Source of the DNA: Zanthoxylum bungeanum
Taxonomy: Eukaryota; Streptophyta; Magnoliopsida; Sapindales; Rutaceae
Length of the DNA: 64,000 nt
Assembly: GCA_019454045.1 (NCBI GenBank)
Contig: SKCR01015060.1
Coordinates: 24,194 to 88,193, forward strand
Direction: 5' to 3'
Part shown: piece by piece, positions 1 to 64,000 of the stretch
How the letters are laid out: each line of letters starts with the position of its first letter
Position numbering within the stretch: the stretch's first letter is position 1
Program-made: the position numbers and the translations under genes
The notes under the pieces: model-generated
Told to the model about the DNA's origin: nothing
Database searches by the model: none
Seen by the model: only the letters and a program-made list of their open reading frames with translations

Positions 1-496
1 GCTACAAAAAAATGTGTGAAATCTGATAGAACTTTAGGACAAAAATATTAATCCCTTATCAACTACACTTGTGACTGTTGTGGGAAAAAATAAATTGATT
101 AATATTTTTTTGGCTGTGTATATGGAGAATGGTAATTATAATCGGAGAATTTACTTATTCGGTAATTTAGAAAGAAACAAAACAACTAGTAACTTGGAGT
201 AAAAGTTTCACTTGATTAGTCACTAACTTCTTTATTCTCTTTTTTCTTATCTTTTTGCTTTTGTGTGCATTAGTTTTACTATCTTTTTACTTTTTTTTCA
301 AACGTCTGTAGTATCGTTGCTGTAAGCACTCACGAGACTACAACTCGTCCATAAGGGACACCTAGGGGTTTAAAGGCTTGTTACATACACTAAATGCAAC
401 TGTGATCCCTACGAAAGTGGCATAACTTATTTTATTTTTATGTTATTTTATTTTCTGTTTTACTCGAGGACTAGCAAAATGTTAGGTTTGGGAGTG
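1..496 (+). mobile_element. 3' internal end of Athila-like Gypsy element (A), cut by window edge
   Basis: Non-coding 3' region of a Ty3/Gypsy element whose body lies left of the window. It matches, in reverse complement, the region at about 28833-29290 just inside the 3' LTR of element F (shared stretches around the PPT, the block near 300-420, and the block near 60-240). It ends in the purine-rich tract GTTAGGTTTGGGAGTG at 481-496, directly against the LTR start TGATGAGTGG, which is the position of a polypurine tract for plus-strand priming. No coding sequence is visible here. Assignment to the Athila-like family rests on homology with E2 and F, which carry the tRNA-Asp PBS and Athila-type gag. 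Confidence 0.8.
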
Positions 497-2287
497 TGAT
501 GAGTGGTAATTATATCACTATTTCCCACTCATTTAACCTAATATTTTGTATAGTTTCTTGAGTTTTATGAACGTTTTGATGTGTTTTTGTTTATTTTGCA
601 GATGAAAATAATATTGGTACCTAATGGAATCATATCCGGGCTAAAACGATGAAATCCGGAGGAAAAATGGTCAAAAATAAAATTTTACTATACGCGTCAC
701 GAAATGCAGTCCGAAATTCCAATTTTGAGCAAGTTTCATATTTTGGCCATAACTTTTTCATCTGATATCCAATTGAGCTGATTCAAGTTGCAGATTGAAG
801 AAGACTCGAAGATCTACAACTTTGTGTAACTACTATAGTCATTTATAAAATATAAAATAAAATTAATAAAAATAAAAAAATAAATTTGTCAAACTTCTAC
901 CAAACATGCTTGCATGTTTGTGACATGTTTGATGTCATGTTTTATGCCATGTTTGGTGGAGCAATTGGTGGAGCAATCGGTGGAGAAATTAGTGGAAGCC
1001 TTTAGGTTTTTCTATAAATATCAAGCCATTTCGTTTGTATTCTCATGCTTTCCTTAGGTTTTTGTAAGGAATTTAAGGATTGCATCTTGTTTGTATTTAT
1101 TTTTAGTATTTAATTTAAGCATTTTTATTTTCAGTAATAGTAGTAGTTCTTCTTCTTCCTTTCTTTTCTTTTATGTTCAGTAGTTAGATTTTCCGCTGGG
1201 AGAAGGGTGAAGCTTTTATTATTTTAATTTAGATTAATCTCTCTTAATTATAATATAGAAATTATAATTCAAATTAAAGGATTACCACATTAATGGCTAG
1301 TTTTATTTATTTGGCATAAAATAACACCGCCTATATGGCTGGTCTTTAGGTGACAGATAATTACCGCCTATATGGTGGGTTTATAGACAATAATATTACC
1401 GCCTTTATGGCTGGTTATACTTAATTAAAATCTGACTTAATAAGGAATACCACCTATATGGTCCGTCGGTAATATCACGAATAATTTATGTGTTATAATA
1501 AGGGAGATTTCTAAATTAGAAATAGTAAATGTGGATCCCCCAACCCCCAGCATTTTATTTTTATTCTAGGGAAGTGATAAAACACAATATTCGCACTCAA
1601 TAATTGATTTTCTTTTTATGGGTAATTCTTTAGTTTGTTTATTGAGTCTTAAGCTTAATGCTTCTTGTTGTCTGATCACCAATAAGATTGATCTGGTAAA
1701 CTTAAAATGAACTAGACATAGGGATTTTAGGTTTCAGCCTTAGATTCAATAGCTCACGATCTTCCTTGAGGATAGATAACCCTTTAATAGATTTCTTTAC
1801 AGGATAGGAATATACATGTCGGGTGAGAGTTGCCATAATTGGAACTTGACCTTAATGAATCTAGGTAATTTGGTTGACATAGACATATGGTTCAATTGGG
1901 TTATACTGGATATTTGCGTCTGACCATCGGAAGTGACTTTTGCATATCATCTTGTTCTAGGTTAGCAAACTAATTTATTACACATCTACAAGAGAATCAA
2001 TTCATCTTTTTAATAATATTGTGTGGAGTCACAACCCTAGTTCTTTGGGTCTTTTCTTTTATTTTCCTTATTATTTTCTTTTGAGTCTGTTTTTATTTTA
2101 ATTAGCAAATCTACATTCAACCAACCAAAAGTAATCAATTCATTTCTCTCTATAATTAGATACCTGTAAATAAATAGTATCAACAATTAATAACAATAGT
2201 AGGAATTAAGTCCTCGTGAGATCAATATTTTTATACTACTTGAACGATACGTGTGCTTGCATTATACGCGTGTGAATGCACCGATCA
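497..2287 (+). mobile_element. 3' LTR of element A (Athila-like Gypsy)
   Basis: This 1.79-kb LTR starts TGATGAGTGG and ends in CCGATCA. The same start and related ends recur at 20764, 22555 and, reversed, at 6336, 28832 and 45524. U3 holds short repeats around CATGTTTG (900-960) and then a TATA box TATAAATA at 1013-1020. The transcribed part holds a tandem array of hairpin-like ACCGCC...GGCTGGT units (about 1325-1475). No target duplication can be tested because the 5' end is outside the window. Confidence 0.85.
1325..1475 (+). repeat. Tandem hairpin array in LTR (copy in element A)
   Basis: Four to five short units of the form ACCGCC-(TATAT or TTTAT)-GG..GGT, spaced about 35-55 bases. Each can fold as a small stem. 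The same array occurs at about 5226-5402 (reverse), 21414-21577, 23467-23664, 27708-27906 (reverse) and 44264-44463 (reverse), always downstream of the LTR TATA box, so it would be transcribed. Confidence 0.7.
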
Positions 2288-3856
2288 ATCTCTAATTCCT
2301 TCGAGGACCCAGAGGGAATGATTAATCACCGGATTGGTGGTGGAAATGTTCATCGTGATTAAACTTTTAAATTTTTTTCTTATGAATGGTTTAGGATATA
2401 TGAAATATTAAATTCTATTTATCATTTTATTAAAGTTTTATTTGAATATTTTTCATCACATCAGATGTGTTAGACAATTATGACTCATAGCATCACTATT
2501 TGCAAAAGACATGGTGTTCTTTGAACAAAATAACTATGTGACAAAAGAAATTACTATTTTATCATTTTGTAATTGGATTACTTGGATATGTAAATGATAA
2601 AATTCCATATGATTAGTACCAGATTAATAAGATATGAGACAGTATTAATCCACAAAAGGTTTGATCATTAAATATCTCTAATCGTAGTATTATCGAGACT
2701 GGACATCGATAATGCGGAATAGACTTGTAATACATTGTGCGCGTTATGGAAGCTTAACGACATAGTTCTTATATATTTAAGTATTGGATACTTATGCAAG
2801 TGTGATAGGAGATTCTATTAGCCGTTGGATCAGGAACAGTTTCGCTCTGGATAGACCACTCGGATTCCCATTGGTAGTATGACTATGTGTCTATGGGAAT
2901 CCAAATCAGGGTAGGTGTATGTGGTCTTAACCTGAGACTTGCATTGCTAATACTTGCGACAATCAGTACGCTTTGATTTTGGTCGTTCGGAGCTTTAACA
3001 TGTTCCATATACGCCTCTTCTGGGTTTACTGAAAATCGTAATGTATCGAGTGTGATGTCAAGATGGAAGTATAGCTTCAGTCATATGGAGATGATGATCA
3101 CGCATGATACAGAACTAGTACTCTTAAATACTGCAGTTATTGGGATAGTATGATTAGGTCATGATTATCTGATTACAGAGAGTAGTTGCTGAGGATCCGA
3201 TATATGCTTCGTACGAGACAGACACAATTCCAGCCATATGCCTAGCATGTGACATCCGATAATGGATCGTAATATGCATATACTACACCTGATAAAGATT
3301 ATATATTCATCGTTGAATATTTATGGAGAATTGGGTAGGCACAGTACTTTGTTAAAAGTCAATCATGTCTTGTAAATCGGTGAGAACGTGGTACAGGGTA
3401 CGCAGATATTTGGATAGTCTGATGACCGTATTTACCACCAACATATTCAAGAATCTCTTGGGTCGCTTCCCAAAGATTCACCGATGATATTTGACTTAAA
3501 CAGAATTAATCTGGGATTAATTATGTGAGAGAAAATTAATCTATGATTAATTACAATAAGAATTAATCTGGGATTAATTACGATAAGAATTAACTTGAGA
3601 TTAATTAGAAGAGAGAAAATTAATCAATGATTAATTGCGTTATGAATTAATCTGGGATTAATTCATGAAGTAGAGAGAGCGCTATTAATTTGAAGTTAAT
3701 CGGTAAAAAAAATTAATAGTTAAAATTGGATTTTTCTATTTAATTTATTTATTTGGGCTAAAATAACATATTGGATATATTAATTGAAATCGAATTTCAA
3801 TACGAAATTAAAATTAGATTTTAATTCGTAAGCAACTTCCGTAATAATTTTGCTAG
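2288..3856 (+). mobile_element. Copia LTR remnant (5' LTR side of element B)
   Basis: From about 2490 to 3856 this matches 7028-8396, the 3' LTR of the same element, closely base for base. The 2288-2490 part resembles the start of other plant Copia LTRs, including the solo LTR at 12794, but its terminal TG is not identifiable. The match stops abruptly at 3856 (in TTTTGCTAG), where reverse transcriptase coding sequence begins. The LTR 3' end, PBS, gag, protease and integrase have therefore been deleted. It contains a palindromic minisatellite at about 3498-3670. Confidence 0.65.
3498..3670. repeat. Palindromic minisatellite in Copia B LTR (5' copy)
   Basis: About six units of roughly 27-30 bases, each centred on ATTAATC-TGG-GATTAAT, a 7-bp inverted repeat around a 3-base loop. 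The matching array in the other LTR is at about 8038-8178 and has fewer units, so copy number has changed since insertion. Confidence 0.8.
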
Positions 3857-4403
3857 GCATGGATGGAAACATACAAACGTACAAAGCTAGGCTTGTAGGG
3901 AAAGGGTATCATCATCAACATGGTGTCGATTACGACGAAACCTTTTACCCGTAGCCATGATTAAATCCATTCTGATAATCCTGACTAATGCTACATATTT
4001 TAATTATGAAATATGGGATATGGACACCAAAACTGCTTTCCTTAATAGAAAACTTTTGGAGGATGTTTATATGCATCAGCCTGATGGTTTTTTTCGTGCC
4101 AAAACATGCAAACAAGGTTTGAAAGTTAAATCGATCCATTTATGGAGTGAAGCAAGCATTGCGTTCTTAGAACTAACGTTTTGATAAGATCATATTACCA
4201 TATGGTTTCATTTAAAACGAAGACGATTCTTGTGTATATAAGAAGGTTAGTGTGAGCGCACTGACAATGATTGTCATATACGTTGATGATGTATGGCTTC
4301 TTAGCAATGACATTCTTGTATTAAAATCGGTGAAAGCTTGGCTTTCATTAAAATTCTCCATGAATAACTTGGGAGTAGCAACCTTTATTCTATGAATATG
4401 GAT
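3857..4403 (+). pseudogene. Copia B reverse transcriptase, first fragment (degenerate)
   Basis: Remnant of a Ty1/Copia polyprotein. Recognisable RT blocks in order are TYKARLVGKGY, GVDYDETF, a block matching the Copia MDVKTAFLNG motif (here MDTKTAFLN), MHQPDGF and the polymerase box YVDDV near 4281. A stop sits just after DETFYP, and frame changes follow the QPDGF block. The reverse-strand solo LTR at 4404 cuts the gene, and coding similarity resumes beyond it at 6337. The upstream junction at 3856 directly abuts LTR sequence, so integrase and everything before it are missing. It is not functional. Confidence 0.8.
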
Positions 4404-6336
4404 TGACGGACGTAATCACACGCGTATAACGCAAGCGCACGTATCGTTCAAGTAGTATAAAAATATCGATCCCACGAGGACTTAATTCCTACTGTTGTTA
4501 TTAATTATTAAATCTATTTATTTACAGGTATCTAATTATAGGGAGAATGAAATTGATTGCTTTGGTTGGTTGAATGCGGAATTGCTTAATTAAAATAAAA
4601 ATAAAATAAACAAAAGAAAATACTAAGGAAAATTACAAAAGACTCAAAAGATCTAGGGTTGTGACTCCACACAATACTGTTACAAAGATGAATTGATTCT
4701 CTTATTTATGAGTATTAATTCAGTTTGCTAACCTGGAACACGAAAATATGCAAAGCCTCTTCCGATGGTCAGGCGCAAATACTCAGTATAACCCATTTGA
4801 ACCATATTCCTATGTCAACCATATTACACTGGATTCATTAAGTTTAAGTTCTAATTATGGCTACCCATGCCCGACAGGTATATTCCTATCCTGTAAGGAA
4901 ATCTATTAAATGGTTATCTATCCTCAAGGAAGATCCTTAGCTATTAAGTCTAAGGCTGAAACCTAAAATCCCTATGTCTAGTTCATTTTAGATTTACCAC
5001 ATCAATCCTATTGGTGATCAAGCAACATGAAGCATTAAGACTAAGACTTAATAAACAACCTAAAGAATTACCCATAAAAAGAAAATCAATTATTAAGTGT
5101 GGATATTGTGTTTTATCATTTCCCTAGAATAAAAATAAAATGTTGGGGTTAGGAGATCCACTTTTACTATTTATAATTTTGAAATCTCTCTTACTATAAT
5201 ATAGAATTTAACGGTGATAGCCAACCAGCCATGTAGGCGGTATTCCTTATTAAGTCAGATTTAAATGAAGTCCAACCAGCCATAAAGGCGGTATTATTAT
5301 TTGTTCATAAACCAGCCATATATGCGGTAATTATCTGTCACTTAAAGACCAGCCATATAGGCGGTGCCACATTATGCCAAATAAATAAAACCAGCCATTA
5401 AGGCGGTAATTCCTTTTAGTGAATAATGAATTTTATATTATAATTAAGGGAGATTAATCTAAATTAAAATATTAAAAGCTTCACCCTTCCCCCAGCGAAA
5501 ATTTAACTACTAAACATAAAAAGAAAGGAGAAGAAGAAGAGAACTACAGCTATTACTGAAAATAAAAATGCATAAATTAAATACTTAAAATAAATACAAA
5601 CAAGATGTAATCCTTAAATTCCTTACAAAAACCTAAGGAAAGCATGAGAATTACAAATGAAATGGCTTGGTATTTATAGAAAAACTTAAAGACTTCCATC
5701 AATTTCTCCACCAATTGCTCCACAAATTGCTCCACCAAACACTCCACCAAACATGCCACGAGACATGACATCAAACATGGCACCAAATATGGCATCAAAC
5801 ATGGCACCAAACATGCCACAAGATATGACATCAAACATGGCACCAAACATGCAAGCATGTTTGGTGGAAGTTTGACAATTTTTATTTTTTTTATTTTATT
5901 AATTTTATTTTATATTTTGTAAATGACTATAGTAATTACACAAAATATATTGTATTGTTTATCAATTTCGGCCATGAAAACTTCAGTATTCGAAATTATT
6001 TTGACTTTTAAAGTTGTAGATCATCGAGTCTTCTTTAATCTGCAACTTAAATCAGCTCAATCGGTCATTGGACGAATAAGTTATGGCCAAAATAAGAAAA
6101 TTGCGCAAAATTAGAAATTTTGACTGCACTTCGTGACGCGTACAGTAAAATTTCATTTTTGACCATTTTTCCTCCGAATTTCATCGTTTTAGACCCGAGT
6201 TGATTCCATTAAGTCCTAATATTATTTTTATTTGTAAAATAAACAAAAACACATCAAGACGTTCATAAAACTCGAGAAACTAAACAAAATATTAGGTAAA
6301 AATGACGGTAAATATTGATATATTTTCCGCTCATCA
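4404..6336 (-). mobile_element. Solo LTR (H), Athila-like, inserted in Copia B
   Basis: A 1.93-kb LTR in reverse orientation. Its ends read TGACGGACG at left and CCGCTCATCA at right, the reverse complement of the family ends. Flanks are TGGAT (4399-4403) and TAGAT (6337-6341), a 5-bp target duplication with one difference, so this is a solo LTR left by LTR-LTR recombination. Its U3 (about 5700-5860) is filled with short CATGTTTGGTGCCATG-type repeats, shared with element A but not with E1, E2 or F. A TATA box lies near 5669 on the reverse strand. Confidence 0.85.
5746..5860 (-). repeat. CATGTTTGGTG repeat array in U3 of LTR H
   Basis: About eight to nine units of 11-13 bases alternating CATGTTTGGTGC, CATGTTTGATGT and variants, ending in the palindrome GCAAGCATG near 5850. 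In one reverse frame it reads as a Cys/Leu/Met-rich repeat peptide, which is a by-product of the repeat and not a gene. Element A has a much shorter version at about 900-960. Confidence 0.75.
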
Positions 6337-7016
6337 TAGATCTACTGGGATAGATCTAAAAGTTATTGGTAGTCTCCAAGAGCTCATACTATGAAAATAT
6401 TTATGCGACCTGGTGTCTCATATGCTTTGAGCATGTGGAGTCACTATCAGTCCGATCTAGGTGATGGTCACTGGATTGATGTTGAAAACATTATTGAGTA
6501 TCTTAGACGAACTAAGGATGCTTCCTTAGTATATGGAGAATGAGAACTTGAGGTAAATAGGTTCACCATTTTAATTTTCCAAACCTATAAAGACGACTGT
6601 AAGTCACAATAAGGGTACCTATTTTGTTTGAACAACAGAACAGTGACCTGGAAATCTTCCAAGCAAGATACTGTTGCCGATTCAATAACAAAAGTAAAAT
6701 ACACTGATGCGACTCAGACATCAAAAGAAGCATTTTGGATCTATGAAATTCCTAATTGGATTAGGAGTAGTTTTGTTAGCAGTTGAGCTGGGCTACAACA
6801 CAGGCTTAGGAACCACGGTCTCATCAATTATCAAAGTATGTACTTCGACGGTTTCATCTGATTCGTGAGATCATACATTGTGGTGATGTCAAGATCGAAA
6901 AGATCATTTCAAATGATAACCTTGCATATCCACTGGCGAATGCGATATCTCAGCAATAGTATGAGTGGCCCGTATATAGTTCAGGTGTAGGACACTTGAG
7001 TGGTTGACTATAGGCT
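6337..7016 (+). pseudogene. Copia B RT/RNase H, second fragment (degenerate)
   Basis: This continues Copia B after the solo LTR. Recognisable Copia RNase H-region blocks are RPGVSYALS, SRYQSD-like HYQSDLGDGHWI, YLRRTKDASLVYG, a WKSSKQ-TVADS-like stretch and the DST..EAEY region, heavily broken by frameshifts and stops. It ends in the tract AAGTGGGAGAT (7017-7027), a standard Copia polypurine tract, immediately before the 3' LTR. Around the solo LTR some RT sequence also appears to be missing. It is not functional. Confidence 0.75.
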
Positions 7017-7027
7017 AAGTGGGAGAT

Positions 7028-8905
7028 CATTATTTGTAAAAGACACAGTGTACTTTGTAAAAATTAACTATATGACAAATGAAATTGCTATTTTATCAAT
7101 TTGTAATTGGATTACTTGGATATATAAATGACAAAATTCCATATGATTAGTACCGGATTAATAAGATATGAGACAGTATTAATCCATAAAAGGTTTGATC
7201 ATTAAATATCCCTAATCACAGTTTATCAAGGCTGGACATTGATAATACGGAATAGACTTGTATTATACTTGTGCGTGTTATGGAAGCTTAACATAATAGT
7301 TCTCATATATTTAAGTATTGGATATTTATGCAAGTATGATAGGAAGTTCTGTTAGCCGTTAGATCGGGAACAGCTTCGCTCTGGATAGACCCATCGGAAT
7401 CCCATTGGTAGCATGACTATGTGTTTATGGGAATTTGAATCATGATAAGTGTATATGGTTTAACATGAGACTTGCATCACTAATACTTGCGACAATCAAT
7501 ACGCTTTGGTTTTGGTCGTCCGGAGTTTTAACAGGTTCCGTGTACGCCTCTTCTAGGTTTACTGAGATTCGTAGTGTATTCGGTGTGATGTCAAGATGAA
7601 AGTGCCACTTCAGTCATATGGAGATTATGATCACGCAACATACAGAACTAGTACTCTTAAATGATGCAGCTATCATGATAGTATGACTAGGTCATAATTA
7701 TCCGATTATAGAGACTAGTTTCTGATGATCCGATATATATTTCGTACAGGGCAAACACAATTCCAGCCCTAGGCCTAGCATGTGACATCCGATACTGGAT
7801 CGTAATAGGAAATACTTCATATATTATGTCTGATAAAGATTATATATTCCTCGTTGAATATTTCTGGAGAATTGGGTAGGCACGGTGCTTTGCTAGAAGC
7901 CAACCATGTCTTGTAAATCGGTGGAACGTGGTACCAGGTACGCACGTGTTCGGATAGTCCGATGACCGTATTTACTACCAACATATCCAGGAATCTCTTA
8001 GGTCACTTCCAAAGTTCACTGATGACATTTGACTCGAATAGAATTAATCTGGGATTAATTATGAGAGAAAAAATTAATCTAAGATTAATTACGGTAAGAA
8101 TTAATCTGGGATTAATTATCAGAGAGAAAATTAATCAGGGATTAATTGCATCATGAATTAATCTAGGATTAATTCGTGAAGTAGAGAGCGCGATGAATTT
8201 AGAGTTAATCGATAAAATAAATTTAATAGTTAAAAATGGATTTTTTTCTATTAATTTATTTATTTGGGCTAAAATAATATATTGAATATATTAATTGAAA
8301 TCGGATTTCAATACGAAATTAAAATTGGATTTTAATTCAAGCAAATAAATTAATTTGGAATTAATTCGTAAGAGACTTCCGTAATAATTTTGCTAGATAT
8401 TATTATTTAATTAAATTGGATTTAATTAAGTCGCAACGGAAAATTCGTTTAATCGGATTAAACGAACCTGGGCCCAAAGCTTAGTTGTGTGTTGGAGATG
8501 TCAACTTAATTTTGAATTCAAAGTGGTGGAACCCACTAACTTACATCACATGTCACTTTTTGATGTGTGTAATTGGCATAATATAAAATGTTGTATTTAA
8601 TCACACCAACCACCAACTTTTGCTTTATGTTTTTTGAAAACACAAAAAGAACTATTCATCATCTCCATTTTCTCTCAAATAGGCGTGAGCCTTCTTCTCT
8701 CATTTAGAATTTTTATTGCAAAAATTTCTACAAGCTAGCACTTAAAGGAGTTAATTAAGGTGGTAGGGAAACTCACCCAAGTGTTGAAAACACTCACAAA
8801 GCTTGGAGCTTCAACATTCAAGAAGAAATTTTTTGAAATCTCATTCGATCAATGTGAGTTTTTTCCGCAACTTTCACTTGATTTATTCACGCAATAATCT
8901 CGCTT
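7028..8905 (+). mobile_element. 3' LTR of Copia B (right end approximate)
   Basis: This follows the polypurine tract at 7017-7027 and matches the upstream remnant at 2490-3856. The expected TG start is not visible, so a few terminal bases are probably lost. The LTR runs on past 8396, where the other copy ends, through a leader-like region rich in short exon-like sequence (8640-8900). Its right end is set only by the appearance of another Copia coding sequence from about 8910. A palindromic minisatellite at 8038-8178 matches that at 3498. Confidence 0.6.
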
Positions 8906-8909
8906 AGAG

Positions 8910-9135
8910 ATCCTTGCCATGTCTAGGACACTACCAAGATGCACTTTATTTCATATCTTTTACTTGATGTCTAACATGAACTTTTCTTACAAGAATATTG
9001 ATCCTACAAATAAATTATCTATTCTAGAAAATAAATGTGGGGATGTATGCTATGCTGATAGTGCAACCACACACACTATCCTTCGAGATAGAAAAAACTT
9101 CTTGGATGAAAAATTATGTGAATGAAAGGTAAACA
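8910..9135 (+). pseudogene. Copia C, gag/protease fragment (piece 1 of 4)
   Basis: Short reading frame ending in a Copia protease start: CYADSATTHTILRDRKNF, matching the plant Copia pattern where an Asp-Ser-Gly/Ala triplet is followed by TTHTIL. Here the triplet is Asp-Ser-Ala. The reading frame closes just before the solo LTR at 9141. The polyprotein resumes beyond it at 12002 with gag-pre-integrase sequence. The gag part upstream is missing or unrecognisable, and the boundary with the Copia B LTR is not marked by any clear duplication. Confidence 0.65.
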
Positions 9136-9717
9136 CTATATGTAACGACCGGTAGTAATTAATACTAGCTATGGTGAATACTATTATTTACGGAACAAGT
9201 GAATATAAGAATAATCATGCGGTGATTCAGATATGATGATAAAAAGGCTTTAGGAACGATCGGAAGATTCCTCGAGGTCCCGAGAAGAAATCGTACCTTA
9301 TGCCTTTTTTACTATATATAGTATTTTGGGCATAACGTTTTCATACGAACTCGGATTTTTATGAATTTTATATCGCCGGAAAGCTTAGACCGAGACCTAC
9401 AACTTTTGTATTAAATATTTTCCCAAAATCGTACCAGAAGCAGGTCAAAAATGCAAGATAAAATCTGGATGAATAGGAACTACGGACCTAAATGACAAAA
9501 TGCACAAACATCTTCATTTCTCTAGAACCCTCCACACTTTTCCTTATATCATCTAGATCCACTATATAAAGGGCACTTATTTACTATTCATAAAGACCAA
9601 AAACGAAATTGGGAAGAGAAGGAAGAGGAGGAAACCGTAGGGAGAAAGGAGGGAAAAGAAAGAAAGGGGAAGAGGAAGAAGAGAAAGAAAAGAAGAAGAA
9701 GAAAAGGAAGAAAGAAA

Positions 9718-9771
9718 AAGAAGAAGAAGAAGAAGAAGAAGAAGAAGAAGAAGAAGAAGAAGAAGAAGAAA
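9718..9771. repeat. (GAA)n microsatellite
   Basis: About 16-18 GAA triplets in a purine-only stretch that runs from about 9610 to 9830. Long Glu-rich, Ser-rich and Phe-rich frames arise from it on both strands and are not genes. The purine strand bias makes it a candidate for triplex (H-DNA) formation. Confidence 0.9.
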
Positions 9772-11236
9772 GGAACTTGAAGCTTAAAAACAAGGGAGAG
9801 GTGAAGAAGAATCAAGAGAAAAGGAGGTAAGAAACCTTGACCCAAATTTTAATTTGTTGAGTTTTGAAAATGTGATGATGGAATAGGGACATTAGCATGA
9901 TAAGGATTTAAAATTTATCATATGGATTTAATAAGTTTAAGTCTCATGACATAAACCCTAGATTTTGGTTGATTTGGGAATGGATGATGATGGAAGGAAA
10001 TGTACTTAGAAGTTATTGGTGGTGGTTAGAATTGGTGATATGCATTGAGTAGTGCTTGTAGAGAAAGGATAGATGATATGTAAGGAAAGGAAATATTGCT
10101 TATAAAGTGTTTGTGGAAATACCCCAATGACTAAGAATATTTATTTAGGTTGAAAAGAATACTTAATGGGATGTATTTAGGTATTGGAAAATGAATGAAA
10201 TGGGTTTGGAGTGAAAGAAGTTTATTTGGGAAAGTTTTGAAGTTATAGCGACGTTTTGCCGCAAACCAGTCCATCCGGACAGTGCATGTTCCAGTGACAT
10301 TAACTGGAGTTTTGAGCGTCCATTTATGAACCGTTAAATTTTAAGTAAACTAGACACATTATATAACCACATATTTAAAAATCAGAATTTTTTGGATTCA
10401 AAATGAGGTTGCAGGAAAGATTAGAAGTTGGGGTAGGAGCAGTGGCGAACTGGTCCAGTTCCCTGCTGCGTAAGGTGCGGAAATTGTCTTATATCTTGAG
10501 TTCTAGGAGTCCAAATCGAGATCCGTAAAAAATGTCATAAAATAGACTTATAGAGGAGTATCATATAAAAATTTCAGCTCCAGAACTAATTCCCTCTATT
10601 TATGCCGAATTTTCAAAGTCAGGTCACTGTCAGTGACTTTTCTGTTTTGATGTAGAAGTTGTAGATGCATATAATAATTGGTGTAACTGTGAAACGAACC
10701 TCGTAAAAACTCTATAGGATGCTATAATGTGATAGAAACATAGTGGGGGTGATAATTCATACGTCGCACGTTTATTCTTACCTATGGGGATATTCTTGTT
10801 ATAGTTGCTAACGAATTTATTCTTACTCATATTTATCGATCGGTCTCAGGACTCTCAGCGGCCTTCCACCCCGTGAAGGGACTCATCTTAGCCATATACA
10901 GTGAGTGGACATTTCTTTCTTTAAACTAAATTTTTATTTCGATTTGATTATTTCAGACTTATGTTTTATGCTATAGGGCGGTAGAATAATGTTTTTACAG
11001 TTGTTTTATATGCAGTTATGTTTTGATAAAGTAAAAGGATTTTCATAAATATTGTTTACAGTTTTCTGATTTAAAGTAAGATTATAGTTCAGATTTCATG
11101 TTTTTTTTTTTTGGGGCATGAGGTAAAACCTCACCCCAGTGTGTAATTTCAGATACAGATGGAATTGACGGATACAGATAGCATGTGCACATGTTGAGGA
11201 CTGAGGGGACGCTCTCAGATCCTCCAGATGGGCTAG

Positions 11237-11384
11237 TGGGACGGCGAGATATCACGCCCTTATTATGAGACAGTAGTGGCATGCTTTGGGGGACGGCGAT
11301 ACGTAACGCCCCAAAGTCATGGATTGCACTCCTGCCTCCAGATAGGCGTATGAGGGGACGGACGATACGTAACGCCCTCATACG
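11237..11384. repeat. GC-rich hairpin cluster with shared loop
   Basis: Three related blocks contain GGGACGGCGATACGTAACGCCC or variants. The second (11284-11316) closes with the stem CTTTGGGG / CCCCAAAG. The third (11347-11384) closes with a perfect 10-bp stem CGTATGAGGG / CCCTCATACG. The first (from 11237) keeps only the GGG/CCC core. Loops are alike but stems differ, so pairing rather than sequence seems to be what is kept. Confidence 0.7.
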
Positions 11385-12001
11385 TCCAGGTTTTCAGACT
11401 AAGATACAGATTTTAGAAATATTTTCAGATTTCAGATCTTCAGTAAAAAGTTTTAAAAGTTCAGAACCCAGATTTTTAGCAAATAGTTTTCAGAAACCAG
11501 ACCTTCAGAAATAGTTTTCAAACGAAATAAGATTTCAGTGAAGATATTTTTTTTAAAAAATAAAAAGTATGGTTTTAAAATTAAATGATTGTTATTGTAA
11601 GTTTGGTTTTAGTCCACTCACTTAGATTGCATAGTAATCTAACCCCCCACCAGTCTTAGTTTGTTTTGCAGGGATTTCGGGAGGACAAACTCGGGAGGAT
11701 GGATGCTGATGCAGTCACCAGGGTTAGAGTCCACCAGTTCGAAGTCAAAGTAACATAATTTAGTTAGAGTTGCATTCATGCATTAACGATGTATTAGACA
11801 TTACAAGCAGTTTTGAATATGTTGCAAGAAAAGTATTATAAGTATGTATTAATAGAAATTTTTATTTATGTGGTTTGAGTTGAAGTCTGCATGCATAACA
11901 CTTTTGCAGTTCAGAGTACAGTCGGATAGTCGGAGGCTTATGGGGTTAACACATCTATCCATTGCCGGTAACATCTCCTGGATTGGGGATGTTACACTAT
12001 A

Positions 12002-12788
12002 TCGGGCTTGTAGACCTAATTGAAGGATCTTGAAGAACCATAATCTTATTAGCAAGTGGAATAAAATTATGCATTGAAGATGCTCTATATTCAGGAAGGT
12101 TCAGTAGAAATCTGCTAAGTTTCAATGATTTTCTCATAAATGTGTATCATATTGAAACTTTAGATAAAAACAATACAGAGCATATATATATTACCAAAAA
12201 AATCTCAGGTAAGAGATATATATTGGAAAAACTTCCAGCTTTCTCATATGGATTGTATTATACAATTATAAATTCAATAGAAAGTCATGTAGTGATGAAC
12301 CAAAAGTTCAATAATCCTAATATGTTTATGTTATAACATAATTGTCTTAGTCATCCAGGAGCTACGATGATGCGTAGAATAATTGAAAATTCTAAAGGGT
12401 ATAAATTAAAGAACCAGAAGATTCTATTAACATATGAGATCAATTTTACAGTTTGCTCACAAGGCAAACTTATGATACACCCATCTCTATATAAGATTGC
12501 CCTTGAATCCCCATCATTCTTACAGAGGATTCAAATAGACAATTGTGGACCAATACATCCTCTAAGTGGATATTTCCGTTACTTTATGATTTTGATTGAT
12601 GCATCCGCACGGTAGTCACAGGTTTGCTTATTGTCCACATATAATATTGCATTTTCCAAGCTACTTGCCCAAATGATTATATTAAGGGCACAATTCTAGG
12701 ATTATCTAATCAAAACCATACGATTAGATAATACTTGTGAATTTACATCCAAGACATTTGATGACTATTGTACATTAGTTGGAATCAG
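12002..12788 (+). pseudogene. Copia C integrase, N-terminal part (piece 2 of 4)
   Basis: This continues the Copia C polyprotein after the solo LTR. It shows gag-pre-integrase and integrase N-terminal features: LEKLPAFSYGLYYT, VMNQKFNNPN, a His-containing block LSHPGATMMRRIIENS, CSQGKL (zinc-finger Cys) and the first catalytic Asp region QIDNCGPIHPLSGYFRYFM, where DICGP is usual. Stops at 12334 and 12613 and frame changes break it. It stops at GISV, where the solo LTR at 12794 is inserted after TGTTG. The polyprotein resumes at 14770. Confidence 0.8.
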
Positions 12789-12793
12789 TGTTG

Positions 12794-14764
12794 TGTTGGG
12801 ATTCATGTCCTAGAACTTCATGTATTGTAAAACGGAATTGATTATTGTGATAATAATAAATGCATTATTCATTTTATCAAAGTTGTTTGAATTATATCGC
12901 ATATTGTCCAATTGCTTTATTTACCTTGATTACTCTTGTACGTTCATACTTAGTGTATGTTTGATGCATAAGAGGATTTAAATCTAGAGTTAGTAATCTA
13001 AATAGTCCATTGAGAGCAAACAAAGAGGGAACTTTATTTGTGGTTTATCTATAGCTATAATCGATTCCATACTTGTATGACGACCTTTATCCGAGATCAT
13101 TCATGTAGTGATATGGGAATTGATGCACCTTGTATGATGAGATCATATAAGACTGGACTTAGATAAATACGAATTTCTTTTAATATATGTTAACCGAAGA
13201 AATTTATTTTATCTAATAGATGGTCATATATGTATTCGATCTTAATCCTGAGTGTACTACGAACTCCTACATGACACGCTTTGTCATTTGATTTACTACG
13301 GTGAGGTTGGTGTTGCATTCCCGACCAATAACTACGTATTTTGGGATATGGTTTGGTGTGTAGCTGGGAACGTTTTACATAGATATGAAATTCACTCTTT
13401 CTTACGAGAAGCAGAAGAGTATCTCTTTTAAGAGTTGATTCGAGACTTAAACAATATGAGCGCTTAACTTTTCTATTGCAAATAGAAAGTTTTATATTCA
13501 TAATCGTTATGAATTAATTATTCATTATAGAATCAATTGTGCTTAAGAGATAAAATATTTATAGGGGTTTAACGGACTCTTGACTCAGCTCTATTTATGA
13601 GATATTCGTGAATGGCTATATCCATATGTAATGACTATATCGATGGACACCGAAGTTGATCGGTTTATTTTATCCATCTATGGTAACGGGAGTTCAACTT
13701 CGAGTTTTAGTGGAATAACGCGGAGTTAATAATTCGTAATATTTGATTAAAGAGTATAATTAATATTTCAGAATTATTGAGCTCGGAACCGTAGGTCCAT
13801 TTGGTCTCATTGCTAGCTCGATTAACTGTAGCAGACCTAATATAATTAGATTGTCTAATAATATACTCACATTATATTTGTATATTATTAATGATTTTAA
13901 CAATATTTATTGTCACAAATGAAAACTATATTAAATTAGTTTAACTTAATGTTTTCTAGAATTCTTTGATTATGAGATAATCAAGTCTTAATTATGAGAT
14001 AATCAAGTTAGTAATAATTATGAGATAATTACTACAGCATATAATTGAAGGTAATTTAATCATTATTGAGATAATGATTTTTATTTACCTTGGAGACAAA
14101 GCTATATGGCTTGTCATGCTCTCCAATTTATTATGTCTATTAGGCAGCTTGTATAAACTTTATAGATTTGTCATTAGCTAATCCATTTTTATGCTTTGGT
14201 ATGGCCTCCACATTTATGTGTTTTACATTGAAAGAAAACATTAGATGCTTAATGACAAAGTCCTTGTCTTTAGCTTAATATTTCTTATGCTTTAGTATGG
14301 CATTCACATTTTTGCATTGGCCATTGCAAGAAAGCATTAGATATTTGATAACAAGGTTAGTTGGCATGTGTAAGAGAATATAATCTCTACCATTTCTCTC
14401 AGTTCTTAAGATTAACATTTTGCATTCATTCACACAAGTGCAATTGAGAGAAAATAAAGAGAAATCAAACATTCACAAGTGTTGTGAGAGTGTTTGAAAT
14501 TCTAAAAAGCCAAACACTATTGTGACATCTTAATTCTCTAAATTATTTAGAGGTTTGATCTTTATGAGTGAATCTCATACTTCGATTTGTTGGTTTCAAG
14601 TCATAGTTTGGAAGATCGAGTGGTTGATCTAAGCGTTGGATATCAAAAGATTGATTTCGGCTATTACAATAAAGGGAGAAGGCAAAGAAAATTTTAAAGA
14701 TCCATATCGGAGCTGGTGCCACCACAAGCAACTTCCGCCGCACTAAAGAAAGTCTTTTCCTATA
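12794..14764 (+). mobile_element. Solo LTR of a Copia element, inserted in Copia C integrase
   Basis: This 1.97-kb element begins TGTTGGGATTCATGTCC, a start common in plant Copia LTRs, and ends TTTTCCTATA, where a CA end is expected (probable point mutation). It is flanked by TGTTG on both sides (12789-12793 and 14765-14769), an exact 5-bp duplication. Removing it rejoins the Copia C reading frame at Val-Glu-His-Pro. No gag or pol is inside. AT-rich direct repeats of TTATGAGATAAT occur at about 13970-14040. Confidence 0.88.
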
Positions 14765-14769
14765 TGTTG

Positions 14770-15903
14770 AACATCCAGTTCCACATGTACATACACAAAA
14801 TGGATTGGCAGAATCATTGATCAATCGAATTCAGGTAATGGCACAAACTTTATTGTTATGTACTCGATTACTAATTTTTATATGGGGTCATGCTATACTA
14901 CATGCAACTGCATTAATTCACCTTAGACCCACAGCTTATCATCAATATTCTCCAATCCAACTTGTTCTTTGTCACCAACTAGATATTTCTCATCTACGTA
15001 TTTTTGGTTGTGTTGTGTATGTTCCAAGTTCACCCCCACAACACACAAAGATGGGACCTCAACGTCGTTTGGGGATATATGTTGGTTTTAATTCACCTTC
15101 TATTATTAGATATTTGGAACCTTTAACGGGTGATCTTTTTACCGCACGTTTCGCGGATTGTAATTTTGATGAGACAAGCTTTCCAACATTAGGGGAAAAG
15201 AAATGGCCTCCAGAAGCAAGCCATGAACTTTCTTGGAAAGTTCCTAACATGTCTCATTTAGATCCTCGCACCAGTCAATGTGAAAATGAAGTGCGAAGGA
15301 TTATCCATTTGCAACAAATTGCAAATCAATTTCCAGATGCATTTACAGATACTGCAAAAGTAACCAAGTCACATATACCAGCTGCTAATACACCAGCCCG
15401 GATGGTTGTTCCTGTTGAGTAATCTAGTGTAATTTCAGCTAATGAATCATCCATTGCACGTCAGAAACGTGGTAGACCACTTGGTTCTAAAGATATTATT
15501 CCCCGAAAGATGAAAATAAAAGATTCGGATCTTGTTGAGAATAATGCTTGAGTAATGACTATACTTACATCTTCTCAATCACCAGTTCCAAAAGAACTTA
15601 TAGTCCTTGAATAGATACCAACCCCTGAAGACGATCAAAATTCCAAAAATGAGGAAAAGTCTATCAATTATACTTACAAAAGAGAATTGTGGGATCAAAC
15701 GGAAATAATAATTGACAATGTGTTTTCATATACAGTAGCTACTGAAATTGCAAATGATTTCGAACCTCAAAATATCGATAAACGTAGATAAAGACATGAT
15801 TGGCCTAAATGGAAAGAAGTAATTCAAGCAGAATTTATTTCTTTAGCCAAACGTGAAGTATTTGGACCCATAGTTGAGACACTTGAAGATGACAAACATG
15901 TTG
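14770..15903 (+). pseudogene. Copia C integrase core/C-terminus and start of RT (piece 3 of 4)
   Basis: The first 650 bases are an open frame with clear Copia integrase blocks: HVHTQNGLAESLI (catalytic Glu region), WGHAILHA, LRIFGCVVYVP, MGPQRRLGIYVGF, SIIRYLEPLTGDLFTARFADC, FDPRT-like LDPRTSQCE, and DAFTDTAKVTKSHIPAA. A stop at 15420 ends the longest frame. Beyond it, weaker similarity leads to FISLAKREVFGPIVET and then VGY, the opening of the RT domain. There the Tat/Ogre-like element at 15909 interrupts, and the RT continues with KWVFV at 20460. It is not functional. Confidence 0.85.
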
Positions 15904-16212
15904 GTTACTGTAGGCATTGCATGTTTGCATGTGAAACCCGATGATGAGCCTCATTTGGAGGCACTATCTCTTAAGTCGCGGAAATCGCGGGAAACGGACG
16001 TCGGAAGGGAAGAGTCAAGAATTGACGGTTTTGATTTAGTTCACGTGTTTAGCTTCGGGTTCGCTGTTGGATCTCCGTTTTAAAAACTTAACCTTAGCCC
16101 AAGCCCATTAAATCACATCCAAAGAAATAATTAATATATGTCACAAATCAAAATAATTAAAACATTTAAAATATATGTCACAAATTTTAAATTAAATTCA
16201 CAAACTAATTAA

Positions 16213-16676
16213 AATGGACTATCTCTCATCAGCAACGGTTCGAAAATGGACCACTCTCATATCAGCAACGGTTCGGAAATGAACTACTCTCATATCAGTA
16301 ATGGTTCGGAAATGGACTATCTCTCATCAGCAACGGTTCGGAAATGGACTATCTCTCATCAGCAACGGTTCGAAAATGGACCACTCTCATATTAGTAACG
16401 GTTCGGAAATGAACCACTCTCATATCAGTATTGGTTCGGAAATATACTATCTCTCATCAGCAACGGTTCGAAAATGGACCACTCTCATATCAGTAACGGT
16501 TCGGAAATGGACCACTCTCATATCAGTATTGGTTCGGAAATGGACTATCTCTCATCAGCAGCGGTTCGAAAATGGACCACTCTCATATCAGTATTGGTTC
16601 GGAAATGAACTATCTCTCCTCGGCAATGGTTCAGAATTGACCCCTCTCATATCAGTCACGGTTCGAAATGGACTAC
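16213..16676. repeat. 32-33 bp tandem array in 3'UTR of element D
   Basis: About 14 units of 32-33 bases (GGTTCG occurs at 16237, 16270, 16303, 16335 and 16367, for example). Two alternating unit types differ in CTCTCATCAGCAACGG versus CTCATATCAGTAACGG. It joins the truncated 5' LTR directly at AATTAAAAT (16214). The open frames through it are by-products of a unit length close to a multiple of three. Confidence 0.9.
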
Positions 16677-16679
16677 TAT

Positions 16680-16915
16680 CCCTCGCCGAAAATGACACTC
16701 CGAAAATGGAGCACGGTTCGAAATGGACCATTTTCACATCTCGCCGAAAATGGCACTCCGAAAATGGAGCACGGTTTGAAATGGACCATCATCTCATCTC
16801 GCCGAAAATGGCACTCCGAAAATGGAGCACGGTTCGAAAATGGACCATTATCTCATCAGTCGCCGAAAATGGCACACCAAAATGGAGCACAGTTCGAAAA
16901 TAGACAGTCATCACT
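16680..16915. repeat. 57-60 bp tandem array in 3'UTR of element D
   Basis: Four units starting at about 16688, 16747, 16803 and 16863, each with CGAAAATGGCACTCCG followed by AAAATGGAGCACGGTTCG. The GGTTCGAAATGGACCA segment is shared with the preceding 32-bp array, so the longer unit looks like a higher-order derivative of the shorter one. Confidence 0.85.
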
Positions 16916-17105
16916 TCAGCAACACCTCGGAAATGGGGTTCAGCATGCCGAAAATGGCACAACCAGACCAACTCAACTTAAAACACAACACAGCAGGCAA
17001 ACCGGGTGACAGTTGGCGAGCCAGGTAAGTAAAAATGCATTGCATAGACTTTGATAGGATTGTCACTGTCACACACTGCACAAGTCCCATCAAAGTGGGG
17101 GCGAC

Positions 17106-20100
17106 TGTAGGCATTGCATTTTTGCATGTGAAACCTGATGATGAGCCTCATTTGGAGGCACTATCTTTTAAGTCGCGGAAATCGCGGGAAACGGACGTCG
17201 GAAGGGAAGAGTCAAGAATTGACGGTTTTGATTTAGTTCACGTGTTAGCTTCGGGTTCGCTGTTGGATCTCCGTTTTAAAAACTTAACCTTAGCCCAAGC
17301 CCATTAAATCACATCCAAAGAAATAATTAATATATGTCACAAATCAAAATAATTAAAACATTTAAAATATATGTCACAAATTTTAAATTAAATCACAAAC
17401 TAATTAAAATAAAATCTTAATTAAATTAAATTCAAAAATTAAAATTAATTAACTCACAAATATAAACTAAATTGAAATTAAATAATCAATTAATTGAATT
17501 AATGTTAAATCTAAATTACAAACCAATTAAATTAATAAAATAAATTAATTGCAATTAAAATTAAATCAAATAAAATCAAAAATCAAATACCAAAATTAAA
17601 TAATTCACTTCCAAATTAAAATCAATCAAAATAAAATAATTCCTAATTTAATTAAAACACTCACCAAATTTAAGAAATTACCCACCAAAAATACAATATC
17701 CTTGCCTAAATAATTAAAATCAAATACCAATACACCTAATTAATTGATTTCTTTCCTAAAACAAAACCTTGCACAAACCCTAATACCCATGCAACTATAT
17801 AAACACACACTAATTGCAACTCTAATGGACAACTCTCCACTCTCTCTAACACACATTCACTTCTCAACCCTAGCGTCCTCATCATCTCTCGCCCTTCACA
17901 AATCACAAACGACGAAACCTAAGCTTCTCATTGAATCAAAACAAACAACAATAAACCAACACACAGCCGATAATCATCACACACACACACACACGTCTTC
18001 TAACTACCCCACACTCGAGCAGCCACAAACCTTGACGACACCTTGCGTCATTCACGTAACCCTCAGCCATTCACAAAGCAAAATCACACTTGTCACGAAG
18101 CCCTTAACCCTCCACACATCAGTCCAGCCACCACTCAGTGCATCAAAACCACGCACGTTCACGCCACTAACCAAATCGCCGACTTCAAAAAACCAATAGC
18201 CACAGCCTTCACGCCAATAGCCTCCACGACATCTGCCCAATTCAGCCACAGGAAATCACGCACAAATCTGCCCAAAACTGCCACATATTGGACCCTAAAC
18301 TGCACGCCTATTTACCCCACTGCACACACAAAAAAATCAACACAGATAGCCCCCTAAAACACGCACAAACAGTCCACCAAAACAGAATAATAAGACCTGA
18401 AACAGCGAACAGAAAACACGTCAAAAACAGCAGCAAATCGAGGCCAAAGCAGTGGGAAAAACAGTGGAACAGCGAGCCAAAACGCGAAGCTAGTGAACCT
18501 GAAAAGTAAAGAGCTTTCATCCCTTCCGATCTCCGCGAAACGCAAGTCCGAGGACAACTAAAAAGGTTAGACCTGAGGGTAATTTTCACACTTATTTCTA
18601 TTTAATTTCTGGTCATTTACTTTGATTATATTTTCTGTATTTGTGGCATTTGTTGTGTATGCGATGTTTGTTGTGGATTTTGGATGAATGGAAGTGTCGT
18701 CTCTTGTGGTATATAGGATGGAAACTCAGACGTAAATTCCGTAGCCGAATCTGAATGGACGGTAGTGCGGTCTGTACTTGGGCAACAATTCCACGTACCA
18801 CTTGAGCAAACGGCACTTGTTGATTTTATGTTATCTTGTTCATTTGATTATTTGCCGTTTAATTTTTCTGCCTGTTAATTTCCGCATATCATTCATTTAT
18901 GTCATATGGAGATGATGCGCATGAGCTTAGCAAGTGTGATAAAAGGTCCCCTTAAAGGGGTTAAAATCCTTTACCCGAGGCTTCGCCGCGCCGGATGATA
19001 TATACTTGATTGGACGAGAGATGTGTTCAATCGGGTATACGAAATCCAATATTCTTTATTTATTTGTTTTATTTTTGTATGCATTATGTAATATGTGCGC
19101 ATGGGCTTAGCAAGTGTGATGAAAGGTCCCCTTAAAGGGGTAAAATCCTTTACCCGAGGCTTCGCTGCGCCGGATGATGTATATTTTATTGGACGAGAGA
19201 TGTGTTCAATCGGGTATACGAAATCCGATATTCTTTATTTATTTGTTTTATTTTTTATGCATTATGTAATATGTGCGCATGGGCTTGACTAGGGCGGTTT
19301 TAAGGTCCTCCATTCGAGGGAAAACGCCATAAGGCTACCTTTGCCATGATGTTTTGCCGCGCTGTTTATTACATGATTTATCGATGTTTTACAAAAATCC
19401 CTTTTTTATGCTTCTTTATTTATTGCACTTGATTATGTGATATGCGCGCATGGGCTTAACTAGGATGGTTCTAAGGTCCTCCATTCGAGGAAAAACGCCA
19501 CAAGGCTACCTTTGCCATGATGTTTCGCCGCGCTGTTTATTACGCGATTTATCGCTGCTTTTTGCAAAATGTCATTTTAACCATGCCCTTTATTTCTTTT
19601 TTTTGTCGCGCAACGTTGTGTCGTGCTTCCTTTTCCATATCATTCATCCATATGACATATCATTGTATAATCTTACATCACATGTAACATGCTTAATGGA
19701 AAATTGGTAGTGATTGCACGGACATAGGCGCATATTGCATTTCTCTTCTTCTCGGTATTCCTTTCTTTCACTCATGTTAGTTGCATCCTTTAGCATCACA
19801 TTATGGCATGTTCATTTTTAATGTAAAAGTGCATCTTTGATTTTTTCATCTTTGGCATGTTTAAATTTGTGTCTTTCTTCATCTTTTAAAGTTGCGTGTT
19901 TGTATTGATTTCGTTTATCATGCGGTTATTCTGACCATATCTTATATGCTTCTTTACATAATGCGCCTACAATATTATTTGTCGTCATTTTGATTTCCTT
20001 TACATTACATGCAAATGTTACCATGACTGTTTTTATTTATATTTACATGAATGATTGAATTCTTATGACGTTGTGTGCTTGTTGTTGCAAAGGCCTACCT

Positions 20101-20454
20101 TTGAGCATGTGAATTTGGCAATAAGATTTGGTTTCATGTATGTTAGATGTAAACTATACTTTTAAGCAAGTGAATTTAGAATTGTGGTGCACTTGGAAAT
20201 ATATGTCATAGGCTTGGTTGGATTATTGCATAAATTTTTACATTACAAGTTGCATAAGTAAGGGACCATTCCGAACCCAATGGTTTGAGGTCTTCCCTTG
20301 CGAGGGGTGAGTGCGGCCTTAAATCTTTGTCCTGGTTCACACCGGGTGGCGACTCCCTTATTCTCCGGTTTAGTCCTCCGTTGGCTACTCCGTACTCCCA
20401 ACTAGGCCCCCGAGCCTGGAACAGCATGCGTCGCCCAGCTCCTGTGTCCCCACA
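17106..20454 (+). mobile_element. 3' LTR of element D
   Basis: A 3.35-kb LTR bounded by TGTAGGCATT and TCCCCACA. U3 is very AT-rich (17330-17750), followed by a TATA box TATATAAA at 17796-17803 and a leader-like C-rich stretch. A four-unit tandem array lies at 18917-19615, and a GC-rich 3' end (20260-20454) contains the block GGTGGCGACTCCC. Frames within 17744-18510 follow the promoter but have no recognised protein similarity. Confidence 0.85.
18917..19615. repeat. 170-180 bp tandem repeats inside LTR D
   Basis: Four units start at GCGCATG 18917, 19097, 19275 and 19445. Units 1-2 carry AAAGGTCCCCTTAAAGGGG, a perfect CCCCTTAAAGGGG palindrome. Units 3-4 carry AAGGTCCTCCATTCGAGG instead, with GGTCCTC/GAGG pairing. 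They are therefore two pairs of diverged duplicates with a preserved small stem. Confidence 0.85.
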
Positions 20455-20459
20455 GTTAC

Positions 20460-20563
20460 AAATGGGTGTTTGTATGAAAACATAATAAACATAATGAAAT
20501 CATTAGATATAAAGTGTGACTAGTTGCACAAGGTTTCTCGCAGACACTAGGTATTGACTATGA
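20460..20563 (+). pseudogene. Copia C RT opening (piece 4 of 4)
   Basis: Immediately after the duplicated GTTAC the RT resumes with KWVFV and continues through an EIIRYK block and LVAQGFSQTLGIDYE, with one stop in KWVFV-stop and another before LVAQG. Similarity ends at about 20563, where unrelated GC-richer sequence begins. The remainder of RT and RNase H is absent from the window. Confidence 0.75.
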
Positions 20564-20763
20564 AATCATCAGGAGCTACGGTTCCACGGAGGGATCCCGA
20601 AACTCGGAAACGGAGATTCGGTTCGGAAAGTCGGTTCCGATAAAAGTTGTCAAAAATCGATTTTGAGCATACCATCGGACTTTTCACGGCGAGACGAGCA
20701 CGGTGGGGTTTTCCGACGATCGATCGGAGGTCAGACGACGGCCCACGCACCGCACGAGCCAGT
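20564..20763. other. Unclassified GC-richer fragment (left part)
   Basis: Sequence with repeated CGGAAA/GGTTCGG motifs, unlike its AT-rich neighbours, and probably a piece of another repeat. It continues at 22421-22554, because the solo LTR at 20764-22415 sits within it with an exact CCAGT duplication. No coding similarity is recognised, and there is no terminal signature to classify it. Confidence 0.5.
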
Positions 20764-22415
20764 TGATGAGTGGTAAAACTATCACTATTTCCACTCATTT
20801 AACCTAATATTTTGTATAGTTTCTTGTGTTTTGTGAATATTTTGATGTGTTTTGTGTTATTTTGTAGATAAATAATATTTCAGGACATTCTGGAGGTAAT
20901 TTGGAGCAAAACTGCAAAATTTGGTGAAATTTGGCAAAAATGGTATTTTGGTCATTTTCGGGCGTCTCGACACTGGGAAGCTGGCGTCGCGACACTGAAG
21001 ACCCTGGCGTCTCCCCGGGCGTCCCGACACTGAAGTTCCACGTGTCAAAAATTCAGCAAGCCAAAATTTATTGCGACCGCCGTGCCACGTGTCACGAAAT
21101 GGACGAGCCGCAATTAATTGCGGCGAAAGTAGGCGGCGTCGCGACGCTGACGCCTTTTCTGCACCTATAAATAAGCTTCGAATTTTCATTTCAAAATGTA
21201 CCAAAATCCTCTGAAATACATATATAATAAAGAGTTCTTCATATTTTCTTCTGTTATTTAGTTTATTTACGCTTTGTAGTAGTAATTTTATCCATCCATG
21301 AGGGGGTAACTTCTCCATGCTGAGGTAATAAGGTAAGTCTTTTACTATTGCTTTTTAGATTAATCTCCCTTAAAATATGATATATAGACTGTTTAAAATT
21401 AGATTAATAAAGGATACCTCCATTCCGGACGGTTGGTTATTCAATTTAATCTAATTAACCTGACTAAATGAGGATACCGCCATTCTAGGACGGTTGATTT
21501 AAGTTTATATTTCTGTTCCGCCTCATGGCTGGTATATTTGAATTTGACTTAATCAGGATACCGCCATTCTGGACGGTTGGTTTAAAAAATCACAAGTTAA
21601 TATATTATTTTATGGGAGATATCTAAATAGTATATAGTAGAAGTTATTTCCTTTTTACCTTAGCATTTCATTTATTTATTTTGTCTTTTAAGTTTTTATT
21701 AGTTTTAAATATGTATAGTAACTAAGTTAAATATCTAGGGTTGTGGTTAAATCTAATATCACCAATTTAAAAGGGTTAGATTATAGTTTGGGTAATTAAA
21801 GAGTTATTTGTTGAGTCATAATCTTAATGCTTTTTATTAACTGATCACTAATAAAATTGATTAGGTAAACTTAAAATGAACTAGACATAGGGATTTTAAG
21901 TTTAAGACCTTAGTCTCAACAACCCACGATCTTCCTTAAGGATAGATAACCCTTTAATAGATTTCCTTACAGGATAGACATATACCTGTTGGGCGGGGGT
22001 AGTCATAATTGGAACTTAACCTTAATGAATCTAGGTAATTTAATTGACATAGACATATGGTTCAATTGGATTATAACTAGGTATTTGTAAATGATCATTC
22101 GAAAGAGGCTTTTACATAATTTAGTGTTCCAGATTAATAATTCAATAATTTACCCAACTATGATTTAACTACTTAATCTTTTAATTGATATTAGAAAAAT
22201 TCACAACCTTAGATTTTTGAGTCTTTTATTTTCCTTAGTATTTTCTTTTGTCTTTTTATTTATTTTCTTACATTCTCCCTCAATTAGATATTTGCAAATA
22301 AACAGTATCAACAGTTAATAACAACAGTAGGAATTAAGTCCTCGTGGGATCGATATTTTTATACTACTTGAACGATACGTGCGCTTGCGTTATACGTGTG
22401 TGTTTACGCCGGTCA
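20764..22415 (+). mobile_element. Solo LTR (E1), Athila-like
   Basis: A 1.65-kb LTR from TGATGAGTGG to CGCCGGTCA with CCAGT on both sides (20759-20763 and 22416-22420). It is a clean solo LTR and the shortest of the six family copies. U3 (20880-21160) holds variants of the GCGTCGCGACGC palindrome (for example around 20985 and 21137). TATAAATA is at 21166-21173. The transcribed hairpin array is at about 21414-21577 with units of the ACCGCCATTCTGGACGGT type. Confidence 0.92.
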
Positions 22416-22420
22416 CCAGT

Positions 22421-22554
22421 CAGTAAGCGAACCACGCGCACCGACACGCTCCACGCTCCCCACTCTCGTCTGAAGGTTGAAGACGCTGACTCAGCCGCCA
22501 CGTCAGCGTCCAGTCAGCGCCACGTCAACAGACCCTGCACAGTCAGCAACCCAG
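22421..22554. other. Unclassified GC-richer fragment (right part)
   Basis: Continuation of 20564-20763 beyond the solo LTR. It is rich in CACGTC/CAGTCAGC repeats (GCCACGTCAGCGTCCAGTC and GCGCCACGTCAAC). No gene or element end is recognised. It forms the left flank (CCCAG) of element E2. Confidence 0.5.
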
Positions 22555-24576
22555 TGATGAGTGGTAAATCTATCACTATTTCCCACTCATTTAACCTAAT
22601 ATTTTGTATAGTTTCTTGAGTTTTGTGAATATTTTGATGTGTTTTGTGTTATTTTGTAGATAAATAAAGTTTCAGGACATTTTGGAAGTGATTTGGAGCA
22701 AAACCAGATAAATTGGCAAAAATAAGGTCCGGCGTCGCGACGCTCAACCATTCAACATCGCGACGCCCAGCGTGCGCCGTCAACGCTAACATACGCCGGT
22801 CAACGGTCAACAATTTGAGAAGTTTGACTTTGCTAATGTGCGCCGTGCCACGTGTCACCATCAGAGCCGATCTGCTAACATGCGTCGTGCCACATGTCAT
22901 CATCCTATGGTGCCGACAATCACCATCGCCACGTGTCGCAATCCTACGGTGTCGACAATCGCAATCGCCACGTGTCGCCACATCACCGCCACGTCACCAT
23001 GACATCATCAATGACATCAGCACAATCATTGAGTTATCCGGATAAGATTTTGACCGACGAATCAAAGAGTGACATGTGTCACTGTTCCAGCGTCGCGACG
23101 CTGAAGCCTTGAGCGTCGCGACGCTGGCCACCTATTTTAGCCTATAAATAGAGCTTCAGACTTCAGTTTCAGATGTACCTTCCTCTCTGAATTCTCTGAT
23201 ATAAATAGGGAGTTTTCTATCTAGTTTCTTTTATTTACAATTTTGTAATAGTAATAGTAATTTCATTTTGTAATAATAGTACTTTTACTATTTGAATAGT
23301 AATATTAATTTATTTTTACTATTTACTTTTTACAGTTTTACTATTCAACCATGTGGAGGTAACTTCCCCCTGCCAAGGTGAAAGGTAATTCTTTTACTAT
23401 TACTATTTAGATTAATCTCCCTTAGACATAACATATTCACTTTATAAAATTGGACTTACTGAGGATACCGTTATATTGGTCGGTTGGCTATCTATTATAA
23501 ACCGGATTAAACCTGACTTAACAAGGATACCACTATATTGGTCGATTGGCTATTTAAAATTCCCTTACCGCCTATATGGTAGGTTCATGGACAAATTTTA
23601 CCGCCTTTATGGCTGGTCAGATTTAATTTGACTTAATCAGGTTACCGCCTATATGGCCGGTTGGTTTTAATCTCACAAGTGAATATGTTATATTAAGGGA
23701 GATATCTAAGTTAGTAATTAGTAAAAGTAATTCCTTTTATCTTGGCATTTTATTTTCAATTACTTTTCCGCCTTTTTATTTTATCGCATTTACTTTTCAG
23801 GATTTATTTTATGTCTTTTAAGTTTTTATTAGCCCTAGCTATGTGTCGTAACTAAGTTAGTTATCTAGGTTTGTGATGAATTTCAATATCACGGTTTTAT
23901 AAGGAGTTAGACTATAGTTTGGGTAATGTAAAGATTTATTTATTGAGTCTTAATCTTAATGCTTTTTATTAACTGGCCATTAATAAAATTGATTTGGTAA
24001 ACTTAAAATGAACTAGACATACGGATTTTAAGTTTAAGACCTTAGACTCAATAGCCCACGATCTTCCTTGAGGATAGATAACCCTTTAATAGATTTCCTT
24101 ACAGGATAGGAATATACCTGTTGGGCGGGGGTAGCCATAATAAGAACTTAATCTTAATGAATCCATATAATTTGGTTGACATATGAATATGGTTCAATTG
24201 GGTTAAAATGGGTATTTGTAACTGACCATCGGAAGAGGCTTTTACATAAATTAGTGTTTCAGGTTAATAAATCATATATTACCCAACTATAGGATAACCA
24301 CTTCATCTTTTAAATAATATTGGAATAAATCACAACCTGGATAGTTTTTAATAATTTGGAATTTTCTTCAATCTACTTACATAAGTTTATTTTTATGTTT
24401 TTAAATTTAGAATCATCACATTTTCCCAATCATATCAAACAAACTGTTAGATACCAGTAATCATTTGACCCATTAAATTAATAAATTAAGGTTTTAAGTC
24501 CTCGTGGGATCGATACTTTTTATACTACTTGAACGATACGTGCGCTTGAGTTATACGCGTGTGTAAGCACCGGTCA
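22555..24576 (+). mobile_element. 5' LTR of element E2 (Athila-like Gypsy)
   Basis: A 2.02-kb LTR from TGATGAGTGG to CACCGGTCA, followed after six bases by the PBS. U3 (about 22725-23130) carries several CCACGTGTC or CACGTGTC motifs and four GCGTCGCGACGC-type palindromes (22731, 22753, 23090 and 23109). TATAAATA is at 23143-23150, so transcription would start near 23175. Hairpin array units are at 23467-23664. The E2 3' LTR is missing. Confidence 0.9.
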
Positions 24577-24582
24577 AGTTTT

Positions 24583-24600
24583 TGGCGCCGTTGCCGGGGA
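24583..24600 (+). promoter_or_regulatory. Primer-binding site, tRNA-Asp, of element E2
   Basis: TGGCGCCGTTGCCGGGGA is exactly complementary to the last 18 bases (including CCA) of plant tRNA-Asp(GTC). It lies six bases after the LTR end. tRNA-Asp priming is typical of Athila and related Gypsy elements. Confidence 0.93.
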
Positions 24601-24709
24601 CTTAGTTATCTTTTACTATTAGTTTACGGGTTAGATTTGTTACTTGTATTTAATTTTTCTTTTTACTTACTGTTTTTGTTTTCACTTGTTTCAGGTTCTG
24701 AGACACTTA

Positions 24710-26293
24710 ATGGGACGAACTAGAAGCTTTGAAATTCGACCCTGAGATTGAAATAACCATCAGACAGTTGAGAAGGGAAAGACGTGAAGGTCAAGAAGCA
24801 ATTGTCAACATGGAACCTGAACCTTTGGAGGTTGCACCACCAATTCCCATTCGATACAGAACTATTCCAGTGGTAGATGGCCTCATTTCATATATTGTAC
24901 TTCCTCCCTTACCAGAAAATGCGGGTGAGATCAAAACATGCATCCAAATGATTCAGCAATCAGTTCAATTTGGGGGGAATACAACTGAAGATCCTAATGC
25001 CCACATCAGCAACTTTCTGGAAGTTTGCGGCACTTTCAATTACAACCAAGGAGCTGAAGAAGCTATGAGATTGCGAGTTTTTCCATATTCCTTGAAAGAC
25101 AGAGCTAAGTCTTGGCTACATTCACTACCAGCAGGTTCCATCACAACTTGGAACACTCTAGCCACTAAATTCCTTGTAAAATACTTTCCACCGGCCAGAA
25201 CTGCAAAGTTGAGGAATGACATCACATCCTTCTTGCAGCAAGATTCGGAATCCCTTTGCGAAGCTTGGGAAAGATTCAAGGATTTGCTTCGGAAATGTCC
25301 TCACAATGAAATTACAAAATGGCTACAAGTCCAAACCTTCTACAATGGACTTTCTGGAATAATGAGAACCACAATTGATCCTGCTGCTGGAGGAGCACTA
25401 ATGGCAAAAGGAGAAGATCGGGCTTAGGACCTAATTGAAGAAATAGCCAATAACAATTCTTTGTGGCCAACAGAAAGGAGCATGATCCAAAGAATCGCAG
25501 TAATTTATGAAGTTGGAGCCAACACAGCACTGAATGCCAAGCTGGATATGATTTGCAAAAATTTGGAAACTCTTAACATGAAGGTTAATGGTGGATCCAC
25601 AAGTTCATCATATGGAGGAGCACCAAAACTAGTTCAGCAAGAAGAGACGGTGAACTATGTCAATAATTTCAACAGACAGGGAAACAATCCATATTCCAAC
25701 ACCTACAACCCTGGGTGGAGGAATCATCCCAATTTTTCATGGAGCAACAATTCAGGCAAAAGAACAACCCACCACCTGGATTCCAGCAACAGAACTATCC
25801 ACCATCTAGATTCCACCAGCAGAACAAAGGCCATGAGCATGAAAAAGAACCAGAAATGAAAGAATGGTTTGCAGAGATGTTCAAAAAGCAAGAAGCAAAA
25901 TACGATGCTATGATACAAAACCAATCAGCTTCTATCAAAGCACTGGAGAATCAGATGGGTCAACTGGCCAATGCTCAGAGTTACAGACCGCTAGGAAATC
26001 TTCCCAGTAACACAGAACCAAATCCAATGAACCGAAGGAAGGAGCAATGTCAAGCCATCATCTTGAAAAGCGGTACTGAGATCAATAAAGATGTTGGAAT
26101 CAAGGCATCCAAAGAAGAAGTTCCAAAAGAAGCAGAGCAACAGATGGAGGAACCAGAAGCAAAAGAAAAAGAACAGATAACTCCACCTCCACCTTTTCCT
26201 CAGCGTCTTCAGAAAAACAAACTGGACAAACAGTTTGCTCGATTCCTAGAGGTGTTCAAAAAGCTGCACATCAACATCCCATTTGCATAAGCC
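24710..26293 (+). pseudogene. gag: E2 gag (Athila-type, degenerate)
   Basis: Structural polyprotein of a Ty3/Gypsy element, which would form the virus-like particle. The ATG at 24710 opens MGRTRSFEIRP, which runs into a stop after a small deletion, so the longest frame effectively starts at 24729. The Retrotrans_gag domain is clear at about 24950-25400: RVFPYSLKDRAKSWLHSLP, TTWNTLATKFLVKYFPP, AKLRNDITSF, LCEAWERFKDLLRKCP and LQVQTFYNGLSG. A stop at about 25426 (RA-stop-DLIEE) and frame changes near 25720 break the rest, which includes an Asn/Gln/Pro-rich stretch and a coiled-coil-like block (ALENQMGQLANAQSY). It is closely related to the reversed gag of element F. Confidence 0.9.
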
Positions 26294-26302
26294 TTCGAAG
26301 AA

Positions 26303-26765
26303 ATGCCCAGCTATGTCAAATTCATGAAAGACATTCTTTCACGAAAACAGAGACTGGGAGATTACGAGACAGTAGCATTGATGGAGGAATACAGTGCCAT
26401 CATTCAGAGGAAACTTCCCCCGAAGTTGAAAGATCTTGGCAGTTTCACAGTCTCGTGCACCATTGGAGAACATTATGTCGGTAAGGCTTTATGTGATTTA
26501 GGTGCTAGTGTTAACTTAATGCCTTTTTCTATTTACAGGAAACTGCAAATTGGAGAAGCAATGCCTACCTCAGTTTCACTACAACTTGCTGATAGAACGC
26601 TCGCGTTTCCGAGAGGAGTTGTTGAAGATGTGCTAGTCAAAGTTGATAAACTTATTCTCCCAGCAGATTTCATCATTCTAGACATGGAAGAAGACAAAGA
26701 TGTGCCTATCATCCTTGGGAGACCATTCTTGGCCACAGGACGAACTGTAATTGATGAAAAAGAGG
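26303..26765 (+). pseudogene. E2 aspartic protease, then truncation
   Basis: Retropepsin-like domain with the active site in CDLGASVNLMPFSIYRKL, the flap-region LADRTLAFPRGVVEDVLVKV and the C-terminal hydrophobic ILGRPFLATGR. The domain itself is open and its catalytic DLGA is intact, so it is the best preserved part of E2. It is cut at about 26765 after VIDEK. The following 29 bases (26766-26794) are a displaced scrap of gag (GWEMYKDLL, as in F gag near 33110-33145), and the reversed LTR of F starts straight after. Reverse transcriptase, RNase H and integrase are absent. Confidence 0.88.
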
Positions 26766-26794
26766 AAGGTTGGGAAATGTACAAAGATTTACTC
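26766..26794 (+). other. Gag-derived filler at the E2/F junction
   Basis: About 29 bases reading GWEMYKDLL. They match the gag coding sequence of F (reverse strand near 33110-33145) but are not at that place in the element. The filler lies between the E2 protease and the F LTR. Such templated filler is typical of end-joining repair. Confidence 0.65.
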
Positions 26795-28832
26795 TGATGT
26801 TTACACACGCGTATAACGCAAGCGCACGTATCGTTCAAGTAGTATAAAAGTATCGATCCCACGAGGACTTAATACCTTAATTTATTAATTTAATGGGTCC
26901 AAATGATTACTGGTATCTAACAGTTTTTTTGATATGATTGGAAAAGGTGATGATTCTAAATTTAAAAACATATAAATAAAATTTGCGTAAGTAGATTGAA
27001 GAAAATCCAAATTTTTATAAAAACTTTCCAGGGTTGTGATTTATTCCAATATTATTTAAAAGATGGAGTGGTTATCATATAGTTGGGTAATATATTGATT
27101 TATTAACTTGGAACACTAAATTATGTAAAAGCCTCTTCTGATGGTCAATTACAAATACCCAGTATAACCCAATTGAACCATATTCCTATGTCAACCACAT
27201 TATCTGGATTCATTAAGATTAAGTTCCAATTATGGCTACCCCCGCCCGACAAGTATATTCCTATCCTGTAAGGAAATCTATTAAAGGGTTATCTATCCTC
27301 AAGAAAGATCGTGGGCAATTGAGTCTAAGGTCTTAAACTTAAAATCTCTATGTCTAGTTCATTTTAAGTTTACCAAATCAATTTTATTAATGGCCAGTTA
27401 ATAAAAAGTATTAAGATTAAGACTCAATAAATAAATCTTTACATTACCCAAACTATAGTCTAACCCCTTATAAAACTGTGATATTAAAATTCATCACAAC
27501 CCTAGATAACTGACTTAGTTACGACACATAACTAGGGCTAATGAAAACTTAAAAGACATAAAGTAAAAATGCTGAAAAGTAAATGTGATAAAGTAAAGGC
27601 GGAAAAGTAAATGAAAATAAACTGCTAAGGTAAAAGGAATTACTTTTACTATTTACTAACTTAGATATCTCCCTTAATATAACATAATCACTTGTGAGAT
27701 TAAAACCAACCAGCCATATAAGCGGTAACCTGATTAAGTCAAATTAAGTCCAACCAGCCATAAAGGCGGTAAAATTTGTCCATGAACCTGCCATATAGGC
27801 GGTAAGGAAATTTAAATAGCCAACCGACCAATATAGCGGTATCCTTTTTTAGTCAGGTTTAATCCAGTTTAATTTAAATAGCCAACCGACCAATATAGCG
27901 GTATCCTCATTAAGTCCAATTTTAAATAGTGAATATATTATATTTAAGGGAGATTAATCTAAATAGTAAGAGTAAAAGAATTACCTTTCACCTTGGCAGG
28001 GGGAAGTTACCTCCTCATGGCTGGATAGTAAAACTGTAAAAGATAAAAAGTAAAAATAAATTACTATTACTATTCAAATAGTAAAAGTACTATTTTTACA
28101 AAATGAAATTACAATTACTATTACAAAACTGTAAATAAAAGAAATTAGGTAGAAAACTCATTATTTACATCAGAGAATTCAGAGATGAAGGTACATTAGA
28201 AACTGAAATTTGAAGCTCTATTTAGAGGCGCGGATAGGTGTCCAGCATCGCGACGTGGCGATGAAGTGGCGACACGTGGTGAAAGTTATTTGCGACACGT
28301 GGCGACACGTGGCATGATGTGATTGGCTGATGATGACGTGGCACTTTAACTTGGTCAACTGTTGACGTGGATGATGACGTGTCATGACACGTGGCAAAGT
28401 TGACTTGCTGACGTGTCTGATGATGTGGCGACACGTAGGATGACACATGGCACACGTGACGATGGTGATTGTCGGCACCGTAGGATGATGACACATGGCA
28501 CGGCGTATGTTAGCAGATCGGCTCTGATGGTGACACGTGGCACGGCGCACATTAGCAAAGTCAAACTTCTCAAATTCTGACCCGTTGACCGGCGTACGTT
28601 AGCATTGACAGCGCACGCTGGGCGTCGCGACGCTGAAGACTTAGGCATCGCGACGCCGGCCCCTTTTTTGCCAATTTTTCCAGTTTTGTTCCAAATCACC
28701 TCCAGAATGTCCTGAAACTTTATTTATCTACAAAATAACACAAAACACATCAAAATATTCACAAAACTCAAGAAACTATACAAAATATTAGGTAAAATGA
28801 GTGGGAAATAGTGATGGATTTACCACTCATCA
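26795..28832 (-). mobile_element. 3' LTR of element F (Athila-like Gypsy)
   Basis: A 2.04-kb LTR in reverse orientation. On the plus strand it runs from TGATGTTTACACACG to CCACTCATCA. U3 (about 28230-28640) is rich in CACGTGTC/GACACGTGG motifs. The TATA position reads CTAAATAG near 28216, a mutated TATA box. The hairpin array is at 27708-27906. With the E2 5' LTR it forms a 2-kb inverted repeat around a 2.2-kb centre. The left flank (TACTC) does not match the flank of F at the right (GCAGC). Confidence 0.9.
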
Positions 28833-29840
28833 CACCCCCAAACCTAACATTTTGCTAGTCCTCGAGCAAAACATAGAATAAAATAACATAATTAAAATTT
28901 AACTAAGCCACTTTCGTAGGGATCACAGTTGCATTTAGCATATGCAACAAGCCTTAAACCCCTAGGTGTCCCTAGTGGACGAGTTGTAGTCTTGTGAGTG
29001 CTTACAGTAATGATCCCCACAAACATTTTACAAAAATAAAAATGTAGTGAAACTAATGCACACAAAAGCAAAAAGACAAGAGAAAATAGAATAAAGAAGT
29101 TAGTGACTAATCAGGTGAAACTTCTACTACAAGTTACTAGTTGTTTTGTTTCTTTCTAAATTACCAAATAAGTATATTCTCCGATTATTTTTACCATTCT
29201 CCATATACACAACTAACAAAGTATTATTCAACTCATTTTTGCCCACAACAGTCACAAGTGTAGTTGATAAGAAGGTAATATATTTGTCATAAAGTTTTAT
29301 CAGAATTCACACCTTTTTATAATGATGGAATAATTTTTTCTGATTTTTTCTTTGATTTTTGATTTTGACTTTTATTTATATACAATACCTTCCGTCTATG
29401 TAGCGAGCTTTGAGTCGGTAGCTCCCAAACCAGTTGGCTTTAGGGCACCAGGTGTTAAGACACCCCTACGGACTTAATTACCCAGACTTTAGATATATAT
29501 ATTTTTTACACAGCATCTTCGATCCATGTAGCGAGCTTTGGGCCAGTGACTCCCAAACCAGTTAGTTTTAGGGCATTAGGTTTTAAAATACCCTTACAGA
29601 CTTAATAACTCGGATCTCAGACGTTTTTTTTTTACTCCATCACTTTTTGAGATGATTTCTCCAATTAAACAAGAGCACTGAATATTACAATCTTTTCAAT
29701 TACAGCATCATGTCTGTATGTTACTATGCATGTTGATAATACCTACCAACTAAGCATAAGAAGATTCATTTTAGTCAGTTTTATGGAGAATTAACAAATT
29801 AAGTAATTTAAAAGGAAATAAACAAAAATTAACTTTTTCG
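28833..29840 (-). other. PPT and 3' untranslated region of element F
   Basis: The purine tract GTTAGGTTTGGGGGTG (reverse strand, 28833-28848) abuts the LTR, as in element A. The following ~450 bp match 1-480 of the window. Two tandem copies of a ~127-bp unit lie at 29388-29640. No coding sequence is recognised. The region ends near a 40-bp repeat that also occurs on the far side of the LOG-like gene. Confidence 0.75.
29388..29640. repeat. Tandem duplication, ~127 bp unit, in 3'UTR of F
   Basis: Copy 1 begins at about 29388 and copy 2 at about 29515. Shared blocks include ATGTAGCGAGCTTTG, ACTCCCAAACCAGTT / GCTCCCAAACCAGTT and ACGGACTTAAT / ACAGACTTAAT. The copies differ at many positions, mostly transitions. 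Confidence 0.85.
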
Positions 29841-29856
29841 AAATAGGTTTGAGATA

Positions 29857-29896
29857 CGTCTCAGGAGTGGAAACTCCTTACACAGCTATCTCTCAC
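29857..29896. repeat. Direct repeat flanking the LOG-like gene (3' side of gene)
   Basis: CGTCTCAGGAGTGGAAACTC followed by CTTACACAGCTATC. The counterpart at 30821-30856 reads CGTCTCAGGAATTTATTCC then TTACTCAGCCATCAC, in the same orientation. Each copy contains a small inverted repeat (AGGAGT/ACTCCT; AGGAAT/ATTCCT). Together they bracket the captured gene. Confidence 0.6.
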
Positions 29897-29913
29897 CAAT
29901 TCCACCTTTTTAG

Positions 29914-30546
29914 TCAACATAAAGACACAAAAATGCAAAATATTTTTGTAATTTTTGAAAAAATTTCAATTTTTTTTGGATTTTTCTTTGCTAGGATTTT
30001 GTCAATCAATTCTTCGGCTTTTCTTACAGTTAAGAATATTTCCTTTACTGGTTTCGAAATGAGCCCAAGTTTGTTAGCATCTGCAAGAAATACGAAAAGA
30101 AAATCGAAAAATTCATCCACATTAAGTAATCCAATGGGTTTCTGGTGGATGTTCAAATTTGCCCAAGATGCTACTGTGAATATTTCTTCCAACATGCCTA
30201 GCCCGCCAGGTAAAGCAATGAAGGCGTCAACGTGATTGATCATTTCAATGAGTTGTTTAGACATATCTGAGACAATGCATTCTTCTCCTTTTGAATCTCC
30301 GATGAGGCCTGTCTCTGCTAATGGTTTTGGAATGATCCCCAAAACATGGATGCCACCTTCTTGCACGGCTTTTGAAATACATCCCATTAATCCAAGATTG
30401 TCACCTCCATATACTAAGTGCATGTTCCGTTCAGCAATAATTCTCCCCAATTCCTTTGCGGCCTCCATATATTCTAGCTTGCTCCCAGAATTAGATCCAC
30501 AAAACACACAGATATGAGTAACTCATCTCTTGGAAATTGTTTCCAT
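29914..30546 (-). pseudogene. LOG-like: LOG-like cytokinin phosphoribohydrolase gene captured in element F (pseudogene)
   Basis: LOG enzymes release active cytokinin bases from cytokinin riboside 5'-monophosphates in the cytosol. The ATG at 30546 opens a 210-codon frame of normal family length. Fold motifs are ICVFCGSNSGSK (residues 12-23), LVYGGDNLGLMGCIS (44-58), GIIPKPLAETGLIG, DAFIALPGGLGMLEEIF (107-123), WANLNIHQKPIGLLNVD and AEELIDKIL. Codon 8 is TGA (30523-30525). The usual motif PGGxGTxxE has Met for Thr (118), and the catalytic Arg expected before it (D-M-x-x-R) is Gln98. The Glu pair 120-121 remains. Plant LOG genes have several introns and this frame has none. It lies on the same strand as F, between the integrase end (31102) and the PPT, where Athila elements may carry an env-like frame. 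Confidence 0.9.
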
Positions 30547-30574
30547 TTTTCTCTTATCTGAATTTTTATCTCGA

Positions 30575-30625
30575 TGTGTAGAAGAGAAGTCTAACGAGAT
30601 GAATTTATAGATCCTGAAAAGGGTG
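30575..30625 (-). promoter_or_regulatory. Possible TATA promoter of the LOG-like gene
   Basis: On the reverse strand GGATCTATAAATTC lies at about 30601-30614, some 55-60 bases before the ATG, with a CT-rich stretch CTTCTCTTCTACAC after it. Spacing fits a TATA box with a start near 30575 and a short leader. If real, the gene was captured with promoter DNA and not only as mRNA. Confidence 0.35.
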
Positions 30626-30820
30626 AGTAATAATTGCACTAGTATCTGTCAAATGACAATTATTAGAATAACGTTAAAATAAATCATGAAAAGTCAAAAA
30701 GTATAAATCTTGTCGGTGAAAATAAAGATAATAACAAAAGAAAAGCAAATCAAAACAATAATTAAGGTAACAGAATTGTGTACGCAATACTTCACTCGTT
30801 AGTATAAATTCATCAGGATG

Positions 30821-30856
30821 CGTCTCAGGAATTTATTCCTTACTCAGCCATCACAA
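30821..30856. repeat. Direct repeat flanking the LOG-like gene (5' side of gene)
   Basis: CGTCTCAGGAATTTATTCC then TTACTCAGCCATCAC, matching 29857-29896 in the same orientation at roughly three quarters of positions by eye. It could be the scar of the capture event or an older repeat of the element. Confidence 0.6.
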
Positions 30857-31101
30857 ATGAATTAGCTCTCGTCATTGTGATTGCCAAACATCATTCCTCC
30901 TTAAATGCTCCGTTTATGCCTTTCCCTACAAAAATAACACACAAAATTAAAAATCCTACAACATGTATACACAAAACATGAAAATAAAAATTACAACAAA
31001 TTACATAGGTTGCCTCTCTGCTAGTGCTAAATTTAACATCTTCAGCCAGACGTGACTGCCCAATTATTATGCTGGATCTGAAAGTGTGACACTTTCTTTT
31101 T

Positions 31102-31609
31102 GTTACTCAAATGATTCTCCCCAGTAGTGCTTGACAAGCTTGTTTTTTACCTTGAAAGTTTTGTTGGAGTCGGGATCATGTATCTCAAAGGCTCTGTCTG
31201 GTAAAACCTTGGTGATTAAGAATGGACCTGATCATCGTGATTTTGGCTTCCAATGGAAGAATTTCACCCTTGATTTGTTTAACAGTACCTTCTGCCCTGG
31301 TTCCAGTTGTATGCGCACAGATTTCTCATCATGTCTTTTCCTGGCATTTTCTTTGTACAATTTGGCATTCTCAAAAGGCTGAATGTGAAATTCCTCCAAT
31401 TTGTTGAACTGGTGGAACTGTTTCTCTTTTGTTTCTTGTAGTTCAAGAATATGTGTCTTTAGTGCACAATAATTTTTATCTTCAGGCTCCACAGGTAATT
31501 TTTTAAGTTTGTCAGTAGAACTTTGTTTTGCATCAGAGTTCTGGATGGTACTGTGTATCACATCAAGTCTGAAACATTCCTCATTCTTTTCATCATCTGG
31601 GAAATTCAT
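31102..31609 (-). pseudogene. Element F integrase C-terminal tail
   Basis: Only the last part of the pol polyprotein survives. It shows ELQETKEKQFHQFNKLEE, LYKENARKRHDEK, LEPGQKVLLNKSRVKFF, WKPKSR, a stop in place of Trp, then SGPFLITKVLPDRAFEIHD and a terminal KLVKHYWGESFE before TAA at 31102-31104. This is the usual C-terminal DNA-binding domain of Athila/Tat integrases. It follows the protease directly: about 3 kb for reverse transcriptase, RNase H and the DDE core is missing. The join lies between 31570 and 31634, after MNFPDDEKNEE, a stretch I cannot place with certainty. Confidence 0.85.
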
Positions 31610-31633
31610 GGCTTTGAAAACTTTGAATGTTAC

Positions 31634-33715
31634 TTATTGGTCTTTTACCCTCATGGTTAGTTCTCCTTTCTGTACATCAATGATGGTTCGACCAGTAGCC
31701 AAAAAGGGTCTCCCGAGAATTATCGGCACATCTGCGTCTTCCTCCATATCGAGGACAATAAAATCAACTGGGAAAATGAATTTGTCAGCTTTGACCAGCA
31801 CATCTTCAACTACACCTCTCGAAAATACGAGTGTTCTATCAACAAGTTGTAGAGAAACTGAGGTAGGCATTGTTTCTCTAATCTGCAGTTTCCTGAAAAT
31901 AGAAAAAGGCATCAAGTTAACACTCGCACCTAAATCACATAAAGCCTTACCAAAGTTGTGTTCTCCTATGATGCAAGGAATGGTGAAACTGCCAGGGTCT
32001 TTCAACTTTGGAGGGAAGCTTCCTCTGGATGATAGCGCTATATTCTTCTGATAATGCTATTGTCTCATAATCTCTCAATCTCCGCTTTCGTGAGAGGATA
32101 TCTTTCATGAATTTGACATAACTGGGCATTTATTCCAACGCTTCTGCAAATGGAATGTTGATGTGCAGTTTTTTGAAGATCTCCAGAAATCGAGTAAACT
32201 GCTTGTCCAATTTGTTTTTCTGAAGACACTAAGGAAAAGGTGGAGGTGGAGTGATCTGTTCTTTTTCCTTTGCTTCTTTTTCCTCCATCCGTTGCTCTGC
32301 TTCTTTTGGAACTTCTTTAATTGCTGCTTTGATTCCAACATCTTTGTTGATTTCAGTACCGATTTTCAATATGATGGCATTACATTGTTCATTCTCTTGG
32401 TTCCTTGGATTTGTTTCTGTGTTGCTGGGAAGGGTACCTAGCGGTTTGTAACTCTGAGCATTGGCCAGTTGTCCAATATGATTCTCCAGTGCTTTAATAG
32501 AAGTTGATTGGCTTTGAAACATGGCTTCATATCTTTTCAACTGAGCTAGCACTTCTGCCATTACTGGTTCTTTTTCATGCTCCTGACCTTTATTCTGTTG
32601 TTGGAATCCAGGTGGTGGATAGTTCTGCTGTTGAAATCTAGGTGGTGGATTGTTCTTCTGCCCTGAATTATTGCTCCATGAAAAGTTGGGATGATTCCTC
32701 CACTCTGGGTTATAGGTGTTGGAATATGGATTGTTCCCCTGTCTATTGAAATTGTTGATAAAATTTACCGTCTCTTCAGGTTGGGTTGGCTGTGGTGTTC
32801 CTCCATATGTTGAACTAGTGGTTCCGATGTTGCTTGTGTGCTGAGAGTTTCCATGAATTTACAAATCTGATCGAGCTTGGCACTGACTGCTATATTAGCT
32901 CCAACTTCATATAGTCCTGCAATTCTCTGGATCATGCTTCTTTCTGTTGGCCATAAGGAATTGTTGTTGGTCATTTCTTCGATTAGGTCACAGGCTTGAT
33001 CTTCACCTTTTGCCATTAGCGCTCCTCCAGCAGCAGCATCAATTGTGGTTCTCATCAGTCCAGAAAGTCCATTATAGAAAGTTTGGACTTGAAGCCATCT
33101 TGGAATCTCATGGTGAGGACATTTCCGGAGCAAATCTTTGTACATTTCCCAACCTTCGTAGAGAGTCTCTGAATCATGTTGTACAAAATATGTGATGTCA
33201 TTCCTCAGTTTTTCTGTTCTAGCTGGTGGAAAGTACTTTGCAAGGAATTTGGTGGCTAAAGTGTTCCAAGTTGTGATGGAACCTGCTGGTAGTGACTGTA
33301 GCTAAGCCTTAGCTCTGTCTTTCAAGAAATATGAAAAAACCCGCAGTTTCATTGCTTCTTCAGCTCCTCGGTTGTAATTGAAAGTGCCGCAAACTTCCAG
33401 GAAGTTGCTGATGTGGGCATTAGGATCTTCAGTTGCATTCCCCCCAAACTGAACTGATTGTTGAATCATCTGAATGCAAGTTTTGATGTCAACCGCATTT
33501 GCTGGTAAGGGAGGAAGTACAATACATGAAATGAGTTTGTCAACCACCGGAATGGTTCTGTCTCAAATGGGAATTGGTGGTGCAACCTCCAAAGGTTCAG
33601 GTTCCATGTTAACAATTGCTTATTGGCCTTCTCGCCTTCCCATTCTCAACTGTTTGATGGTTCTTTCAATCTCTCGGTCAAGCGGACGAATTTCAAAGCT
33701 TCCGGTTCGTCTCAT
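31634..33715 (-). pseudogene. gag: Element F gag-protease (degenerate)
   Basis: Reverse-strand counterpart of the E2 gag-protease. The ATG at 33715 opens MRRTGSFEIRPLDREIERT, an undamaged version of the E2 start. Gag blocks include IKTCIQMIQQSVQFGGN, YFLKDRAKA-stop-LQSLPAGS, LLRKCPHHEIPRWLQVQ, ALENHIGQLANAQSY. The protease has CDLGASVNLMPFSIFRKL and VPIILGRPFLATGR, open and with its active site intact, and closes at 31634. Stops in gag near 33604 (CAA to TAA), 33561 (CGA to TGA) and 33301 (TGG to TAG) are all transitions. A frameshift or two lie near 32760 and 32560. No working Gag can be made from this copy. Confidence 0.9.
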
Positions 33716-33824
33716 GAAGTGTCTGAGAACCTGAAACAAGTGAAAATAAAAACAGCAAGTAAAAAGAAAAATTAGATACAAGTAACAAATCTAACCCGTA
33801 AACTAATAGTAAAAGATAACTAAA

Positions 33825-33842
33825 TCCCCGACAATGGCACCA
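33825..33842 (-). promoter_or_regulatory. Primer-binding site, tRNA-Asp, of element F (decayed)
   Basis: On the reverse strand TGGTGCCATTGTCGGGGA sits six bases from the LTR end. It differs from the exact tRNA-Asp complement seen in E2 at three positions, all C/T or G/A. Confidence 0.88.
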
Positions 33843-33848
33843 AAAACT

Positions 33849-34250
33849 TGACCGGTGCTTACACACACGTATAACGCAAGCACACGTATCGTTCAAGTAG
33901 TATAAAAAAGTATCGATCCCACGAGGACTTAATACCTTAATTTTATTAATTTAATGGGTCCAAATGATTACTGATATCTAATGGTTTGTTTGATATTATT
34001 GGAAAAATGTGATGATTCTAAATTTAAAAACATATAAATAAAATTTGTGTAAGTAGATTGAAGAAAATCTAAATTTTTATAAAAACTATCCAGGGTTGTG
34101 ATTTATTCCAATATTATTTAAAAGATGAAGTGGTTATCATATAGTTGGGTAATATATTGATTTATAACCTGGAACACTAAATTATGTAAAATCATCTTCC
34201 GATGGTCAATTACAAATACCCAGTATAACACAATTGAACTATATTCCTAT
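33849..34250 (-). mobile_element. 5' LTR of element F, distal part (U5 side)
   Basis: End part of the F 5' LTR, running from TGACCGGTGCTTACACAC up to the target duplication CCTAT (34246-34250) of the Copia element inserted in it. It continues at 43747-45524. Confidence 0.9.
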
Positions 34251-36631
34251 TGTTGGGGTTGGTGCTCAGAGCGCCAATTCCCAGTTGTATTTCTATGAGA
34301 ATACTTCTGTAAAACATTAATATTAGTAATAATATATGCAGTTTCTATAATATAATCTATTTTTTATATGGTAAAGACGTAATGACCCTGGAATGATTAG
34401 TCATGGTACAGTTGCAAAAGCGTCGCAACTGACATTGAGTAGTATCATGACGTTGTCATTCTTAGATTGTTCCTGGTCAAGGTTTACACTACTTGGTCAG
34501 TAAAGTAAACCCGTTGAGACCGGTACATGTCGTATACTAGAATATATGATTCCAATGGTTTCTCAATGAACCATAAGTCTTGGAGACTAGTATAGACGTG
34601 TAGGTATTTATAGCGGATAAACACTGAACGAACTCACCGAAGATTCTTAATAGATGGCACACAGCGTCAGTAAGAATCTTCTCGGGTTGAGTAGCACTTG
34701 TGATTCTTAGACTTGAGATGCCATTGTAGGCACATGAGATATATTCTACACTTAGATGGCATTCACGTCACCGATCTATTTATTTCAGACCTCTGCCTGT
34801 TCGTTGGGTGTAGATAGATCCTCAGGGTGTCCTATGAGTATCAAGATAGGATCCGTCAGTTCTGTGTACCAGAGCATAGGTAGTCCATATGATTAGCAAT
34901 CAGATAAAACCATGGGCCCGTGGTAAAGTTTAGAAGCTAGTTCTAAACATTCTTTTAGAGATTGCTAATGGAATAGTCGACTGGATAATCCTCATAGAGA
35001 TTTGACGTTTACATCTATATATCTGGGATTTATCCGGATACCTGTTACGGAGGAATTATACATTTGCCATGACCTCGACCTGTATGATTCAGCGAGATTA
35101 TCATGATCGTCATAATCTATGGGTGGATAGATTATGGACACGAAATTGGATTTCGTGACGGATATACCTGAATCTAGAGAGTCTCAATAATGAAACATAC
35201 TCGTAGAGCACTAGAGCAACATTAATAAATAATATTGATTATTTATAAAGTCGTTTAAAGGTTAAACGCAAGATACGTGCTAAAGAGACTAGATAGTCAT
35301 TTGCTTAATTATTGTGTATTTACATTTAATACTTGATTAATTTAAATACACATTAATTAATAGTCAAAATGAGTTATTTGACTTATATCCTAAATGAATA
35401 TATGTTTTTAATATTTAATGTAAATATTATACATATATTTAATATATTTGTATTTGATTATTTAATTGTTAAATGATTAAATTAATTAAAATATAAATAT
35501 CTAACTTTAGGATATATTAAGTAAATGATGTTAGTTGCAATTGTTGACTTAAATAAATATCAATAAAGTAGTTTTAGATATTTATATTAAGATAACAAAT
35601 GCATTTGTAATGAAAAACCTATAATTTCATGCCTTGTGAATTCGGCCAAGGCCAATTATGCATGAGTATATATTGTTTTCATTTGCTTTTCATTTAGTTA
35701 ACCTAATACACTTTACTAAAATAACTCCATTGAAGAAACTTGAAGAAGCTTTGAGAAAGAAAGATTAATCAAGAGAAATCTTGGAATTTTAGTAAGTTTT
35801 TCCAACTTGCTATTAGAAAGGAAAATGTTCCTAAGGTTCTAGGCTATATCATATGATGTTCTTAGATTATTTATTTCTTTATTTCTTTGTGTTTTTGTTG
35901 ATGGAAATTTTTGTGAAGGTGTAAGCATGTATGATGAATGAAGTTTGTGACTAATGTAGTTGTAAACATTCTTTTGAGGTTTTAGAAACCATGTTGCTAA
36001 TCTAGAGTTGTTGACCCCACTCTTTATGACCTAGATTTGATCTTGAGTGTTTCATTGTGTTGAGACTTGGATTGGATGGAAGAATGATGATTGAAACATT
36101 TGATTTAACCAATTTGGTCTAATTTGTCCAATTTGATGAAATTGAAAAATTAGGGTTCATGACGAATTCCAATTTGGGGATTTTCATATAAGTTGTGCAT
36201 TGGGTTGTTATATGATGCACATAAAGTTTCATGTTGATTGGATTACATTTGGATGTGTTTTGAAGCATGAAATGACAAATGGTACATTTTGGCACCTTAA
36301 GGTGCATTCGGCCTTGATGATGATTTTTTTGGTTTTTTGTTGCTTTTGGTGTTTTGATGTTTTGAACATGTTAAGTTCATCTTACAAATGATTTAGAATC
36401 ATTCAAATTGATTGGATCATTTCGGACTAAAATGGACAAAATACCAATAGAAGGGCAATTTGGTAAATTCACTTGAATATGATTCATTTGATTTATATTT
36501 CATAATTTGATTATTGGATAATTAAATAAATGTGTTTATTTAATTAATCTGAGAAAAATTTTTGAAATCGGAAAATTTTGATTTTCCCGCTTCCGCTGCG
36601 TTACCGGATTTAGCCCCTAAAAACCCCTACA
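34251..36631 (+). mobile_element. 5' LTR of Copia I
   Basis: Runs from TGTTGGGGTTGGTGC to AACCCCTACA, 2381 bp, unusually long for a Copia LTR. The right half carries a leader-like sequence and the conserved end TTACCGGATTTAGCCCC. Confidence 0.93.
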
Positions 36632-36634
36632 AAA

Positions 36635-36648
36635 TGTATCAGAGCGAG
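36635..36648 (+). promoter_or_regulatory. Primer-binding site of Copia I, initiator tRNA-Met
   Basis: TGTATCAGAGCGAG is close to TGGTATCAGAGC, the complement of the plant initiator tRNA-Met 3' end, with one G missing. It lies just after the 5' LTR. Confidence 0.75.
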
Positions 36649-37390
36649 TCTGATTCTAGGCCACCTAATATGACTAGTCATTCTTGAATCAATGTTTAAT
36701 CATGTATTCTTGCCTTTATGCATGCTTATTAGGATCTAAACTGGTTAGATTCAGGGTGTATGACACTTAGCGGAAAATCTCTGATTAATAAGGTTTGAGT
36801 GTAGTTATGTATTGATGCATGTTACATGGTCCGTCTTGTCAATCCGGTTTATGAATACTTCTTTGTGACTACATCCGAGACCGTGCGTCTGCTGTGAGGG
36901 TGTAGCCGATAAAGATTTATTTATACCGGATGTATATCAGATACTAGATAAATTCAAGCGAAAGCGGAATTCTGAACGTGCCCTAGCTATCAGGATTACG
37001 TAAGTAACTTGAGTTTATCATTGACGAGTTTAACCTTGGTACGTCTCCTTGTGGGCCTGCCTCCGCAGCGACAACGAGAAACGGCCAGGACCGGAAACTT
37101 AGGAGTCACTATTGAGTGATTGACAAATGAGTTGTCTACCTGATGAATATATGTAGGCGAGACCGTGCCTCTACTGTGAGCTGAAATATATTCACGGGAT
37201 CCACCTTTCACTAATAGTATTTAATTTAATTATTAAATATTTGTATTTTGTTTGGGGATTACAGTATTGCATGATTTAGTGGGAGAGGCATATTAGATTA
37301 AAAAACCATGATCTAGTTTATGCTTTTGATATTATATGAAACTGCTTATTTCTGCTAACCGTGTTTCGTGATCTATATGATAGATTTGCG

Positions 37391-38238
37391 ATGGCAGTAC
37401 AATCCACAAATCAGTTTGCGCGTATGCTTGATGCGAACAAACTAAAAGGCGGCGGGAGAACTTCACTGACTGGGAATTGGATTTGAGGATTGTCCTCGAT
37501 TCGAGAAGCTGAGTTATGTTCTTGAGGGTCCGTTGCCCCTTACTGTGGGTGAGGATGCTACGGAGGAGGAACGCTGAGTTTATGAAACTTGGAAGGATGA
37601 TGATTTAAGGGTTAAATCGTACATCCTCAGTTCGCTGTCTCCGAAGCTCAAGCAACAGTACTATGGTATGTCAGATTCCTATAGTATGATGACACGATTA
37701 AGACAATCGTTTGAGAACCAAGAACAAGTGATTGTTCACAAGGTCACCATGGAACTGTTCCATACGCGTCTGGATGAGGGGCAAAGTGTTAGCCCTCATG
37801 TTCTTCAGATGATCGATTTGATCGATCAATTGAGGCAACATAATCTCATCCTAAATGACATTCTCGGTAGGAGTGTCATTCTTGGTTCGCTACCAGCTTC
37901 ATTCCGCCAATTTGTGATGTACTTTAACATGCATGGGACTATCTGTACCTACCAGGAGCTACATAGGATGTTGCTCACGGCAGAAGATGACCTTAAGAAG
38001 GGAAAGCCGACTCGCCCTCCTAGATCTACTTCTCTTTCTGCTTCTTCCCAATGATGGTCCAAGGGAAAAAACAAGAAAGGCAAGAAGAAGAAGAAGAAGG
38101 TTTTTGGTCCTCAACAGCAGGCAAAGATTGCGAAGCCCAATAGGGCTTCTGAAGACAAATGCCACCACTGCGGCAAAGTCGGGCATTGGAAGAGGAATTT
38201 TCCTGATTACATCGCCCAACTGAGGAGAGACAAATCAT
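37391..38238 (+). pseudogene. gag: Copia I gag (degenerate)
   Basis: The ATG at 37391 opens MAVQSTNQFARMLDANKL. The frame is lost near 37445, again near 37505 and at a stop near 37575 (CGA to TGA in an EEER-VYETW context), then is open from 37668. UBN2-type gag features include VLEGPLPLTVGED, YETWKDDDLRVK, YILSSLSPKLKQQYYGM, TRLRQSFENQ and LHRMLLTAEDDLKKGK. A basic stretch leads to a zinc knuckle CHHCGKVGHWKRN whose fourth ligand Cys is replaced by Phe (near 38200). Both the frameshifts and the lost zinc ligand would stop RNA packaging. Confidence 0.88.
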
Positions 38239-38279
38239 CTACATCAGGTACTTTTATTTTTCCAGTTATTGATTTATCT

Positions 38280-41200
38280 TTGGCTTGTGAAGCCGTTACT
38301 TCCAGCTGGATTTTATATTCTGCTTGTCCTATTCACATTTGCAATTCGTTGCAGGTGCTGAAGGAAAGTAGAAGGCTGAAGCCTGGAGAGATGCAGTTGC
38401 GATTCGGGAGTGGAGACTCTATGGATGCAGTTGTAGTTGGAGTTTGCGAGGTCTCATTGCCGAATGGGACACTTTTGTTGCATGACTGTCATTTTGTACT
38501 GGGATGTGTCGCAAATATTATATCACTTTTTGTATTGGATACAGAAGGATTTTGTATGAATATTAAGAATAGTTCTTGGTATTTATATGATAGAAATAAT
38601 ATTGAGATCCTTTGTTGTCCAAACCAGCATGGTCATTATACATTGCAAACTTCTAAAGATATATTAAATACCGGAGTTAATAAACGTTGTTTACCTGTAA
38701 TTAATAATACTGAACTTTGGCATATGAGGCTTGGTCACATTGGCGTTAGACGCCTTACTCAATTGGTTAGGAATGGTTTGATACCAGATCTTACCATTGA
38801 ATCCTATCCAACTTGTGAATCCTGTATTCAGGGTAAAATGACCAAAGCCCCATTTTCTGGTGTTGGACACCGTGCCACTAACTTACTGGAGCTCGTACAT
38901 TCTGATGTATGTGGTCCACTAAGTCAGACCGCTCACAGTGGTTATTCGTACTTCGTTACCTTTACCGATGATTTGTCACGGTACGGTTATGTCTATTTGA
39001 TGTGACATAAATCGGACTCCTTTGAAAAGTTCAAAGAGTTCCGAAATGAAGTAGAAAAACAAACTGGTAAATATATTAAATGCCTTCGATCTGATCGAGG
39101 CGGAGAATATATGAGTGGTGAGTTTATGGATTATATGAAGGAGAATGGGATTCTCGCTTAATATACTCCTCCAGGTACCCCACAACACAATGGAGTATCT
39201 GAGAGGAGAAATCAGACTTTATTGGATATGGTCCGATCGATGTTGAGTTTCGTAGATTTGCCCTATTACTTATGAGGCTACTCTCTCTTAACAGCCACAC
39301 ATCTTTTGAATAAGATTCCTTCAAAGGCTGTTCCTACGACACCGTATGAGATATGGTTCGGTGGGAGACCAAATCTTAATTATATTAAGGTTTGGGGTTG
39401 TCCTACCTATGTCAGGGTGACTCAGCAAAATAAGCTTTCGCCTCGAGGGCAAAAGTTTAGGTTTGTTGGATACCCCTCAAATACGAGGGGATATCTGTTC
39501 TATGATACCGAGCATCGAAATGTGTTCGTAGCTCGCTTCGCAAAATTTCTAGAACTAGAATTTTTGTCAGAAGGTGGTAATCATATACAGGTTGAGCTTG
39601 ATGAAGTCCAACCTGAAAACAACGAGCCAACGAAGGAACCTGAAGTTCAAGTTGATGAAGGACCTTCAACAACCACACTACGTAGGTCGCAAAGGGTATC
39701 TAGACCTCCTGAACGCTTGTATTTGATACAAGAAAAGAGTCTGGATGTTCTCTTAGTTGAAGAGACTGATCTTTTCACTTATAGAGAATCGATGTTGGAC
39801 ATCGACTCCGTGAAATGGCAAGGTGCCATGAAATCCGAAATGGACTCAATGCATGAGAATCAAGTTTGGGACTTGGTTCCGCTTCCTGAAGGAATTGTTT
39901 CTATCTATTGTAAATGGGTTTACAAGAGGAAGCGAGGGCCTGAAGGTAAGGTTGAAACTTACAAGGCCCGACTGGTAGCAAAAGGTTACACGCAGCGACC
40001 TGGCGTCGACTACGATGAAACTTTTTCACCAGTTGCAATGCTTAAGTCTATTCGGATTTTGCTTGCTATAGCTGCGTATCATGACTACGAAATTTGGCAA
40101 ATGGATGTCAAAACGGCTTTTCTAAATGGATTTCTTGATGAAGAAATCTATGGAACACCAGAAGGTTTTGCGTCCAGCGAAAACTCGGGCATGGTATGCA
40201 AGCTTAAGAAGTCCATTTATGGACTTAAACAAGCTTCACGAAGTTGGAATCTTCAATTCGACGAGATTATTAGATCGTCTTTTTTCTCAAGAATTGGAAG
40301 AATCATGTGTGTATCAGAAGGCCAGTGGGAGCATGGTCGTATTTTTAGTCCTATATGTTGCTGACATCCTAATCATTGGGAATGATTTAGGATGTTACAG
40401 AGCGTCAAAGCGTATCTGTGTAAGAATTTCTCCATGAGGGACCTGGGAGAAGCTTCCTATGTTTTAGGGATAAAACTCTATAGAGATAGACAAATGAGGC
40501 TGATTGGGTTATCCCAATCAACGTACATAGATAAGATCTTGGAACGGTACAGTTTTGGTAACTGTAAGACAGCAAACATACCGTTCAGACATGGGATTCA
40601 TCTTTCAAAGAAGATGTGTCCACAAACAGAAGATGAGAAGGTTAGAATGTCTAACCAACCTTATGCTTCGTGTTTGGGTAGTATAATGTATGCTATGTTG
40701 TGTACAAGGCCTGATATCAGTTTCGCTGTGAGCGTAACTAGTAGATATCAGTCCAATCCAGGTAATGACCATTGGATGGCCATTAAACATATCCTAAAGT
40801 ATCTTAAAGGTACTAAGGATAAGTTGATTATTTATGAAGGAAATGAACTGCAAGTTAATGGGTATACAGACTCCGATTTCCAATCGGATCCCGATGATAG
40901 AAAGTCTACATCTGGATATGTCTTTACTCTTAACGGAGGTGCAGTTTGTTGGAAAAGTTCCAAACAGGATCTACAGCTGATTCCACCACTGAGGCGGAAT
41001 ATATTACAGCTTCTGAAGCCGCAAAAGAGGCTGTGTGGGTAAAGAACTTTATCACAGAATTGGGAGTTGTCCCAAGTATCGAGAATGCGATTCCGTTATA
41101 CTGTGATAATACTGGAGCCATTGCGCAAGCAAAGGAACCAAGGGCGCATCAGAAGTCGAAGCATGTGGAATAAAGTACCACATCATTCGAGAGATTGTGT

Positions 41201-41335
41201 TGCGAGGGGATATTGTCGTGTGCAAGGTACCAAGTGAAGATAATGTAGCAGACCCGCTTACGAAGGCCATACCTCCGAAGTTGTTTGACAAACACGTGGA
41301 GTCGATGGGTATTAGATACAATCGTTATTGGCACT
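38280..41335 (+). pseudogene. pol: Copia I pol: protease, integrase, RT, RNase H (inactivated)
   Basis: All four domains are present in Copia order. Protease: the usual DSG active site reads YSA (WILYSACPIHIC), so it is dead. Integrase: LWHMRLGHIG and CESCIQGKMTKAPF (zinc finger), VHSDVCGPL, LRSDRGGEY and PQHNGVSERRNQ (DDE residues). Stops lie at 39001 (CGA to TGA), about 39160 (CAA to TAA) and about 39273 (TGG to TGA). RT: KARLVAKGYTQRPGVDYDETF, MDVKTAFLNG, then a frameshift near 40260; the polymerase box reads YVAD (40354-40365) instead of YVDD. RNase H: GYTDSDFQSD, KSTSGYVF, STTEAEYITAS and KSKHVE, with frameshifts near 40970 and a stop at 41171. Confidence 0.92.
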
Positions 41336-41340
41336 AGAGC

Positions 41341-41353
41341 AAGTGGGAGATTT
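41341..41353 (+). promoter_or_regulatory. Polypurine tract of Copia I
   Basis: AAGTGGGAGATTT directly precedes the 3' LTR start TGTTGGGG. It is the usual Copia plus-strand primer. Confidence 0.9.
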
Positions 41354-43741
41354 TGTTGGGGTTGGTGCTCAGAGCGCCAATTCCCGGTTGTATTTATATG
41401 AGAATACTTCTGTAAAACATTATTATTAGTAATAATATATGCAGTTTCTATAATATAATCTATTCTTTTATATGGTAAAGACGTAATGACCCTAGAATGA
41501 TTAGTCATGGTACAGTTGCAAAAGCGTCACAACTGACATTGAGTAGTATCATGACGTTGTCATTCTTAGATTGTTCCTGGTCAAGGTTTACACTACTTGG
41601 TCAGTAAAGTAAACCCGTTGAGACCGGTACATGTCGTATACTGGAATATATGATTCCAATGGTTTCTCAATGAACCATAAGTCTTGGAGACTAGTATAGA
41701 CGTGTAGGTGTTTATAGCGGATAAACACTGAACGACTCACCGAAGATTCTTAATAGATGGTACACCAGCGTCAGTAAGAATCTTCTCGGGTTGAGTAGCA
41801 CTTGTGATTCTTAGACTTGAGATGCCATTGTGGGCACATGAGACATCTTCTACACTTAGATGGCAGTCACGTCACCGATCTATTTAGATCAGACCTCCGC
41901 ATGTTCGTTGGGGGTAGATAGATCCTCAGGGTGTCTTATGAGTATCAAGATAGGATCCGTCAGTTCTGTGTACCAGAGCATAGGTAGTCCATATGATTAG
42001 CAATCAGATAAAACCATGGGCCCGTGGTAAAGTTTAGAAGCTAGTTCTAAACATTCTTTTAGAGATTGCTAATGGAATAGTCGACTGGATAATCCCCATA
42101 GAGATTTGACGTTTACATCTATATCTCTGGGATTTATCCGGATACCTGTTACGGAGGAATTATACATTTGCCATGACCTTGACCTGTATGATTCAGCGAG
42201 ATTATCAGTGATCGTCATAATCTATGGGTGGATAGATTATGGACACGAAATTGGATTTCCTGACGGATATACCTGAATCTATAGAGTCTCAATAATGAAA
42301 CATACTCGTAGAGCACTAGAGCAACATTAATAAATAATATTGATTATTTATAAAGTCGTTTAAATGTTAAACGCAAGATACCTGCTAAAGAGACTAGATA
42401 GTCATTTGCTTAATTATTGTGTATTTACATTTAATACTTGATTAATTTAAATACACATTAATTAATAGTCAAAATGAGTTATTTGACTTATATCCTAAAT
42501 GAATATATGTTTTTAATATTTAATGTAAATATTATACATATATTTAATATATTTGTATTTGATTATTTAATTGTTAAATGATTAAATTAATTAAAATATA
42601 AATATCTAACTTTAGGATATATTAAGTAAATGATGTTAGTTGCAATTGTTGACTTAAATAAATATCAATAAAGTAGTTTTAGATATTTATATTAAGATAA
42701 CAAATGCATTTGTAATGAAAAACCTATAATTTCATGCCTTGTGAATTCGGCCAAGGCCAATTATGCATGAGTATATATTGTTTTCATTTGCTTTTCATTT
42801 AGTTAACCTAATACACTTTACTAAAATAAACTCCATTGAAGAAACTTGAAGAAAGCTTGAGAAAGAAAGATTAATCAAAGAAATCTTGGAATTTTAGTAA
42901 GTTTTTCCAACTTGCTATTAGAAAGGAAAATGTTCCTAAGGTTCTAGGCTATATCATATGATGTTCTTAGATTATTTATTTCTTTATTTCTTTGTGTTTT
43001 TGTTGATGGAAATTTTTGTGAAGGTGTAAAGCATGTATGATGAAGGAAGTTTGTGACTAATGTAGTTGTAAACATTCTTTTGAGGTTTTAGAAACCATGT
43101 TGCTAATCTAGAGTTTTTGACCCACTCTTAGATGACCTAGATTTGATCTTGAGTTGTTTCATTGTGTTGAGACTTGGATTGGATGGAAGAATGATGATTG
43201 AAACATTTGATTTAACCAATTTGGTCTAATTTGTCCAATTTGATGAAATTGAAAAATTAGGGTTCATGAAGAATTCCAAATTTGGGGCTTTTTATATATG
43301 TTGTGCATTTGGGTGTGTATATGATGCACATAAAGTTTCATGTTGATTGGATTACATTTGGATGTGTTTTGAAGCATGAAATGACAAATGGTACATTTTG
43401 GCACCTTAAGGTGCATTCGGCCTTGATGATGATTTTTTGGTTTTTTGTTGCTTTTGGTGTTTTGATGTTTTGAACATGTTAAGTTCATCTTAGAAATGAT
43501 TTAGAATCATTCAAAATTGATTGGATCAATTTCGGACTAAAATGGACAAAATACCAATAGAAGGGCAATTTGGTAAATTCACTTGAATATGATTCATTTG
43601 AATTATATTTCATAATTTGATTATTGGATAATTAAATAAATGTGTTTATTTAATTAATCTGAGAAAAATTTTTGAAATCGGAAAATTTTGATTTTCCCGC
43701 TTCCGCTGCGTTACCGGATTTAGCCCCTAAAAACCCCTACA
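41354..43741 (+). mobile_element. 3' LTR of Copia I
   Basis: 2388 bp with the same ends as the 5' copy. Differences seen include short indels (for example GAACGAACTC versus GAACGACTC) and transitions such as GCGTCGCAAC versus GCGTCACAAC. Confidence 0.93.
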
Positions 43742-43746
43742 CTTAT

Positions 43747-45524
43747 GTCAACCACATTATCTAGATTCATTAAGATTAAGTTCCAATTATGGCTACCCCC
43801 GCCCGACAGTTATATTCATATCATGTAAGGAAATCTATTAAAGGGTTATATATCCTCAAAGAAGATCGTGGGCAATTGAGTCTAAGGTCTTAAACTTAAA
43901 ATCCCTATGTCTAGTTCATTTTAAGTTTACCTAATCAATTTTATTAATGGCCAGTTAATAAAAAGCATTAAGATTAAGACTCAATAAATAAATCTTTACA
44001 TTACCTAAACTATAGTCTAACCCCTTATAAAACCGTGATATTGAAATTCATCACAACCCTAGATAACTGACTTAGTTACGACACATAACTAGGGCTAATG
44101 AAAACTTAAAAGACATAAAGTAAAAATGCTGAAAATTAAATGCGATAAAATAAAGGCAGAAAAGTAAATGAAAATAAACTACTAAGGTAAAAGGAATTAC
44201 TTTTAATATTTACTAACTTAGATATCTCCCTTAATATAACATAATCACTTGTGAGATTAAAACCAACCGGCCATATAGGCGGTAACCTGATTAAGTCAAA
44301 TTAAGTCCAACCAGCCATAAAGGCGATAAAATTTGTCCATGAACCTACCATATAGGCGGTAAGGAAATTTAAATAGCCAACCGACCAATATAGCGGTATC
44401 CTTGTTAAGTCAAGTTTAATCCAATTTAATTTAAATAGCCAAACGACCAATATAGCGGTATCCTCATTAAGTCCAATTTTAAATAGTGAATATATTATAT
44501 TTAAAGGAGATTAATCTAAATAGTAATAGTAAAAGAATTATCTTTCACCTTGGCAGGGGGAAGTTACCTCCTCATGGCTGAATAGTAAAACTGTAAAAGG
44601 CAAAAAGTAAAAAAAATTACTATTACTATTCAAATAGTAAATGTACTATTATTACAAAATGAAATTATTATTACCATTACAAAACTGTAAATAAAAGAAA
44701 CTAGGTAGAAAACTCCCTATTTACATCAGAGAATTCAGAGAGGAATGTACATCTGAAACTGAAATTTGAAGCTCTATTTATAGGCGTGGATAGGTGTCCA
44801 GCGTCGCGACGCCGAAGGGTTCTGCGTCGCGACGCTGGCACCTTTTTACGTGGCACGCTGTGGTGCTGACTCGTGGTGAAGGCGGCTAATTGCTTCAATG
44901 ATTGTGTTGATATGGCAATGACGTGGCGCTGACGTGGCGACACGTGGCGAAAGCAATTGTCAGCATCGTAGGATTATGACACGTGGTGACACGTGGCATG
45001 ATGTGATTGGTTGATGATGACGTGGCACTTTGACTTAGTCAACTGTTGACGTGGATGATGAAGTGGCATGACACGTGGCAAAGTTGACTTGTTGACTAGC
45101 TGACGTGTCTGATGACATGACGACACGTAGGATGACACATGGCACACGTGGCGATGGCGATTGTCGGTACGTAGGATGATGACACGTGGCACAACGCATG
45201 TTAGTAGATCGGCTCTGATGGTGACACGTGGCATGGCGCACGTAAACAAAGTCAAACTTCTCAAATTCTGACCCGTTGACTGGCGCACGTTAGCATTGAC
45301 GGCGCACGCTGGGTGTCGCGACGTTGAAGGCTTGGGCGTCGCGACGCTGGTCTTTTTTTTTGCCAATTTTTCCAGTTTTGTTCCAAATCACCTCCAGAAT
45401 TCCCTGAAACTTTATTTATCTACAAAATAACACAAAACACATCAAAATATTCACAAAACTCAAGAAACTATACAAAATATTAGGTAAAATGAGTGGGAAA
45501 TAGTGATAGATTTACCACTCATCA
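43747..45524 (-). mobile_element. 5' LTR of element F, proximal part (U3-R side)
   Basis: Continuation of the F 5' LTR after Copia I. It ends at CCACTCATCA (45524), the reverse of TGATGAGTGG. TATTTATA (44775-44782) is the intact TATA box in reverse. U3 (44800-45350) has many GACACGTGG/CACGTGTC motifs and GCGTCGCGACGC palindromes (about 44800, 44826 and 45338). Without the insert the LTR is about 2.18 kb, around 140 bp longer than the 3' LTR. Most of the extra is U3 repeat sequence near 44815-44945. Confidence 0.88.
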
Positions 45525-47037
45525 GCAGCAGATGGGAAAGTCACTATGGAGCCAGAATCTTCGAGGAAGAAAAGAGGATGAGAATGCAGCAGTCATCATC
45601 AACCTCAACCTCAGAAGCTCTAGTGACGGAGAAGAACACTAGAATTGGGAGGAATAAAAGTCGAGGCCCAGGGAGATCAGACAAGAACCGGGGGAAATCA
45701 AGAACGAGAGATATTGAGTGTTATCAATGTAAGAAGAAAGTCCATATAAAGCGGATTTGCTACAAACTGGAGAACGAGAAGTCCATGAGAGATGATGACT
45801 CTAACCAAGAAATAGTTGCTACTACCACCGAGAAGACCTCCAAAGACTTCTGCATAATATATGAAGAAGATGTTGTGAATCTTGTTAGCCACGAGACCAG
45901 TTGGGTGATAGATAGTGGCGCATCCATAAACGCCACATCTCGCAGAGAATTTTTTTCATTTTACACACCAGGGGACTACGGTGGTGTAAGGATGAGGAAT
46001 GACAGACAGTCCAAAGCCGTCGGTATTGGAGACATCTGCCTTGAAACAGAGAACGGGACAAGGCTAGTGTTGAAGGGAGTCAAGCACATCCCAGACATCC
46101 GGTTAAACCTAATCTCAACAGGCAAGCTGGATGATGAAGGTTTCTGCAGCACTTTTAGTGACAGCACCTGGAAGCTCACTAAAGGATCAATGGTGGTGGC
46201 ACGAGATAAGAAAGACTCAACCATGTATTTGATGCATGCTAAGCTTTCCAATAGTAGCATAAATACAGTTGACAGCAATGAGGCAGCCGAGCTGTGGCAT
46301 AAAAAGCTCGGTCACATGAGCCAAACAGGGATGGAGATACTACGCAGGCGGAATGTTCTTCCCAAATTGAAGAAATCACACTTACGGAAGTGTGAACACT
46401 GCATGGCTGGAAAGCAGAACAGAATGTCCTTCCAGAGCTCCCCGCCTCAACGGAAACCAGAGGTACTAGATCTCATACATTCAGATGTATGTGGTCTGAT
46501 GCAGACACGAACACTCGAAGGGTCACTGTATTTTGTGACATTCATTGATGATCATTCAAGGAAGACTTGGGCATACACCTTGAAGAGAAAATATCAAATG
46601 TGGGAGTGTTCAAGGAGTTTCATGCTCTGGTGGAGAAAGAAACCGACAAGAAAACTAAGTGCATCAGAACAGACAATGGTGGAGAATACAGAGATCCGTT
46701 TGATCACTACTGCAAGAAGCAAGGAATCCGACATCAAACGACACCTCCGAAGACACCTCAGTTGAATGGCCTAGCTGAGAGGATGAACAGAACCGTGTGC
46801 GAAAGAGTCAGAAGCTTGCTGTCACAAGCCAAGCTACCGAAGACATTTTGGGGGGAGGCACTCAACACAGCAGTACATGTTTTGAACATGTCCCCAGCAG
46901 TCGCACTGAAAGGTAATGTTCCTAACCAAGCTTGGATAGGTAAAGAAGTGTCTTACGAGCACTTGCATGTATTTGGGTGCAAAGCCTTTGTACACATCCC
47001 AAATGACGAGAGATCCAAGCTTGATGCAAAGACATGA
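45525..47037 (+). pseudogene. Copia G gag end, protease and integrase (Tnt1/Tork-like)
   Basis: This begins abruptly inside gag at the LTR of F; the 5' LTR, PBS and gag front are absent. Zinc knuckle ECYQCKKKVHIKRIC is complete (CX2CX4HX4C). The protease has SWVIDSGASINATSRREFF with an intact DSG. Integrase shows LWHKKLGHMSQTGM, CEHCMAGKQNRMSF, LDLIHSDVCGLMQT, IRTDNGGEYRDPF and PQLNGLAERMNRTVCE, so the DDE residues are present. A frameshift near 46600 and the stop at 47035 break it. Motifs and the short LTR resemble tobacco Tnt1-94 and other Tork-lineage elements. Confidence 0.9.
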
Positions 47038-48960
47038 CATTGTCTTTATTGGCTATGGTCAGGATGATTTCGGCTACAAACTCTATGATCATGTGGAGAA
47101 GAAGATTGTCAGAAGCCGAGACGTTGTCTTTGTTGAAGACCAGACCATAGAAGATATCAAAAAGGAGATGAAGACAATGCCCCAGAAATACATAGATGTG
47201 AATCCAGAACCTCACACACCGATGCCAGTACGAGTTGAAGATGAGGTTCCCAGACATGAGGGTACAGGTGATGAAGCTCCCAGAAATGATGATCATGATC
47301 AACCACCAGTACAAGAAGCTGCACCAACAGTTCCACAGAGAAAGTCTGACAGAGAGAAGTGACCTTGAACCAGATACTCTACATATGAGTATGTGTTGCT
47401 TAATGACGAGGGAGAACTCGAGAGCTACAAAGAGGCTGTGGAAACAGAGAATAGAGAAAAGTGGGAAGAAGCCATGCAAGATGAAATGAAATCGCTGCAT
47501 GAAAATCACACTTTTGAGTTCGTGAACTTGCCAAAAGGCAAACAAGCTTTGAAGAATAAATGGGGTGTACAAGGTGAAGCAACATGAGCATACTTCAAAA
47601 CCCCGATACAAAGCCAGACTAGTCGTCAATGGATTCAATCAGAGGAAAGGCATTGACTTCGATGAAATCTTCTCTCCAGTTGTGAAGATGTCATCCATCA
47701 GAGTTGTACTCAGCTTAGCAACAAGCCTTGATTTATAGATAGAGCAGATGGATGTCAAGACCGCATTTCTTCACGGAGATCTGGAAAAAGAAATTTACAT
47801 GGAGCAACCAGAAGACTTCAGAGTCAGCGGGAAAGAGGACTATGTGTGCGACTCAGGAAAAACCTCTAATATTTGAAACAGGCACCGAGACAGTGGTACA
47901 TGAAATTGGAGTGAGTTATGGGGGAGCAGTGATACAAGAATACCATTTCAGACCATTGTGTTTTCGTTCAGAAGTTTTCTGACGATGACTTTATCATCTT
48001 ACTGTTATATGTAGATGATATGTTGATAGTTGGCCGGAATCAATCGAGGATTGATAATTTGAAGCAGTAACTGAGTAAGTCTTTTGAGATGAAAGACTTG
48101 GGGCCAGCTAAGCAGATTCTTGGCATCAGGATCGGCCGTGATCGGAAAGCCAAGAAGTTATAATTGTCACAGGAGGAGTACTTCGAGAAGGTACTTCAGA
48201 GATTCCAGATGGACAAGGCCAAAGCGGTTAGCACTCCTCTTGCTAGCCATTTTAGATTGAGTACGCAACAGAGTCCCTCTACTGAGACAAAGAATGAGGA
48301 AATGAAACAGGTTCCATAGACCTCAGCAGTGTGAAGTTTTATGTATGTCATGGTGTGCACGATGCCAGATTTGGCACACGCAGTTGGATTGATCAGCCGA
48401 TTTATGTCAAACCCAGGAAAAGAACACTGAAACGCTGTCAAATGGATTATGCGGTATCTTCGAGGCACTTCCAAGATGAGGTTATGTTTTGGAAGCAGCG
48501 ACAAGCCAGTTTTGATAGGCTACACCGATTCAGATATGGCAGGAGATGTGGATACCCGAAAGTCTACTTCGGGGTATCTGATTAATCTCTCAGGAGAAGT
48601 TGTGGCATGACAGTCTAGGTTGCAGAGATGTGTTGCACTTTCTACAACAGAGGCAGAATTCATTGCAATGACAGAAGCTTGCAAGGAATTGTTGTGGATG
48701 AAGACATTCGTCCAAGAATTGGGTTTCAAGTAGGAGAAGTACATTTTGTACTGCGATAGCCAGAGTGCTATCTACCTCGGAAAAAATTCGACATTTCATT
48801 CGAGGTCAAAACATATCGATGTGAGGTATCACTGGATACAGGACGTCCTGAGCTCAAGGCCGATACAACTCAGGAAAATTCACACTGACGACAACGTGCC
48901 GATATGTTCACGAAGGTCTTACCGAAGGAAAAGCTTGAAATCTGTCGTGCCATAGCCGGG
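47038..48960 (+). pseudogene. Copia G reverse transcriptase and RNase H (degenerate)
   Basis: RT blocks in order: [42 protein letters not shown], a broken MDVKTAFLHGDL stretch near 47750, YLKQAPRQWYMK near 47880, LLLYVDDMLIVGRN with intact YVDD (about 48007), SFEMKDLGPAKQILGI. RNase H follows with GYTDSDMAGDVDTRKSTSGYL, STTEAEFIAMTEA, LYCDSQSAIYLGKN and HSRSKHIDVRYH. At least ten stops and frame changes interrupt it, so this copy is far older than Copia I. Confidence 0.88.
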
Positions 48961-49143
48961 ATGACAAAACTCTCCACATAGTCAGAGTGGGGAGATTCAG
49001 AGAACTACGATTGGCTTGATCCCAACTCAGGGTACGTAGGCAGTCATACAGATGCAGCCAGTGGAGGATCATTTGGAGGATCCGGATTTGGATGATTGAT
49101 GGTCGGCTCAGATTTTGGGGAAATCTTCACCGAGAGGGAGATT

Positions 49144-49470
49144 TGTTGAAGCCAGCAGTATGCATGCCACCCATGCAAAAGAGAAAAGGCAAATGAAGAC
49201 AGATGCAGAAACGGTGCACCTGCATGACAGAGTGTAGAAGAGTGGCTGGTGCAACTGCCAAAACGTGTGGCACTCTAGCACATGTTTTTGACAGTATAAA
49301 AGGAGCTCAAAATCATAGAGTTAGACATCCCATAAATCCCAAATTGAGTGAATGTGTAGAGAGTAAAGTTGTGAGAGTTTTTTGTAAAGCTTGGCTTTGT
49401 AATTCTTTTGTTCGTATAATAAAAGAAGAATTTTCTCTCAATCATCTCTATTCGTGTTAGTTTAAACACA
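49144..49470 (+). mobile_element. 3' LTR of Copia G
   Basis: A short LTR (about 327 bp) that follows the purine tract GAGAGGGAGATT. It begins TGTTGAAGCC and ends near TTTAAACACA; the end could be three bases later. TATA box TATAAAAG is at 49295-49302, and AATAAAAG near 49417 is a plausible poly(A) signal. Size and architecture fit Tnt1-like elements. No target duplication can be tested since the 5' LTR is missing. Confidence 0.8.
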
Positions 49471-49473
49471 ACA

Positions 49474-50940
49474 AGTTTGAATTCAGTGAATGCGTTTCTG
49501 ATAAGAAAACTGGAATAAATGAACACTAAGAAGATATTGGATAATTTTATAAAATATATGGACTAACAAGTAATTGACTCAAATTATTACGATTAAATGG
49601 GTATTTATCCATAAAACATATTCAGATTAATGGATATTTTCACTCGAAAATTTGATCGAATAAAATATTTAATGTCAAAAATCGATTTCAAAGATAAAAA
49701 TATTTAATTTATTGCAGAATTTGATCAATTTCTTTGCATATGAAAAGTCGCCTTAAAACTGATTAATGGTTAAACAGTAAAGAAGTTGTAGGATTTAAAG
49801 TTTGTTTGTGGATTTAAAATTTTTAATGAAACAAATAATATATAAAGAACAATGAGTTGTATTGGATTACAAATTATTCCACATATTAAAAATAAAAGAG
49901 CCGATATGGTTGTCAAATGTCCCTATTTCAGAAACACAAAAGGTTGGTTAACTTCATGGATCAAGATACTTTACCCGTATGATACTTAATTCTAAAACCC
50001 AGTAATAATTCTTATTAATTAATCAATAAAATTGGAAAATCAATCCTCAATAATTTTGTATCATATTTTAGGAAGAGAGCATTCCTTTGGAAGATTGTTC
50101 TGAAATCTGTGATTATCTTGGTAATAATCATAAATCAAGTAATAATTTCTGACCCATTTGAACAATCTTCTTTGAAAAGGAGTTAAAAGTGGTGGATTTA
50201 TTTGGATTCCACAAATTTGTAGAGCTTGCTGCCCTACAAAATCTTGGGTTCCCATTCCAAATTAACACAAGCATTATTTGTAATTTCTGAATGAAGCTAT
50301 GAAGGGACAATATGACCAATCAATTAATATGACTTGGAAACCAAGTTACAAAAAATCGCTGGTTGAAACAAAACAGAAGCTTAAGAAATTTGAAGACAAT
50401 AAGCACTCATAAAACCAATGAATGCAATGAATTTTAGGGTATTGGTCATGGCTTTGGTTCACAAAATGGTAGGATGATAGTTGAGTTAGTAGCTAGCTAT
50501 ATAATATCTATTGCAGCATATAGGACTTGAATAAATATATTTGGGATAATATGTAAAGTTTTTTTTTTATTAAGCAAGAATGACTTTAAAGGGAAGTGAA
50601 AACAAAATAAAAAATTACTAGTTTTATTCCTATAAAAAGATAGATACACAAAAAAATCGAATAAAATATTAAAAAATTAATAAAAAATAATTATCTATTT
50701 TTTAATTAAATTTTATTTATTTTTAATGTGTATACTATTTTTTATATACTTATCATTACTCATTCGTTGACGTGTGCGCTCCATCTCTCTTGGTCAAAGA
50801 TGATATAAGCCAACTTTGACCAAGAAAATTAAGCATGCATTCTTGAATTATACTAATAAAATAATATTTAATTATCTTTATAAATACTTTAAATTTATAA
50901 AATAATTTTTTAGTACTTAAATTTAATTCACACCAAATTT
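49474..50940. other. Intergenic DNA, no gene recognised
   Basis: AT-rich sequence with no convincing coding frame, RNA gene or element ends. Near 50780-50825 there are TTGACGTGTGCG and paired TTGGTCAAAG / CTTTGACCAAG segments (W-box-like cores in opposite orientation), perhaps part of the promoter of the next gene. Confidence 0.6.
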
Positions 50941-50946
50941 GATTTG

Positions 50947-50954
50947 ATATAAAA
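50947..50954 (+). promoter_or_regulatory. Candidate TATA box of the Glu-rich membrane protein gene
   Basis: ATATAAAA lies about 30-40 bases before a leader-like stretch that starts near 50983. A pyrimidine tract (CT)n follows at 51110-51143, a common plant 5'UTR feature. Confidence 0.45.
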
Positions 50955-50984
50955 TTTAATACCAATACAATATAATTCAATATT

Positions 50985-53960
50985 GTGGAGCATCCGTCTT
51001 ATCTATGTAAGTAGATCCGGGGAACCACAGTCAAAGAGAGAGAAACAGAAAGAAGAAACTGTAACTGTGCAATTAATTACAATCAGTCCCCCGAACCGAA
51101 CGGGCCTATCTCTCACTCCACTCTCTCTCTCTCTCTCCCCCTCAAAGAAGAATCCTCTTCGACACTTCAGCTGTCTTCAGGTACTTCCTCACAAGCTTCA
51201 CTTTCTCTTTCACTTTTGTTTTTGTTTTTGTTTTTGTTTTTGTAATTAAAATCAACTAATTCGGCATATGGGTGTGGGATTTTGAATTTCAAGAAGGGAT
51301 TTTTGTTGGAAATTTTTTGGATTTGATTTTGGGTATGATCATGCTGTTCTAGGGTTTCCATTAGGATTTATAATTTATATCATTTCCATTATGCTTCTTT
51401 GGGTAGTTTTTTTTTTTTAAAAAAAAAAATGGAGAATTTATTTCTGAAGAAACAATGCTTAATTGTTTCCTTTTATCTCTCCCCCTAATAAAACTAATTA
51501 ATACATTTTTAGTGAATTAGCTGTGAGATTGAGATTATTGCTTTTATAGTTATAAGCAAATTGTGTGTGTAGACTATTGTTGATCGCTTTAAAATTTGAA
51601 AAACAGATTAGGAATGAGGACCCGAAGGTAGGATGTTAGGCTTGGACACTTTGTTCTTTATCGAATGACAAATGTTTAGCCGGGTGTTTTACTGTCAGGC
51701 GTTTTCTTTATACCGGGATGCTTTTAAAAGTTTAGTATAAATTTATTTGTTTTTGACGACTCTGAATGGTTTAGTATAACTAAATCAATCAGAAAATAGG
51801 GCATGGTTAAAATTTTATGTCCTTTTGACGATTATGCTTCTCAATTTAATTTGTTGCGTTACTTTGCTTTTTCTAATGAAAGTGCTCTTTTGACTAGCCT
51901 GATAATTCTAATAAGATCAGTTGATATGGTCAATTGAATGAAGCTTTAGAAATTAATCAATTTTTGGTTCAGATTGTGCCTAACGAGAAACTTATCTTTC
52001 AAAGTTCGTGGAAGTTAGCTTGAAATTGAATTTTTATTTCCTTTTTTGAGATTCGTCACTGGATGCTCGAATGGTGAGTAATATTGTTTTAATTTAGGTA
52101 GTGCGTGAGTAGATAGGAGAAGGGGATTTAGGAAAGTACATCATGATCAAGCGGGTACCAAGTAGAAACCAAAGATCCAAAGGCATCAGGTTGAAACATG
52201 TTTTGCAGATTTGTCTGTTGTTTGGTGTTTGCTTCTGGTTAATCTATCAAGTCAAGCACTCCCATGATAAGAAGAAGGAATTTGATGATAAAGATGCGAA
52301 AGTCTTGATCAAAGCCCGCAGTGATGATGAGATTTTGAAATTAGGGAGGAAGGATCTTCCCCAAGTGCGGGAAGCAGCTAAGAATGAGAGACACGAGGAT
52401 GAAGAGGAGGATGCAGTCGAGGAGGAAGAAAATAAACATGAAGAAGAAGAAAAGAAGGTAAGAGAGCGTGAAGAAAAAGAAAGAGATGATGTAGAGGGCC
52501 AAGAAGAAGCAAACAAGCACGATGAAGAAGAAGGACACGAAGATGGAGAGAACAAGCATGAAGATGAGGAGCAAGAAGAAGAAAACAAGAATGAAGAGGA
52601 GCCAGAAGAGGCAAGCAGCAAGCATGAAGAAGATGAGCAAGAAGAAGAAAGTAGGAATGAAGAGACGGAAGATGAGAGGAAAGAAGGTGGCGACGATGAG
52701 CTGGATGAACGAGATCAAGAAAGAACAGAAGGTAAAGCTGATCATGAGGATGAATTTATTGATGAAGAGAAAGAGAGGGAAGGAGAGGGTGATGATAGAG
52801 AGATCGAAGGAAATGATGGCGAAGAGAAAAACGGTCAAGTAGAAAACGAGAATTCATTAGATGGTCATGATCATAAGGGAGTCGATAGGAATACTCACGT
52901 GGCACGAGAAGAACACTACACAGCAGATGATGCTTCCAGTGCAGTGTCACATGATAACCAAATTATAATGTCCGAGACTGAGAAAACAACTTCTGAGAAC
53001 TCAAATAAGAACTTTGAAAGAAGTGTCTTAGAAGAGGAGAATAAATCAAATACCACCGATGAGATCAGTGGAAATCAGAAGCGTATGGAGTTAAAATTGG
53101 GAGAAAGTGAAATGGCTGAAAGTGGTAGTACATCGAATGCATCAACCACAGAAGAAAAGAATCCTGGGGCTGGATCAAACAACTCTCAGGAGCACCCGCC
53201 TTTAACTGCAAACAATACCTCAACTGAAGAAGGTACAGGAATAAGGAACGCCTCAACGGGATTGAGTACCGAATTGACTGGTTCTTCTCTGCCGAATGGA
53301 ACTGAGACTAAGCTGCATGCCAATCCAACTCCAGCTCAAAATGTGACATTAGATGGTGCAACTAACAGAGAATCTACCGACCTGCAAACCACTAGATTGG
53401 AACAGACCAATAACTCTGACGCAGCCTCTGATGGCAGTCAATTTGATTCTAATACCATTATTTCCACAAAAACCGTGGATGCAGATGGAGGCACAGGAGA
53501 TTCCTTTAATAATTCATCGCCTGCACTATCAGAAACATTCATAAAGTTAAATGCAACAGCAGACAGAGAAGTCAATTCTCTGTCTTCATATTCGATGGAG
53601 ACTGCCGATACAACTCAGAATGAAACATCAAATAGCAAGAGTGAATTAGGTGGAACAATCGAAAACTCAGATCCTTCCACAACTGTAGGGACTCTGGTTG
53701 CAAATAGTGACAGTGAATCAGGCGAAACAAATGAAAATTTAGACTCTACGAATGAGATTGTGGAGGCAGCCAAAGATGACCTCATCGATTCTTCCGATTC
53801 CTCTATTCTCCAAGATGAAAAAGAATCTCGGATATATCTTGGCTCATTGCCTGATATTAGAGCAGAGGTGGCTAACAGAGAAAAAGCTGCAGCAGAATAG
53901 AAACTCCGTTGAAATTGCAATTTTCTTACATGGTTTTGAGATAGCAGCAGGTAAGGTTTA
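50985..53960 (+). other. Transcription unit of the Glu-rich membrane protein (exons inferred)
   Basis: Inferred mRNA: non-coding exon 1 from about 50985 to 51180, ending GTCTTCAG before GTACTTCC; intron 51181-52097, ending AATTTAG; exon 2 from 52098 with the whole coding sequence. A (TTTTTG)n run at 51217-51243 lies at the intron start. After the stop, GCAGCAG-GTAAGG at about 53950 and CTTCCAG near 54059 could be an additional 3'UTR intron. Exon limits are predictions from splice-site sequence only. Confidence 0.5.
52143..53900 (+). CDS. Membrane-anchored Glu-rich protein of unknown function
   Basis: An intact 585-residue frame with no introns. A basic N-terminus (IKRVPSRNQRSKGIRLKH) precedes one hydrophobic segment at residues 23-39 (VLQICLLFGVCFWLIYQ), so it is probably a signal-anchor protein. 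Residues 50-75 (DEILKLGRKDLPQV) look conserved-domain-like. Residues 80-240 are Glu/Asp/Lys-rich with short repeats such as EEENKHEEEE and are likely coiled coil or disordered. Residues 250-560 are Ser/Thr/Asn-rich with many N-x-S/T sites, as in a lumenal or extracellular glycosylated region. The C-terminus LPDIRAEVANREKAAAE is again less biased. It resembles plant proteins annotated only as uncharacterised or myb-like protein X; I know of no defined function. The start is the first ATG of exon 2. Confidence 0.85.
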   Translation: MIKRVPSRNQRSKGIRLKHVLQICLLFGVCFWLIYQVKHSHDKKKEFDDKDAKVLIKARSDDEILKLGRKDLPQVREAAKNERHEDEEEDAVEEEENKHEEEEKKVREREEKERDDVEGQEEANKHDEEEGHEDGENKHEDEEQEEENKNEEEPEEASSKHEEDEQEEESRNEETEDERKEGGDDELDERDQERTEGKADHEDEFIDEEKEREGEGDDREIEGNDGEEKNGQVENENSLDGHDHKGVDRNTHVAREEHYTADDASSAVSHDNQIIMSETEKTTSENSNKNFERSVLEEENKSNTTDEISGNQKRMELKLGESEMAESGSTSNASTTEEKNPGAGSNNSQEHPPLTANNTSTEEGTGIRNASTGLSTELTGSSLPNGTETKLHANPTPAQNVTLDGATNRESTDLQTTRLEQTNNSDAASDGSQFDSNTIISTKTVDADGGTGDSFNNSSPALSETFIKLNATADREVNSLSSYSMETADTTQNETSNSKSELGGTIENSDPSTTVGTLVANSDSESGETNENLDSTNEIVEAAKDDLIDSSDSSILQDEKESRIYLGSLPDIRAEVANREKAAAE

Positions 53961-55190
53961 TCAAGTTTCTTAAATGTAGGCAGGGTTATATTATGATCAG
54001 TTTTAATTTGTACAATTTATGTCGACTTTCTATGATTACTTTTTGGTTTCTGCTTCCAGTTCTATGTAGCCTGTTATAGTTTTTATCACTAGCATATATT
54101 CTAGAAGTGATGCTCCAGTTACTGAAACATGGTCGTGGATCTCGGATGCTAGTTGGTCTCATTATGCTCATTATCCAATAAGGAAATCCCAAACTTGAAA
54201 CTTCTGTATCATGTTTGTGTGAATTGTGTGGAGCATAGTTGTTTGATTTGTTTCATTTGATGTACATAGATTTACTGCAACCCAGCTATGAAATCTTATT
54301 AAGGTTGCATGTTTTCATATTTTTTTTTTTTTTCCTAATGAATATTACATCTATGTAGTTTAGCTCTAAATGGATTTGAGGGATTTATGTTTAATCGGAA
54401 ATAATTGAGAATTAATCAAGAAGTAATCGGAAATAATTGAGAATTAATCGGGAATGATAAAATTGACTGAGAACAAGAAGCTTGCAATACATTATCATTG
54501 GATTTTTTCTACAAGCAAGAGTTGTTCTATGAAAATTGCCAATTTTTAGGGGCTATTTATTAACTTCGCTAACTTATGATGAAATTATAATGCTACTTAA
54601 CTATGGTTTTTTAATATATTAATAAGAAACTTCAAATACTTTGAGAAAATATTTGTGGACTCTATATGCACTGCCTGAATATAGCTGAGTACCAACAAAT
54701 TTTTTAATCTTTCACATATCATCTCTTAAAGATCATTAAATAAATTTTTTTTTTAAATGAAAATGAACAAAAAAAAATGAGCACAATTTTTTATTCTAAT
54801 ATCATAAAATAAGGTTTTTTATCCTATTATCAATCCTTTTATTTCTTCGTTATCCAATCCAAAATCAAAGTGTTATTTTACTCGAAATATGAACCTTTTG
54901 CCACCCTGTATCCATTATTTGGATTGCTGTAAACATGTCCACAACATAGGATTCTCATTTTCAAATTTCAGAACCCCATAAAAATACAAACCCCTACATA
55001 GGAAATGCCAATAAAATATTTAAATAAACACACAAAATATAAAATATAAAATTTGAAAATTGAAAATGCCTGCTCACTGCTGTTTAATTTCTCACTGTAC
55101 AAAAAATAATCAAATGTAATTACATATCCAGCTCAAAAACTGCTGTCCATTTATCCGCCAAAAGAATAGTCCAACTCACTCATTTAATTA
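53961..55190. other. 3' flank and intergenic DNA
   Basis: Contains the probable 3'UTR of the upstream gene (to about 54340), a 33-bp tandem duplication at 54392-54460, poly-T and poly-A runs, and the likely 3'UTR of the convergent DUF1005 gene. No further gene is seen. Confidence 0.6.
54392..54460. repeat. 33-bp tandem duplication
   Basis: Two near-identical units of AATCGGAAATAATTGAGAAT followed by TAATC. No function is suggested. Confidence 0.85.
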
Positions 55191-55225
55191 AAAAAAAAAA
55201 AGCCAAAACGACAAATGCTTCCACG

Positions 55226-56714
55226 TCAAACGACGGACTGCTGACTCTGCGGTCTCAATTCTTTCCTTAGCTTCTGAGAAAACGGCATGCACGCATCCAC
55301 GCTTAAATCGATTGCAGCAGCTAATGCCACGAATGCAGCTGCATCCTCCGTGCATGTCACGTGCTGCACACCTATTTCCACATCGGGCCTGCTGCTCTTC
55401 CCCGCTCCCTCCACTGTTGCTGACATCACAAACCCTCTCTGCTGCATCAACTGTGGCCAGATGCAGCAAAATGCAAAATCCGACCCGGATCCTGACCCGG
55501 GTCTTGATCCTGGTCCGGACCATGACCCGGACCCGAAATCACAGCTGCTCTGTGGACTGTGTGCCGGGGTTGTCGAAACACTGTTCGTCATGTCTATGGA
55601 AAATTTCCCTCCCTTCGTGCTGCTGAGATTAGCATTTGCGACGGTGGTGTCGGACGTGTTTGAGCTTGTGGTGTCGTGTATGAGATCGAACCGGTATCCG
55701 AGTAAATCGGAGTTGCCCGGTTCACGCCAGGCCTCAAGCCGGCCCCAGGGCTTCCAGGTGCAGTTTCCAGGGCGGAGGATTAGCCAGGCTCCAGGGTTGG
55801 ACCGGCTGACCCGGTCTGAACCTGGGGAAGGGACGAATGGAGTCACCATTGATGCCATTGCTACTGGGGATCCTGAGAGATCGTGTATTGTAATTGACCA
55901 GCCTTTTCTCTCTTTGCTAGATGGGTCCTTTTCGCCTCCGAATGAAGATAGCCAATTCCTTGGCGTGCTTTGTTCCGTCATTGATGCTCTGCAATACATA
56001 AAAAATTTTGTAAGAATTTTGACTGGTTTACGGATACATATCAATGAAAAATTATAAAAACATCACGTACCTGGAGACTAAATTTCGTTCGTTTGAGTTT
56101 CTGAAACCGAATTTGCAAGTGAAGACAGCCTGTTTTACACTTCCTTGGACTTGAAAAACCTGAGGACTACATTCAGGTTCGCCATCGAACTGAAACACGA
56201 ATCTTGGATCAGGTTCAGCTTTTACAGTCAGATACAGCTGTGCTTGCAATCCCTTTTTACTTTCCCCAATTCCGACCCACCCATTGTGAATCACAGACGG
56301 TCTAGATTCCGCTCCTCGTAGATCCAACGGCACAGACACTCTTCCCAACAATTTATCAGTCGTCACACACGACATCCCATTGCTTCCCGTATAAACGTCA
56401 ATCCGCAGAGAAGAAACCATAGTATTATTATTCTTGGATGATTTGAATTTTTCTAAAATTTTTTCGATCTGGGTCTTGTTCAAATTAAAGCAAGCCGCCA
56501 AAGAGTGTGAGATATTGCCGCCATTAATTGTTGCTTCGTCTTGGACTAACGGAACCGTGGCTATTTCATCGGGGAAGTTCTTGAGCTTGATCTTGCAATA
56601 ACACGAGGAAGATGAAGGGTGGATTCGTGATAAGAAAGAAGGTTTTGAAGGTACAGTCGGGAATTTTAAAGCCAAGTTTCCTATCAAAATCCGCACAAAA
56701 GGGCACGGATCCAT
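55226..56714 (-). CDS. DUF1005 family protein, two exons
   Basis: The coding sequence joins exon 1 (56714-56071) and exon 2 (55988-55226), giving 468 residues, about the usual size. The intron is 82 bp, with GTACGT donor at 56070 and ATTGCAG acceptor; joining keeps the frame at Arg-Ala-Ser. Family hallmarks: MDPCPFVRILIGNLALKFP start, CYCKIKLKNFP, the stretch AEPDPRFVFQFDGEPECSP, then WLSSFG and KERKGWSITIHDLSGSPVA and MASMVTPFV, GAWLILRPG, and near the end VQHVTCTEDAAAFVALAAA. A Gly/Ser/Pro-rich insertion (GSGSWSGPGSRPGSGSGSDF) interrupts the region before RGFVMSATVEG. Plant DUF1005 proteins are poorly characterised; one Arabidopsis member has been linked to abiotic stress (ASG1, recalled and not checked). 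No damage is seen, so it is probably functional. Confidence 0.93.
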
Positions 56715-56819
56715 CGATAGAGAAGAAACAGAAACAGAAACAGTATAGTGATGTGAAGAGTAGTTTGGTTAATAAAAGGGTTTGCTTAATATTTAACCGA
56801 CTAAAAATTAATGAAAATC

Positions 56820-56828
56820 AATATATAA
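56820..56828 (-). promoter_or_regulatory. Candidate TATA box of the DUF1005 gene
   Basis: TTATATATT on the reverse strand lies about 105-110 bases before the ATG and before a CTGTTTCTGTTTCTG pyrimidine-rich leader. It is a plausible core promoter only by position. Confidence 0.4.
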
Positions 56829-56984
56829 AAAAACAGTTACAGAAAGATGAAGACAAGGAGCAAAGAAAATGGAAAGTGGGGGATTCCAGATACGATGAGG
56901 AGACAGGCTGTCAAATAGCTGGGGGAATTTTTAATTGGTGCTTCGCTGTCCTGAGGACAACTTCATTATTTGTTCTGTGAGATT

Positions 56985-59900
56985 TTTAAAACGTAGCATT
57001 CTCACTTCAATGAAAATGCTTACGGGGTAATAAATGCATTTGAGTTTATAAATGGTTGACATTAATTATATAATATTATAATAAATTATCTTTTTTTTTA
57101 TAAATATTTTAGAGTTTTTTTTTTTTTTTTTGGAAAGAACTCAGGAGTCAGGGCCTTATTTTCAAGACAGAGTACGTATTTATTCACGTATTTATATCGG
57201 GATACAATAATTTTGATTTGAATAACCTAGGGTTTTCATAATATTAAAAAACCAAAACTTGGAGATATGATATAACTATCAATGTTCAAAATTTAGTTTA
57301 TTGAATAATATAGTCTAGAGTGATAACTGGAGTTTTAACATCAATTTATATTAAAACTCTAAAAACAAAGTTAATTTTAATTATTGTGACAAAAAAAAAT
57401 TTCTTATACTAAAAGAAAACAAACGAAATTCAGGAAAAAAAAAATTAAAATCGGATAAAATTTTTAACATAGAAAATAAAAGTTTAACAGTGAAGAGATT
57501 ATATATATATATCCTTTTAATTTTGAAAATATAAAATGATATATATCCAAAAATTCAATAGAAGGGAGATACATCCTTGAAATTTCATAAAAATAATATG
57601 CTTTTAGAATTGAGGGAATGAGGAGAGAATTATAATTTATGTTATCATTTTTTTAATAAATAAATAAAATTTTAGAGGTGTAACTATCATTCTTTTGAAA
57701 AATTGTGGGTCAAATAATAGGAGGGTGACACAAGGATGTGTTTGGTGTTTGAATATATAAACTTTTATCTTTTTATCCATATGTTACATATGCTTTTTTG
57801 TAAAATTATAATGTTTTTATGATTTATTTTTTCCTACAAAATTAGTCACATTTTGAATAATTATATCAAGCTATATAAATTTTCACATATGCTTTAAGTT
57901 AAATTTTACTCATTTTTTTTTCACAATTTTATTTAATTGTAATTATAACCTGTGTAAAAAAAAATCTCAAATGCAATCCAGCTTTCATCTAAAAAGTAGG
58001 GCAATCAGATGGTCATGATTTGTGTTGTATCATTAGATAAATATGGTAAGCACGGCCTCATGCAATTTTTACTCACAGCGAAGATAAATGCATGAGCTGT
58101 CACACAAATGAGCACGTACGCAAGATGCCAGCTAGCAGCATCAATGTCAAAAAAATATTCCAACTCTTTGTCCTTTTATTTCTTTTTATTTTTCCATTCT
58201 TTTATTTTTCGTCCATCAACCCTCTGTCGTTTTCTATCCTATCGTTTGCGTTTTGAGTCAAAATAATAAATTAATAGGGTAATAACAACGAGGCTCATTG
58301 AGTGTGTGTTTTCTCAAATGAGGTCTATTTTATCAGTTTGTATCAAATAAGTCCCTTATCCTTCGTGAAGTGACCAGAGTACAAATGAAGCAATGAATTT
58401 TGACCATCGAACAAAAGAGTAAGAGCCTTTAGAAGTGCTTAAAACGTTTTACAACTAGTTTTCTCAAAATTAAATTATTTGAAATCTATTTATAATAGGT
58501 TTCAAAATTTAATTAAATAGTAATCTCAAATTGATCTTAAATAATTTATCACTAAAAATAAATTCATTTAATAGGAGTTAGACCTTTTTTTTATGGAAGA
58601 TATTGAGCACCCTTGAGTAAAAAAATTTCTCCTTCAATTTCAGTCAATTATGATAGGAGAGTTCAAAAGTCGGATTAGGTTATAATTTATTTTGGTGAGT
58701 CAATTAGGTCAAGTCAAGAAAAAAAAATGAATCCAAAACGTGAATTTAAAAAGGAGACTGGACATAGGTTGGATTGTCGGTCGAATTTATGATCATATTT
58801 TAAAATAAGTAAAACTTATTTTATTAAAAATGAAAACATATCGGTGTATTTTTAGTTATTTTGAGTACACTCAATTTGTCTAATTTAAAATTTTTTGTTC
58901 ACTTTTATAACATATATTTAAGATTGGGTCTGATTTAGCGAGTAAAATCTAATAATTTTCAAACAAATTCAAGATTTGATATGTACTTGTCTGATTAGGT
59001 TTTTCAACTCGAATAAAAAATTAAATATTTCAAATTCGAAAATTTCATTTTCTATATTACGGAATTTGATCGAGTCTGAATAAAAAGAAAAATCACTAAT
59101 TTCAATATGTGGTAATAGAATTTCAATTTAAATAGTGCTATCAATTTCATCATTTCAAGAGTTGGTCGGAGGATTTTCCTTCAGATCTCATTTGTAGATA
59201 TATTTGGTCTAGTTTTCACGAAAGTATTTGAGGCCTATTTATTTCTAATGAACAAAATATGTCCTTATTTAAGGAATATTTAAGGAATCAGGGACCGTGA
59301 TGTTATTATTTTCAAAGTTGGTTATAATTTACAGTGCGATATATGCGAGGAGTGTCGGGTCACAAAACGCCACCAACTGGAGGCACAAAGCAACAGCTGT
59401 GGCCACTATGACGCCGGTTGGAATTGGATTTTGGAAATTCTGACCCGAGTTTGTGGGCCCAAAATTTCTATGTGGGCCCCACTAGCCACTTTAATTAACC
59501 AAACAGGTTTCTGGAATTAAGTTTGGATTGTGGCTCAAACTCAAATTCAAATTCAAAAAAAATCTTTTTCCTTTTCTTGCCCTGGTTGGTTTGTTGAGGC
59601 GGCAGTGAAAGAAAATAATTTTTGAGTTACACGTGTAACGAAAGTGAAATCATTAGGGACAAATAAATACTCTTTTTTTATTATTATTATTTTACAAATT
59701 CATTCATGCCTTCCTCCGGAGAGATTATTTGGTGCAACAGTAATATAATATGGGTGACGTGGTACCATAAGTAAATTAAAAAATGACATGTAAAATTTCT
59801 TCACCTATTTTTAATTGTTTTTTAATTTTTTAGCACGCGTACCAGTGGATGATTGGCTTATTGTATGGATAATATGGTACCACTATTACATAGAATATTT

Positions 59901-60594
59901 TCTCTTCTGTGAGGCTTTATTCGTAAAGGTTGCATTGTTGTAATCTGACGTCATTGGTGTTCTTAAACCTTAGAATGGATGGGGGATTTCGTGCACTGAA
60001 CGGTCATTTTATCTCTACTTATTGATGGGGGCATAACAATAACATCCCACACCATCAAATCTTTTGCAGTGCGAATATTGCTTCTTCTTTTTTTTAAAAA
60101 TAAATCAATTGACATAACAATTAAGACTTTTGAAAGGGCGGAAATGATTGTAATTGTATTATATAGCTCCGAGAATAAAGAATTTACATGCAAGATATTT
60201 TATAAAGAAAGATGAATTGTTAACGGGAATTCGAACTCGAAGTCTTTTGTTATTATTTATTAATGAAATTGATCATTAATAAAATATTATTAGATTATTA
60301 TATAAATAACATCTTATCTTATCATATTTGTATAGTAGGATTTTTAATTTTTTTTAATAAGAAGAGTGTTTGTTTTTCTGTTTTGTTCTTGCCTTTTTGG
60401 ATTTCAATAAGGCTCAAAAATCCAAACACATAAACATGAGTTGGTCTTAACTCCCTCACTTTTACGGGCCATATTTAAGACCAATAGAAGTCTCATAAAA
60501 TTATTTAAGAGCATTGTAATTTGTTTGAACAAAATAAACCCGCCTCGTCATAGATTCAAGTTTTGAACTTCAATAGATATACATATATTTTTTA
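56985..60594. other. Intergenic AT-rich DNA, no gene recognised
   Basis: No reading frame of note, RNA gene or element ends seen. Points of interest: a 14-bp palindrome GTTACACGTGTAAC at 59626-59639, and a GC-richer patch at 59330-59500 with GGCCCAAAATTTC and GGGCCCCAC. Near 60228 AATTCGAACTCGAAG resembles decayed repeat sequence but is not a tRNA. Confidence 0.6.
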
Positions 60595-60596
60595 TA

Positions 60597-60829
60597 CTCC
60601 ATCCGTCCCCTTTTAATAGGCCGTTAATATTTTTCCCAATAAAATAAAGGAACATAAATATACTCGTCATTAACATAACACAATCTCACTTAAATTCAAT
60701 AAAATTATTTATTAAATAAAAGTATATAAATAAATTTCTTCATTTAACTCTCTTTAAACAATAAAATTGGACTATAATTTGGAATTTTCAAAAATAGAAA
60801 GGTGGCTTATCAAAAAAGGTCGAAAGAAG
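60597..60829. mobile_element. Stowaway-like MITE
   Basis: Begins CTCCATCCGTCCCCTTTTAATAGG after TA (60595-60596) and ends with a decayed inverted counterpart TTATCAAAAAAGGTCGAAAGAAG before TA (60830-60831). The left end is close to the Stowaway/Tc1-mariner consensus CTCCCTCCGTCCC. It is 233 bp, AT-rich and non-coding, as expected of a non-autonomous element moved by a mariner-type transposase. Confidence 0.82.
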
Positions 60830-61129
60830 TATATATATATAATTAAAGAGCATTTGCAACACATATAAAAGAGATAAAAATTTCCCATTTATTCCTCATA
60901 CATAATCATCAGTCAATTTCCCACATTCTAAAATTGCTCACCAAAACCAAAAGCAAAATCAATACCAATACCATCACTAACACTAATCTCTTCATTAACA
61001 TTAACATTAATATTACCAAACACATCTTGATGATGATGTTAATTCCATTTTTGTTTGCAATGTTTGTAATAAAATAAGTTCAATAGAGCTGTAATGAGTC
61101 TTAAAGATCTCGGAGCAATTGGACTGGTA

Positions 61130-62460
61130 TTTGACAGACTGTGCGTGAAGATATTAGATATATATTAGTGATGCATTCGTGTTTACGTTCGAACGAGTAG
61201 CGTTCGTTCATGTTTGGGTTCGAACAAAACTTGACAGTTGGTTCCCGTGCGCAGTGCAATCATCTCATGTGAGAATGAAACCTTCTAGTGTGTTTGTGTT
61301 CGAGGTGCATTCGAGTCTGGGTTTGAACGAGTTTTCAGAATAGTGCGCGTTCGTCTTGAGTTCGATGAGCGTTCGAACGAAATTGCGAGACTAGGTTATT
61401 TTGGACGCATTTTTTAGCCAATTTTGCACAAGGAATAGCCAACATTTACCCTACCTATATAAACAAACATAGAGTCACATTAACAAGGGTTGCAAACATA
61501 TTACTCAAAGCCACACCGTCCTTTGATTCAACCTGTTTAACAAATCACCTTGAAGACTTCATTATTTCCCTATTTTCTTTCTTTTGGTGAGTTTGAGCTT
61601 CAGAGTTTTATTTGACCATCAACAAAGAAACACAACCCTAACCTAGTTTCCTAACCCTTCAGAGTTCTTTAGGAGGAATATTGGTAGTCGGAGTTTTGTT
61701 GTTGCGAGTTCGCAGGGTTGATATGCTTAGAGATTTCAGAGGTTCTGAAGAAGATCGCTTAGTGCGAGCCCGATGGCTCATTCTTCGGGTTATTACAGTC
61801 TAGAGGTACTAGAGTCAGCGGAGTTGCTGCCATAAATTTTTTATCATCATTGTAAGTTTTATTGTTATAGTGGCATTGGCTGATAGCCTAGATACCTGTG
61901 GATGTTGGATTTCGGTCGAGGTCCAAAATCAAGAATTTGTAAGTTGGGGCATTAGCAATCCTGCAAAACAAAGGTAGAGTGAGCGGGAGTAGACTACCCA
62001 CCGGTGTGGTGGGTGTCGGGGGCACTCCGACGCTCAAGTCAGTAGTATGAAATGAGCAGTAAATATGTAAAATGTGAAAGCAAGGTTTAATGTTACCTTG
62101 ACCTCTTTGGGTGGCCGTGAGGGCGGTGGAAAGTGTTTAAATGGATGGAGTGCTTAGGGAGCTTGTGTCAGAGAGCAGAAGCATGTAAGAGAGAAGTGAA
62201 GCTTGGATTGGAGAACTCTGACCTCATTGCCTCTACATTACGAATTGTGTTTCTATTTATAGGTGGAGAAAGATGATTTCATTAGTTGGCAGGAGTCCCT
62301 ACAACGTGCTCAAGCCTTTGATGATAGATCTCAGCATGTGAAGTTATATCCTGTGTTGGGCAAAGTGAGGGAGAAGTAGTTGATGGATTGTCCGCAAGCT
62401 TATGGCTTAAGTACTAACTTTTCTGGACTGGGTTTCTACTCTTGGGCCTTATTTTCTGTT
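61130..62460. other. Unclassified repeat-like region with promoter features
   Basis: GC-richer than the flanking intergenic DNA. It has a cluster of GTTCGAAC-type palindromes (61170-61380), a TATA-like CTATATAAAC near 61456 with a leader-like stretch after it, and a block at 61960-62045 with CACCGGTGTGGTGGGTGTCG and GCACTCCGACGCTCAAG that looks like part of a dispersed plant repeat. I see no protein, PBS or paired termini. It may be an LTR or its remnant. Confidence 0.4.
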
Positions 62461-62720
62461 GGGCCTGAAGTGAAAAGATGATTTTACCCTCGGGTGTAAA
62501 TTTGGCCCATACAGTTTAAATTGTGGATGTTGGTTTGGCTTTATGTGTGTATCCTTATCTGCATGCAAGTGGAATAAGGTCCATTTTGGTCTCTGCCCTG
62601 GGTTTTCCAAAATAGTATTAAACCTACTAAGTTGGGCCTCTGTTTGTGGGTTTCATTGTTATTTGGGTTCGAAAGAAAAGACGTTTTTACCACTGGCCAA
62701 ATTTTGGCCCGTACAGTTTT
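62460..62720. repeat. Diverged ~200-bp duplication
   Basis: Blocks GAAAAGATGATTTTACC...TTTGGCCCATACAGTTT (62472-62517) and GAAAAGACGTTTTTACC...TTTTGGCCCGTACAGTTT (62673-62718) are related and lie about 200 bases apart. No gene is seen between them. Confidence 0.55.
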
Positions 62721-62879
62721 TCCCATACTCTCTAAGTCAAGAATTCATTGACTTGGAGAGTAATTTATGCATGTTGTATGAAACATGATTTGTAAGAGTA
62801 CCTATCAAGAATGCATAATTCTAGATACTTTCATTTTTTATCGTCTGGGTTTAATGTCTTCTACTCGTGAGGATAGAAG

Positions 62880-63830
62880 AGCTGCAGAGTCTTTTCAAAT
62901 TGTATGGTCGAAATGTAGTCACTGTCATGAACTTGACTCGACATGAGACATGAGGGATGTCCCCAGTCCACTGAACCAGATGAAGATTCAGGTCTTCCAT
63001 TTGACTCTACATAAGCCATGAGGAATGTTCCCAGTCGACTGAACCAGATGAAGGTCAGGACAATCTCCATACTATTGGTCAAGGACCAGTGGAGTCTTCA
63101 AATTTTTCTAGACCAGATGAAGGTCATATGTTGACTCTACATGAGCCATGAGGGATGTCCCCAGTCCACTGAACCAGATGAAGATTCAGGTCTTCCATTT
63201 GACTCTACATAAGTCATGAGGTATGTTCCCAGTCGACTGAACCTAATGAAGGTCAGGATAATCCCCATACTACGGGTCTAAAGACCAGGGGAGTTTTCAA
63301 TGTCGTATGGACCAGATGAAGGCCAGGTTTTGAACTTGACTCCATATGAGTCATAGAGATTGTTCCCAGTCGACTGAACCAGTGGAAGGTCAGGATAATC
63401 CCCATATTATGGGTCTAAAGACCATGTGAGTTTTCAATGTCGTCTGGACCAGATGAATGCCATGTCTTGAACTTGACTCCATATGAGTCATAGGGATTTT
63501 TCCCGGTCGACTGAATCAGTTGAAGGTCAGGATAATCCCCATACTACGGGTCTAAAGACCAGAGGAGTTTTCAATGTCGTCTGGACCAGATGAAGGCCAG
63601 GTCTTGAACTTGACTCCATATGAGTCATGAGGCATGTTCCCAGTCGACTGAACCTGATGAAGGTCAGGATAATCCCCATACTAAGGGTCTAAAGACCATG
63701 AGAGTTTTCAATGTCATCTGGACCAGATGAAGGCCAAATCTTGAACTTGACTCCATATGAGTCATGGGGCATGTTCCCAGTCGACTGAACCTGATGAAGG
63801 TCAAGATATAATCGGTATAGTGTTGGATTG
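62880..63830. repeat. 137-bp tandem array
   Basis: GGTCAGG or GGTCAAG recurs at 63251, 63388, 63525, 63662 and 63799, an exact 137-bp spacing. Each unit has GACTCCATATGAGTCAT, TTCCCAGTCGACTGAACC, GGATAATCCCCATACTA and GGTCTAAAGACC (a palindrome). Units before 63250 are shorter or rearranged (a 198-bp step, and an alternative CCCCAGTCCACTGAACC block). No gene is seen. It may be the 3'UTR or LTR repeat region of a Tat/Ogre-like element running off the right edge. Confidence 0.9.
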
Positions 63831-64000
63831 AGTCATCCGCTAATTCCAATCTTTGGACGTATAGATGTCGTATGAGATTAATATCAAGTTTCAAGTCCTG
63901 TATGTGTGGTATCTTTGACAATTCCCAAGCTACAGACTTGATGATATCAGCTGGGTTTCATATTATGTCTCAATATATACAAGTGTAGTAAAACTATAAC

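Follow-up and report, generated by a model that had tools for sequence, protein, structure and literature searches.

A decayed LOG-like frame and its relatives in an Athila-like LTR retrotransposon family of Zanthoxylum bungeanum

The window analysed here, 64,000 nucleotides of plant DNA with a GC content of 36% (C15054:24194-88193 in a Zanthoxylum bungeanum assembly of 3,956,113,105 bases and 51,709 contigs), is packed with nested LTR elements, one of which, element F, carries a LOG-like open frame. F lies on the minus strand and reads, 5' to 3', 5' LTR, primer binding site (PBS), gag, protease, integrase C-terminus, LOG-like frame, polypurine tract and 3' LTR. A first-pass annotation made from the letters alone had recorded the order from PBS to 3' LTR on the reverse strand, and Pfam and sequence comparison bear it out, with the integrase and the tRNA assigned putatively; that annotation listed only the 3' LTR, which is real, whereas self-comparison of the window also recovers a 5' LTR, split by a nested copia element.

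Self-comparison placed the 3' LTR (TGATGAG...) at 26798..28832, its ends being set from copies with target duplications; CCGGTCA, the terminal bases of the LTR family, is absent at its outer end. The polypurine tract (28833..28845) lies directly before it and is preceded by a 3' untranslated spacer (28846..29913) that is common to other copies on comparison with genome loci. The LOG-like open frame, 202 amino acids from stop to stop (29914..30522; PF03641/PF18306), adjoins the opening codons of the LOG frame (30523..30546), which include the ATG and, at codon 8, an in-frame stop, and a further spacer, also common to other copies (30547..31104), separates it from a coding remnant at 31105..31633 (frame 31232-31633 plus its continuation), which had no Pfam match and which we take to be an integrase C-terminus by its similarity to Athila-type integrase ends. 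Within the interval 29914..31609, under which the gene was first annotated, the LOG frame is real, but 30547-31609 is integrase C-terminus and spacer rather than LOG. Further upstream are an aspartic protease region (31634..32056; PF13650, E 6e-4, below its cut-off), a gag region broken into frames (32229..33562; PF03732, E 7e-14) and a PBS (33825..33842) with 15 of 18 bases as in the copy on C39993, putatively of the tRNA-Asp type, which we presume to be its match.

The 5' LTR consists by self-comparison of an inner part (33849..34250) and an outer part (43744..45524), parted by a nested Ty1/copia element (34251..43741; RVT_2, gag_pre-integrs) whose own 2.4-kb LTRs (34250-36631 and 41353-43741) are 97.8% identical and whose target duplication, CCTAT/CTTAT, differs at one base. 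The LTR pair of F has piecewise identities of 372/391, 1016/1066 and 502/538 and a K2P distance of 0.058, or about 2 to 4 million years at substitution rates that we assume to be 1.3e-8 and 7e-9. F lacks reverse transcriptase, RNase H and the greater part of its integrase, and no target duplication was found around it (outer flanks TCTGA vs GCAGC). The end of its 3' LTR abuts a related element, E, in the opposite orientation (22554..26797, plus strand; LTR, gag and protease by self-comparison), the two standing head to head at 26797/26798; an inverted junction likewise follows the polypurine tract of the copy on C20169, near 58114 (L095). Two more LTR-like pieces of F's family, in opposite orientations, lie at 496-2288 and 4401-6336, and a second copia fragment (45488-46762; Pol_BBD, gag_pre-integrs), directly beyond the 5' LTR of F, is possibly an insertion target. 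Elsewhere the window holds an exon-like open frame of a likely host gene (56055-56768; DUF1005, PF06219, E 4.5e-78), a 595-amino-acid open frame with no Pfam match at E 0.01 (52113-53897), a minisatellite of 33-bp units with a 58-bp unit at its end (16212-16899) and a tandem array whose periods of 68, 137 and 198 bases are nested (62933-63808).

Paired LTRs, a PBS and a polypurine tract, by which LTR retrotransposons are recognized, are all present in F; candidate Athila traits would be the putative tRNA-Asp PBS and the additional frame that follows pol and precedes the 3' LTR. The reverse transcriptase, RNase H and integrase domains used for Athila phylogeny are missing from F and from both of its collinear copies (C20169 and C31017), and tRNA-Asp is only one among several primers of non-chromoviruses (PMC6317226). 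A Pfam scan of six frames of F gave no match to the Athila ORF-1 domain PF03078, which only 16% of Athila elements have (PMC6317226).

The window frame matches PF03641 (E 8.8e-30) and PF18306 (E 4e-14) in the Pfam scan and, as had been noted, is intronless and lies on the coding strand of the element. It is not full length, as had been supposed: codon 8 after the ATG at 30546 is a stop, a state found in 3 of 59 distinct host-genome loci (the window copy, L046 and L089), and the C-terminus is lost, the last ~25 residues of its relatives having no alignment to it, together with their EAR-like tail. In the numbering of the family protein P0001, the catalytic arginine has become glutamine (R98) and the active-site, phosphate-binding threonine has become methionine (T118), so that PGGLGMLEE stands in place of the motif PGGxGTxxE. 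A full-length, active cytokinin gene is rejected for the window copy in view of the stop, the lost C-terminus, R98Q and T118M.

Host-genome searches with three queries (PF03641, the window frame and the family protein P0007), each scoring 150 of 47,331 to 68,670 loose candidates, yielded 68 fetched loci with flanks of up to 1.5 kb; 59 are distinct, the window copy included as L032, and all are best scorers against protein queries, a choice that favours intact, conserved copies. The frame has no internal stop in 34 of the 59 and has internal stops in the expected frame in 25, and the script misplaced the start in two loci (L044 and L072). The spacer just upstream of the LOG ATG in F is matched in 58 of the 59 and its 3' spacer (28833-29913) in 55, the window copy counted in both; the integrase end is visible in nine, and an LTR match lies within reach in 16, one of them (L070) misplaced. 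Across the 3.96-Gb assembly, a LOG signature in the form of a degenerate nucleotide-binding-loop pattern, which fits 53 of the 59 sampled copies, gave 23,183 exact matches (11,639 + 11,544) and its control 0, a total of places in an assembly that may hold both haplotypes and tandem arrays. The Pfam E-values, these matches set against the empty control and the shared upstream flank exclude chance for the LOG cargo.

Two copies were fetched for a target-duplication test, in which the LTR ends alone were read, and both were positive: at C16700 54392-62255 and C21380 130259-137885, LOG lies between LTR ends of the family (TGATGAG...CCGGTCA) and the unit is bounded by perfect 5-bp duplications, AATTC and GTGTC, respectively. 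LOG copies with different target duplications had been put forward as the proof of transposition; since both duplications are perfect and they differ, the LOG cargo moves with the element, and the earlier claim that the element spread it is supported for the element family. Three further long copies (C39993, C20169 and C31017) are rearranged or truncated. Those on C20169 and C31017 are collinear with F from gag through protease and integrase end to LOG and have the same missing pol, at 86-89% identity, the former with its inverted junction after the polypurine tract and the latter with a truncated 3' LTR. The copy on C39993 lies in an array of LTR-LOG units (L092-L093) whose paired LTRs match at 96% over 975 bases, is without the protease-to-integrase part of F and has extra open frames of 223 and 148 amino acids upstream of LOG, one gag-like by eye, in a region common to other copies of the F subfamily and to four of the A subfamily. 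Counting the reference copy, 23 distinct F-type loci and four of the A type have a different region of 1 kb or more upstream, in which the integrase end is absent.

Coding constraint was assessed on 28 open 217-codon frames hand-picked from the 59 distinct copies (16 of subfamily F, eight of C and four of A), with others left out, some of them open (L042, L044, L055, L057 and L058). Between the F and C subfamilies dN/dS is 0.16 (codon bootstrap 0.10-0.24), and within groups it is 0.25 for F, 0.22 for C and 0.26 for A, values in which the ranking of loci by protein score lowers dN. Divergence between F and C at codon positions 1, 2 and 3 is 0.16, 0.11 and 0.49, against 0.34 in the 115-base 5' flank, and the derived changes fixed in each subfamily comprise 18 synonymous and 12 replacement changes in F (P 5e-5 vs 0.75) and 18 synonymous and 10 replacement changes in C. 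Because dN/dS on the F stem by three-point subtraction (0.17) is too noisy, with a codon bootstrap of 0.06-1.13, we rely on the pairwise values and the fixed changes. The LOG frame of the element family appears to have been kept readable by natural selection in the sampled copies.

In the LOG of C. glutamicum, Arg99, Thr119 and Glu122 stand at the AMP site, and alanine changes there nearly abolish activity (PMC4979012); by spacing, these residues map to R98, T118 and E121 of P0001. The catalytic arginine is kept in 141 of 158 family proteins and Thr118 in 151, and the PGGxGTxxE sites 117, 118, 120 and 121 are kept in 151 to 155. Intact F-type copies have Q98 in 16 of 16 and M118 in 14 of 16; the two substitutions are the usual state of the subfamily to which the window copy belongs, which rules them out as its private decay. 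Genome-wide, the R98-type motif has 17,577 matches, the Q98-type motif 1,074 and the M118-type motif 159, each with a control of 0. The Q98 figure does not measure how large the F subfamily is, because its printed rows mix the Q lineage with R-type contexts altered at the codon. By these counts, most matched copies look equipped at the catalytic arginine and the window copy belongs to a small subfamily that is not. R98Q and T118M can each arise through CpG loss; despite this route, we read Q98 as inherited because R-type copies retain the codon in thousands of places. One sublineage lacks the catalytic arginine, yet its frame stays constrained, and any function there should be non-catalytic.

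A second feature of the family is its C-terminal tail. Among 143 of the 158 family proteins with a usable C-terminus, 111 have a strict LxLxL or DLNx(x)P motif, the EAR consensus being LxLxL/DLNxxP (PMC7446885; PMC9956375), within the last 12 residues, 13 have a relaxed form and 19 have neither, these last including a Xanthoceras type ending in KKRRLA, a KRRRLD type and a number of truncated or unusual C-termini. A basic tract is present in 130 of the 143, and tract and motif are both absent from all seven ordinary host LOGs examined. In 32 representatives below 80% core identity, selected because they carry the tail, entropy is 0.64, 0.20 and 0.53 bits at leucines -5, -3 and -1, compared with 2.06 and 2.49 bits at positions -4 and -2, and frame and tail are retained at core identities down to 44%. 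A structure model of P0001 takes a LOG fold and is matched best by 2a33 (AtLOG3; TM 0.95 by target length), with the tail predicted to be disordered (residues 204-217, pLDDT <50). A database search with the tail alone recovered only its own query, and the breadth of the tail rests on two protein searches.

The protein search scored 7,999 candidates and listed the best 120, of which the first 13, from ENA or JGI contigs, are single-frame proteins of 208 to 253 amino acids at 62-73% identity, except P0005 (52%); some may come from the same plant, as P0001 is almost identical to copies in the host genome. Read-through 5' leaders of P0004, a Q-type protein (3e-7), and of P0002 (5e-6) match the last 93 bases of the upstream spacer (window 30639-30547). 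Named members of the clade among the matches listed are from Xanthoceras, Populus, Diplodiscus and Reevesia, the last with at least 27 locus tags on 13 chromosome labels across two protein searches together, as expected of a dispersed family; matches from Salvia, Acacia, Trapa, Gossypium and Thalictrum have no tail and look like ordinary LOGs. Searches of viral contigs for relatives gave no family members (the one with matches gave 23 loci, all of them distant LOGs at 23-42% identity), and a blackgrass eccDNA with PF03641 (PMC10606437) proved unrelated. In a tree with eight host LOGs as outgroup, 40 family rows fall on one side of a branch (100/100), as do 43 rows in a second tree with 15 own-genome copies, the window copy and six host LOGs (again 100/100); full-tail rows form a subset at 100/99, and the Populus LOGL10 protein P0040, of the R type, shares a clade with the window copy. 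By these sequence trees, with few host LOGs (8 and 6 rows), element LOGs are one clade apart from ordinary plant LOGs.

Taken together, the window frame is probably a degraded copy of an accessory gene that has long been established, under selection, in an Athila-like LTR retrotransposon group. We suggest that a LOG coding sequence without introns was taken up by an ancestor of these elements, at a point after pol and before the 3' LTR; the lack of introns would fit capture through a spliced transcript, and this capture is older than the subfamilies sampled. The gene would then have been copied with the element, split into subfamilies, been selected as an element gene and been retained even in element forms without most of pol. 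An LTR transcript would yield a small LOG-fold protein; in most lineages, where the catalytic arginine is kept, active cytokinin could be released, while the basic, nuclear-type tract and the LxLxL tail could carry the protein into the nucleus and attach it to corepressors of the TOPLESS type, where it might act on host or element chromatin to the benefit of the element. The data show the cargo, its mobility and copy number, the coding constraint in the sampled copies, the conserved tail and the loss of catalytic residues in one sublineage; we infer the nuclear site, the corepressor binding and the benefit.

For most lineages, continued use of LOG catalysis would be about an even call, and binding of the tail to the TOPLESS family, which the motif suggests, would fall a little short of that; ten other LxLxL effectors tested did not bind TOPLESS (PMC7446885), so the motif is no guarantee. 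That most lineages use neither is a still less likely outcome. It is a tentative proposal that the LOG was turned into a nuclear regulator that recruits or titrates TOPLESS through its tail at element or host chromatin, being in some lineages a constrained pseudoenzyme and persisting without most of pol. An equally tentative alternative is a plain mobile cytokinin gene, whose active cytokinin, by driving cells to divide, would give the element more divisions or germ-line access and whose tail would be incidental. The excess of R-type over Q-type matches at the catalytic codon, the near-complete retention of the PGGxGTxxE sites and the modelled LOG fold all speak for it, but the Q98 lineage keeps an open, constrained frame with residues altered whose equivalents in C. 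glutamicum nearly abolish activity when changed to alanine (PMC4979012), and the tail leucines hold while the residues between them vary.

That LOG is a passive passenger, a functionless retrocopy amplified by chance, would account for the stops in 25 of the 59 fetched loci and for the broken window copy; we consider it improbable in view of the codon-position pattern, a dN/dS well under 1 between subfamilies, the 34 open loci and the retention of frame and tail down to 44% core identity. A host LOG subfamily merely sitting among retrotransposons, as the database name LOGL10 for Populus members might suggest, is highly implausible and for this genome is contradicted by the target duplications around LTR-LOG-LTR units, by more than 23,000 sites, by element DNA flanking LOG upstream in 58 of 59 distinct loci and downstream in 55, and by the lack of introns. 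A one-off insertion of LOG into a single element, which the missing target duplication of F might have hinted at, is the least credible reading and is refuted by the further copies in the genome.

On the preferred reading, that of a selected accessory gene of the element, selection has maintained a hormone-activating enzyme within a transposable element that a single assembly holds at over 23,000 sites. This raises the question of whether plant retrotransposons exert control over their hosts through cytokinin or corepressor pathways. Counts of LOG gene families, for example those with Populus 'LOGL10', may include element genes, and the constrained sublineage without the catalytic arginine would help to separate hormone production from any second role.

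LOG capture is not unique to this element, as YgdH/LOG domains have been published for Ty3/gypsy consensuses from Citrus sinensis, Citrus clementina and Populus trichocarpa (Alvarado-Marchena 2022, PMC9289625, which cites Steinbauerova 2011). The likeness to our family is a LOG-type extra domain in plant Ty3/gypsy elements; the two sentences that section 12 of that article spends on it describe neither copy number nor selection, and neither the catalytic state nor a tail nor non-autonomous forms. Searches of the open-licence PMC literature gave this one paper on LOG in Ty3/gypsy elements and, among the articles listed, none on copy numbers of this scale, on the constraint, on the tail or on a constrained sublineage without the catalytic arginine. 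The extra frames of plant Ty3/gypsy elements mostly have no known domain (PMC9289625) and are alike in position and strand, whereas the frame described here has a LOG enzyme fold. Ty3/gypsy elements of Phalaenopsis carry an AlkB-type m6A demethylase (PMC9289625), likewise a host-type enzyme fixed as an element gene, but a different enzyme, with activity demonstrated in vitro. Plant LOG phosphoribohydrolases (AtLOG3, 2a33) share the fold, and the motif in most family proteins; compared with them, the element family is a separate clade (100/100), intronless, has a basic and EAR-like tail and has lost the catalytic arginine in one sublineage. The EAR-motif effector HaRxL21 (PMC7446885) likewise bears a C-terminal LxLxL on a foreign protein, but it is a pathogen effector with demonstrated TOPLESS binding, whereas the LOG is an element gene for which the motif suggests such binding. 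LOG domains in gypsy elements being known, it is the tail and the loss of the catalytic arginine that would surprise a specialist.
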